Below, one piece after another: positions 1 to 64,000 of a DNA stretch of 64,000 bases. The stretch is from Aptenodytes patagonicus. Its lineage: Eukaryota > Chordata > Aves > Sphenisciformes > Spheniscidae. The translations under genes and the position numbers were made by a program. Position 1 is the first letter of the stretch; each line of letters starts with the position of its first letter. The notes below the pieces were generated by a model. That model saw nothing but the letters and a program-made list of their open reading frames with translations. It did not search any database and had not been told where the DNA came from. Location of the stretch: assembly GCF_965638725.1 (NCBI RefSeq), contig NC_134951.1:3596001-3660000 (forward strand), written 5' to 3'.

Positions 1-1149
1 ATTAATGTATTAGCACTAAGAGCATTAGGGACTTGATTAGCACTGTAACCTCCACACCCCCACCCACCACATGACCATGCTTTAAAGGGCTCCATCCTTG
101 CCTGGTCCTTGTGCCTTCCGGCAATCATTCATCATCTTCTGCAGCTATAGTAAAACACAGCCATGTGTCAGCAACAGGCTTCATGTCTCCTGTTCTCCTT
201 AGATGATGCAAGCTCCTAGCAGGAATCAGCTGCTTTGCAAGCAGTTTTGACTGATTCCTATAGCCATACCATAACACTTCTACTTTGAGATCTTGCCTTC
301 AGTCCAAAGGTAGTTTCTGCAAAGCAGAGCTTTTCATGGCTAGTTTTTTCCCACAATTTCAGCTGCATCAGCCTGAATTCATCCAACCAAGCTGTAGGCA
401 TTTACAGAGTAAATGGAGATCTTCCTTAAGGAAGATCTTTGCTGGGAAGAATTCAGGCCACGCAGAGGACATGGAGGCGGGGGGACATCGTATGTGGAAA
501 GCTCCTGTCTTCTGAGGAACGATGCATCTTTCTCTAAATCTGAACCTGAAGATTTGGCCCCAGTCATATCAGCACACAGGGGAATCTCTCCCACTCATCC
601 CAGGAGCTGCTTGATACTTTGAACTACAAAAAGCGGTGATGGAAATGATACTGCTGAGTAGGACACCAAGATCTCCAGTGCTCTCCTGGCTGTGCCACAG
701 ACTCTGAATGTTCTAGCACATCCTCTGCAACTGGGATACGAACTCTTACTTCAGCTCACCTGATCGGCAGCCGTGGTTAACCAGAGGATGTAGGACTTGA
801 ACGCACTAGGCAGCCTTTGGGTAAATGCACCTTCTTGTGCTGGAGAATGTCCTGTGTCCTCTGGGACGTACACACAAATGACCACAGGAGCAGCTATTCT
901 GATAAACATAGGGACTGGGAAGGGAGAGGCATAGAAGGGTGGAAAATCTCAGATTTCAGACAAAACTGCCACTGATTCTTTGGTTTAGAGAGGAGGGGTA
1001 ATGATAACCATGATTCACTCGCTCCAACATTTTCACGTATCAGTTCTGGAGATGCAATGCTGATACAGAACAGGAAGATGACACCTCTACTAGGAAACTA
1101 AATGGTGCTTGTACTCATTTTCTGGTCCTGAGGCCAATTGTCAGAGCTG
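1..1149. other. Gene-free stretch with a nested palindrome
   Basis: I see no gene here. The short open frames at 285-622 overlap on both strands and resemble nothing I know. The only clear structure is a perfect 22-bp palindrome at 417-438, close to a pair of 10-bp inverted arms at 371-380 and 449-458. The rest is unremarkable mid-GC sequence. Confidence 0.6.
371..458. repeat. Inverted repeat with inner 22-bp perfect palindrome
   Basis: Positions 417-438 read the same on both strands (22 bp, centred on ttaa). Outer arms gcctgaattc (371-380) and gaattcaggc (449-458) are exact reverse complements, and the match extends imperfectly by a few bases inward. The inner and outer centres differ (427.5 and 414.5), so this is not one simple hairpin. 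It could be the relic of a short inverted-repeat element or a chance structure. Confidence 0.6.
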
Positions 1150-1300
1150 GCAACGTCCACGGTATTAAATTTCCACCAAAACAAGGTGAATGCTTCTTAA
1201 CTGCGTGGGACCGGGGATGGTCTTTGGCCCATGCTATCTCCCAGTCTGGGCCTGGGACTTACTTGGCCTAGACCAAAGCCAGACCTGGGACTGTGCTGTG
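1150..1300 (-). repeat. Unnamed dispersed repeat, copy A
   Basis: Read on the - strand this stretch has the order 'gagatagcatgggccaaag', 'accatcccc', then 'ttttggtggaaattt' and 'gtggacgttgcc'. The same order of diverged blocks appears on the + strand near 4.15, 8.65 and 15.3 kb. It is old and heavily mutated. I do not recognise the family; a DNA transposon or an old non-LTR fragment are both possible. Confidence 0.4.
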
Positions 1301-4129
1301 TAACAGAGTATATAGACCAGTTACCCCATAGCCTGTGCCCTATTGCTGATTAATTTGCCGTTCTCAGCATAACCACTTTGCTGGATTCAGGGAGAAGAAA
1401 AAGCTGGAGCCTAAGAGGAAAGCAAGGAACACGATGAAGAGGCTGGAGAGGGCTGAACCTTGAGGAAGAGGAAAGCTGACTATGGTCAGGCTCTCAAGTG
1501 CCGGAGGGGTTGTGAATCAGTGCAGGAATGCCTCCCCGAGGAAATGTTACCACATGCAAACGGGGGGTTCCTTGCCTACCCCCCCCCCGCCCCCCAAACT
1601 TGGCCCTCTTGGAAAAAATTCTAGGGGGAGAGATTTATTCACAACTCTGGGACTGGGGACATTCAACACGTCCGGGGGTAGTGGTCTGGATTTCTCCTGG
1701 CTGCGTTGGAGGGGCAAATGTCTTAAAACTCCCCAACACAATAACATTACAAGATGCACCATATGTCCTTTTGGGATTCAAAATCCACTGCATCAGCTAC
1801 TTCACTGAACCTCTGCTCTTCCCAGACTCTCTCTCTTTTTTTTCTCCCTGTCATTTTGCTTTCCACCTTCAAGGACGAGTTTAGTTCACTTCCTTTTCCC
1901 CTGGAAATAGCCACTAATGGGAGCCAGGAGTTTTCTAATGGGGCACCTGATCTTGGCTCTGGCTTCCCAAAGCCTCTTGCAGAGCCCAAAGACCCTGCAC
2001 GATCACAAAAGGAGCCACTGCAGAGGGATGAGGTGCGAGCTTCTGCTGGAGCTCCCAGGGTGGGAGCCCTGCGACCGAGTTTGAGATCTGCAGCACAGTG
2101 CCCACCTGGATGTCCTCTACAACAGAGGTGGGGAAGGTGGAGTTGTTCCTCAAGGAGATGAAAGGAAATAGAGGGCTGAGCTCATGTGGTCTGGGATGAG
2201 CCATTTGCCCATTGTGTCTCCCCAGGGTGGGGGGAAGCTGAGAGGAGACCAGCACCCCAAGACCAGCAGGAGAAGAAATAACCCAAAATGTGCACTTCTG
2301 ATGCAGTTTTCATCTGAGCATTCAGTGATTTGTTACACCTATAGCATGGTGGCTAGTGCGCCAGATCCAGACCATTGGACGGCCTCAGCTCAGGCCCCTT
2401 TTGGGTAAGGCAATAGGGGATGCCTTTAGCCCAGCACATGAAAACCAACCTCCCAGCCTATGCACAGCCCAGCACCGACAGCCTCCTCTACCCCATCACA
2501 AGTCCCACACCTGGGCTCCCTGCAAAGCACCATCTGACCTCTGCAGCCTGGTCATCCCCAGGTTCATCCCACATACACTAAAGACCTTCCCAAGGTGTCT
2601 AAGTAAGGCGTGTCACAACCTTTGGGTCTTCCCTGCCAATGGAAAGGAAAAGATGCCTCCAGAGAGGTTTTACGTAAAAAGCATGGGATGGTTAGCTCAA
2701 AATCCAGGCCATAGCAGGCAGATGTTTTTTCAGAGAGGGATTACAATTTGCATCGTGTGTAAATACAGGCAGAAAAGTCCGTGGTGGTCTGAGAGCTGCC
2801 CCAGGCTGGGAAAAGCCCAGGAGGGAAGAGTTTGTTAGAGCTGTGGTTGCTGGGGACACCAGGAGCAGTCATGCTCCGCTATGCTCTGGGCAAAATGTCT
2901 GGGAGTGCAGCCCGGCAGAACAAGTCTGGTAGGGTTGCTGGCATATTCATACCGGTGTGATTGGTATGAAATCATGCCCTCACCCTACCTCCCAGTGAGC
3001 TGCTGAAGAGCTTCCCTGTTTTGTAACAAAGATGACAACATCCATCCATCCCCTGCCAAATAGGGATCTGAGTGCGGAGGGTAAACATCCCTGCGCTTCC
3101 CTGAGGCCAGCAGGCAAGAGGGGGTCCTGCCCACTGCTCCTGCCGGTGCAGGATGAAATGGTGCTCACCCTTACGCGTGCCTGTGGTTCGCTGCAGCAAA
3201 CACCTTTACTCAACACACATGTAATTGCAATACTGAGGTTTGTGAGAATTTGCTCCTTTGTAAGACTGGCTCAAGGGACTACCGTTTAGCTCAGGCAACG
3301 TGGCTTTGGGCTCTGGTCTCAGGTTCTGTCCAGACACTTTCCTTGTGATGTCTTTGTCCCAACCTTTTCAAAGTATACTTACACCACATCAGAAGTGAAA
3401 AGTTAAATAAAAACCTGAGACTTCAGTCCTTTGCATGACAGCAAAAAATATTGCTGCTGATTTTACTTGTATCTTATATTTCTTTGGACTTACATACGTT
3501 CTTGGGCATCAGGTCTAGATACAGATTCTCCATCACAGTAGTATTAATCTAGAGTAATGAGATTACAGTTGAAGGACCTACTATGGTTTTACACCATTGA
3601 AATTAATCCAGAATTCAACCCCTCACTTGACGTTGAGTATTATAATCATGTTGGGTATGACAGTCTGGCCAGGAGTGAGAAATTGGCTTTGTAGTTTTGC
3701 AGAAAACCTGGCTATGCCACCGCTGCAAATCCCAGTGCAGATGGATTCTTCCCAGTGAACAAGGGTAGCCTTTACATTTTTCTTCTTCCAAAACCACTGT
3801 CTCGATTCGTTAACCCTCCACCTCTGCTGCTGTAGGCATGTCACCGCCTTGCCCACCTCTGACTCTTCACTGAAGTGGCCCATCAATTCTTTAATGAGAG
3901 GTGTGAAGATTCTTAATGGGGCATTTTCTACACACTTCCAGTAGTGGAGTCCCCCAGGGATGACCAGGAATGCACTGGTAAATATAAGGAGTGAATTAGC
4001 CCTAAAGTGTGTCTGAGTGTGTGTACGGATGACCAGACCACTTACTTGAGACACTGGCAACTTTGGCTACTGCTGTAACTGATGTCAAGTCCCTGACATG
4101 GTTTCAGCATGACCTTGCGCCACTCTCAC
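1301..4129. other. Gene-free stretch
   Basis: No exon that I recognise. There is a C-rich tract at 1579-1594 (ten C, then g, then C again). Open frames up to 160 codons (for example 2356-2838 +) have no family resemblance, and several overlap in different frames, so I treat them as chance. Confidence 0.5.
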
Positions 4130-4250
4130 AAACAATTTCCAGGTGTGGATCAGGAGTTAGCACAGGACCACCCTGTTTTGAAGGCTGAATTTGACAGTAT
4201 GGACATGGCCAAACTGGGTCGATCAAGGCGTAGAGAATGGACAAGGCACT
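4130..4250 (+). repeat. Unnamed dispersed repeat, copy B
   Basis: Contains 'caggagttagcacaggacca', then 'ttttgaaggctgaatttga' and 'gtatggacatggcc', in the same order as the copies near 1.2 kb (reverse), 8.65 kb and 15.3 kb. An overlapping 101-codon open frame (4109-4414) is probably a by-product of this repeat. Confidence 0.45.
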
Positions 4251-4695
4251 GTTTGATTTACAGATATTGCAATAAACTTTTTAATGTTGCCTCTGTTGGT
4301 TGTGGCTTTGTTGGACATGAATATATGGGTATCTTGAGGGCTTTACCCTGCAAGAGCCCGAGTTTGCATTGTCTTAGCGGTTTCAGAGCAGGCAAAACCA
4401 CTTTAGTACTTTGAAGTATCTGCATTGTTATAGCCATTTATAAACATCATCAGGCAGTTTGTTTCTTTCTCGCCCCCACTAGCTGCCAAGAAATAGAACT
4501 AATACTTCCCTTGTTTGCGTATGAGATAACAGAGTCGCTTCACGCCATTGGGTGTGCCCGATGTGTACTCAGCACAGCTCTGAGTACTGATGGGCAGTCA
4601 CCTTTGACTGTGGAGCTTGGTGTGAACTTCCTTAAAGCTTCCCTTACACCTAGTGTTGGGAAGAACACCTGCAGCTGGGGGCTTGTCCTGGGCTC
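4251..4695. other. Gene-free stretch
   Basis: Nothing recognised between the dispersed repeat and the old CR1 copy. Confidence 0.5.
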
Positions 4696-5300
4696 TTCAC
4701 AGATTCACGGAGTGATGCAGTTCAGAAGGGACCTTAGGAGGTCTCTGGTCCAACCCCGCATTCAAAGCAGGGTAAGTCTGAAGTTAGACCCAACTATATA
4801 ACATATATGTATAACATATTGCTCAGGGTCATACTCAGCTATGTTTTGAGTATCTCCAAGGATGGAGATCCCCCAACAACTCTGGGTACCTCCTCCAATT
4901 TTTTGTCTTCATGGTGGATTTCCCCACCCCCCTGCCCCCTAATGCCTAACTGGGATTTCTGTTCTTGCAAAGTCCATTGCCTCTTTTCCTTTCACCGTGG
5001 ACATCCAAGGAGAATCTGACTCTACCTCCTCTATACTCTCCCATCAGCTAGCTGAAGACAGCAGTAAGATCCCCTTATAGGATCTCTGCTTATGGCTGAA
5101 CAAACCCCGTTCCCTCAGCCTCTGCTTGTAAATCCTGTGCTTTAACCACGTTGGTGACCTTCTGCCTGACTCTCTCCAGTTTATCAACCTCCTCCTTGTG
5201 GAAAAGGCCAAAATTGGGAAGCCCAAAACCAGATACAGTATTCTGGATGTGTCTTACAAGTACCAAATACTTCCATACAAAGGAGAATAGGTCTTCTGTA
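4696..5300 (-). mobile_element. Old CR1 LINE fragment
   Basis: Diverged CR1 3' part in reverse orientation. It opens with 'tcacagattcacggagtg' followed by the degraded 'gaccttaggaggtctctggtcc' region, then the usual CR1 landmarks in order: a 'ccaaggatggagatccc' block, 'cccgttccctcagcctctgc' near 5107-5126 and 'agcccaaaaccagatacag' near 5221. These encode, on the - strand, the end of the CR1 reverse-transcriptase ORF, here broken by stops. Older than the copies at 7.0 and 9.2 kb. Confidence 0.8.
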
Positions 5301-7000
5301 ACACTATTACACTCTTCTGTTGCACTCTATTACACTCCAGAAGGTGTAATAAGGATTATTCTCCTCTTGGGCTGGTATTCCATCCATCTCCTTGGTATTT
5401 TGCAATTCTTTCTTACTTGAACTGATGCATGTAAGGCAGGAATCAGATCTAAGCTAAGAGAGAGGTGAGGATGATCCCTTTCTCCTTCATGCCTCCATTG
5501 AGAACAAGAAGGACGGAGCAAGTGATGAGAGAAACCAGCAGCAAAGCCACATCAAAACAATTCAGCAGGAGATGTCCACATAACAGTTGAGTGAAAAAAC
5601 AGTTATCTGCCTATCATCTCCTGCACTGGATGGAAAGAGGAGAGGGAATGGTACTATGGCACCGTGTTGTTTTGCATGATATGCTGGTTGGCTTCCCATC
5701 TCACTCACCTTTTGGAGGTGGTCCATGTCCACCACATGGCCAAAGAGAGATAATTTGTACTGATGCCGGAGTAAACCTGTTTGCCCACTGGTGTTTTTAG
5801 GGTACCTATGAAATGAAATTAAGATGCCACTAATGCATAACTCAACACAGAGCTGGTGCCTGTGCCTGAATAGTACTTGGACCCTCCCTCCTGCCAGGCC
5901 CTAAGCATCGTATTGAAGGTGCAGAGCAGAGCTGAAGAGAATGTACTAATCTGTTCTGGATTAGATCCTGCACGGGGAAGCCTGAGACATTAGGTATTTT
6001 GATGCTTACAGAGCTGTTTAATCATAAGATAATGCACAGCCTGTTCACACAAATTAGGGTGGGTCCCGTTTGCATAATGTTGATTTCAGAGGCAAATTAA
6101 TCTCACAGACAACTTGTTTCTACTGCAGCTTTTAACCATTCAGCACATTCGATACGGGATCAGATCTCAGTCTGATGAAATTGTTGCAGGGTGGATTTTG
6201 AAAGGAAGGAGGAAAAGGGAAGCACAACCAAAAAGGTAGGTGGACTTTACTGAATAATTGCTCCTGGATTGCCAGGTTTAGGCAGAATTTAGCCAAGGCT
6301 TTATAACTTGAAGGGGATCTTTGCTTCTTGCTGACCCTTCTGATCAGCGGATGTTTAATAATAACTCATTCCTTATTTGTTTTCCAAATAATCATCTTCA
6401 ATCATGGATCAAACATCCACCTCCAACCCTCCCGTGCTTCTTGCCCTACAGATCTCACAATCTGACTACCTTCCTTACAAAAATGCATCCATTCATTACT
6501 TTTCCAACACTACACAGGATCAGAGCGCCAGTTTTCAAGCATTCCCTTTGAAATAAAAATCTATTCAGGACATCCACTGCTTCTTAACAAATTAATTAAA
6601 TTTTAATTAAACATCACTAAGAAATTAAATTTCCCTTTGCAGTCAGCTGGGTAGGGAAGGGCCATGGGGCATTCTGATGATGTTACAGCTCTTCTCAGCT
6701 TTCAAAGGGGAGGGATCTATGCCGATTCATTCATAATCAGCCCATTGAATAATGCATGGGATGTTAAAGACAGACTGAAGTCCTGAGAAGGAGCCAGAGT
6801 GTACTTCCACAACTCTTTTTTTTTTTTGGAGGGGAGGAGAGGAGAGGGAAATTTAAAAAAATCTCATTTCAACTTAAGAAGCCAGGATGGAAAATGCAGC
6901 TTTGAGTACTTTGTGAGTTCCTGACAAACATTTGGAGGTGCATTTTTTTGGCTATTTCAGAAACTGCCTTCTGGGCTCTCACTCTATTACTACCTTTTAG
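5301..7000. other. Gene-free stretch, part AT-rich
   Basis: No gene seen. The stretch 5960-6180 (TA-rich, with 'taatgcacagcctgttcac' and 'gtttgcataatgttgattt') has the texture of a conserved noncoding element, but this cannot be tested without alignment. A short T-run lies at 6823-6833. Confidence 0.45.
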
Positions 7001-7563
7001 AATCATAGAATCATAGAATCATTAAGGTTGGAAAAGACCTTTAAGGTCATCGAGTCCAACCGTCAACCCAACACCACCATGCCCACTAAACCATGTCCCT
7101 AAGCGCCTCATCTACACGTCTTTTAAATACCTCCAGGGATGGGGACTCCACCACTTCCCTGGGCAGCCTCTTCCAATGTTTAACCACTCTTTCAGTAAAG
7201 ACATTTTTCCTCACATCCAATCTAAACCTCCCCTGGTGCAACTTGAGGCCGTTTCCTCTCATCCTATCGCTTGTTACCTGGAAGAAGAGACCGACCCCCA
7301 CCTCGCTACAACCTCCTTTCAGGTGGTTGTAGAGAGCGATGAGGTCTCCCCTCAGCCTCCTTTTCTCCAGGCTAAACAACCCCAGTTCCCTCAGCCGCTC
7401 CTCATCAGACTTGTTCTCCAGACCCCTCACCAGCCTCGTTGCCCTTCTCTGGACACGCTCCAGCACCTCGACGTCCTTCTTGTAGTGAGGGGCCCAAAAC
7501 TGAACACAGGGTTCGAGGTGCGGCCTCACCAGTGCCGAGTACAGGGGCACGATCACTTCCCTT
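7001..7563 (-). mobile_element. CR1 LINE, 5'-truncated, about 560 bp
   Basis: Young-looking CR1 in reverse orientation. Its 3' end is at 7001 with the repeated 'aatcatagaatcatagaatc' tail. On the - strand 7556-7086 keeps an open frame of 156 codons covering the last part of the CR1 reverse-transcriptase ORF2, with the blocks [43 protein letters not shown]-like text and [11 protein letters not shown]. The element lacks the endonuclease and most of the RT, so it is dead. Confidence 0.95.
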
Positions 7564-8639
7564 TTCTCCCATCTTTCACTGTGGCAGAAGTACTAATAAT
7601 TGAAAACAAGTCCTGAGACAGCTTGCACTCTCACACAACCCCCACAAGCCCAGTGAAGGAGGAAATCAGAGATGTGGGCTGCTGAGACAGAGAGAGGAAG
7701 CTATGGGAGATCAGGAGCAATGAGACATTGAGAGTTGTAGGGCTCTGAAGAGGACTTGCTCTCATATTACCTCTTCAAGCCTAGAAATTGTCCCTGCTTA
7801 GAAGGGGTTTTTTAACAGAAACCCTGAGGTTAATGGCTGTAACCACGGTGTATGGCTTTGATTAAATCATAATTTTAAGCCACCCTAAATTACTTTGTAT
7901 TCAGAATGCAGAAAGGCTCTTCCTGCCTTGCCCCAGTGCAGGACATCTCCAGTGTGAGGGGCTGGAGAAGCAAAGCCAGCTGAAGCACAGAAAGATCTAA
8001 GCTTGGCAGCAGCCAACATCTAAATGAATTGGGATGAAAAAGCACGTGACTGAGTAGTGGAAACACAACCTTTCTGGTTCAGTCCCTGACCTTTACTGTC
8101 TTTCTGCAAAGAAAAGGCAGGACAATACGTCTCTGGGATGAAGCTCATTTTAACTGAGGGTTTGAAGGAAGAGGTGGAGGTGTAGAGTTAGGAGCAGGCT
8201 GTGCTCTCCCTCTCGCCCTACCCTTGGGAGCAGCAAACGGAGGTGGCAGCAAAACAGTGGGTGGTTGGTGGTGCAGAGTGGAGAATGGAGGCAAGCACAG
8301 AGGTCTTCTGTCTATGGCCAAGACACCAAGAAAGAAGGAGTCTGTACAAGACCCATAAAGGTCCACAAGGGCCATTTGGCCTGAGACCAAAAGTCTGGTG
8401 AGAGAGCAGCGGGCTCAGATGTGTCCCGCAAGTGAAATGTCTTTGGTGGACAAGTGCAGGAGGGATTGAGGAGAGCTTGGAGTGTGGAAGAGAAAAGGGT
8501 GCTTGTGACCGCCGGCAAGAAGGACCTACCAAAACCTTCTCTTGAAATGTAAGTCCTCTCCTCACCATTAAATGGTAGTTGTAATCTTTGGCAAATTTTT
8601 TGGTCCGAGCCATTTAATGCACCCCAACCTATTCCCAGG
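7564..8639. other. Gene-free stretch
   Basis: No gene recognised. Open frames on the - strand (8145-8920) overlap in three phases and have no domain resemblance. Confidence 0.5.
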
Positions 8640-8800
8640 CACAGGTCAGGAGTCAACACAGACCAAGGACCATTCCCAAGAGACATTTTGGGTGGGGACA
8701 CATGATTTTGGAGGCTGAATAAGTAAAGGCATGGCCAGATGGTGCCCACTGGCACGAGGGTGAGACAGTCAGTGCTGTTGCAGTTTTGTTTCATAGCACA
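8640..8800 (+). repeat. Unnamed dispersed repeat, copy C
   Basis: Contains 'acaggtcaggagtcaacac', 'accaaggaccattccc', then 'attttggaggctgaataag' and 'aggcatggccagatgg', the same block order as copies B (4.15 kb) and D (15.3 kb) and the reverse of copy A (1.2 kb). Confidence 0.45.
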
Positions 8801-9232
8801 GGTGTAGCCAGAGATGTGTCCCAGTCCAGGACACAGCCAGCAGAGGAGTGTCCATGTTGCCTGGGGTATTACTACGGCCACCCAATAGCTCCCTGCAGCC
8901 CATCCTTCCTCTTGACCCATTGCTGAAACAAAACGATTGGCACTGGTTACCTCTACCCAGCTCTGGCTCTCCCCTGGGAACTATATTCCTGCTTTTTAAG
9001 ATGTGAATAGGAATAGCCCACTCCCATCTATCTTGCAGCATGGTTTCAGCTTGTTCCTCCAAGGTTTCCCGCAATTCCCCACTTACGCCACAACTTCTCC
9101 CTGCTGTTACCCTGCGTGGGGCATGTTTTCCAGCCACCTCCCTCCATACTGCACTACAGCCATTCCCCACACAGTGCTGTGCTGAACTACAAACCATGAG
9201 GAGATTTAAACACCAAAGGGATCAACTTCTCT
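8801..9232. other. Gene-free stretch
   Basis: Nothing recognised. Short overlapping open frames only. Confidence 0.5.
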
Positions 9233-9562
9233 CATAGAATCATAGAATCATAGAATCATAGAATCATTGAGGTTGGAAAAGACCTCTAAGATCATCGAGT
9301 CCAACCGTCAACCCAACACCACCATGTCCACTAAACCATGTCCCTAAGCGCCTCATCTACACGTCTTTTAAATACCTCCAGGGATGGGGACTCCACCACT
9401 TCCCTGGGCAGCCTGTTCCAATGTTTCACCACTCTTTCAGTAAAGAAATTTTTCCTTACATCCAATCTAAACCTCCCCTGGCGCAACTTGAGGCCATTTC
9501 CTCTCGTCCTATCGCTTGTTACTTCGGAGAAAAGACCAACACCCACCTCGCTACAACCTCCT
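9233..9562 (-). mobile_element. CR1 LINE, 5'-truncated, about 330 bp
   Basis: CR1 in reverse orientation with four tandem copies of the 3' tail unit at 9233-9266, then the standard 3' region ('atgtccctaagcgcctcatc', 'ccctgggcagcctgttccaa'). On the - strand 9546-9331 is an open 71-codon piece of the ORF2 C-terminus. Same subfamily as the copies at 7.0, 10.4, 16.0, 16.4, 41.1 and 43.0 kb. Confidence 0.95.
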
Positions 9563-10413
9563 CATCCTTCTTTTCATAACTAAGCAATTTCAGTCACTTT
9601 CATCCTCTCTGGGTTTACACCACTACATCAGCATCAGCTTCTGGCTGGACCAAAGGCCAGACTCCGCCTTGAAAGCCCGAGAAGATGCCAGCTCCTCATC
9701 AGGCTTCCAACAGTTTGTATTAGAAGTGCATTAAAATGTATTAAATACACGTTCTTCGTGCCTTAAACATATTAAATACAAGTTCTTTGTTTCCTTTGAG
9801 AGGAAAAGGGTGTCACAGAGAATTTGGACCTTAGCAGACCCACGGGCTGCGCTCCATCTTCTCAGCTGCTTCTGCATAGGTACATAGAAAGGCTCGAGTC
9901 TCCTGCTGACAGCTACCAGTAAGTTGTGTGACCGCAGCCCAAAGAGCCTAAACATTAAGTAACTTAAGCAGCTGCAGGGAGCTCGGAACTTTCACCATCA
10001 GCTTGAGATCTCTTTCCGCTACAGCTGAGCTTTGGTGTCCCCTCAGCCTGTTTCTTCCCTGCAGGTCTCAGGGTGGAAATCACAACACCTCATTCCGTTT
10101 TGCATGGTGCTGCAATAAATCTAGGGTAACTGCGTTTTGGCGGCGCTACCTCACATTGACATGCGTGTGATTAGGTGCTAAAAGGGTGCAAGAAAGGGGT
10201 GGAGTAAGCTACATCTGGTGGGCCTGAGCTTACATGGAAGCAAATGAGAAGTAGTTGCACTGAACCTCAGGGGGTTGCACTCAGTGAAACCAGCATGTGG
10301 TTGAAGAAAGGCCATATCCTAACATTAATATGTTAACTCAGTATTTCAGCCTCCCGGATCCCCTGTTTGTAAAGTGCTTGGGGTGATGGACTTTTTTCTT
10401 GTTGTTCTGCATT
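9563..10413. other. Gene-free stretch
   Basis: No gene recognised; no clear repeat. Confidence 0.5.
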
Positions 10414-10635
10414 TCATAGAATAGAATCATAGAATCATTAAGGTTGGAAAAGACCTCTATGATCATCGAGTCCAACCGTCGACCCAACACCACCATGCCC
10501 ACTAAACCATGTCCCTAAGCGCCTCATCTACACGTCTTTTAAATACCTCCAGGGATGGGGACTCAACCCCTTCCCTGGGCAGCCTGGTCCAATGTTTAAC
10601 CACTCTTTCAGTAAAGACATTTTTCCTCATGTCCA
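10414..10635 (-). mobile_element. CR1 LINE, 5'-truncated, about 220 bp
   Basis: Reverse-orientation CR1: tail at 10414, then the standard 3' blocks up to the '..cctcatgtcca' break at 10635. It carries 'gactcaaccccttccctggg' like the copy at 16.4 kb, where the 7.0- and 9.2-kb copies have 'gactccaccacttcc', which suggests two source variants. Confidence 0.95.
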
Positions 10636-12398
10636 AGAGAAGCTGGCATGGGGCATTGCTGGGCCCTGGCTGAAGTCCTCTGGCAGTTCAGTGATGATAA
10701 CGCTACTTACACAGGCAATAAAACACTGGTGGTGAAGCTGGGTCTTGTCTACGCTGCTCCAGGCTCTTCGTGTGTTGTTGGGATTCACTGAACCGCAGGA
10801 AGCATGCTGGAGCCAGCTAAATCCAACCTCACTGCTCTTGTTCCCCTTTCTACCTTATGGAGAATACATTGAAGAATGGAGTATGAATGAAGGGCACTTT
10901 TACAAAGGACAAGTTGTCTTATTTTAAAATAGATGTCTAAAAAATCCTGACCGTCTCTGGAGGAGCTCAGCCCTCCCCTTTGACTAGAGGAAACCTAAAT
11001 AAATTAGCTCAGTTTTGGATTTTTAGGCTATGCCTCTACCAGCACATTAGGGAGTCCCAAGGCACCAGTGCTGGGGCACCATCGTCCGCTCTGTTAAATA
11101 GTGCAGACCTTGGCATGGTTTTTGCTTGGCCAACCAGCACTGACCCAGGCAATTCCCGTGCACGTTTTGGGAGTTTGCACTGATCAGGGCGATTCCCAAT
11201 AGGCAATGTAGGTGTACCACCCTAATAAGATATTTAATATTATGATTATTTGGGCAGGGAATGGACATAGTGTTATTTAGATAACTGATGGAGATACAAC
11301 TCTGAGTGCCTAAATTTAGGTGGGATAAATAGCACCCTACATTTTTTCTGTGATTCTAAGATGGATGCTGAGGCTTATCTTGCCATTTTCACTACAAGGG
11401 CATTCACTGGTGCTGTGAACGGGGCTGTGCATAAATTAGAAGCAGGGGGTGGATCTCTGGCCTTCAGTTCCCCTGAAATAATATTAACAGTAATTATAAT
11501 AACAAACAGTGGTGATGGATTCTTTCTCCTCTTGCTTCCCCAGATGTTGTGCCTGTTTCAGTGCTAAGCACTGCAGACCTGTACAGGGTTGTATTGCCCT
11601 GTGCACCTTGAACAAATACTGCTCCCAAGACTGTGGCTGACATTTGTGTGTCACTGTGATGTTGATAACACACACATTTCATCTCCTCCTTGTCCTGCTG
11701 AGAAATGTGTGCAAAGCTGCAGGATTTGGGGACTTACATATTACATGTTTTTTCCTGTGTAATTGCGCAAAGGGTGTAGACTCCACTTTTATATATGAAC
11801 CTATATTTGCAAAAAAGTTGATGGGGTAGTCAGGCACTTTGTGCAATAATAACCTGTTCCCATTCATCCCACAAGACCCTTGAAAGATTTTCATGCCTGG
11901 GCAGGATGAGGTGTACACAGTCAATTCCGGGTCTCACCCCCCACCCAACACCATTCCCATGACATGACTCATTTGTGGACATCAAGCCTGAAGAAAGTCC
12001 AGGAGATGTGCCTGCAAGTGAGATCAGTGCGCAGCAGGCTCCTACGTCCTCATGTAATTAAGCTCTTTCAGATATTTCCCATCAAAAAGCATCAAGGGAA
12101 CGGTGTACTTAATCACCACAACAGTTTATTCAACACTGCTTCGCCTCAGTTTTCCCAGTGGGCTTGGCTGTGCTTTTGCCATGTGTGGCTGTGGATATTC
12201 CTTCCGAGCCAAATATTTTCATGCTAACAATTTTATCTCCCCAGGCTCAGCCTGTTACTACAGACATTTCTCCCAAAAGACACCAATCTCTCTCCAACTC
12301 ATTCCTGTCACCTTGGAGGAAACTAACACCAGCGTGGGTTCACCAGCTCTTTAGGATTTTGCAGAGAATAATGGATGCTCCCAGTTCCCTTAAGGGAG
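10636..12398. other. Gene-free stretch
   Basis: No gene recognised. Short open frames overlap in several phases. Some AT-rich text at 11220-11250 and 11480-11510. Confidence 0.5.
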
Positions 12399-12545
12399 GG
12401 ATTATCATTCCGGTACTGCAGACAGGTTGGCCAGAGCTCACCAAGGTTAAGGGACTTGGCGAAGGGCATGCAGTGATTTGGTGGCAGAAGCAAAATTGCA
12501 GAGTCCTGACTCACTCCATTCATAATTACTGTCTGCCATTAACAA
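12399..12545 (+). repeat. MIR-like old SINE fragment
   Basis: The order 'caaggttaagggacttggcg', 'agggcatgcagtgatttggt', 'ggcagaagcaaaattgcaga', then 'gtcctgactc' follows the MIR core and 3' part (gaggttaagtgacttgcccaa... as known from the family). Diverged; family known, assignment by eye. Confidence 0.6.
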
Positions 12546-12992
12546 AACTCAGACTGTAGGGTTAGAAAGCAGATCCCCGTTTCCCTCCAGCCTCCAAACA
12601 TATGTAACCCCCGCACCTGATTTTTAGAAATATTCCCTAATTCTAGAGATGTCATTTTGCAGCTTGGCTGAAAGGTACAATCAAAGCAGCAACAAACGAT
12701 CGGACAATCTGAATTGTTCTCTCAGTTCAGGTTTTCATAATACTTTCTTCAGTAAGTAAGTTTTTTTTCAGAAAGCTGCCTTTCTGAAAAAAAAAAAAAA
12801 ATTTCCATAAAATTCTTTGCTTTTTAATATGTAAAATGTCTTCTCTGATAGTTTTGCTTTGTTTAATTGAAAACAGTAATCTATCAATCTTATATATTTA
12901 TTGAAAAATCTCATATTTTTAGTCAATAAAAAAATTGTTCACCTGAATATAGTAAATGTTTAAGTAGAGAGTGCTTAAAGAGGCTTTATAAC
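12546..12992. other. AT-rich gene-free stretch with a perfect hairpin
   Basis: A perfect inverted repeat sits at 12761-12794: 15-bp arms (T-run plus cagaaag, and its complement) around the 4-base loop ctgc. The rest, to 12990, is AT-rich with no gene. Confidence 0.6.
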
Positions 12993-13350
12993 CATAGAAT
13001 CATAGAATAGTTTGGGTGGGAAGGGACCTCTAAAGGTCATCTAGTCCAACCCCCCTGCCGTGGGCAGGGACATCTGCAACTAGAGCAGGTTGCTCAGAGC
13101 CCCGTCCAGCCTGACCTGGAATGTTTCCAGGGATGGGGCATCCACCACCTCTCTGGGCAACCTGGGCCAGTGTCTCACCACCCTTACTTTAAAAAAATCT
13201 TCCTTATGTCCAACCTAAATCTACCCTCTTTCAGTTAAAAATCGTTGCCTCTTGTCCTGTCACTACAGACCTTGGTAAAAAGCTTCCTTCCGTCTTTCTT
13301 AGAAGCCCCTTTATATATTGAAAGGCTGCAATTAGGTCTCCCTGGAGCCC
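12993..13350 (-). mobile_element. CR1 LINE, second subfamily
   Basis: Tail 'catagaatcatagaatag' at 12993, then 'tttgggtgggaagggacctc' and 'tagtccaacccccctgccgt', a CR1 3' end different from the 7.0-kb type and the same as the short copy at 39.45 kb. Reverse orientation; open text near 13235-13417 on the - strand is a decayed ORF2 end. Confidence 0.9.
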
Positions 13351-13864
13351 TCTGATCATTTTTGCCTCCAGTTACCTCTTCGCAGGCTGGGAAGTGATTG
13401 TGTGACAGAAACCCCATCTCTTCCTAGCTCTGTGGTGTGATCCTATTCCTCTAAACACTGGCGGGCTTTAAGATTAGGAATACTTTTTATTTAATTTCCT
13501 CTCACTCCCCCTCAGATATTTCCCGTTCAGACAGGATGTGGTGGGAACAGTCTTCAATATTAGAAGACGGTCCCATCAGAAATGTTGGGGTGGGCTGTGA
13601 TCATTTGGTCTCAAAGAGTTTATGAGACAGATGTCCCAGTAATACCTTTTTCTCTATTGTCCATAAATAGAGTCTAACTCTCAAGCCAATGTCTGCTTTA
13701 TAGACATTAGGGATGAGATTCAGCTCACCTACCTCTAGCTGTCTCCACTGAGATCAAATGCCACTCCCAAACTTCGGGAGATAAACAGCCTACCTGTTCA
13801 GGTTCTTTCCTTCCTCCCAGATAACTCCAATCCTTTGTAACACCTTTCAGTGCAGAAAGCACCC
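13351..13864. other. Gene-free stretch
   Basis: Nothing recognised. Confidence 0.5.
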
Positions 13865-13980
13865 CCGATTTACAGGCTGAGAAACGAGGATAAGAGGGAT
13901 GGCTTTGATTTGCCCAGAGTCCCGCAGCAGGTTATGGCATGACTGGGAAGCAGCACCCGAGAGCCTGGCCCATCCTGAGT
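13865..13980 (+). repeat. MIR-like old SINE fragment
   Basis: 'gatttacaggctgagaaacg', 'gatttgcccagagtcccgca', 'gcaggttatggcatgactgg' and 'agcctgg' follow the MIR core layout. Diverged, assigned by eye. Confidence 0.55.
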
Positions 13981-15249
13981 AATTGTGCGTCATGCAGATG
14001 TCATGCTGTGAGGAGCTCACCTCAAAGCCCGTCTTGCAGACCACGCACCACTAACAGGTCTTGCCCGTGTAGATGCTCTTGTGTCCAGCAGTGCAGTTGC
14101 GTGCGTTCTGTGGCCATAACCTCAGAAAGGAGAAGTATTATGGCATCTGAATTCAATGAGCATCATCGAAATTATCTGAGCTTCACGTCTTTGGGATCTC
14201 TTCCATGCCCTCAGATGGGATTGAAACTGGCCAAAAGTCTTAGAAATAACGGAGAAGGGGGCAATAGATGCGGATAAATAGTGTGATTGCAAAGGTCGCA
14301 TTTCCATAGCACTTCAGGCTTTTTCTATTTTTTTAAAGCTGAGAGTTTTTGCTAAACCAGAAAAGCTCGGAGTTGGGCATTTTATATGTTCATTATGTTC
14401 TCTTTAATCTATTAAAACTAAATAGGCCTTCAAACTGGTAGAATCTGATGATGAGCATGAAACCTAAAAAAAACCCCAGCAAATGGAAAGAAATTAGTAC
14501 AGTGCATGAAAAAAATATATTTAATTTTCTACTTTCTATGGATGTTCCGGGGGAGCTTGGCTATTGGTATGAAAGATGTTATTTTTAAAAAAATACGCAT
14601 CATGACTTTAAAAAAAATCAAACATTCTCACTCTGACTGGTCAGTCATCACTTTTATTTTTCCTTTATGCACGTGGGCCATTAAGGAGGAAAGCAAAGTG
14701 AAAAAGTTGTATAAAACACATTTTCTTTTTTAGTGTGTTTAAGGGAAACTAAAGTAAACCTAGAATTTTCATTAAGTTTCTTTTTTTTTTTCCCCTTAGA
14801 AGGATGTTTTCTGCAAGGAAATCATCAATGGAAAATGTTTGACCAGCTGTACTGTTATCTTTAGATCTGGAAACACATGCAATACATGGAAATCCCCACC
14901 TCACTTGAAGTTTCAAGGAGGTGACTGGATTTTGTGCTCATATGTCTTTCGAAATGAGTGTTTCAGTATTTGCTTTTGTTTGCTATCCATCCACTCCAGT
15001 CCAAGGAAAAATACAGGAAAATTTCCCCTTTTGACATTACAGTGCATGATCACTGTGCAGGGATCTGCAAAGTCCACGCCTGTTGATTTTTTTGCAGTCC
15101 CTTGAACAAGGCCTCGGTCTTGGCTCCTTCTTTCGTCTTCAGGGAATTTTAATCTGGAGATTAACTTCCAGCTTGCAGGAAATAACAGAGACGACCTGGA
15201 TATATCTCGATATGGACTGGCCATCAGAGCTCAGTCATTTGCACTGTTG
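13981..15249. other. Gene-free stretch, AT-rich in the middle
   Basis: No gene recognised. At 14783-14804 a T-rich run followed by ccccttag, then an open frame to 15105, looks like an acceptor plus exon, but the peptide resembles nothing I know and no donor follows cleanly. Confidence 0.4.
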
Positions 15250-15470
15250 TTAGCATAGTCCTTGGCTTCGTTTTGGCCGGAGCCTGCTGGCCCAGACCCA
15301 GTTGATCCCCAGCTATAGGTCAGGAGCTAGCATAGTCCAAGGACCATTCCTGGTAGGTTGTTTAGATGCAGCCACCTTGCTCTGGAGAGAGTTTAGCTGT
15401 ATGGACTTCACCAGACCAGGCCATCAAGGCAGAGCAAGGGCACCGGTCCTGCTTAGTCTGCCTGTAAACA
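15250..15470 (+). repeat. Unnamed dispersed repeat, copy D
   Basis: Best-preserved copy. Blocks in order: 'ctggcccagacccagttgat', 'ggtcaggagctagcatagtc', 'caaggaccattcctggtagg', 'gatgcagccacc', 'gagagagtttagctgtatgg', 'cttcaccagaccaggcc'. The same order recurs in copies A (reverse), B and C. Confidence 0.5.
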
Positions 15471-16040
15471 ACTATTTAGGTTCATCATGGACTGGTTTTC
15501 TTTCTCTGAGGTTAATGACTCAAGTGCAACTTTGTACCATGGAGCGAAGTAGCAGAAGGTTCTTGTCCTTTGGTAAATGTTGTCCTACCAAAATCCTTGT
15601 CCATCTGCTTTACTTGTCAAAATCCTCTAGGCAGAGGGTACCAGGTTATCCTGGAGAATCCTTAAACAAGAACTGGTTTAAGAGTTCTTTGGAAACAGCA
15701 GCCTCCCATCCTCTCTCCAGCTCAGGTAGGAATTGAAGGAAATAAAATAATAATAATAATAAAGGGGAATAAGAGGTTAAGTTACGTTTTCCAGCTGAGT
15801 GAACATCACAGCAATAGCTGCATTTTTTTGTTTGTTTTTTCAAAAACAGTACCATAATAGTGTGTGTTGGTAACTGCAGGGTTGTTGTAGGCTCATTTAG
15901 GCCTGCATTCACTCACCTTTGGGCACCCAGCTAAGGTTCCTAAAGGATTTTAGCTGACTAGTCTCTCTCTGGAGTCCACGGAAAGAGGTGGTCTCCTCTG
16001 GAAAGCTAGGAAGAACTCAAAGCAGGAGGATCACCCTTGG
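15471..16040. other. Gene-free stretch
   Basis: A short simple (ATA)n-like stretch lies near 15745-15760. Nothing else recognised. Confidence 0.5.
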
Positions 16041-16165
16041 AATCATAGAATCATAGAATCATTGAGGTTGGAAAAGAACTCCAAGATCATCGAGTCCAAC
16101 CGTCAACCCAACACCACCATGTCCACTAAACCATGTCCCTAAGCGCCTCATCTACACGTCTTTTA
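16041..16165 (-). mobile_element. Short CR1 3' end, about 125 bp
   Basis: Reverse-orientation CR1 tail and 3' end, cut off after 'cctcatctacacgtctttta'. It is followed by about 205 bp of unrelated DNA and then another complete CR1 3' end at 16371. Both have their own tail, so they are separate insertions. Confidence 0.95.
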
Positions 16166-16370
16166 CGTGTTACACGTTCAGGATGAGATGAACACAGCCT
16201 AAAAGACACCATATCTTTCTGGTGACTCTGAAGGAAGCCTGGAGTGACTGTCTCAAGTAGAGACATTACAGATATCCACATCCAGCCCAAAGTACCCAGC
16301 CCAGCTAGGATATATTTGTCCCACGGTGCCCAGGCATTGGCTGATCCTTGTCCCTGCTCCCTGGTTGCAC

Positions 16371-16646
16371 ATAGAATCATTAAGGTTGGAAAAGACCTCT
16401 AAGATCATCGAGTCCAACCGTCAACCCAACACCACCATGTCCACTAAACCATGTCCCTAAGTGCTTCATCTACACGTCTTTTAAATACTTCCAGGGATGG
16501 GGACTCAACCCCTTCCCTGGGCAGCCTGGTCCAATGTTTAACCACTCTTTCAGTAAAGACATTTTTCCTCACGTCCAATCTAAACCTCCCCTGGCACAAC
16601 TTGAGGCCATTTCCTCTTGTCCTATCGCTTGTTACTTGGGAGAAGA
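16371..16646 (-). mobile_element. CR1 LINE, 5'-truncated, about 275 bp
   Basis: Reverse-orientation CR1 with a shortened tail ('atagaatcattaaggttgg') and 3' region up to 'cgcttgttacttgggagaag'. It shares the 'ctcaaccccttccc' variant with the copy at 10.4 kb. Confidence 0.95.
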
Positions 16647-18289
16647 AGGGGTACCATCCTGGAGAAAGTATACACAACACTGGAAGACCCAGGAAAGAAG
16701 CTGGATATAGCAGTAACACACACGCACACACCCCATACTGAGAGATACCGTTGGTGCAGCACTTGGAGCAGACTAAAGGGGTTGGAGATGGCTCCAGCCC
16801 CCTGCCACCAATTCACTCTCCGACCTTTCTACCTCTTCATTTTTCACCTATGAGACTAAGGGTGAGGATGAGATATGGGACTTGTCTTTGATAGAAAGAG
16901 ATTTGGTTTTGTTTGCAATCCAGAGCTGTTGAGTTTGGAATTCCTTTGTCCCTCTGGTTTTTTTTTTTGCCAAGCTTCAATAGTGGAAACTAATCTGTCT
17001 GAGGGTGACTTCTAATTCCTGATCACTGCACCTCCTGCCTATGTCCTACAAGGGGACTGTAGTGCAAAATCCTGCTGTTCTTCCAGGAGAACGGCACCCT
17101 CAGCAGGAGTGGCAGGTGCAGAAAGCCTGTAATATTTGGCTTTTCTTCATACAGTCTAGACTGGATTGCCACCTCTGGTTTTATTTCATACCCCAGCCAT
17201 GAAATGTTGATAATGCTTAGGAAAGAAAAAAATCACATGTGCAAATAATAAAAAAAAAGAAACCCCAAAACCCCAGACGTACACACACACACACACACAC
17301 ACACGCAGACCTGCTTCGGCTTGCATTACAGGTTCTCAGCCCGGGAGCAAATCACTTGGGAAATTTAATTAAACTTTAATGAGGTACTTTGATTGCTGGG
17401 CCGTACGCCTAGTGGAATTAACGTACAATGAAGGGGCGTCTCGTCATGCTGCTGGCAATAGCTGGCAAGTTCATGTAGAGCAGAGCATGTCATCCTAAAT
17501 CACCTTTTGAACTCGGGAAAGCAGCAGGGAAGAACAACCAGGAAGCTCTAATGGGTCATTTATTTACAGCAGGTCCTTTACACGTGAATCCTGTACATTG
17601 AAGGAACTCCCTCTAAGTCGCTTTTGGGACTTTTCAGGAGGTTGGGGAATGGAAGGCAGGCAGGGCGGCGGTGGTGGTCTGGGTTGTAGGTTTCCTTCTC
17701 TTCTTTCCCTTGAGTAGGCAGGAGCCTGGGTTGGAGGGAGCTCTGGCATGGGAGATCCTGGGAGAGCAGGGACCTCCATGGAACCTCCACGGGACCTTGG
17801 TGCACAGCTAACCACTAACCAGAGAAAGGCACTATTTTGTTGCTAGTGGAGATGTGGCTTCTGTTTCAAGTGAAGGGCCTATTCAAGCCCTCCTCAGCCA
17901 CCAGGGAAAGGCTGTTTTGTAATGTAATGCTGGTTTGGAGAGGGCCGTTCAACCTCAGGAGAGTTCCACCTCCTTCTGCCTCAAAGCTAGGCCTCCATCT
18001 TGGAAAAGAACTGTCATAGAACCTATATGGGATCTCCATACATCCCTTACAACCTCAACATTTCTGTGGGAAGCTGCTGCACCAGGCTGGGCTTGACCAT
18101 CACCCACCGTTGGCTTACGGGATCCCAGAGGGACTGGGACACTGTGCATTCACCAAGGTACGTTACCACACAAGACCCCTTATGGAAAGGATCCCTTTTT
18201 GAAAGGGAAAGCCCTCTCTAGGCATCCAGGAAGGTGAGTCCCATGTGCTGGGAGAGAAGAGAGTTGCAAGGTTTACAAAGGAGAAGCAT
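16647..18289. other. Gene-free stretch with a CA microsatellite
   Basis: A (CA)n run lies at about 17280-17305. Next to it 17340-17420 (with 'aatttaattaaactttaatg') has the look of a conserved noncoding block, untested. No exon was found, although upstream exons of the C8orf74-like gene would be expected on the + strand here. Confidence 0.5.
17280..17305. repeat. (CA)n microsatellite
   Basis: Twelve or so uninterrupted ca units, ending in acgc. Confidence 0.95.
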
Positions 18290-18660
18290 GATAATTCAGG
18301 TTGGAAGGCACCTCTGGAGATTTCCAGTCAAACCCCCACCCAGCTCAAAGCAGGGCAAATTAAAGCAGGTTACTCAGGACCTTGGTGAGTTGCGCTGTCA
18401 CTGTCTCCAGGGATAAAGATCCCATGTCCACCGTGGGACCTTGTCCTCAGGCTTAACTACTTCCAGAATTTCACTTGCTGCAACTTGTGTTCATTGCATT
18501 TTATCCTTTTCTGCACACCTCTCACAAAAGACTCTCTGTCTTCTCTACAGCCCGCCATTAGGTAGCTGAAAGCAGCAATAAGATATTCTCCAAGCCTTGC
18601 CTTCTCCAACATGAGCTAACCTCCAACCTGAGATCTCAGGCTCTCCCCATACATGTGTTT
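18290..18660 (-). mobile_element. Old CR1 fragment
   Basis: Diverged CR1 3' part in reverse orientation: 'ataattcaggttggaaggca', 'cctctgg', 'ccacccagctcaaagcaggg', 'ctgtctccagggataaagat', 'ctacttccagaatttcactt', then degraded ORF2 text to about 18655. It ends about 115 bp before the C8orf74-like exon. Confidence 0.75.
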
Positions 18661-18775
18661 CAAGAGGATTACCTGAAAAGATAACCCTCTGCTTGGACCT
18701 GTGTCAGTTTGTCAGCAAGAAGGAACTCTAAAAAGAGAAGCCCCAACCTTCCTGCATTTCTGTTTGCCCCTTTAG

Positions 18776-18930
18776 AGATTGGAGGATTCATGAAAGAGGT
18801 GATCAGTGGCAAGGTAGAATCCTTGCGTGAGATTTTCTAGGCTGAGATCCAGACCACCTTTGAGATCCTGGAGCTGAGACTGCAGAAGAAGACACTAGCC
18901 TTGAAGTCATCTCTTTCAAGGCAACCCTAG
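18776..18930 (+). pseudogene. C8orf74-like last exon with an in-frame stop
   Basis: A pyrimidine-rich stretch and cag-like acceptor (tgtttgcccctttag, AG at 18774-18775) precede an exon whose frame (first two bases AG complete a codon) runs to TAG at 18928. The peptide starts IGGFMKEVISGKVESLREIF, then a TAG at 18838-18840, then AEIQTTFEILELRLQKKTLA and about ten more residues. From memory, the C-terminal region of human C8orf74 has matching text (QIQNTFAILDLKLQKKTL), and the two align without gaps over about 45 residues, with Gln where this copy has the stop (CAG to TAG would suffice). The + orientation facing SOX7 fits human 8p23.1. No other exon was found upstream in the window. It may be a pseudogene, a gene ending about 29 residues early, or a sequencing error. 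The protein's biochemical role is unknown to me. Confidence 0.7.
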
Positions 18931-21900
18931 AGATCCCGGTTTAGAAATACAGTCCTGCTCTGCGCTCAATCACATCAGCGTTATAATCAACAGATACAGG
19001 AGGGGGACCAGACAGCGTCTTCCTCAGAGGCTTGGAGGGGACAGACGTTTTCAGCTCTGGGCCTCACTTGTATCATTCATCACCAAGACAGGCTCCTGGG
19101 AGGACAACTCTGTTTATTTGGAGGCCCAAGTGTAAAGGGTTCGCAAAGGACTTGCTAATCCTTACTTCATCAGGAAGCTCTGGGCATACTCTACTCAGGG
19201 CTCTGGTGTTGCACCGGCCATTGGAAAGTCAGAAGTGGGTGAGCTCTGTCTTCTCCTGACTCTCAGCTACCACAGGGACATGGAGATTTTGGCATGTCTC
19301 AAGGTGGCCAAACTGTAGTGAAATGTCCTGCTGTTCTGCAGCCCAACCAGGTCCTTCTGTGTACTTTATTGTAGATCAACCCATTATTGTAGATCAACCC
19401 TCAAGGCAAGGTCCTTTACCTCCTCTGGTCTTTTTACTCCATGTAAATGAACTGGAGCAGTGCTGGGAACATGTCCCAGGAACGCAAATGCTTAACGCAA
19501 AGCACAGCATGAGCTCTTGAAACCTAATTGAGATGGGGGCAAAACAGAAAGTTATGTCTGCACGTGCCAAGTGATCGTGTACCGTGTTCTTGGAAATATG
19601 GAGGCCACCGAGCCAGTAGCCATATTTCTTGGCATTTCTATAACACCATCCACCCAGTCTTACAAAACCAAACTGTCAGTGCACTGACACAGCGTGGCTG
19701 GGAGCAACAAGCTGTTTTGTGTTCTCCACTGTTTTTTCAGCAAGACCCATTCATTCCTGCTTCTCTTTTCAGCAGACAATACAACTTCTCCGCTCTCTGG
19801 GCAGTTAAGGATGTATGGGACTCTGTCATACATGAGGGTCTTGCTGTGTGATGAATGGGCGCTGGATGAATGCAGAATCAAAAATGCCTGCCCAACCTTC
19901 ATTTCTCCTCCTGGTGCCAGTGTTTTATGATGCAGCTTTTTGCCACCTCTTCAGTGTCCTTCAGTGTCCCCTTCACCTCCTATTCAGTGTCCAAACTAGG
20001 ATTGCTCTACTAGGTGGACCAGCTGTGTGTGATGAAGGAAGACGTCATCTCTAGGACCCTTGCCTTGTTGGCTGAGGACAGAAGAAGATATGAAGGGATG
20101 CTGAACATGCATGGATGTTCTTCCTCAGTGTTCAGATGGACACAGGCTGCTCTGAAGAACCAGATATGTCTTTACCTCTGCCATTCAGACTGTCCATCAG
20201 GGCTGCTAGGGGACCAGTCCGCTGGAGTCACTGGCAGCAGGTCTTCTATTTTCCAGATGCTCAGCTTGTGACCAGGGGCTATGGTGCAAATAGACTCAGT
20301 CTACAGCGTAGGCTGCCCTTACTGCAGGTGAGAGCTAAGTTGCTGAGTACAGATTGACCGGTGGGCATCCAGCATCCCAAGCTGATGGGCAACTCCTCCA
20401 TCTCTCCAACACCTTCCTTCACTGGGGTCCAAGGAAGTGGCTGAATTTGTGCAGCACCAGGGTATTGGCAGGACAAACATCAGGAAGGCATCCCTGCCTA
20501 AATCCTCTGCTTTTGCAGCTGGGCATATAGAGCAAGCAGAAAATAAGGCCCAGAGCTGGGCATCAGGTGAAGAGAGAATGAATAGAGCAACTGCTAATTA
20601 TTGAGGGGCTGTGGTCTAAGTTCAGCCATTTAAATGATGCCTCTGTTGTGGTGTTCAAGTTGGGAGCCCTGCTACCCTAGGATCTCGGTGGAGACAGCTG
20701 GGCATGTCTGAGAAGTAAATCCCACCTTAAATCACTGATCAGACTTGCCCAGATCTGTGCAATCACTGGGGAGGGACCTGGCAGGCTCAGTTAAATGTTA
20801 AACGTTGAGTGGATGCATCCAAATCTGCCTGTGAGCTGAAAGAGGCAGTGGTCCAAGGGGTGGTGGTGGGGGAGTTCATGTGTAATCCTGCAATGTGATC
20901 ATGCAACCAGTGCCTTTCGCTGCATGATCACATCACCGGATCTCCTGCAACTCCAGGTCTCCCGCAATGCCTGGCACCTGGAAGGGGCAGGGAGGTTGCA
21001 CAAACAAGCTCCAGCCCTGCGTTTCCTAATCCTGGAGCACTTGACTCCACAACTGTTACACACTTCTTCCATCCTAGTATGCACGGGGGAGGGAAGAGGG
21101 AACGTTTTCTAAGGTTGTAAAGAGCCCAACAGACAAACCCACCCAAATCCCACACTCCAGCACTACCCTAGGGCCCCGGTCTGCATCCGTACTCGTAAAT
21201 TAATAGGGCCAGGATCAGGGCTACACGTGCTTCTGCAATGACCCTCCAGTATTTTGTAGCACGCTCTCTGGTGTGAGTTTGGCCCAGGTCAAGTGGCACT
21301 GATGCAACCAGCACCCAGGCAGGGTTCAAGGTGAACAAAGGCGGTAGGCGGTACGTCCATTCGCGGTAGGCTGTTTGGGTGCTGTTGTCCTCGTTTTGGA
21401 GGCTGAGAGGGTTTAGTAGGAAGGATGGACCAGCTGGGGTCAGAGCTGACCTGTTTATTTTCCTGCATAGATGCATCCACGCGAGCCATCACGGCCTCTG
21501 GAACCACCATGCCACTGAGGCACAGTAGGAGGCTGTCACCTTTCCCAGGCCAGCTCTGAAGGTGACATGTGGGACATGCTGAGGCTTTCACCGGTCTGTG
21601 CTGACAGCTGTGGAAAAGGAGACCAGGGGATGCTGCTTTCCCCAAGCCATGGCTAGTCTGACCTCTGTCCTCTGGCTTGGTCACTCACAGGCAGCTCAGT
21701 CATTTCTTCTCCTCCTTGGGCCATCGGTCCCTCTCCTGTCTGTTTTCTATTAACAGTCCTTGGCCCTACTGTAAGGTCTGTCGTCCCCACCTGGTCCAGC
21801 AGATCCTGATGCCACTCCTCCCCCTTTCCCAGTCCAGTCTCTGCTCCAGAAGGTTCCTTCCAATAGTCCAGTCCTTTTCTCCTCCATCTTCTTGTTTCTC

Positions 21901-22735
21901 ATCCAACGTTCATCCTTCCAGTCATGCTCTGTTCCTTCCCAGCCCTATCCTTCCTTGTCAGACCATGGTTTTTCATACCCACCTCCTCCTTCCTTGGCTG
22001 CTTTCTCCAGCCTCTCTCACCATCTAGTCCTGTCCCCAGCACCCCAACTCCTTGTCTCCTGTCTCACCCGGACGGGGTCCCACCCCCAGCCTCCCCCTCG
22101 CTGCTCGCAGTGCATGCTACCATTCCCACACCCACCCAGCATCCCTCGGTGTCTCCTCCACCCAGTCTCCCCCCGCATAACGATAGTGTAAAGCTGTTGA
22201 AACTCCACGACACACAAGTCTCCCTCTGCAGCACCTGCCCCCAGAGCTTGACAAATATTCCTGAAGTGAATAATGAGCAAATCAAGTCTCAGCACTCCCG
22301 AGGTAGACTGATACCCAGAGAGGAAGACTGGAATGCTCCGGGCTGGAAAAGAGATGGCTAAAGGGGTGGGATATGGTTACAAAATCATGCATGGCCCAGA
22401 GAAAGTAAATAAGGGATAACGCAACTGGTGAAATACAGCATCAAATGAACCTGGCAGGTGGCAGGATCAAAGCAACGGGAGGAGGTGGTTCTTCACATGG
22501 AGTGGGGATGTGAAGGGTACTAAAATTTTAAACCCACAGCTGAGCAAAAATCCCACTGAGGGTGAGTTAAGACAGAGAGCTCACAAAGTCCTGAGCTGCG
22601 GATGGTCTGAAGAGGGAGAGGTGCTGGGGTGGATCGCTCCGTCTGCCCCGTTCTTATACTCATCTTCAGACATGCTTTCCTTACCCCGTCAGAAACACCA
22701 TCATGGGCTGCATTGGCCTTAGGTCTGGCCACATG
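18931..22735. other. Gene-free stretch
   Basis: No gene recognised. Small duplications are visible: ttattgtagatcaaccc twice at about 19368-19400, and 'ttcagtgtcc' three times at 19945-19992. The open frames here (for example 21677-22361) are low-complexity Pro/Ser-rich reads of a C/T-rich strand. Confidence 0.5.
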
Positions 22736-22737
22736 CA

Positions 22738-22810
22738 GCCTGTGTGTGTATATATATAAGTCATATCTCCTCTGTGTGTGTGTATATCTATATATCTCAT
22801 ATCTCCTGTA
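22738..22810. repeat. TG/TA microsatellite with internal duplication
   Basis: tgtgtgtgta-tatata runs occur twice, each followed by 'tcatatctcct', giving two imperfect copies of about 35 bp. Confidence 0.85.
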
Positions 22811-25629
22811 ATTGAGAGGGGTAGAATTGGGCATACCAGCCCCTCCAGACCAGAGCTCCTGGTGCTCCTGGGTTCAGAGACAAATTAGACCTCAGTTCTT
22901 TGCTGCTCTGGAGGGGTGCGAGTGGTGACAACCTTTGTGGTATCGTGTGATGCTCAAGACAAGCAGTCTGGCCCTGACAGCAGAGAATCAAATAGGTGAT
23001 CCCAGGTCAGGGGTGCTGAGGAGACTGTTTGAAACTAAGGTTTTCAGCACCCTCCCTGGATTTTGGCCGAGGCCCAAAAGGACAGTGTGGAGACTCGTCC
23101 CTTGCCGGGGAAGCAAATCCAGCCTTTCCCACTCAAGCCGCAGGGAAAAAAAAAACCAAACCAGCATTTTCTTTCTCAAAGCAAGAAGATAAGGTGGTGG
23201 CAGGGGAGAAGGATTTTTAGTGCCCTAGCTGGGCAGGGGGGGAGTGGGACCTGCCGTCCCTTGGTACCCGATGCCGCCCGCTCCCTGGGATGCTGGGATG
23301 GAGCAGCAGGATCGTGACTCAGCCCCCACGTGAGCGGGTTTCCTTCCTGCACCGCCAGCCCGGGCTTCTGATGTTTTGTTTGCCATGAAGCTCTGGGGGC
23401 CAAGCAGGAGCTGTGGAAATCAAAGGGAAAGAACAACATCTTGGGCTTGCCGAGGCGGGGTGCGTCCAGGCTGGCGGGGCGGGTGGGGGAGGGGGCATTC
23501 GGGGTGCTGAGGGAAGAGAGGTGGGAGAGCTGGAAGGAGGGCACGGTCACGTCTCATGAGCCTTCTTAACCCCAAACTCTCCCTGCAAGCAGCAATGCTC
23601 CTTGGATGTCCTTCAGCTGTCGGCGGGGACCCTCGTGGGCTCCCCAGGCTCTCAGGAGGAGGAAGGGAAGGGGCTTCCCCCTCTCTCCTTTCTTCTCAGG
23701 GTGTCCTCCAGTCCTCTCTCTGCCCCACTGGGTGGGAAATGGGACCCCCAGCAGTCCCTCTTGCATTGAAATGGGAGTAAACAGGGGTGGGGAGGCAGCT
23801 CAGCTCTCGTTAACCACCCTGGACTGCCAGATTTTTTCTGTTATCAGACTTCTCTCTATTGATGCCAAAGACAAAACTCTTGGTCAGAAGTTGCTCAATG
23901 CTAGCAAAAAAATGTCTGTAGACTCTCTGGTAGTGCCCAGACTCAACTGTTTGGCCCCGAGAGACCCCCAGGTTGGTCTGGCCGCATCCAAACCGGGTGG
24001 CCCAATCCAAACCTTCCCTGGGGATGTCCTCGCTACCCCCACCCCAGGGTTGGGGCAGGACTTGTTGGCCTGGGCACTGCTGTGCTGGGGACTGTGGTAA
24101 TTTCACAGTGTGGATGGTAGCGGTTGGGGGCTGGAGATCTTCCCTGTCCTCGTTTCTTGACCAGTGTGAGCCTAGTGCAGGTCTCTCCATGTCCCTTCCA
24201 GTGTCCAGAGATGACCCTGAACATTTATCAGCCTTCAGGCAGTGCAGAGGTTTTGGCTTGAGCCCTGTGGATGGTCCCAGCAGGGTGGCAGGAGCGCACA
24301 AGCTGCGTTCAAAACAGGAGGCCAGTGCTGGATTTTACTTACTGCAAAAAGATGGAGAAGATCCCTATTTGTCTCATTCCCTCCATACCCACTGCACAAC
24401 TTCTCCCTCCTACTCAGCCAGCTGGGCACCGCTGGGCTGTCGGACCCAACTCTTCCACCATCCTCCCTCTTTCAACATCTCTGACTCCCTGGACGACAGA
24501 GGTGGGCAGGAGCTAACCCTGGACCTTCAGCCACGGAGGCTGCTGTGGGTGGCCTTAGCTCCTGCCTTGAACGGGCTCTTCTGAGCAAGTCCTTAGTGGG
24601 GGCTGGATCTCCTCCAGGTGGGCACCAGAGGTGACGTGCTGGATTCGGCCAAGTGGGCTGCCTCCAAGGTGACTCTGGATTGATGCTGAGCCTGAGCCCA
24701 CAGGGTCGATCTTGCACTATCCAGCCCTGGGCTCGTCTCCCCAGCTCCCCCTGCCTTTGCCTTGGTACCCTCCCACCCCAGCCCCAGTGGGGAGGGAGAG
24801 ACCCCAGCCTGCCCAGCCTACCCATAGCCCTCCTGCCCTGGGGCCAAACCCTTCTCCCCCATCACCCACCTCCATCCCCTCGCCCCTGTTTTCCTATTCC
24901 CAGCATTTACTCTCCCGCACGTAGCCCTGGGGGAGCCGGAGGATTGTACGCAGAGGGAGAAGTTATTTTTCCTTGACATAAACATCCAAGCCTTTCCTCA
25001 GCCCCTTCGCTTGAAACGTGGAGGCAGGACCTGGACTCATAACATCCGGCAGGAGGGGCTGGCCTTATCTGCCAGGAAACACTCAGCTCCGGATACATCC
25101 TCCCTTGCTCTCGGCACCCCAAGCAGCTCCCATTGGCAGTGCCGGGCAGGAAACCACTCAGCAGCTTGTCTCATTCCCTCCTCTGGAGAGACGGGAGGGA
25201 GGGCCTGATCCTGTCCTCCCCGTGTGGCTCCCCGCGGGGTGCGGCGATGTTTGGAGTCGGGGTGAGATGGGGGCAAAGAGAGATGGAGGGGGAAGGTGTT
25301 TACTCGTGAGCAGAAAGGGGTTGACGGGGGCAAAAAGGGGTTTTGGGGAGTTGGCGGTGTTGAGGGTCTCCCCTAGGCTCTGCCACTGATTTGCAGGGTG
25401 ACCTCAGTCAAGTCTCCTCGCCCCCTTCTCTGCCTCTACTTCCCTCCCCTGCCTTCTGCTTTGAGATCGACGGAGGGAAAATAATCATCTCCCAGCTAAT
25501 TTCAGCATCCAGAGCCCTCGCATGGGGTAGAGACCCCTTGTGATAAGGGCAGCACAGGCACTTGGTCCCGTTCACAGTCTTGGTAAGATCACGTCCCAGT
25601 GCTGGACAGAAAAAGGATGGGAGGGAAGG
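22811..25629. other. GC-rich gene-free stretch
   Basis: GC content rises here. Many overlapping open frames up to 203 codons exist on both strands, as expected when stops are rare. None resembles a known domain, and none is flanked by a consistent set of splice sites that I can support. Confidence 0.5.
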
Positions 25630-25720
25630 AAGTGGTATCTCTATTTTACAAACAGGGAAACTGAGGCACGGAGCAGCCATGTGGCTGCTTGTCATCAGGG
25701 TCTACCCCTGCCCGGTGGCA
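25630..25720 (-). repeat. Possible MIR fragment
   Basis: 'ctattttacaaacagggaaa' followed by 'ctgaggcacggagcag' is the typical MIR middle. Only this part is clear; the strand is uncertain. Confidence 0.45.
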
Positions 25721-28680
25721 CTGGGACAAGCAGACGTGGCTGGTGGAGCGAGGATGGAGAGGAGCCACCACCTGCTCAAGGGATGCAAGGGAAATCACCC
25801 GTCCTGGGAGGGCCAGGGCATGACACACACCGCAGCTCCCGGCCAGCCCGAATCCCAGCGCTATCCGGGAAGGTGACCTCATCCCTGCTCCCGACGCCCA
25901 GCACCGTGACCCACACAGCCACGGGGTCCAAGAGCTGGCTGGGGCCGCCGGACACCGGGGGCAGAGGCCTCGCACTCTGGCCACCTCCTGGCAAGGAGAG
26001 ACCCTTGCCCTGGCCCAACCTGACGCCTCTGAGCGGGAGCCCGAACGTAGCGTGAGGTCATTTTACCCCTTCCTGCAGCCCTGATTTGATCTTCCTGCTG
26101 GTTCCTAGCCTGTCCCAGCTTGGAAAAAGCAACCCACAAACCACAAGACTCCTCGGCGTGCACAGAGACAGCCTTGGGCTCACGGGTTCGGGATGGGGAG
26201 GGAAGAGAAACATGTCCAGGACTGATGCAGAACGAGTCCCGCTTGGGGTGGAGACCCCCCCAACATCCATAAACCACCATGGCCCTCAGTCCTCCGCGGG
26301 GATGTCCGCTTTCCAAGCAAAAAAGGCTTCTTCCCACCATTGTCAGCCGCTTATTTTCTGGCTGGTCCCTGCAGCAATGCCCTGCATCCCAACAATGTGC
26401 TGCGGGGTGGGGGGCAACCCGTAACATTGCATTTTCCATCCCACCGGAGAAGGGGCGGATGGCTCCACTCCCGAATTTCATCTCAGCTGCCGGTGTCCTG
26501 GGAGGTGGAAGCTGACTGCTCCCGGCGTTGGGCGTGTGCCCAGATCCGTCCAACGAGGCCTGGCTCCCAGGGAGCCGCACCTCGCCTTGGCTGCGGCTCC
26601 CAACGCCCTCGGGGGGCCCCGGCTCCCGGTTGGGGCCTGTAGCTGTTCCTGACGTGCAGAGAGCACGGGGACACGCTCCCACCTCTCCTCACGTGGCTCC
26701 AGGTTGAGCAAGTGGGGACAGGCTTGGCTCGCGGGAGTCTCCGTGCATCCCAGCCCGGCAGGCTCCTCGGGGCTGGGATGCACGGAGAAACCCCTTTTCC
26801 CAGGGAAACCAGACTCCGGCCACCGCCGCACGCACTGCCGGGAGCTCTTGGCATAGGCTTTGCCTCCGCCAACCCCGAATGTGACTCCGTCTGTGAGAAG
26901 GGAAGGGGGAGAAGAGGCTCATGGGGTGTTTCAGTCGATCCCGTCACTGCTCGGGGCATGGGAACAAGGAGCAGGACAGGCGGGAGCAGCCAATGGCCCA
27001 GAGGAAGGGTCCCATCGGGGGGGATAAATGCAACAGCCCGAATCAGGCATGCCGGTGGCAGTAGCGGGAGCTGACCTTGTTGGGGGGCCGGGGGATGTGC
27101 TCTGTGCCTCCTCCCCAGGGCAGTTTAAAAACTCATTATAGAGTTCTCAGCTGCCCCTGCAGCAGACCTGGCAGAAAGGAACATTTGCAGAGTGCCCTGG
27201 GGTGGGTGCCCCTCTGATGCCCTGGGGTGGGTGCCCCTCTAACGCCCTGAGGTGGTTGACCCTCTAACGAGAGCCTGCTTGGAAGGGAGCAGCCCCCTGG
27301 ATTTGCTGGTTGAAAGGCAGATCCAGGTTTGGACGCAGGCACTTGGGCCACCCCTGCTATGAACAATTTTTAATGGGGGGCGGGGGGACGGCTGTGAGCA
27401 TCCCTCGGCCCTGGGGCACCACAGGGATTGTGGGCAGAGCGGGAGGTGGGAGGAGCAGGACTTTCCAGCCCTGCTCCTGCTCCTGGCGTGGTCCCACGTG
27501 AGTCAACGCCACTGGGCAGAGAGACCAAACAGGCTCACGGCACCTCCCTCCCTCCAGCCCCGATGGGCTGATTCACAAATCCTCTTGGAAGGGCGACGCT
27601 GCCCCAGCCAGGCTGCTGCACCGGCCATCTCGGCACCGCACCAAGCGTCGCGCCCTTTGTGCTGTGCTGGTGCAAGAGCCACCACAGCCCATGGTGCCAG
27701 CAGGACACCCAAAGGCATCCACTTCATTCCCCCTAAAAGGGAAACCAGCCGCACGTGGCCAAGGGTGGGTTTGGATGCCTGAGCGATGGGCAAAGGAGGA
27801 AGGCGGCGTGTGTGATGGGAGGGCTCTCTCCAGAGGGGGCTACGAGTGGGGGACAAAGGACGACCGTAAGCACAGAACAGGGGCATGTCGGTGCCTCCCC
27901 AAATACTCATGCAGCCTCCCACCTTCTGGGACCATGGGCTCGCCGAGTCAGAGCTAAGTCATTTATGGGCGGCAAACCAGCCCAGTTGGGTTGGGTTGCC
28001 TTGGGTTGGGTTGAGTGACCTCTCGAGACCCCTTCCAGCCAACGCATATAAGCGGGTAGGAAACCTGCTCCTCTGCTTTTCGGTGCCAAGCAGGAGGACA
28101 CAGCCTGGGAGGACGCTGCTTTGGCAGGTGTGCATGGCTCAACCTCAAGGACCGCAGGGACACAGCTTAATTTAATGTCTGGCAAGGGCAGGCTGTGATG
28201 CTGGTCCACAGACCGCAAGAAGGACTAAGCTTTTCTCTTCGCTAGCAACGCCCGAAGGCCGCCGCCCCACATCCACCTACAAAAGCGCCCTTCACGCAGC
28301 TCCCCAAATTTCACCCACACTCCATTTCTCAGGCCTCATTGCCTTGATCTGCATTTGCACCGAGGACCCTTTACGTGGCCCTCGCACGGTGGAGCATCTT
28401 AAACGGTGCATCAGCACGAACTGTGAAAGACAGCCTTAAATACGAATAAAAACCATGCTCCAGGCACTGGCTCTCGCTCCGTAAATAGGCAACGTCATTT
28501 GTGCTCACCAACACACCGAAGGCAAAGCTTTGCCTTCACTGTAATATCTACATAGGACCTGGCGTTCGAAGGTCGTATCCATGAGATGGCGAAAGCGGGA
28601 TCAAGGCCATCAGAGTGACGTGCTGCCCCTGAGACACACCATGAAAAGTGAAGGTACGCACACATCATGCCTCGAGTCGG
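25721..28680. other. GC-rich gene-free stretch downstream of SOX7
   Basis: No gene that I can support. The longest frame (26682-25879 -, 267 codons) overlaps other long frames on both strands and has no recognisable domain. Holds a small minisatellite at 27193-27269 and TTGGG pentamers near 27987-28012. Regulatory DNA for SOX7 could lie here, but nothing in the sequence shows it. Confidence 0.45.
27193..27269. repeat. Minisatellite, three 25-26 bp units
   Basis: Units begin at 27193, 27219 and 27244: 'gccctggggtgggtgcccct' plus ctgat, nearly identical in the first two and diverged in the third. Confidence 0.85.
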
Positions 28681-28724
28681 TTTGTTAGAAAGCAATCCAC
28701 AATTTGTAAAGATAACCACGGATC

Positions 28725-30190
28725 TTTTTTTATTTAAAAAAATGGAAGTAGAAAAGTTTGGCTGAAAATACCAACCAAAAAAAAAAATTAAAAAAATAGC
28801 ACTCACACAGGAAATGTTTCTGTTTTGAAAAATTTGTCAATAGCTACAGCAATTTAAATCATAAAACAATCATCGTATAAAAACATATTTATTTAAATTA
28901 AATATTTTATGCAAACTCGTATCTACACTCATTCAAAATGCATAGAGTCACACAAAAAAAGATGGAATGCATTAGCTTAAAAACCTGTGAAGTTGTGGGG
29001 TTTTTTAAGTATTATTTGCAATTATTATTAATACACATTTGGGACTGAAACCAGAAAATCATAGCCACGCTACTAACTAATCATTACCAAGTGCCATACA
29101 GTAAACACTAAGATTAATCATGTCATATAACTGATTTAAAATAAAGCTTCATCTTTATGAAAAGGAAGAGAACTCGAGCAATACAAAATCCGAGGGGAGG
29201 AATAATGGAAGGAATAAATCAATGTACAGCTTTATTACAAGCAATAATACGCCGGAGTTGGAAGAGGCATTGGGCACTGCGGCTCGAAATGTGAAGCATT
29301 CGCCTTCAAAGGATGTTTGATAAAAAACGTGTCTGCTACATCATCACCTCTTTGCCCAAGTGCTCATCCCGGGACGCGTTCCCAGCCCGGCAGGGAGGGC
29401 AGCTCACACCGCCCCCGCTTTGGGAGCGTTTTTGGTGGGAGACCAACGGGAAGCCGTGGTGGGGGGGGGGTGGATGCCGGCCGGATCCCGCCTTTCTAAG
29501 TCTCGATCTTACCCTCCTCCAGAACGCACAGGCTGAGCGCCCTCGGGGCTGGCTGCCCCCCTGCAGCTCCCCGCGCATCCCCGGAGCCACCCCAGCAGCA
29601 TCCCTGGTGTCCCGTCCCCTCTGGGGATGAAGCCCCCAACTCGTGGTCTGGGGGACGAGGCAGGTTTAACCCCTGCCAGTGCGGTGAGGCAGGTCAGGAC
29701 GGCTGCAGCAACGCTGATACCAGGAGCCGAGAGCGGCTTGTAGACCGTGCGCCCCTTTACCAAAATCTTCCCATTTCCCCCCATCCCTGCCCCTTCCAGG
29801 GGGTTTTGGCCCTGCCAGGACTTCAGACCTGCTGTTTGCAAGATGCTGCCGTCCTCCCGACTCCAAAGCAGAGCTGGGGGTGCCCCGAAATGGAGGGCAG
29901 CCTTCCCGCGCTCCCAGGGGCATCTCTGCTTTGGAAGAGGGACTTGGCCAAAGGGCTTTGGCATTGGGAAATCCACCCCGGCCCCGTTTGGAGCAGGGCA
30001 CCCGAGGCTTTGCACCGGTGGCGAGCCAACGACTGAAATCCTTTACCTACGCCACTGAGGAGACTCCACTACCCTCACGGTTCGGACTCGGTCACCCCGA
30101 GGGGAGGCGAGCGATGTCCCCAGGGAGCAATGCCTCGTAATACTGTGTTGGGTCTTTCCTCGGCTGGTCCAGGCGGCTCTGGCCGGAGGT
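28725..30190 (-). other. SOX7: Likely SOX7 3' UTR
   Basis: Directly downstream of the SOX7 stop on the - strand. Its far part (28490-29330) is AT-rich, in contrast with GC-rich DNA on either side, as is usual for a conserved developmental-gene 3' UTR. Possible AATAAA signals on the - strand lie at 29236-29231, 28893-28888 and 28734-28729. ATTTA-type text surrounds the middle one. Which signal is used cannot be told from sequence alone, so the left boundary is a guess. Confidence 0.5.
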
Positions 30191-31089
30191 CTAGGAGACG
30201 CTGTAGTTATTGTAGTAGGTGGCCGTGGCATCGGCAAGGACAGAGATGAGGCTGGTCTCGGAGGTGTGGGAGCCACCAGCCGCCGGGACATGTCCATTGA
30301 CCAAGACCCCGCCGTGGTGGTCGCCGTGGCTGGGGTTGTTGAGATACTGGTCAAACTCATTGCGGTCCATCTCCCCCAGGAGCTCAGCTTGGCTCAGCTG
30401 GTCCAAGGTGTCAAAGCCATGGTGGTCAGGCGGCGGGGAGAGCTGGCCCAGGTGGGCATGGAGGCTGGGGGGGTGCAGGGAGGGGAAGGCAGGCGTGTAG
30501 TAGCTGGGAGGAGGAGGAGGAGGAAGGGGAGGGCAGCTGGAGGCTGGGGGGATCATGCAGGTGGTGGGCTGCGGCATGGGGCTGAGAGGGTGGTGGTTGC
30601 ACGGAAGGGAGCTGCCCGCGTACTCCGGGGAGTAGGTGGCTCCAGCAAGGTGGGAACGGTGATGCTCATCGGGGCAGGGTGAGGAGAAGAAGCTCTGCTC
30701 GCGGTCTATGGCGTCCAGCGGAGACATCTCCGGGGGGGTGGGCAGCCCGTAGGGGTAGGTGTCCACGCTGGTGCTGCTGCCGCTGCCCGGGGCCTCCCGG
30801 TATCCCCGGACGGACGGCAGCCCTGGGCGAGGCGGGTACTCACCCGGCCCCTCTTTCTCCCCACTGGCCCGGCTGCAGGTCTGCTTCTCCGGCACCACGT
30901 TTTGGTCCCGCGTCAGGCTGCCCAGCAAAAACCCGGGGTCCACCCGCTTGCAGATCCGCTTGACCTGCTTCTTCCGCCGGGGCCGGTATTTGTAGTTGGG
31001 ATAATCTTGCATGTGCTTCACCCGCAGCCGCTCGGCCTCCTCCACGTAGGGTCGCTTCTGCGAGAGGCTCAGAGCCTTCCAGGACTTGC
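30191..31089 (-). CDS. SOX7: SOX7, coding exon 2 (residues 76-374)
   Basis: Second and last coding exon of the SOXF-group HMG-box transcription factor SOX7, a nuclear DNA-binding protein acting in endothelial and endoderm development. The acceptor cag is at 31092-31090, and the exon opens by completing Gly76 and then KSWKALSLSQKRPYVEEAER, the second half of the HMG box (box about residues 41-119, ending in the basic KYRPRRKK). Next come a Pro-rich middle (VDTYPYGLPTPPEMSPLD at 184-201 and a proline run at 262-270), the SOXF beta-catenin-binding motif DRNEFDQYL at 317-325, and the conserved C-terminus ending ATYYNNYSVS. Stop TAG is at 30193-30191. Total length of 374 residues compares with about 388 in human. 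No frameshift or stop is seen. The identity rests on near-complete HMG-box match and both C-terminal motifs. Confidence 0.97.
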
Positions 31090-33135
31090 CTGAAACGGAG
31101 GACAAAACTCCCCTTAGTGCCCACGGCAGCTGTACCGGGGCGGGAAAGGGGGCCGCCACCCAAAGCTTGCAGGCACACAACCCAAGAGCAAGGTAGGGGC
31201 TCCCAATATCCGAGCCGGCACACATGGAAGACGCAGCCCGCAAACCCCGCAGGAGAACAGGATGGCAGTGAGAGGGCGAAGAAGGGGGGTATTGAAGCCA
31301 CCGTAGGTCCACCAACTCCCCCCATCCCAAGTCCCCAAACAGGGCGGGTTCAGGGTTAGCTGAGCCCCACTGCAAACAAATCAGGGCAAATAGACTCTCC
31401 CAGCTCCACGGTCTGGTCTTGCAACGCCTCTCTGGGACGGAGAGCCCAGCTGCCGAGCGGGGACAGCTGAGGCCATGCCCGGCTGAGCAGGGGGTCAGGA
31501 CGTGGCGTCCCTGGATGCGGCCCAGCCTGTGCCCTGCCGGGACTCGCACCGGGGCGTACGGAGACCCGGGTGCCGCGACCTCGCTGCTTCGTGTTTGAGA
31601 AACACAAAATGCCCCCAAGACACAGGACAGAGAAGCAGCACCGGGGCGCGGGCTTGTATCCCACAGTGAGGCTACCCCAGGCTGTTCCTCAGGGTAGGGG
31701 GAGAAATGAGGATACGGATCAAAGTGTTTGATGCCTTCCCATTGCCAAAGAGACAGCAGAAATAACACTCATAAGCTGAGATGCTGCATGGCAAAGCAGC
31801 GAGGAGAAAACCCAAACCACCAAAGAAAACACCGCAAAGCTGTCCAGGGAAACACAAACTTTGGGTAAGAGGTTGGACAGCAAAGCTGTGTTGCAATTCA
31901 GGCAGCTCTTTCTCAGGCTGTCTGGGCTGGTTATTTCTGTTTGCCCTCTTGGTTTTGCATAAAAAACGGGGATTGGGGTAAGGGGGAAACAGGGGGTGGG
32001 GAGTGGGAAACAAATGTGTATTCAAAATGGGTTGTGATCCCCCAAAAGAAACAGCTGAACCACCACCCCCTGGACACGCAATATCGGGGCGGGCTAGTAA
32101 GTTTGGGGACAAAGTGGAACAGCGAAGACAGGTCAGGAAAATTTGGGGGTCCCTCCTTGAACTGCATTGGGGGATCCCAGGCACTGGCAGCCCGGGGGGT
32201 TTGCACCCCAGCAGGGTTTACACCTGAGGGGTGGCAGGGTGTGCACATGGGTGCCTGTCCCCTGGGGCGTGAAAGACCATCAGGCTTTGCACCCTGAGGG
32301 GTGGGCGGGTGGGTGCATGCACCCAGAGTGTGGGTCACCGCTGGGGTTTGCACCCCGTGGGGTGGCGGGTTGGGTGCATGGGTGCCTCCTCCTTGGGGTG
32401 CGGGACCCCGTCAGGCTTTGCACCCCACAAGGCAGCCCGGTGGATGTTGTCCCAGGGCGCTGGACCCAGGAAGGCTTTGCACCCCGCAGCGTGTCCTTGT
32501 GGGTGCACAGGTGCCCACCCCCCGTGTGCCGGACCTGCCTGTATCCCATGGGGCGGCCGGGAGGATGCACGCACCCCAGGGTGCCGCTGCCAGACCCGGG
32601 CAGGGCTTGGACCCCGCGGGGTGGCAGGGAGGGAGCATGGGTCCCCACCCGGACAGGGTTTGCACCCCCGGGGATGGCCGATGGGTGCATGGGTGCCCAC
32701 CCCGGGGTACTGAATCCGGAGAGGGTTTGCACCCCCGGGGATGGCCGATGGGTGCATGGGTGCCCAATCCGGGGTACTGAATCCGGAGAGGGTTTGCACC
32801 CCCGGGGATGGCCGATGGGTGCATGGGTGCCCACTCCGGGGTACTGAATCCGGAGAGGGTTTGCACCCCCGGGGATGGCCGATGGGTGCATGGGTGCCCA
32901 CCCCGGGGTACTGAATCCGGAGAGGGTTTGCACCCCCGGGGATGGCCGATGGGTGCCCACCCCGGGGTACTGAATCCGGAGAGGGTTTGCACCCCCGGGG
33001 ATGGCCGGGGTGGGCGCACGCACCGCAGGGTGCCAGAGTCGGAGCAAGGTTTGCACCCCCGGAGATGGCCGGGTGGATGCACGGACGCCCACCCCCGAGT
33101 CGCAGCCCCAAACCCCGCACCCCTCCCCTCCTCAC
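31090..33135 (-). other. SOX7: SOX7 intron (2,046 bp), GT-AG, phase 1
   Basis: The single intron splits the codon for Gly76 within the HMG box. The position matches the intron known in SOXF genes (after KMLG). Donor is g|gtgag at 33136/33135 and acceptor is tttcag at 31090. Its upstream half (32190-33095) is a minisatellite that leaves long accidental open frames on both strands. Confidence 0.9.
32190..33095. repeat. Intronic GC-rich minisatellite, about 14 units
   Basis: The landmark 'tttgcacccc' recurs near 32200, 32217, 32285, 32346, 32417, 32475, (32539, 32607 diverged), 32658, 32725, 32792, 32859, 32926, 32985 and 33050. From 32656 to 32924 the spacing is exactly 67 bp and units are almost identical ('gggtactgaatccggagagg' in each). 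The next unit is 59 bp, having lost 8 bp, and the outer units differ in length and sequence. This gradient is typical of a minisatellite homogenised in its core. Confidence 0.95.
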
Positions 33136-33361
33136 CGAGCATCTTGCTGAGCTCCGCGTTGTGCAGGTCGGGGTTTTGCACGGCCAGGCGCTTCCTCTCG
33201 TCCTTCGCCCACACCATGAAAGCGTTCATGGGCCGGCGGATGCGGCTTTCGGAGCCTTTCTCCCCCGGCGGACAACGGGGGGGCGGCCCCGGCGGCAGCC
33301 CCTCGGCCGGGTCCCCCTCCAGCCGCTCCGGCCAGGGGTAGGTGCTCAGCAGCGCAGCCAT
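33136..33361 (-). CDS. SOX7: SOX7, coding exon 1 (residues 1-76)
   Basis: First coding exon. It begins ATGG at 33361 in a strong start context (gggccATGG) and encodes [20 protein letters not shown], a short proline-rich linker, then the start of the HMG box at [20 protein letters not shown] and on to ELSKMLG. The residues of the RPMNAFMVW core that contact and bend DNA in the family are intact. The frame stays open upstream of this Met to about 33604, but the N-terminal MA-LL-YPWPE text matches the start known for SOX7, and the extension does not, so I place the start here. It is spliced to the exon at 31089 with one base of Gly76 at the end (donor gtgag). Confidence 0.97.
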
Positions 33362-33510
33362 GGCCCGGCCCCGCGCCCCCCCCCCCCACCCCCGGCCCCG
33401 GCCCGCCTCTGCCCGCTGCGCTGCCCTCGGGGTCCCCGCGCAGTCCCAGCCTCCTGCCCGGCCTCCCCCGTATTTATGAGCTCCTTGGAAAAAGCCTCCT
33501 CCAATGACAC
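33362..33510 (-). promoter_or_regulatory. SOX7: SOX7 core promoter and G-rich 5' leader
   Basis: Reading the - strand, a TATA-like CATAAATA lies at 33478-33471, about 110 bp before the ATG, which predicts a transcription start near 33440. A ccaat motif on the + strand at 33501-33505 is an inverted CCAAT box (ATTGG) for this gene, and a forkhead-like GCAAACA lies just upstream at 33540-33534. The leader has no upstream ATG. It carries G-runs at 33404-33364, including a run of 12 G. The surrounding DNA is CpG-rich. The sites are seen in sequence; use of them is inference. Confidence 0.55.
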
Positions 33511-35250
33511 CGAAGGTACTCGCTGCTCCTCCTTGTTTGCAAACTCCTGAGCCCCGGCCAGGATGAAGCGGGGAGAAAACTTCTCCCCACCCTCTGCCCG
33601 GCACCCCCCGGGGAAGGGAGGAGGGGGGGCAGCACCCATCAACGCCCCCCCTTCTGCTTCCCGCCCCCTCCTCCCCTTTTATTATTACTATTTTTTATTC
33701 TTTTGCCCATTGAAAGGCTGAAGGGGAGTGAGGAGGGAGCTGGAAATGGCCCTGCCACCCCTGCACAGCCCCCGCTGCCCCCCCGCACCTCAGAGCCCCT
33801 AAAACTTCAAGGCTGGGGGAAATGCAGAGGGGAGGGATGAGGGCACTGAGGTTTTTGGGGGTGGCCTGGAAAGAAAAGGAAAAGGGCCCCAAACAGAAGG
33901 TCCCCATAGGGGTGCAAAAGGTCCCCTCCAGCCCTCTCCCCAGGCTTTGGCAAGCTGCAGCGTGCCTGTTCACAAGGGGAAGCCAAGGCACGGGTCCTGC
34001 AGGCAGGTACCCCTTTCCCCCCACACCCCCTGCTTTAACCACTAGTCCTGGCTGTACTTTGCTACCCCGGGCGGGTTTGCACCCAGTTACCCCAAATTCC
34101 CAGGTCCCCTTGTACGGGAGGGAAACTGGGACCCAGTGAACCTGCTGGCGGGTGCTTGTCCAGCCTGGTTGGGCTCTTGAGCGAGCTTTGCAGGGGCCAC
34201 ACGGTGCAGGGGTGGGGCTGGGCACAGCCCGGAGGGGCTGCAACATCCCCAGTCGGTCCCCGCTGCCCATCCCTGGGGCATTAGGAGGGAAAGGGCTTGT
34301 CTGATGCTTTGCGGCCTTTTTCTTGCTGCTACGTTTTATGGAGCGCTGCCCCATCCTGCAAAGCCACCCCAGGCCGGCTGGGATGGAAGCACCACCGTCC
34401 CGCAACGATATTTCCCACTAAGCCCAGTTTGGTGCTCACGAGGGCAGGAAAGTCTCCCCCGAAAAGCGTTCCCCCAGCTAGGACGAAGGATCTCCAAGAA
34501 GGGGACGGAACCAAAAATCCCCAGCCGGACCCCCTTGCCCAGCTCATCCCTGCAACCTGCCCCGAGGAATATATTTAGACGCTCGATTCCTTTATGATTC
34601 TGACCCCCTGACATGGGCTGCAGGGCTGCAGCGGCTCCGCTTTGACTGATTGTGGATTTCCTCTCCGCGCTGCCAGAAAGCCGGTGGGCTGGGGCACGAG
34701 ATGGGAAGGCATTTCCTCGGGCCGGCTGGCCGCTGCCCCGTCTAACCCGTGCACGGAGGGGAAAAACCCAGCGCGGATCCCAAGCCGGGGTGTTTGTGCA
34801 GGTAGGCAGAGATTTACCACGTGCCTGGGTGTTCCTATTGACTCTTGTCAGATTACAAGCGATGGAGAGCGCGGTATGTAAACGTAAGCTATGCGGGTTC
34901 AGGATCCGCCTGGGTTTCCTGGTCTCTCCCCTTCCTTTGCACAGGAGCGGGATGGCTGCGGGTCTGTTTTCTCGTGGGTTACGGCGATTTGGGGGTCCGG
35001 AGAGGTGGCAGCCGCCGACTTCGCTTGCAGCAGAAGCAGCAACTGCCCTTTCTGAGCTTTTCCCCGGGACCGAATTAAAACCCTGCGGAAGCAACAACAT
35101 TTTCCAAAGGAACTGATTAAATCTATTAAGCTATTTACAAGTGGGCTTGATCAGAGCTGCGTATCTGGGAATACAACAGGAAGGCAACTTCTCTTAAATC
35201 TAAAAGGCGCAGGAGATTTCCTGGTCTCAGGACAGATTTATAAACCCTTT

Positions 35251-35272
35251 ACACACACACACGCGCACACAT
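35251..35272. repeat. Short (CA)n microsatellite
   Basis: acacacacacacgcgcacac, imperfect. Confidence 0.8.
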
Positions 35273-36081
35273 GCAGGCCGGTGCATAGCAACTGCCTTTC
35301 ATCTGTGTTTTGGAGCCACGCACGCTCCTGGGGACGGCCCGTGCCGTCCCAGGCTTTGCACAGCGGGCTCCGGTTCTCTCCCAAAGTCCTGTCTCCCGCC
35401 TTGAAGTGGCAGGACAGGGCAGGGAGAGAGGATGCCAAACCCTCCGTCCCGCTCTGGACAGGTCTCCTGGGTGCATTTTGCAGACGGGAGTTGCTGCAGA
35501 GGTTGGCAGCAAGAGGTTGGGACGAAAACCCGTAACATCCTCTTTTTTTTTTTTTTTTTTTTATTTCCCTTTAGTAGGGGTTGAAGTGCACTGAAAAAGA
35601 GACTGCCCAAAGTTGCAAGGTTTTATTTTGAATATGGTGTTACACGGCTCAGTGTTATTTTTTAACCCTCAGGATGCACAGGGCCTGGTTATCATCGTTA
35701 TTATAAAAATAATGGCCTCTCTACTTGAGGCCCTGGAGGCCAGAAAGATTTTTAGTAGTAGTAGTGGAATACATCCCCTCAAGGGAAAAGAAAAGGAAGA
35801 GATGAATTCCACTCGAGCCCTTTTACACGACACGCGGCAGTGCCTCCATCCCGCACCGCGTTTCCCAGGCGCGGCGTGCAGGACGGGAGGAAAGGTCTGG
35901 GCGAGGATAAAGCGCCGAGCAGGGACGGGACTTTGCATCTACCTCCTGCCTCCGCCGCAGATGCCTGGAGGCTCTCGGAGCAACTCCTGGTCTTTGCTAT
36001 TCCCTCCGCGTCCTGGGGGGTAACAGCGTTTGATCTCCCCCAGGTATTGCAGGGGTAAACTCCCGTGGCTTTGCAGAATCG

Positions 36082-36104
36082 CCCCCCCCCCCCCCCCCCG
36101 CCCC
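36082..36104. repeat. Poly-C tract (18 C, then gcccc)
   Basis: Uninterrupted run of 18 C at 36082-36099 between GC-rich blocks. A second run of 14 C lies at 36819-36832. Confidence 0.95.
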
Positions 36105-36299
36105 GAGACGCGCGCTGGGACTCCCGTGTGGCTGTGGGACAAAAATACTGCAAAATAATTTCTCATTTGGATTTTCTCCCAGGCTGGAAAACAGCACCTT
36201 CCTAGGGGCCCCCGCGCCGCATTTTGAGGGCAAACAATAATAAACTTTTTTTGTTTTTCTCTCCCCCTCTCCTTTAGCACCTGGCGTTCTGATTGCATT

Positions 36300-38294
36300 A
36301 GTAAGATGGGTTTCATTCTGCACCCTACCTAAAATGCTGGTTAAACCTGTCCTGGAGGAAGTTCTGCATTACATAAAGGCAGCTGGGGCCATGTGAAAAT
36401 GCCACCTTTTAATTGCGACCGTATCAGGGTAATTAGCAGCAGTCTGGAAAAACTCATCTTTACTTTTTATGCTTACCTTCCCAATTCTGGTGCAACGCTT
36501 ACCTGTATCTGGGGCACAGGAAGAAGCAGAGCTCTCCCAGGGCTTTGAGAGCAGGGAAATTACGGCTAAAAGCTACAAGCTAGAAGAGACCGAGCAGACA
36601 AAGGCTGGAAGAAAGCTTTGTTCTCCCCATTTTCACAGTCGGGGAACAGTGGCAGCAACTCCCGTGGGTCAAGCAGAACATCCGTGACTGAAGCCGGCTT
36701 TCGCGGGGTGCGGGTGAGACCATCCCCACTCTTTAAGAACACCCCTTTTTGGCGTGGATCCGACGTCTGGCGTTTTACTCGGCTTGCAAACGGCGGGTCC
36801 ATTTTCACCAAGTAACCTCCCCCCCCCCCCCCAGCCCCACTTCGGAGACATTAAAATGTGTCAGAAAGTGCAAATCCTAAATTAGCTCAATATTCACATG
36901 TTCCTTAATTATTGATGGAACTCTTGTCTCCCAAGGGCAGTTTTGGCAGAGGCAGCTGGGGGTTCCCAGCAGAAGAGCCGGCTCTCAGCCCGTGCAGCTC
37001 CCAGCTGCTTTGCCACCGAGGCAGAAGAGAACCAACCCTGCCCACCACCCATCCTCCCCAGGTCCACCAGGCCTTCCCCAGGGACCGCTACCGGGACCAT
37101 TTGTTTGCTAGGAGGAGAAACCAGAGCTTTCCCCTTATCCACCCCACAGCGAAAAATGTAGACACACAAAGAAAAAAAAAAAGCTAAAATTTTCAGCACG
37201 CAGAGAGTCATGGTGCTGAATGTTTCTGCTCTTGCTATTTTTAAAAAGCAGCTTTAACAGTTACAAAATAAATATATTTTAGTCCCTTTAGTTTAAAAGG
37301 GACCAGCAAAATTTCCCTCTTACACTTCGAAATTTATAAAAATGGATTAAGGTAAGAAAAAGAAGTATCTTTGAGTGACTCAGAAGCAGAATTTAAGTTC
37401 TCACTTGCTGAGAAACCGAGCTTCAATTTGGCCTTGGAACAATCTCCCCACTTCTGCCACCACGCAAGTTTTTTATTTTTACCGTATTCGCCAGTCCCAC
37501 ATCACTAAACGTTGGCTTATCCCTGCATGAGACAGGTACGGAGACAACAGCCTTGGTTACCGTCCAAGTCCTCCGAGCTCTGATCCTTCCTGGGGGTTCC
37601 TTGGCCACTAACACCGTGCGGCTGAGATTTATAACCCTTCACACAGCAAACCTCATACGGCCCAGGAACGAGGAGGAATTAAGCAAAGGACTGCTTCAGA
37701 TGCTAGCAACCCTCACGCCGTTGGAGGACACGCTCTTGTGAGATCTTTTTTTAAGATAGGCGTGATGCTATGCAGTGTTTCCAATAGACTTCGTGTGGTT
37801 TTCCTTTCTTCTTGGAGCTTCCTTCCTCCCTCTTAGTGCTGGCAGGTTTGGAGGTTTCGTGACGTAAATTGTGCCTTTTGAAGGTGGATGCTTCAAGAAC
37901 TTCAACCTCGTGTGTTTAAACAGGAGAAAATTGGTTAATTACATTGGTGCATTCAGCTAATTTTCTTTGCCGAGAGCCGATTATTTGAAAGAAGTCAGCA
38001 CCAGAACTACCTTTTGCTTAAAGGAAAATTGCATTAATTGCACACGACGCTGAACTGGATGGGTCCCCAAGTGCATTTCTTAAGTTTCACAAAGCAGCTG
38101 CGTCTCAGATACTATCTAATGGAATGAAATTCACACAGACGTAAGGATACGGGGTTCTGCAATCCTAACGGCTTGTCTTGAAACTTGTACTTAACAGTAT
38201 CACGCATCTATGCTTTGAAGTAACCCTGGTTGTTACTTCTGCTTTACCCTGGTCGTGTGTAAAGCACTAGAGCTAGTACATCTTGGAAAGAAAT
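36300..38294. other. SOX7-PINX1 spacer with possible conserved noncoding blocks
   Basis: No gene recognised. Blocks at about 36290-36480 and 36840-36930 are AT-richer, CR1-free and rich in homeobox-like TAATTA/TTAATT text, the usual look of conserved enhancer DNA. This is a guess from texture only. Confidence 0.3.
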
Positions 38295-38681
38295 TCAAGG
38301 AGCGGTGCCTGTTCCACACATCTGGGTTGCCACGCAGCGTGCACCAGTGCAATCTCCCGTCCTTGGCTCGAAGGAAGGCACTGCGGAGTCGGGCGCAGCA
38401 AGATCGAAACAGTTGAAGCCCATACAGCTCACGCAGACTTTGGTCCGATGCTGGTAACAGGCTACTTTTCCGTGGCCTCTACCTTCCAGGATACGGTTTG
38501 GTGCTTGCAGGTAATTACAAGCACAAAAGTCAGCATATATACTGCTGTTCACAAAACTGCAATCGCGAATCACGTAGCTTGGCATGCAGCAGCCTTTGCA
38601 CCGACAGTTGATTTCAAGGCTCAGAGCGAAGAGCACCACTATACCTGCGCAGAACGGCAGTAACTCACGAGAAACCATCAT
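38295..38681 (-). CDS. Unrecognised open frame, signal-peptide-like and Cys-rich
   Basis: 128-codon frame on the - strand from ATG at 38681 to TGA at 38295. The peptide begins MMVSRELLPFCAGIVVLFAL, a charged start followed by a hydrophobic core of about 15 residues as in a secretion signal, then about 13 cysteines in the remaining 100 residues, including CRCKGCC and CVSC. Codon use shows no clumps of rare codons. The + strand of the same stretch is also open for 126 codons (38283-38663), which is unusual at this GC level and suggests constrained sequence. I recognise no family and see no promoter or clear splice partners. Open frames of this length occur by chance in 64 kb, so this may be nothing. 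Confidence 0.2.
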   Translation of the reverse strand: MMVSRELLPFCAGIVVLFALSLEINCRCKGCCMPSYVIRDCSFVNSSIYADFCACNYLQAPNRILEGRGHGKVACYQHRTKVCVSCMGFNCFDLAAPDSAVPSFEPRTGDCTGARCVATQMCGTGTAP

Positions 38682-39079
38682 CTGCGTAAGGCTCCCAATG
38701 GGAAAAGGAAAGTTTTCTTCCGTGTCACTGGTGACCTGGGATTACTAAAACTGAAAACATTTTGATATCTAGGCTGCGTGTGCATCGTTCTCGATTTGGA
38801 AGCGAAAGCAGACTGGCGACTCTTCATTTTGCTTAGTTTCTCGGTAATTTCACTTGGAGGTACATAATTTTGTGCTGCAATGTGTGAGTACAATGGACAA
38901 ATATGTAACACAAGACCTTTCTGTTTAAAAGTCTTATTTTCACAGAAATGAAACCACGTAATTTCTTTGTGCTTACATTCTGCTAATTTCACCATTTGGG
39001 CAATGACGTAATTCTTTTTCTTATGCTTTCTAAAAAAGACCTTCTTGCCAAACCAGAGTTTGGTTAAAACTGGACTCAC
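38678..39079 (-). CDS. Unrecognised open frame abutting the Cys-rich frame
   Basis: 133-codon frame whose TGA (38680-38678) overlaps the ATG of the next frame as ATGA. The first codon is GTG; the first internal Met begins MVKLAECKHKEITWFHF. Lys-rich, no domain recognised. A tight ATGA overlap is meaningless for vertebrate translation, so the adjacency is probably chance, unless a frameshift broke one longer frame. Confidence 0.12.
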   Translation of the reverse strand: MSPVLTKLWFGKKVFFRKHKKKNYVIAQMVKLAECKHKEITWFHFCENKTFKQKGLVLHICPLYSHIAAQNYVPPSEITEKLSKMKSRQSAFASKSRTMHTQPRYQNVFSFSNPRSPVTRKKTFLFPLGALRR

Positions 39080-39451
39080 AACCCTCTATAAACAAAAAAC
39101 CTGATTTATTACTTTGAAACATGTTCCTATTGTTTCAATCATCCATTTCACTAGACAGTATCTGGTAAGAAGAGCTTTTTGTCGAGTAATGCAAAGTTGG
39201 CTGACCACTAACACACACACACAGAGCAGAGCAGCGAAACGAATTGCTTGTTTTAAATGTTAAGTCTGTTATGATTTTTTTTTCCCCCCACAACCCATAT
39301 TCTGGCCATGCTATTTCCCTTTGAGTTTGAGGCATATCAAAATCCCACATTTCCTGGGATAAAATGAAATTCCCACCACTTCTTGTACAAATAGAGAATC
39401 TTCTATTTGCAGCTGATAATTCAATCTGAGCCAGATTTAAATCTTAGGTAT
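39080..39451. other. Gene-free stretch
   Basis: A short (AC)n at about 39208-39220; nothing else. Confidence 0.5.
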
Positions 39452-39559
39452 AGAGTCACAGAATAGTTTGGGTGGGAAGGGACCTCTAAAGGTCATCTAG
39501 TCCAACCCCCCTGCCGTGGGCAGGGACATCTTCAACTGGATCAGGTTGCTCAGAGCCTG
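39452..39559 (-). mobile_element. Short CR1 3' end, second subfamily
   Basis: 'agagtcacagaatagtttgg' then 'gtgggaagggacctctaaag' and 'ccctgccgtgggcagggaca', cut after 'ttgctcagagcctg'. Same subfamily as the copy at 12.99 kb. Confidence 0.9.
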
Positions 39560-41081
39560 TACTTAATACTTATACTGTACTTAATCGTAGTAACACCATA
39601 GATTTAAAGATTTATTCCTGGTTTTATTCTGTCTATAACTAACACTGGAATCTGGCCAAACACTCCTAAGAATCAGCACATAGAAACTCGTGGAAGATTA
39701 ATACAGAGAACAAACAAACAAGCCCAGCAGTATTTGGAGAAGGCAACCATATTCCTTGACTAGCACCTTTTTAAACTGAAATCTCGGCGAGACTGTAAAG
39801 TTTAGCTGCTTAAGAGTTAAAAAAACACAAACATTGGAAACAGCCAGGCTTTTGGCTTCTGCTAACGAACAAAAATCCAAACTCGGGGTGAAATTAGAAA
39901 GGCTGCTTTGAAGGGCACCCACAAAACTTAGGATGCTTCAATATAACATGAAAAATTATTTTGCTGTCTTCTTCCATTGAGAAGATTATTTTCTTCACCT
40001 CAAGCATGGAGCTTACTCACAACTCTATAGCAACCTCATGGTATTAAGCGGTATTTCGCTAAAGGAAGCCAGGGAACAAGCCCAGCCATAGCAGCATCAT
40101 GATGGCTAATATTTGTATAGCACCGAAAAGCAAATGCTACATGGGTTAAAAACTACAGGCATGCCAGCAGCGAAACACAGAGAAAGGCATCTTGTTCTCC
40201 CTTGCAATACAGTAAAACTACAGTAATTTTGCTGCAATGAATGAGCATGTCCTGAGGGCAAGAAAGGAGCATTGCAAACCAAGATACCTTAAAAAGGAAG
40301 AGCTCAGCTGCAACTGAAACATCTGAAGCCATGTGGACTGTGTGCTGCAGACTGAGTTTCTCCCGCTGGACAATAAAGGCAGCTTAAGGAATTTTTTCAT
40401 ATTAACATCTGCGTCTTGACAATGTTTTTCAAACCACGTCAAGCAACTCAACTGAGCTAAGACAATAAAAAACCCCACCCATTTTATTCAGCAGAGCAGG
40501 CCGATGGGATGTTTTAGATTTACACCGATGAAACACAGCCAGGCCCAAAGTCAAACGAACAGCTAATGGATTTGAATTCTGGTCAGCTACTCTGGATTAT
40601 GCCATGATGACCGGCTGGCTTTCAGGGTTGTGCTCTCATTTTGCTGTGGCCAAAGCAGTACCAGAACCAGACTCGAGAACGGTGAATGCTTCTTCCCATT
40701 CCACCACTTTTACTTCCAAGCTCACCCATCTCTTCTGACAGCACTTAGCTGAGTGAGATTGAGATGCCAAAATCCATCCCAAATGTTTAAGCTCTCGTAC
40801 AAAACTGCTGGTGGTAGTGCTGAGTTCCAGCATTACTTATTTCCAGGTTTACAAATAGAAACAAGCTCTAATTCGGTTGTAAATCTAAACTGCAGATTTG
40901 CAATGTATAAATGGCAATACTAATGCATCTGACCAGCCATGCTTTTAAAATCTGGTCTCCTAATTTCACAGAAAACCTTCCTCCATCCAAGACAACGTTT
41001 TGAATTCCAGATGCACCACTGAAGGTACCGTGAGTGTTGCCTGGGAACCAAAGATTTAGGTATGGTTAACAAAGGCACAGC
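39560..41081. other. Gene-free stretch in the spacer
   Basis: AT-rich, no gene recognised. 40110-40150 (tttgtatagcaccgaaaagc) resembles the end of an old vertebrate repeat. Confidence 0.45.
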
Positions 41082-41467
41082 TCCTGAGGGCACTGGGGTT
41101 GTTCAGCCTGGAGAAAAGGAGGCTGAGGGGAGACCTCATCGCTCTCTACAACTCCCTGAAAGGAGGTTGTAGCGAGGTGGGGGTCGGTCTCTTCTCCCAA
41201 GTAACTAGCGATAGGACGAGAGGAAACGGCCTCAAGTTGTGCCAGGGGAGGTTTAGATTGGACATGAGGAAAAATGTCTTTACTGAAAGAGTGGTTAAAC
41301 ATTGGACCAGGCTGCCCAGGGAAGTGGTTGAGTCCCCATCCCTGGAGGTATTTAAAAGACGTGTAGATGAGGCGCTTAGGGACATGGTTTAGTGGGTGGT
41401 GGTGTTGGGTTGACGGTTGGACTCGATGATCTTAGAGGTCTTTTCTAACCTTAATGATTCTATGATT
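41082..41467 (+). mobile_element. CR1 LINE, 5'-truncated, about 385 bp, + strand
   Basis: The only well-preserved CR1 in + orientation. It runs from 'cctgagggcactggggttgt' to 'ccttaatgattctatgattc' at 41467. Positions 41099-41392 are an open 97-codon piece of the ORF2 end ([20 protein letters not shown] ... [11 protein letters not shown]). It lies about 840 bp downstream of the PINX1 stop. Confidence 0.95.
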
Positions 41468-42307
41468 CCTTTAGCTTTGTTGCAAAGTTACAATTGCTTG
41501 ACAGTAGTTAACTACTGGCTAGGAAACAAAGGGAGTTTTTTTTATTTCATTCTTTAGTACTGACACTCAGGTGTGAACCTTTAATTAGACTAAGTATTTT
41601 GCGAAGAAACAACAATCATTTTATATGTAAAAGGAGATCAATGAAAAAATTAGACACGACTGCAAATATCAATGGAAAAAGACATACAGCTTTGCAAAAC
41701 CCCTCCTGTTTTTAGAAGCAGAGCTGGGCTATCACAAGTGAAAACAACAGTGGCTTTAATAATAAAGGCAGTGGTAGGGTGACTTTTTTCCCCCCCCCGG
41801 GTTGAGAAAAATGCAGTCCGTGTGAAGCAGCAGATAGTAATTCACTGGCTTTCACAGCCTTAACCACAGCAGTTAAAACCAGGCCTGATTTTGCTTGCTG
41901 TTATCTGACTTGAATGGAGTTGCACCAGAGTGAATCTGGGCTGAAGGCAGCATAGGGTCTGCTGTGTTAAAACATAGCTCTTGCAAAGCCACTACGGTGA
42001 GCCGTCTGCCATACTGGAAGAGGCAAAGCCTAACTGTTTTTATCAAGTCTTGCTTTGCAGCCGTGCAAGCCTCGGCCCTACACATGGAGACCTTTCTAAC
42101 ATGGCACTGAAGCTCATGTTGGCCTGTCAGCATGTTCTCCCTTGAAAGAGCTATATTGAAACACAGTCTGTGGTTTCAGTTGGAGGTAGAGCGGCGTGCT
42201 CAAGACTGGATTACAACGTGATGCCTGGCTGGTGTGTTTACACAGACTTCTCCTCTAACATGCTAAAGTTCCAGTCACCTCAGAGTGCCAGCTTGACTCT
42301 TAAATGG
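41468..42307 (-). other. PINX1: Region of the PINX1 3' UTR
   Basis: Immediately downstream of the PINX1 stop on the - strand. Possible signals on the - strand are AATAAA at 41546-41541 and ATTAAA near 41760-41755. Which is used is unknown. No other gene is seen. Confidence 0.4.
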
Positions 42308-42913
42308 TTAAATGTGCTTGCAGTGCTTCTTTTTCTTTCTCTGCGCTCCTTCCATACACTCATCTGCCTCCTCTTTTTGCTTTTTGTGTTTCTTCTTACG
42401 GCGTTTCTTTTGCTTTGCCTCATAGTCCTTTCTGCTGAGATCTTCCCCATCAGATATTCCCGTGTAAATTTCTCCATTGCCCATATTTTCATCACAAGTA
42501 ACGCTTTCCCCTTCGTGCTGCTCTTTATGTTTCCTTTTCTTTTTCCCTGAGTGACACTCATTTAATGGAGCATCCAGTTCCTTTCCGTTCAAGCTACCTA
42601 TCTTAGATTGTTTCACTTTTGGTTTCTCACAATACTCTGTACTCTCTGCCTCATCTCTCTTCTGCTTCTTCTTTTTCTTTTTGACTTTGGTTTTCAGTTC
42701 TTCTGAAGGCTCCAAAGCTTCGTCAGCTGTTGGGCAGGAATTGTCCACCTCTGTTTCTGTTTTGTTCTGGGATCCCTTCAGTTTTGCCATGCGCTTTGCG
42801 AAATATTCCTGTACAGTGAGAACACTCTTCACTGTATTGTAACCGTCTGCAGGCTCAGAGAGCCAGCGGTTTCTCTTCTTCTCTTCCTGAGACTCGGGAA
42901 CGGTATTATCCTC
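42308..42913 (-). CDS. PINX1: PINX1, last coding exon
   Basis: Final coding exon (201 codons plus TAA at 42310-42308) of the PIN2/TERF1-interacting telomerase inhibitor, a nucleolar protein that binds TERT and TERF1 and acts in rRNA processing. The acceptor is cacctgcag with the exon starting at 42913 in phase 0. The peptide starts EDNTVPESQEEKKRNRWLSE and contains SVLTVQEYFAKRMAKLKGSQ, matching the FTIQEYFAKRMAALK segment I know from human PINX1. The rest is a Lys/Glu-rich tail with runs KKKKKKQK, KKKRKHK and KQKKRRKKKHKK, as expected for the nucleolar-targeting, telomerase-inhibiting C-terminus. The N-terminal G-patch exons were not found and should lie beyond 64 kb. Identity rests mainly on the QEYFAKRM block and the neighbouring SOX7. 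Confidence 0.9.
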   Translation of the reverse strand, partial: EDNTVPESQEEKKRNRWLSEPADGYNTVKSVLTVQEYFAKRMAKLKGSQNKTETEVDNSCPTADEALEPSEELKTKVKKKKKKQKRDEAESTEYCEKPKVKQSKIGSLNGKELDAPLNECHSGKKKRKHKEQHEGESVTCDENMGNGEIYTGISDGEDLSRKDYEAKQKKRRKKKHKKQKEEADECMEGAQRKKKKHCKHI

Positions 42914-42996
42914 CTGCAGGTGAACAAAGAGGAGCAGGAGTGAGAGTCAGAAATCATGGCTTTAAACATAATGTTATTTTTTGGCACACTAATAAG
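42914..42996 (-). other. PINX1: Start of the last PINX1 intron (3' side)
   Basis: Pyrimidine-rich acceptor side of the intron, followed upstream by a CR1 insertion at 42997. Confidence 0.5.
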
Positions 42997-43110
42997 AATC
43001 ATAGAATCATAGAATCATTGAGGTTGGAAAAGACCTCTAAGATCATCGAGTCCAACCATCAACCCAACACCACCATGCCCACTAAACCATGTCCCTAAGC
43101 GCCTCATCTA
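42997..43110 (-). mobile_element. Short CR1 3' end, about 114 bp
   Basis: Tail 'aatcatagaatcatagaatc' then the 3' region up to 'ccctaagcgcctcatcta', followed by an A-rich patch. It lies only about 85 bp inside the PINX1 intron from the splice acceptor. Confidence 0.95.
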
Positions 43111-46100
43111 GAAAAAAAAGAAAAATGTTTAAAAACCATAAGGTGCTTTGAAAATTAATTGTGAAAGTATAGACTTTGGCAGAAGTGAGAGGCAGCCCTT
43201 AATGCAAAAGATAGCGTAGGTTTAGGGAGGAGAGGTGGCAGTATGGAAGGCAGCAAGAAAATACAGAACAAGACAATTCTCTGTTGTTTTGAATTTCTTA
43301 CTGTTTACCTACTCCTGTGCAACTCATGCAGATTATGTATAATACTATCATACTTGGAGTATTACACTCACTTTGCAAAGGCACATGTCTCTACAAGATA
43401 TAAAACAACATGAAAAATAACACAGTACGATCTATTAGCCTGTGGCATAAAGGAAATCCCATGCCTGGAATACCTCTCCGGCAAAGTGCAAGAACTTATG
43501 ATATACGGAGCAATCCAGCATTGATGCCTCTCTTCCATCTTATCTGATCTTTAGAAATGTTTGTTTCGTAGCTGGTTTACTGTCATTGTGTCCTAGATGT
43601 TGTTATTTAAACATGCTCCATTTGATCATATGTTATCAGATGGCAAAAACAACATCACAGGTTAGATCTTACAAGGCTTCTGCATACACAAAATAAATAG
43701 CTGCTGAACTCTAGCTGCAGGTGAGTATCTATAAAGAGGGTCTATTATCTAGAATAAAACAAAAAGCAAAGTATAGCTCTGGAGCTGGATGTTATGTACG
43801 GCACGAAGAGAATTGACTCTGAAAAAGCAACAAATGCAACAAGATGAAAATACATAACTTGGTAAATTATCTGTGACTTACAAAATAAACAAGCCAAAAA
43901 GGCAGCTGAAGTTCAGACTTGTTTACATGGATACTGAAGCACTCAAAAATAACCCCTTGTGGCATATCCTTTTGCTTGGCAAAAGTCACAAATGACTCTT
44001 GGAAGCGTCCCAAATTTTACATTGATTTTTTTTTTTTTTTTTTTTAAAAGCCTTGTACGAACTGCAGGTAACCAAGCACAGCCCCCTCGATGGGAAAAGC
44101 TGAGCAGGTAAGAACTGTGCAGAATCCTTACCAACATCTGGCCTGCAACATGCTTCTTGAACGGGAGGTAATCCACAGCTATTACAGTCGAATGTAGTAT
44201 GACAGAGATACTTCACTGTTTTTCCATTCATAAATGCACAGACAGATAAGAGCATCCACTCTACCCATGCATCTTGTATGTGAACTGAAGTGACTACAAA
44301 ATGCAACCAAATCGGAGCAGTAATATTTCACGCCCACTTTCACTGGCACAAACTGATACGCAGGGCGAAGGCCAGCAGAAAACTGGGAGATATAAAACCA
44401 CTTATCTCAACACTTTACAGTTATTGCATGATGGTGTAGATAAGTGATCTGGCTCTCTTCAGGGCATCATTAAACTCGCTAGCTGAAGTGGGGTTTATTA
44501 GGGTTTGCGAGTAAGGTTTTGCAGGTCTGACTCCTTATGCATCCATAACCTTTACTCACATGAGCAGGAATGCAAAAATTTGTGTCATTAGTGATGCATT
44601 ACGAGCAGCGATTTCCTCATACATCTGCTTTCAAGAGAGCTATTCCAGTGGAACGAAAGTAATGCTACACTCGAGATTCCAGTAATGTTTGTGCGGGCAC
44701 TTATAAAAATTAGGAACTTTTCTTGTAGGAATACCTTGTAGTGTAGCTTCAGGTAAGTTTATGAAACTATTTGACTTTTGGCAAAGAAGTCTGCAAAGAG
44801 ATGTTGAACTTGGGGGGAAAAAAAAGCAGGTATCTACACACAGCTATACATATAGGTTACATTCGAAAGGGGAGCCGCAGTAGAAGTTTGACAAGACAGA
44901 ATCCACAGAATAAATGGATTGAGCTACGTTTGTAGTTGCTCTCTTTTTAATAAGATATAGCTCACAATCCAAGCAAGCAGCGTTACCGCGGATCAAAAAC
45001 AGATGCCCTGCTGAAGCAGAGTTAAACAGGTCACTTTCTTTTCCTTTTCCTTCTACCCGCAGCAGGATTTTGACACCTTGTATTGCAAAATGACAAACAG
45101 TCTCCCAGGTTTTCTGCCGCGGATGCCAGCCAGAACAGTTTCCCTCCCCACCCCAATATGTAAAACGTGCTTGTGACCAGAACACCAATTACCCCCTGGC
45201 CAACCAGGAAAGGATTTTCTCATTCCCTTGGTGACTTCAAGTCCTGACAACTTAATTACTGTAATTGAAGGCAAATATTACTTGAACTCTACGCATTTCT
45301 TTTATAAAATACATTAGGCATTAAAAAAAAAAAAAATGTTCCTTTGGTTAAGCTGAGGAGTTCAGAAGGTATGCATGATCCCAGAAAATAAAAACCTTGC
45401 TCAGAAACTCCTTTATTGATAAGAATTTTAATAACCACGGGCCACTGAACACAGAACTAACAGGGCATGGAGACAAGCAAAGAGGTGCCAACCCTAGAAA
45501 ACCTCTCAGTTTAGGAAAAGCTTATGTGAAACCATAAATCACCTGGAAGGGCTGTTAAATGCCAGAAGTGTTCCCCCTCCCGTGATGTACCTGTCCTAGT
45601 AGCCATGGGAACACCGTTGAGCTCTAAACATGGGTTTTCTCTAACCTCTCGACAGGAGACTCACAGTTTATGCAATTCTTCCCCTGCTTGCCCCAACACA
45701 CGCATATAAAAGTTTCAAAGAAAAATAAGATATACATACTTAAATGTGTACTGCGTTGCTGCAACTTCTGAAAAGCAATTTATGACACAAGATAAAGACG
45801 GAAAGAAACACTCCTGCTCCAAAGAACTGACGATCACGTAAAAGGAAAAGAGCAATCGTGCTGTAACTGGTGGGAGGCCTGAAGATTGGGCTTTGGAGGA
45901 GATATTTTTGTCCACACCATGAGTTCCAAAATTGCCATGAAAATGGGGCTGAGATGAAGAAGTTCAAAGGAGTTGGGAATACTGGCCTCTGTGGAATTGG
46001 TAGGATGGTCCCAAGCAAGAGAAAAGGACTGCCTGAAACACGGTGTTAAATGTGGAATGATTAAGAGGAAACAATAGGAAAATTCAAGGAGAGGCTGGGA

Positions 46101-46789
46101 AGTGCACAGGAAAAGATGAAGGTCAATTATAGCCAGAAGTCCCCTGTAAATATCATCTGCTTATGTAATTAGTTAAATGTATGGAAAATAATTTGAAGCA
46201 CATAAAGCACTCTAAGTACCACCAGTTTTTTTCTGCCTGCTTTCTTCACTTGAGACACACAATGCTGATTTAATCATTAAGCTAGTACGCTAAACTTACA
46301 GAGTGAAATCCTGGTTCCCTTGATTCCTGCAGGATCAGGATTGCATCTCTAAGGCATCATAATCTCAGAGCACCTTTCAGCCACAGTTATTTAGTGAAGG
46401 AAAAAAAAAGGGATTATGGTCAATTATATAAACAATTCACATCACATCGAGAAAACAGTTTGGCAACAGTAGAAGCCCAAAGTGGAAAGTATTTAGACAC
46501 CTCATGAAATCAAATGAGTTTGAAACCCAAATATCTTTGGAGATTTAAGACCTTAGGTTGAAGAATTAAAATCCAAAAAGAAAAACTGCATCCGCATGGT
46601 ACTCTGGGAGGAAAAGCGAGATATAACCAAACAGCAAAGACAACGGGTGCCAGTACCTAAGCAACAGAAGCACCTTGGATTAATTCAGTGAAGTTTCCCT
46701 CCTCTTCAGACTGCAAGTGTTTCTTTCTTAGCACTTGAAGCTTAGCATAGGGGAATCAAAAAATCTACTATACAGTCTCAGATCTGCCA
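43111..46789 (-). other. PINX1 intron, no exon found
   Basis: AT-rich intronic DNA. A T-run lies at 44025-44046 and an A-run at 45324-45337. The frame at 45188-44844 (-) reads EGKGKESDLF, which at first recalled the PINX1 KGKDLS block, but the context does not match. No exon recognised. Confidence 0.5.
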
Positions 46790-46880
46790 CATATGAACTA
46801 CAATTACTTAAGTAATTTCACATGCCTTTGCTTCCTCATTTGCAAATGAGGGGGTACTAACTGACAAGCATTTTTGTTAG
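46790..46880 (+). repeat. MIR-like old SINE fragment
   Basis: 'cttaagtaatttcacatgcc', 'tttgcttcctcatttgcaaa', 'tgagggggtactaac' matches the MIR stretch with 'cctcagtttcctcatctgta'. Assigned by eye. Confidence 0.5.
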
Positions 46881-48604
46881 CTCAAATTCACAAAAATGAC
46901 ACAAAAGGAAAAGTACAGAAGGGGTGAGCATAAAGGCAGAATAAAGCTAAACTACAATTTCAGTAGATTCTCGCTTAAATTACAGAAAATGGGCTAGATG
47001 AAGTAAGTAGAGGCTAAACCTCTAGCCTGAGTTACAAGGCAATCACATAACCATTCATAGCTTTAAAATGCAACAAGCCCTTTCTGCAGCCTGGCTGAAC
47101 CACAGTGATTAGCTACTTTCTTGTTGAGAAACCATAACAATAAGATTAATATAATCCAGTTCTGTTTCTGCTACTTCAGATCCTCACTGCAGAGGTGCGT
47201 TGGTATGACCCCCGTGCAGTGCACAAAACTTGACAGGCAAGAACTGAGGGCATCCCTGTATCTTTCTAACCCAGGTCTAGCTGTAATGGAGAGAAGCACA
47301 GCGGATTATTCATCAAGAGTCACTCTGGAGCTTTCAGACGTTAAGGATGACAGAGTCTTGCTTTAAGGAGTTGACAACTTAAAGTTAAGTATGAGCATAA
47401 ACATTTGGATTGGGATCAAACAGGCAAGAGAGTGAACAAAGACTTGTAGCATGATGAGTCTAAGCAGGATTAAAATAAATACATGCATAAATAAGGCCAC
47501 GTACCATCAGTTCTGAAGTCAATTCTGGCATAAGAACGGGTACCCAGGAGGCTCTACTGTTTTCAATTTACCTGATTAAGATTGGTATACTGCAGACAGC
47601 ATCTTATGAAGAGCTAATGATAACAGACTTCCAACACAGCAAGGGCTGATGCAAAGCGAAAAGGGGACAGTCTTCCCTGTGCTTATGAGGAAAGGACAAG
47701 CAGCAGCAGATGTAAATTACCAACATGAAACTTTGCTAGTAGGAGAAATCTATCAGTATATATGTGAAGCCTCAACAGTCACTGGGAGTCTCAACCATTG
47801 AAAGCAACTCACGACAACTATCAGGAAAACATGAGGTAGAGTTAATCCTTTTACCATTTTCGTTAAACCATGACAGAATGGAAGATCTGAACTCTAGAAG
47901 CATCTTCCAGCCCTGTAATGCTTTAAAAACTTAAACGGGGATACAATTTGGCCTCCTGGTAATAAAAGAGTGTTTAATGAAAGAGATGAAAAGCAGGAAC
48001 ACTAAACCTGGAAAGAAATGGTAAAAGTTCAGGTCACCTGCAATTTCCTTCTTTTGTTGATCCCGGTATTCTAATCACCAGGATACCTCACATAACCATA
48101 GCAAGGTTTAATTTTACTACTATTTATGCTGAGTGCCAATACAGCAAGGAATCCACTTATGGGAAATGGAATGAAAACCCTGAATGTCTAATACCTGGCC
48201 GGGCTGTATGACATGATAGCACTTTTTAAAGGACAAGTTCCAATTACTGTAGAGAAGCACTTTCCTGTTTGACGCCATTAAAATAAATTTTGTGCTAGAA
48301 TACATTGAAAAATCAGCTGCTATCTTGCAGTTGGATATTAACTACTATACTCCACATGAACTATCAGCTCTGTCTCTTACCCAGCAAGGACAAGGAGAGA
48401 GGTTAGGAAGTAACTAATGGAAAGTGGACAAGGAAAAAAAAAATCCAACTGTTTTCTCCACGGAATTATGAAGATCCATTTTTGCTACACTTGCCTCCAT
48501 GTGCAACTACAAAGGGAAGAGCAGTCAGACTGCTCCTCTTGCAATTAAAAATGCCAAGGACTTTTACTGTAGTAAATCTCTGCTTAGAATAATTTTAGGG
48601 TTAT
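46881..48604. other. PINX1 intron, no feature seen
   Basis: AT-rich with short open frames only. Confidence 0.5.
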
Positions 48605-48790
48605 TCACAGAATCATTGATTGGAAGTGACCTCTGGAAGTCTTTAATCCAGCCTCCAGCCTGGAGCAGGACTACCGCCAATGCTAGACCAGGTCAGCTTT
48701 TGGTAGCAGAGTCATGGAAACCTCCAAGGATGGAGGTTCCACAATCTTTCCGGATACCTGTTCTGATGCGGCACCGTATCCTACTGAGGA
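48605..48790 (-). mobile_element. Old CR1 fragment
   Basis: 'cacagaatcattgattggaa', 'gtgacctctggaagtcttta', 'gtcatggaaacctccaagga' and 'tggaggttccacaatctttc' follow the CR1 3' layout in diverged form. It may continue faintly to about 49100. Confidence 0.75.
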
Positions 48791-50119
48791 GGTTTTATTA
48801 CCACATAACAGCACCCGTTTCATTCTACTGTATAAATCTATAGGTGCTTGGTTTTCAAGTGCTTTTACATTGTATCTGCTGACTCAATTTTTTATTTTTT
48901 TTTTAAAATTCCGTGGTGATGTGTTTCTATTAAAACTACATTCAAATCCTCCCAGGCTGTCTTGTAATTCTATTCGATATTTTTGCCAAAAGCTCATCCC
49001 CCAGCAAGTGGCCAATTTTAGCATTTTCATAATTCTTATAATTCACACATTATTACTGCTAAAATAGAAAGCCTCCATCTCTCCTCCTGAATGTAATCTC
49101 TAGGTATCCAAAATGCCATTTGCTTGTCATATAAACAATACGTTTTTACTGTCGTACGACGTACTGGATCCCAGCCTGTTTCCATCAATGAAACGGGAGC
49201 CGTACAATAAGCTGTAATACTCAGCCAGGTTTTGCCTTCAGCCTGAAAACAACAGCGTAACAGGAAGCAACAGGGTTGCAAAGGTGCAACGGATTAAATT
49301 TTGGCCAGAGACTTGATTACAATGATAGTCATGGGGATTCGTTCTGGCTGTCATTATCAGATCCTGGTCAGTCCTACAGTACTAACAGTTACAATATTAG
49401 CAGTTACAACACCTGTATTTCTAATGTCAGCTTGGGAACCCTGATACCGTGTCGCACAGAGCACACAGATTTCCTCCTACTGTTCTTACACTTTTCAGGA
49501 AAAAAAAGCATTCATTTAAGTTTTAGCAAACAAAGGCAACGAGTAAAATCCACGAGCAGAAGGCAGCCTGTGAAAGGTTAAGGGAGAATACACGCAGTGA
49601 GATAACGCACAAGAGGTGCAGAAGACTGAAGGCACTTAAGGAAAGAGTTAAAAATCAGCACACTGCAGAGAATAAAAATCCTTTTCATATCTTGAGAGAG
49701 AGACACTTAGATATCCTTGTGACATCTCATTTCACTCTAGCTACGCTGCTGAGGCCAGCAAAACCTCTTTTCCTTTGCATTTCCTTGCAAATTACATCTG
49801 TGCATTAGACTGAATATAAACAAAACTAAAGGAAGAGATTTCCCCTAGGATCTCTCTATTGGCACGATACAGAGATCCAAACACAGTGACTTCATCTTCC
49901 CAGAAGCACCTAAATCAATTCTAAACGTTCTGTTTTCACCTTGAATAACAGAGGAAGTATGGCCCGGCAAAGCGAGCACAGGACTGGGAAGGACATGTTT
50001 CCCAAGTTCTCTTCCCAGCCGGTGGGAAACCCTGGAGAAGAAGTTATTCCCTCCAGCTCTGGCACAGGCTATCAAAGCACAAAATATGCCTTATCAACTA
50101 TATGAAACTCGCAGCAGAG
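48791..50119. other. PINX1 intron, no feature seen
   Basis: AT-rich, no exon recognised. Confidence 0.5.
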
Positions 50120-50225
50120 CTAAGAGTTTCATTAAGTGTTTGTAAAGCGCTTTGAGATCCTTCAATAGAGGTATCACAGATGTGCAAGGCACTGTGCAAG
50201 CACTGAAATAACCCCGCTGTTCCAC
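50120..50225 (+). repeat. Old vertebrate repeat fragment
   Basis: 'gtgtttgtaaagcgctttga' and 'gatccttcaatagaggtatc' resemble the '...aaagcgctttgagatcct...' end found in old vertebrate interspersed repeats. I cannot name the family with confidence. Confidence 0.4.
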
Positions 50226-53200
50226 TCACCTGACAGTGCTACGTGGCTATGGCACTCAACAGCAGACAGACACATCACAATTTTCATCTGTTCTGCGATA
50301 TACCCGTATATAATGACATCATCAAGAGACTCTCAAATACAGTATTTTAAAGGAGCGGGCAGGACTATAGTCAAGTCAGTGCAGACTGGTCTTTTCGTCC
50401 TGTACCTATACACTAAATGTCAACGCCTTCAAATGTCCAGGACTGTCATCCCAGTACCGTAGGTATCGTTCACGCGGCAGTAGTACTGCAAGGCACACTC
50501 AGAAGCAATCCAAGCCTTCTTCACATAGTAGTTTACTACTGTCTTGTCATTCCCTGGGCGCTTTTCATTATCCCTTTGTAATGTGTGTGGAATAGGCAGC
50601 TGCTGTTAATCCTTTCTAATCAGGATTCAGAAGACTGAACCCTTCTTGAGTTCAGGATTTCTTCCTGCACCCCACAGATACAGAAGAAACTGAATGGACT
50701 ACGTGAGAAGTAACAAGTGGGCTTGGCCAGCCAAATTGTGAATACAAGCAAAGGTATTAACAAGGGCTCTGAAGATTTCAGATGCCGAGATAAGCCACTG
50801 AGAGAAAGGCCGCAATAAAAATCATTGGAAGTACCCAGAGGAGAGAAAGGAGTTCTGGGAGCAATTCCGAGAGCAAGCACGGTCAGCATCACAGCTTGGC
50901 TTCTGGCAGAGGAAACTACATGTACTTTGAAATCTGAAAATAACACCTGCCCGTGTAAAACTTCACTTCTATCTCTTTTCTAATAATAAATGTAGAAAAG
51001 CGTATCTGTGTATAAAGAAAGTGCTTCTAGGAGCATTTGAAGCAGGTAATTTAAACGGCCAAACCTTCACTCCTTTCCCCTCCCCCTTACAAAACGCTTC
51101 TCAAAAGGAAAATCCACACTTGAAACTCTTCCGCTTCTCTGCTCTGAGAGGGTAATATGCTAGGGAGCTGATCCACGTATCGAAATCAAGTCAGACCTCT
51201 GTGCAAGGGTACAGACATTTCCTGTTTTTCAGCACAAGCAGTGGCCCAGGAGCTGCTGAGAAATACCTTGTGTCACTTTTTAGTCACTTATTTGTTAAGT
51301 GTGCCTTCATCATGACTTGGTTCCTTTTCTCTAAGCAGGTGTGAAGAAGTATTCGCAGCACAGGAAGATGCATCAGAACATTACAATTTAGAGCAGCACA
51401 GACCATAAATACCAGCAGAGCCCTCCTGCCTGAAAGCTTGCAGACTAAAAGACAGATGCAGAAAAACAAAGACAAGCAGCGAGAATGAGAACTGAGATCA
51501 GAAATAGGACTGCACAGATGTGTATGGACATTTTTTTCTTCTCCCCTATCTATAAGGGTCTGAAGAAAAAAGTTTGTCTGAGGAAAGGGTTTTATTTTTC
51601 AAGGAATATCACTCACGCAGTGTACCTACAGTTCATATGGATTTTATTCTTGTTTTCAAGCATTCACACAGCACAGCCCTGCAACTATAACCAAGCCAGG
51701 TACAATCTCCCTGCAGCCTTCTTTCATAAATTTCTGCATTTTTTCTTCATTGCTGCCTTTAGTTTTGGTGCTTCCTCGCACAACTATCCTGACAAGTCAA
51801 CTCCTCAGATCAACTGAAATTAGCAGCCATCCTCTCCCCCCACAAACCAACCCAACTCTTCTACTCTACGCTTCATAATGCTACTCCATTTTCAAACACA
51901 GTGTGTTTAACTAACCATACTGCCCGTGTCCTACCTTACCCTTTTACTCTCCGATAGGTGTAACATCCTGCCCTTGTTCTGTCCATCATTTTATTGTAAC
52001 CTCTCTGGGGAAGTAATTAGCCCACATGTGAGCGCTATATAGCATAATTAACAAATAATAACCACTGAGAAATGTAGGCCAAAAAAGCAAAGTTATCAGA
52101 GCAACATTTCTGCAGAGACTTGTATTGTTCTGTACTCACTTGCAGCGTTAGCTTCCAAGTTCCTGGAGGCACATATTATACTCCAAGCAGCACAGAAGCA
52201 AAGGTGAACACTGTGCTTTAAAAGAAGATGTAAGATGTTCTGACTTTATTTGGATTTACAGCCTTTGCTGTTTTTCCACATTCATTAACATTACCAGTAG
52301 TAAGTATTTACACAGAACACTACAGTTAATAAATTCCAGAATTCAAGGTGAAAGGCTTATAATTTGGTTCTAAATTAACTTTGGCAACAAGAGTATCAAA
52401 AGGAGGAAAGACAGGATGACTGTAACCATAAGCAAGATGCAACACAAACTTGGTAAGTGACATCATTTAGTATGGAAAGACTGCTTGAGGAGGCAAGGAC
52501 AGAACCTCCGTTCTGGGGTATTCATCCCCACGCTCCACAACAGCTAGTAGGGAATGGCAGCAATTGTTGCTGTCCTAACAGGGAAAGCCTAAAAACTCCC
52601 TCTTATTTCAGCAGGAAACAAAATATTTCCCATTCCTGAGGCTTCCTACTGTAGGACAGGTATTTCGGCCTCCTGCACGCTTGCTAGAAGTGTAAAGAGT
52701 CCTGGGTATCCCTTCAATGCTGCCTCTATCCCCTTGATACTGAAACGTAAGTCTGGCTGTTAAGGTGCCAAAGTAATTAGACAAAGGTTTCTAATAAGCC
52801 TGAAGTAGACTTCCCACTTCATGGGGACCTGGGGAGCTCAGGAAGCATAAAGGAGGATGAAAGGAGGGAAGAAAAGGAGAAAGGATCAGTTTGGAGTGGT
52901 TATTGGGATGAAGAAAGATGGCACTTATGATGTACAGAGGAGGAATAACGTTCCGGAAAGAAGAGGGAGAAAGTATGTGATTACATCTCCACATTTCTCA
53001 TCCTTGAGTATGTCAGCAACGGTGACCGTCCTCTGAAACACTGATTTTAGATCCAGCAACAGCTGTTCTTGTCTTGATGCACCAAACTAAGGTGGTCCCT
53101 ACTGAGAACATGACAGTGAACAGACCACTTCAGCCACACGGCAGGTGGAAAACTTGTCATCAAGCAGTTGGCACTACTTTATGGGTAATCCCTGGGGAAT

Positions 53201-55489
53201 ACAAGTGCCAGCATGACCTTTGCAGCCTTGTAGCCTGAGCAAGACAGAGCACGTATGCCATGACCTGTAACAAAGATGCTGGCTTTTCATGGTCAGTTTG
53301 TGAAATCTGCAATCTTTGGCAGAACTTGGGCTCTATCAACCTGCAAAACAACTCATCTGTTTTAACCTATGCAAGCAAGCCATTTGAGGAGAGAATAGCT
53401 TAGATCAGCACGTACAGTATCTACATTACCAAGGCCTGCTTCAATGCCAAAGAAAATCTTAACTATCCAAGTAAAGAAGACAGGTCTTGTGCTTCAAAAC
53501 TGATAGATGGCCATATGACGTTGAGACAGTTTGTACCCTCACAGTCAGGATCTTACCTCAGCTTTTCTGCTCATAGGCAATCCAGCTCTGATCTCCCAAG
53601 CATTAAAGGTGAAAATATTTAGTTTATTTGTGTTTCACATCCGTACCTGTCCAGACTGCTCTTGGGTTTACATTACTTTCCTCCCCTGGGAGTAAAGAGC
53701 CTCACTTTCCACTTTCAAACTCCTCAGACTTCATTTCCTTTGGCTTGTTTTCCATGGCTGACCTTTGTGTTTCTGCTCTGCTTTTCTTGCCTCCCTTCAA
53801 CTTCTGCACCTTGCAAACCATAGCCTTCATTTCATCCGTCTTTGCTGCTTCCCTTCCTCCTTACCTGTTTTTTTTTTTCCCTTTTTTTTTTTTTTTTGTG
53901 ATGGTTGCTTCTATAATTTTGACCTGGGTGAGTTTTAAAGACACACATATCTTTCATTGTGCTAAGTATTAGCTTTATGGTACTGCACAAAGGTTAGCGG
54001 TAATGTAAAAAACGACAATCAGAAAATCCCTGTGCCTGTAATTCCAAATAGATTTCCTAGGATTTTATTATTAACACTTTATATAACGCCCTAAGGGGAA
54101 TGAAGTGCTCTATGGTTGCCCAGTGAACCACACAAAACACATAACCTGTGCCTCAAGGGACTTGCAGGTTAAAGCTATGAGTGGGTACAAAACAATTGCC
54201 AGGTAGGCAATCCTGCAGGCAGCGTGCGTGTTCCAAGCCAGAACGTCTCCTGGCACAGGAGCTTTGAAAAAGGAGTGGGAATGGGATGCTTATCACAGCT
54301 TAACAGCAAACTGCTCCAGGAATAAGCAGCAAAACGAAGAGAAGACTCAGGAGGAAATGTCAGATTAAAGGAAAGACCGATTTGTTCCCAATGTCTCATT
54401 TGCTCCTAATACTCTGCTGTCTACAGGTAAGCAAAGGCAAACAGCGTAAGCCACAGCTTCTGTCTCCAGCCCCTCAGCCGCGTGGCGGGAAGCTGTTCTG
54501 TTGAGAGGGAAGCGGTGTTGGTTGGGGTCTCAAATCCTTAGTGGAAGGCTTGGAGTAGTTCACTCAGACGTCCTAAGTGTTCTGAAGCAGAGAGAAACCA
54601 GATGCCAGACAGCACAGAAATTCTTGCTTGACGTTGAACACTAAAAGGGTGTAGAGAAAAGAGGAAAAAAGACCCTTGCCCAAGGGACCTGAGTGGCCTA
54701 GCATTTAGCAAGAGCACAGAAGCTTTAAAAGATTTTGTTTACCCCTAATTAAACTCTCAAAATCCACCCTTAAAAGCTGCTTTCTACTTTTGCTTTACCT
54801 CCTTTCAGTCAATCTTCCTACTACCCTGCCCTCCTTTCATTAGGTGAGCCCTCTGCTAATCCCTTCTGCTACCTGCAAAAGCTGGGTGGTCCCTCCATCT
54901 TGAGCCGAGCCCCACCAACAAGTCAGACAGTCTCAAATCTCGGCAGTGACTCAGCAACGCCAGCTCAGTTTTGTTTCTTTCCTTCATTACCCCACACTTA
55001 ATGCCATCAGAAAAGCAGAGGGGTGGAGCCACGGAGTTTTTAAAGAAGTCATTCCAAGCACAGATGAAGGTCACGGCTACTCCAAGATCTGAGCGACGTT
55101 TTTCATTTAAAACAGGACAGTTGTAGTAACTCTAAGCAAAGCAACTTGGCTTCCTGTGGCTTTGCATCTTGTGGCTGGATGACCCCATATCTAATGAAGC
55201 GCAAGTTCTGACAGAAGCTGTTCCTGTGGTTACGGCATTCATAACGGCTTTCCTCTGCGTGGATTCTCTGATGTCTAATAATACAGTTGAGCCCAGCTGG
55301 GAAAACAATTTGTCTTTCCTCTTTATGCGACCACTTATTTTCACAAACAGTAGGAACTTAATATTTGTAAGGCTGCTGTCTGCCTATGTAATGTGGTTAA
55401 AATCAGTGAGAAAGGATGGAACAAACGGGATAATCATATATGCTTAATTGACCTGGAAACCAGGCTTAAAATGAGGTAGCACTAAGTAG
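50226..55489. other. PINX1 intron, no exon found
   Basis: AT-rich intron with T-runs at 53869-53897. Frames such as 50946-50620 (-) and 53628-53972 (+) have no family resemblance. Confidence 0.5.
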
Positions 55490-55600
55490 TTAAAATGATA
55501 GCAAAAGAAATTCAGTGTTGATAAATATAAAGTAATGCACTTGGGTGAAAGATAACCTAACACTAAATAGTATAAAAATTAGGAAGTCAGGACATATTTC
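55490..55600 (+). mobile_element. Possible old CR1/L3-like ORF2 fragment
   Basis: 'aaattcagtgttgataaata' then 'taaagtaatgcacttgggtg' resembles the CR1-type ORF2 segment whose translation is N-KCKVLHLG. Short and diverged. Confidence 0.35.
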
Positions 55601-57084
55601 AGCAGCCCATCCAGCCTGCTACTGCTACTGACAGTTCTGCGCGTCTAAAATGTGGTATACATTAGTAGTTGGACAACTTTGAAAGCAGCATACCACGCAG
55701 ATACAGGTTAAAGAGAAAATCCACGTAATGCTGATTAAAGAAGTCCAAGTCCCCAACAGTGAAGTGTGCCAGCACTGCTTACCATTAAGGCACATTCATA
55801 CTACCTTTAAACCGGTTTCTCAGACGTATCTCCTTCATGAGAACATGATTGGTGCTAAAAGGTAGGTGTTGATTTAAGATGGAAGTGAGGCTCAATGTGA
55901 AATGGGAAAACAATAATGACAGTATAAACCACCACTAAAGACGATTTAGAGTAACTGGCTGATTTTGTGCTGAAGCAGATGAGAAGCAGTCACAGAGTCT
56001 GTTCCACCACCTCTGCTGCAGAGGAGATCACCTCTGGAAAAGGGGCAATAACATACAAATGGAAGTGGTGAGGGTAAGGTGCAGATGGCAACCATTAACA
56101 CGACTATTTTCACAGCAATCAACACCTCTTGAAGAAAAAAAGAATCCATGCTAAGTCATAGGTGGTAAGAAGCCAACACATCACTAAAGAGGAGGAATTG
56201 TTCAATTATTATTCTGGATATGAGCATTGCAAATGCAGGCACTAATATCCATGTTACAACCTGTTATCAACCGCAGCATGCTGAAGGGCCTAAAAGCTAA
56301 CGTCGCACCACCATTCCTCCTAAAATCCTGTGCCAGGCCAGGGTCTTCCAATTTCTCAGCTTAAATACCCACACAGTTGCAACATCAGACCAACTTTGTT
56401 TGTTCCTAATGAAAGAGGTGATTCACTTCCTTTCAAGGAGCTACACCATAAAATGTTGATTAAAGTGCAAACTGCCCCCAAAATTTAAAGCAGAGCAAAA
56501 AAGAATACAAAGTGAGGTGTAAAAGAAGATGAATACAAAGTGAGGTGTAAAAGAAGATGGGAGTCGAGGGGGAAATCAAAGCAGAGAATTCACCAGGAGG
56601 TAGAGATTTTATCAAAACGATTGGTTCATTAAGCAGAAAATTTGACTGTGCATTAACACTGTACAGTAGTGTTTTTCGTTAGTGAGTTCTTCAGGGCAGA
56701 CACCTTTGTCTTTATACTTGTAAGACACCAATTACTATCTTGGGCAGACTACAAACAAATCAACATTAAAACAAAGCAGTGAAATAGAACCATTTGTATA
56801 TCCTGTTATGCCTGGAGTCACTATGACAGATTCAACTCTCTGGAGAGAGACCATATTCTCTTTTCTCTAATAGCCTTGCCCGTGTGTGCTGCACGTCTGT
56901 AGTAGTTAAAAAGCACAAACTTTGATTTATCTCTCTGTTTCGGTTGAGAAAGAGTTCACCATAGGATGCCGCTCTGGGAATTCTTGGTACGCTTTTCGTG
57001 TAGGTGTATTCAAGCTAGCTTTAAATTAGTAACAGCATAACTGCAGGAGCAGAGTCCTCTGCAAGCTGCAAAGCCCACCCAACA
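55601..57084. other. PINX1 intron with a short tandem duplication
   Basis: Contains a perfect 28-bp direct duplication at 56503-56558; nothing else recognised. Confidence 0.5.
56503..56558. repeat. Perfect 28-bp tandem duplication
   Basis: Two identical adjacent units (gaatacaaagtgaggtgtaa plus aagaagat) at 56503-56530 and 56531-56558. Confidence 0.95.
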
Positions 57085-57684
57085 TTGCGCAAGCCAGTCC
57101 CGTGGCATCACTACTTTCCCAACGTGAAACTTAGGCTATCCGCTACACATCCTCTGAAGGGATACGGGCACGTCTGGGAGTTGAAAGACTGCCGGAATGG
57201 TACTGGAGGACTATATAGGGTGGAAGGAGCCAGTCTTGTCCGTATGGTTGGACTGGGAAGGGTCCCTGGCACAAACTATCTCCAGAAGTGTACAGGGGGT
57301 TTTGTCTTGGAGAGAAACAGCTCGTTCACTGCTGTTTGGGAGTTTGGGAGGGAATTTACTTATGTGGATGACTGGTCACCAGGATCCAGGAGGGAAAAGG
57401 AGGAGCAAGTTATATCAGCAAATGCATACGCAGTAACTCCAGAGAACTTAACCCAAAGCCACCGCAAGCTTCCCTTTCAACCTGCCCTACCCAAGACAAC
57501 ATCTTCCCCCACTTCCCACACACACTTTCTGAACTGGAAAAGCCATTTAATACTGTTTAATTCCCCCAAATACGTTCAGAGGAAAGGCCAGACACAGCAA
57601 ATATCTGATGGTTTAGGGTCACGGCAACGGTTAAGATGCCATACTACAGAGCCAGAGTCTGAGCCTTCCCCTGATTCACACTAG
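57085..57684 (+). other. 199-codon open frame antisense to PINX1, unrecognised
   Basis: Longest frame of the AT-rich half. It opens with TTG, and the first ATG (57247) lies inside MVGLGRVPGTNYLQK. The text includes LERNSSFTAVWEFGREFTYV and later becomes Ser/Pro/Thr-rich. No domain recognised. A frame of this length is expected about once by chance in 64 kb on six frames, so I list it as an observation and not as a gene. Confidence 0.12.
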
Positions 57685-58089
57685 GGGCTGGCCAGGTTGT
57701 ACTTGCTGTAAGTAGAAAGATGGTAATTTAGACTCATGATTGAAAAAAACTGAAAATATGCCACTCACATCTCTGTCTGACATGCCAGAAGCTATTAAAG
57801 CCCTAACCGAGGCTACAAGTAGGAATGTATGATTTGGGTTTACAATTCTTAGAGCAACCTTAATGTCAAAGGTCGGAAAAGAACAGCAGTCTTATCTCCG
57901 TGTTCTATTCCCCACGGTAAAGAAATAACGATCTCAAATGGTAGCGACAGAGATGCAGTTTTAAGAGTTGGAAAAGCCTTCCTATGTTTAGTCAAGCACA
58001 CAACAGACTCTGCAGAGTTTGTGGAGTTCATGTAAGAGAGGCACCGATTTAGTGTTTTTTTTTTAAAACACATCTGTCAAGACTCATGC
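57685..58089. other. PINX1 intron, no feature seen
   Basis: AT-rich; nothing recognised. Confidence 0.5.
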
Positions 58090-58168
58090 GAGCAGACCTG
58101 ATCCCTCTTAGAGAAAAGGTGATGGATTTGGTGAGCCCTTAAGGTCCTTTCCAAACTTACCTCCTATG
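58090..58168 (+). mobile_element. Possible old CR1 3' end
   Basis: 'tggatttggtgagcccttaa' and 'ggtcctttccaaacttacct', then cctatga, follow the old CR1 3' end ('...ggtcccttccaacc...ttctatga'). Short and diverged. Confidence 0.4.
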
Positions 58169-60569
58169 AAAAGAAACCTAACACACAGAAACACGGAAGA
58201 GAGGAATTAATAACTGCATCCCACGAGTGAAAAATGGTTCTAGATCACCTTGCATCTTGTCCTGAGAAGCTCTGGTGGACAGCAGCACGGTAACAGAAAA
58301 GAGTGACATTTAGAGATTTCATGAAAGAGTTAAATACTCAAACAGGTAATATCTGAATTTTGAAAGAATTTGGCCACCAGAGCTACTTCCCTGCAACAGT
58401 TACAAGAAGCTGCTGCCAATGTTAACATCAGAAGGCAGATACTGACAGGTTTTTTTTGCCCAGTCAGATGCCGGTATTGACACTCATTTAGACAAGCCAG
58501 TACAAACACGCATAAAAGGACATTTTCTATAGCAACGGCTTCTCAAGTAACTAAGGAATTTATCGACAGTCATGAAATCTCTGGCAGGCAGGTGGAAGGC
58601 GGTGGGGTTAGCTTCCCAAATGTCCTGGGGCACGGAAAAGCTGATGCGACTCACGTAACAACGGTTCCTACCGCGTTGTTGAAACCTGGGTAGTTTGAGA
58701 GATGAGTGACAGCCTCCCCGAGCTGTGCAACATGCAGCAGGAATTATTGAATTGTCCTTTCGGAGAGTGGCCAAGTGATGTGGAGGATGGGTGATAAATT
58801 ACAGTTGCAGGTCAGGCTCCTCGTGAGAGGACAGATATTTTTGCTGAACCAACAGCTACTTGAATTTTTCTTTAGACTGGAAAGCAAATGGCAAGTTTCC
58901 TTACGCAAGAGTTACTGACCAGTTGTTTAAACTCAAAGCAATAAATAGTATCCCTTCTACTGGAAAGCCTCAAAATACTTTACCAGTGTTAGACCCAAAC
59001 AGGTCCAAACTATTGTGAATAAGGGAAACTTGCAAAGAAATACAAGTAACAAAGGTACAAGTAATGAAGGGTGGGCGGAATTACCATCCAAATTTCTGGC
59101 TCTGCATTTTATGCCCCAGTTCATAGCACACCATCTAACCAGTCACAGTGTAACTCTGTGCTAGTGCAGAAGGTGAAACTGATTCAGAGAGAGGAAGCTG
59201 ATCTAATTTTGCAAAGTCTAGGGGAAGGGTGAGCTGTGCACAAGGTGCGGTATGTTCCCTTGCAGACTGGGATCTTCACACGCAGCGTTCAGACCAGTTC
59301 CCAGTCTTCCTGTCTTGAAGAAAAGGGGATGTGGGTGTAAGCTTGGAGCTGAACTCCCAGCTCTAGCTGCTCTGCTTCTCAGAAGACCAGCCTCAGCATC
59401 CTATATTTGGATTTTGAACCCGAAACTGTCAAAATGTATGCCTTTAGTCCATCACTAGTTTGAAGGCAAAAGAAAAACCTTAGTCTCAACAAATTTAATC
59501 TGGTCTCAGATTCACAGCACTTTAGGAAAAGATTTTGCAACTTTCACCAGCCGTTGTGCTTTTGTCTTTAAAGCAGAGCTGAAAAGAATACGAATCCTGG
59601 AGAGCTGATAGCCATGTGAGAAAGACAACGTGAAAGGTTCCAAGATGATTTTTTTAAATACCAGAAGAGAAGGTCTGGATAGGTAGCTGACAGTCTACTA
59701 TAGATGACAGATTAGGCAACTCTACAGGGTACAATTTGCATGTGATTCATGGGGACTGGAAGAGAACTAGAAAGTTGAGATTATAATGAGATTAATCATA
59801 CGACTCTAGGGATCCCATTCATCCCACTGCTGAAGGGTCCTAGCGCCGCTTTGTACTATCTGAGCTGCATTCAGGAAGTTATTTGGGGTTCGCTGGGACA
59901 GAAGCATATCTGATTGGAAGGAGGGAAGAGATAAAAGTTTGCTGGTTTTCCAATCAAAGCCAGCCCGTATCAAAGTTATGTGACCACGAGCTGAGATTAA
60001 GGACTGTAGTAAACCTCAAATTCCAGACTAGAGCTGAAAAGCTTTGAGATTTAATGCTAATAATTCATACGGCTCTCACATTTACCAGGAGTGACTGTTA
60101 AAAAAAAAAATAATAATAATAAAAAAAAAATCAATCAATCTGAAGGAACCGTTCTGCATCCTGAAACAAAGGGAAAGGATGAGATCATACCTATTTCTTC
60201 AGCCCTGGTGAGGTCTCAAAGTTAACGCATGAAACAGATGAGGAGACTTGCATTAGCAAGGCATGCCAATGTCACAGCAATAAATAAATGTTCAAATAAT
60301 AAGGCTGCACCTTCAGCTGATGTGGCAGCGTACTACACTGCTGTCAAACTCAGGCAAACTGCATTAGTCCCAGGATCCTCGGGTAATTGAAGATCTGGCG
60401 CCACACTTACCTGAAGGTAGACTTCAGAGCACAGCCACTATATAAAGTGCTGGGTTGCCAGGCAGGCAGTTAATTTTCTAATAACATGTGCACAGAAATA
60501 CCGTGCACTTCCAAAGCCTCTTTCCCACTGTGATCTTCTGTGTTGAACTTGGCATTATCATGGAGTTCT
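58169..60569. other. PINX1 intron, no feature seen
   Basis: Low-complexity A/TAA stretch at about 60098-60140. No exon found. Confidence 0.5.
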
Positions 60570-60680
60570 TGGGCTGTTCTACCAATGGGGACACCAAGGC
60601 CCAGGAAGCATTGAAGCAGTTTGCCCCAAACTGTATAGCATCAATATTTGATGTGGGACTCCTGGTTTTGTTTCTGGATT
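60570..60680 (+). repeat. MIR-like old SINE fragment
   Basis: 'aatggggacaccaaggccca', 'ggaagcattgaagcagtttg', 'ccccaaactgtatagc' follow the MIR core (ctgaggcccagagag... ttgcccaaggtcacacagc) in diverged form. Confidence 0.5.
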
Positions 60681-63591
60681 TCTAGTCCTGGGCTTTGGCC
60701 ACTGAGATATATTTCCACATGTGGCCAGAAGAAGAGCCGCAAGCTGGGCTTCTTGTGCCTATCTTAATGGTGAAAATTAGGAATGAAGTCTAACTATTAA
60801 GTGTAACAGAAATGAGCCAGTCTAACCAATTCATAACTGTGTTTATATTTTTCCGAGTATTGGTTACTAACCTAGAGTCACAGCACAGACCCTGGCTAAG
60901 ATCCTGAGGTCCAACACCGAGGCTCAGGCAGTCCTGGTGGAAGGTTCTCTTTGCTCCAATTCACATTCCCTTTGACTCAGACCCTTCATTTCTAGGTCAC
61001 GTAAAGACAGTACATAAAAGAAAACCTCTGACGTTCATCTATAAAGACACTCACTGTCCAAATAACCCCTTCTTTGAGGACAATTTTTGTCTGACCTTTG
61101 TTCCAAATCTGATAGCATAACTCTGATTTTTATAAAACTCTCTTAGAAAAAACAGTTAAAACTTTTTTTTTTTTTTTTAAAATTAATTCACCTTCTGGTA
61201 GAAGTCTAAACAAACAATTAGGCGTCATGCTGAATTTATGCCTTTTGGGAAAAAAAAAACCCCACAAAACACTACAATGTCTACAGAGATGCCTATTGAC
61301 CCAGCAGTTATCAGAAATGTGGGTTGTTTTTTTTTTTTCGCTGGCACAAAAACAGCTTTCTAAACAGCCAGTGACCCACTTTCACCTAGCTGGCCTCTGA
61401 AGTTGAGAGAAGATTCATACCCTCTAGACGTTAGAGGCTCTGTTTGAAGTCACTGCTGTCAGGAGATGGTCAGTTTACGTCTCCTGTCCTAGGACAGGAA
61501 AAGGATGCACTCTCAGCTCCATGTGTTGCAGTGAGATAAGCACAAAGATTTCTGTCCTATGCCCTTATCAGCTTTTCCTGCTACTCTCCAGAACAGACAC
61601 CACCAAGACTGGCAGTAAAAATTAAACTTGCTTAAGCAAAAGGAGGAGGGGGAAAAAAAAAAAAGGGTAAAAAAAAAAAAAGACTCAAGTATTTCTCATA
61701 ACTGTAATCCCAAAGTTTGAAGTTTTGGGAAAAAATTTCTTGTTAGGATTTTTGGAAGCACTGAAAACTACCTAAAATCTTCTGTATCCTCCGTATAAAC
61801 CGACCTCCTCTTCTGACACACCCAGGATGACTTACATTTTAAAACATATCTCACTAGTTAAATAGCAGTCTTTACTACATGAAAGACAGAAATATTCCCC
61901 TTGCAAATAAAACCAATTAGCTGGCAAAAGAACATTTCTTGCATATGGAAATTATGTTGTTATATTAAAATTTTTCTTCCGTGGTTTCCTTTGCTTTTTA
62001 TTCTCTCTCTGCTGCTCCCTCCGTCTCTTTACATTACTTCTGTCCTTCCACCTCAGTTTCTTATTGTGCAGAGGACAGGCTAGACAGAGCCTCCAAGGAC
62101 CTTGGTTTACCTCCTATCTTTCCATCACCTGCCCACATATGATTTAATTCATGGGTGCTTCCATCTCTACCCTGTATAAAACTGGTGTTACTTCTTGTTA
62201 AAACATTGTCATCCACACGTGAGATGGACTCGACATCACAGCAGCACGTTGGTCCAATAAAGGGATTTTAGAAAGTTAAAGGTTTCTTTCTAATCTTGTG
62301 GAAGACGCGGTTGTGCTTCCCAAATTCTCCTCAAATACTGCTCTGGTGGGTGAGCAGCGCTGTCAGGATCATACATCCATGCCTATATGTGTATGTTGCA
62401 TTTCTGACATCTACTGACAGTTTCACCTTCCAGGGATGGTGCAAACTGCCTGTGCAGTGCAGGCCTGGGAATCAGACCCCACCACCCCTGGCTTTACACC
62501 AATGGCCCAAGTGATAGCAAGTGGCATTGATATTCATCACCCCAACTGGACAGATACACATCCCAAGTGCCCCTTTAACACATCAACACCACTTTAGCAG
62601 ACGTCCTCAACTAAGACTTAAACATACAGGTGATAAATACCTTCCAGATAGAAACCAAGTTCCCAGTCTCTCTACAAAGCCCCATTTTTCACCTACCAAC
62701 GTATGTAAAACCCAATGCCATTTAGCATATACCCAGATATCATTGCCACATGGCATATTTCAGAAACATCAGCAATTGCTCTTATGCTCCTCCTCAGCCC
62801 TCAATATACATCACTGTTAAAATTATGACTGCTGACCATCTATTATTGCCTTTCTGAAGTACCAAAACCCAATCCGTTCTCGCCCACAGAAAGGCAATAA
62901 AACAGCATAGTCATTTTACACATTTAAACAATTTTAGAAAATACACCACCTTTAATTGCAGCAGCTGTTAAATACACATCATAGAAGTCATGGGGTGCCA
63001 TAGAAATCGGGGGAGAACTTTATTGATGTGCAAGGTATCACTGAAAGACAAGCCACAAGAAAGTTGTTGGGTACTTCAAGACTCCTGACTTCTAGACTCA
63101 CTTCTGCTACTAATTTCTTGTAGGACAAGGTATTTTGGGTAAAGTTTAAAAGAACAGTCCAGTTTCATTTTTACAAGCACACAAGATCCTCGAGCATATT
63201 AACTTCCCAGGTGACTTAAAAACCTACCTACGTATCTACACAGAAGAACATCTGGAGATCCAAAATGAACACAAACCACTGAAGCTATAATCCATGTATT
63301 GATTCTTTAGTGCACGCAGGACTTTCCTGTTAGGTAAACAAAGAAGCTTCTAAAATTCTGCTTTTAAAATTAATGTGCTCCTGATACATTTTACCCTTAA
63401 ACCTCACTCAGTATCCTCATTAAAGTGAAAAAAATACTTCCCTACATCCACAGAGTACCAAAACTTAGTTTGTTACTCTTACTGCTATTGAGCGAAGTTT
63501 TCAAAAGGAAGATGTTGATATATTAGCATTTCTCTAAGTCACTCTGCCATTTCTCTTTAAGTTCTACTATAATAAAGAAAAATTTACTCAC
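60681..63591. other. PINX1 intron, homopolymer-rich
   Basis: A- and T-runs at 61164-61180, 61249-61258, 61329-61339 and 61651-61681. 62240-62270 ('cacgttggtccaataaaggg') resembles the tail of an old interspersed repeat. No exon found. Confidence 0.45.
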
Positions 63592-63708
63592 TCGAATCCC
63601 CTGCAATAATATGAAAATATGGAAAAGACTGATGATGAAATGATCCTTGCGCAGGACAAGAACTATGGTGATGGCATCAAAAATGTCAAATATTCCTTCA
63701 AAACCAAA
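63592..63708 (-). CDS. Exon-like segment of 39 codons, hydrophobic, unrecognised
   Basis: On the - strand a good acceptor (cttgtttcattccag, AG at 63710-63709) and a good donor (cga|gtgagt at 63592/63591) enclose 117 bp, exactly 39 open codons in phase 0. The peptide is FGFEGIFDIFDAITIVLVLR, then KDHFIISLFHIFILLQGIR: two hydrophobic stretches split by RKDH, as in a membrane protein. It matches no part of PINX1 or SOX7 that I know. The other two frames on this strand contain stops. It could be an exon of an unrelated gene, a cassette exon, or a chance arrangement; the length divisible by three in an intron that is itself phase 0 is notable but weak. Confidence 0.25.
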
Positions 63709-64000
63709 CTGGAATGAAACAAGTATTTTAAGACCCTAATCACATGAAACCAACAACAGCATTATGCACAGCATTCTGGATAAAACAGCATGTGTGTGTG
63801 TATGTGCATGTGTCCGGGTGTGTTTATCCCTAGATATCAGACAGAACAGGAAAGGAAGAGCTGAAACACTTGTCCAGAAAATCCTCAAAAAGCAAACACA
63901 GCCAGGACAAATTTAGAAGCTTTACTTAGCTGTAATATCAAAGGCAGAGCTGACTGTAAAAGCAACCACCTCTCAAGAATGGCAAAATAAACTTACGCAA
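63709..64000. other. Right edge, TG-rich microsatellite
   Basis: An imperfect (TG)n stretch at 63791-63821; otherwise nothing recognised. Confidence 0.6.

Follow-up and report, generated by a model that had tools for sequence, protein, structure and literature searches.

What is a C8orf74-like exon with a stop codon in its middle doing in the genome of Aptenodytes patagonicus: does it belong to a working gene, or is it what a lost one left behind? We looked at this locus in the 64,000-nucleotide stretch of DNA that contains it (the window, to which all positions refer; Table 1). As argued below, this exon is probably a decaying remnant of the 3' end of C8orf74, which would have lost its function in this lineage and become a unitary pseudogene.

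Homology of the exon to the C-terminus of C8orf74

Translation of the window confirmed the exon-like stretch, its frame and the in-frame stop, all of which had been claimed from the letters of the sequence. The plus-strand frame 18778-18930 is made of 20 codons, a TAG, 29 codons and a terminal TAG at 18928-18930, and reads IGGFMKEVISGKVESLREIF, stop, AEIQTTFEILELRLQKKTLALKSSLSRQP, stop. Codons are readable from 18778, and the two leading bases would finish a codon interrupted by an intron in phase 1. The internal TAG had been described as replacing a glutamine; the TAG is indeed there, and the glutamine opposite it is that of the presumed human sequence. Provided that the exon starts at 18776, this TAG is a disabling lesion at the C8orf74 locus. 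It is the single stop in about 50 codons, with 0 indels relative to the presumed human protein.

Table 1. Positions of the features discussed in the text
Feature	Position	Strand	Basis or remark
C8orf74-like last exon, presumed remnant	18776..18930	+	tblastn vs presumed human protein, controls, translation
Internal in-frame TAG	18838-18840	+	faces glutamine of presumed human C8orf74
Best-conserved stretch AEIQTTFEILELRLQKKTLALK, 3' of internal TAG	18841..18906	+	15/22 identical to presumed human protein
Splice acceptor (3'): pyrimidine tract and its AG (18774-18775)	18746..18775	+	hand-made weights
SOX7	30191..33238	-	Pfam
SOX7 HMG box, intron-split	33128-33238 + 30989-31102	-	Pfam, coordinates converted from residue ranges
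SOX7 Sox17_18_mid domain	30650-30802	-	Pfam
PINX1 last-exon part, VQEYFAKRMAKLK motif	42308..42913	-	tblastn with presumed human PINX1
Six dispersed repeat copies, CR1-like 3' ends	6996..16655 (6996-7297, 9241-9542, 10412-10713, 12985-13201, 16036-16165, 16354-16655)	- (presumed)	in stretch searched for upstream exons

A presumed sequence of human C8orf74 was compared with the 64 kb window by tblastn, with filters and composition correction off. Its C-terminus aligned to the exon without gaps (40.0 bits, E 3e-6), and this was the only significant match, the runner-up reaching 24.6 bits. None of 500 shuffled proteins reached 40 bits (the top one scored 28.9), and the best score on the reversed window was 22.7. 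The gapless alignment to the human C-terminus proposed in the original prediction thus holds, the similarity to C8orf74 on which it depended is significant, and, judging from these controls, this similarity is beyond chance.

Because the reference was a presumed sequence, it was itself checked against Pfam, the PDB and a published primer. It passes the curated cut-off of the Pfam CLAMP family (PF14769; 32.8 vs 22.7 bits, E 9.8e-8) and matches the PDB chains of CFAP119 (E 1.6e-6), FAP119 (1.9e-4) and FAP114 (2.9e-3), which supports its CLAMP part. One frame of a human C8orf74 primer given in PMC3757027 reads AILDL where the presumed sequence has DILDL, in support of the C-terminal motif of the match. 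With A in place of D the exon match is 38.9 bits (E 6.9e-6); the identity counts around the stop given below use D. At 18860, in the reading frame that the protein alignment uses, 13 of the 18 primer bases match; over both strands of the window five sites score 13 or more, 18860 included, and the match carries weight only because its place was predicted. The reverse primer of the pair reads RASKG in one frame, a loose likeness to the presumed human tail. As for the exon peptide, it matched no Pfam family and, even at E 10, no PDB entry, and we thus place it nearer to C8orf74 than to CFAP119. No C8orf74 orthologue was found in the viral contigs, prokaryote genome contigs and plasmids that were searched.

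Conservation on either side of the stop

When the two sides of the TAG were compared with the presumed human protein, 3 of 20 residues were identical (11 positive) 5' of the stop and 15 of 22 (18 positive) 3' of it, a difference in identity with a Fisher p of 0.0007 if residues are taken as independent. It had been stated that conservation past the stop equals or exceeds that before it, and these counts bear this out. The 20 pre-stop codons, in register, score 16. Of 57,764 stop-free placements, 26 score as high, and of the 127,880 placements of any kind in the window, 33 do, self included in both cases. The post-stop stretch scores 70, attained by itself alone among 127,868 placements. On these counts the pre-stop stretch is also above chance in its register. 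A protein made from a transcript of this exon would, because of the TAG, lack its best-conserved segment.

A very recent loss had been put forward to account for the good conservation after the stop. When the window sequence itself was put through simulated neutral evolution at 0.20 substitutions/site, a mean of 15.0 of the 22 residues remained unchanged, and one or more new stops arose in the 29 codons with a probability of 48%. As the simulation keeps about as many residues as the exon does, a very recent loss is not required. The data are compatible with an old one, up to about 0.20 neutral substitutions/site, a figure that pools human differences predating the loss with later changes and is given as substitutions, with no rate applied to turn it into years.

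The acceptor of the exon looks intact: the AG ending at 18775 is outscored by 1.35% of all AGs, both strands counted, and the nearest AG upstream is 35 nt away. The scoring weights were hand-made and calibrated on the PINX1 acceptor rather than that of SOX7; the PINX1 acceptor is better than that at 18775, with 0.16% of AGs above it.

Neighbouring genes and the search for upstream exons

SOX7 and PINX1 both lie downstream of the C8orf74-like exon and on the opposite strand. The name SOX7, over other SOXF genes, is assumed, mainly from the neighbourhood. PINX1 was recognised by a single tblastn match of the presumed human protein (32.0 bits, E 0.001), and its exon part matches no Pfam family. 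Gene order and strands agree with those presumed for the human C8orf74/SOX7/PINX1 region on chromosome 8. The expected strand and the SOX7 neighbour named in the original prediction were therefore found, with PINX1 further downstream. In human, the three genes have been reported near one another (PMC3757027). The SOX7 intron between the two HMG-box halves holds a minisatellite at 32582-33071 with units of about 67 bp (5.5 copies, 95% matches at 32649-33007), and an exact 28-bp tandem duplication lies at 56503-56559 (2.0 copies, 100% matches). Rfam gave nothing at gathering threshold over the window.

Neither AATAAA nor ATTAAA occurs on the plus strand between 18931 and 28444, that is in 9.5 kb where 2.3 would be expected (p ~0.10). 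An AGTAAA is present at 20714, 3' of the exon. Canonical polyadenylation signals are found about 950 nt past the SOX7 stop and about 545 nt past that of PINX1.

Upstream, the statement that no other exon lies in the preceding 18 kb held at the sensitivity available. The presumed human C8orf74 gave no second exon by tblastn against the window, and windowed local alignment upstream of the exon gave none above controls. Frameshift-tolerant alignment of residues 1-217 reached at best 45, equalled by 69 of 160 shuffled proteins (reversed sequence, 50). An N-terminal-like match at 2037-2120 (+), with 12 of 28 residues identical and one internal stop, has the expected strand and order; we took it as chance because this share of shuffled proteins scores as high. 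A six-frame Pfam scan of positions 1-18,900 with hits allowed up to E 1 gave 0 families, hence neither CLAMP nor the RP1L1 doublecortin domain; recovery of both SOX7 HMG box halves was its positive control, which speaks for a divided HMG box rather than for a divided CLAMP domain.

RP1L1, which we take to be the next gene in human order, thus went undetected in 1-18,900. The locus may therefore extend past the left end of the window, where further exons of the gene may be located. Since the human gene covers about 28 kb (PMC6696953), most of C8orf74 might, in a compact genome, be expected to fit into 18.7 kb.

The stretch searched for upstream exons also contains six dispersed repeat copies (Table 1), and further copies are located at 39.5, 41.1-41.5 and 43.0 kb. 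Their ends presumably resemble those of avian CR1, which points to a bird genome, and their minus strand in the 6996..16655 stretch is likewise an assumption. The repeats at 41079-41396 and 7082-7399 are 95% complementary over 318 nt, which suggests that this family was active fairly recently in the lineage.

A probable relic and its comparison with known genes

Taken together, these results establish that an exon-like stretch homologous to the C8orf74 C-terminus lies beside SOX7 and PINX1, that a TAG interrupts it and that no further exon was recognised in the preceding 18.7 kb. Decay fits best because of the stop, the lack of a detectable upstream exon, the weakly conserved first half and the lack of a nearby canonical polyadenylation signal. 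C8orf74 would have lost its function in this lineage, its last exon staying behind and decaying; the remaining exons would be gone or beyond recognition, and no protein would be made from the locus. The homology with its controls and a stop placed ahead of the most conserved segment speak for loss. Against it stand the lone lesion, the intact-looking acceptor and the missing RP1L1, and the shortage of polyadenylation signals is a matter of p ~0.10 with an AGTAAA nearby. The locus is most likely a relic, and a loss of this type would be an ordinary kind of event. Of what the original prediction had read into the locus, the identity of the gene, its strand and neighbours and the stop within its frame stand and decay is the best fit, while readthrough found no positive support.

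Other readings were weighed against the same observations. A working but shortened gene would have its exons left of the window and a protein ending at 18838, the post-stop sequence being a 3' UTR that resembles old coding sequence. The good acceptor at 18775 and a window edge that may fall inside the gene, no RP1L1 domain having been found in 1-18,900, suit it, but it is unlikely: such a gene would have given up its best-conserved part (compare 15/22 with 3/20), no upstream exon was recognised within 18.7 kb, and 9.5 kb follow without a canonical polyadenylation signal. These last two absences are also left unexplained by a null allele, or a sequencing or assembly error, confined to one codon of a gene that the species otherwise keeps intact; this we find less likely again, although a lone substitution-type lesion, with no indel and a conserved segment 3' of it, is what it would produce.

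The abrupt jump in similarity could also mean that the TAG ends an intron, with the exon starting at 18841 and the earlier similarity due to chance. The jump falls exactly there (Fisher p 0.0007), and the bases at this point are TTTTCTAG, then G. We nevertheless consider this improbable, because the pre-stop half is above chance in its register (26 of 57,764 stop-free placements) and the acceptor is weak: it is outscored by 8.25% of all AGs and has another AG 9 nt before it. The acceptor at 18775 is the better one, with no other AG for 35 nt. An acceptor at 18838-18840 would moreover be out of frame (65 bases) from a donor that fits 18776. It is hardly credible that translational readthrough or RNA editing passes the stop to give a full-length protein. 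The conserved segment, open for 29 codons, would suit it, but this opening is not telling, since about half of the simulated neutral copies also gain no stop at 0.20 substitutions/site, and RNA structure at the stop is ordinary (z -0.94; 34 of 200 shuffles fold as well). The bases after the TAG are not known to form a readthrough motif. Very improbable, too, is an old, lineage-wide stop behind which the sequence is still selected as protein, by readthrough, editing or the 18841 acceptor with a changed donor, so that two forms of C8orf74 would exist.

If the exon is indeed a relic of C8orf74, it can be set beside several known genes. With human C8orf74 it shares the ungapped C-terminal similarity, the strand and the neighbours; it differs by its in-frame stop, by the other exons not found here and by the presumed human tail past KKTL, which is not conserved. 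By Pfam and PDB, the presumed human protein matches CFAP119/CCDC189 and Chlamydomonas FAP119/FAP114, which we take to be members of the CLAMP family in the C1a/C1e part of the central apparatus. A function for C8orf74 would be suggested only by relatives such as CFAP119. The mouse C8orf74 gene presumably carries another name. In the mouse sperm central apparatus, CFAP119 is common to the C1a and C1e projections, and a term search of the main text of that paper returned no C8orf74 (PMC12297659). Human C8orf74 was a candidate in a cancer-testis gene study, where it alone showed no measurable expression in the cancer sets covered (PMC4278308). Its loss in birds is not mentioned in the titles and abstract openings of the open-licence papers found on the gene, nor, among the matches listed, in those on bird gene loss.

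Were the loss real, it would bear on the role of this uncharacterised CFAP119 relative, and, with the locus dead, C8orf74 would join the presumed sperm or cilium genes that are dispensable in some bird lineages. The closest parallel is STK33, a possible spermatogenesis gene reduced to remnants with premature stops: mere remnants are reported in 28 of 28 neognath birds analysed, whereas the gene is present in three palaeognaths (PMC4509753). The difference is one of extent, the loss of STK33 being shown in 28 species with large deletions and that of C8orf74 resting here on one locus and one stop.
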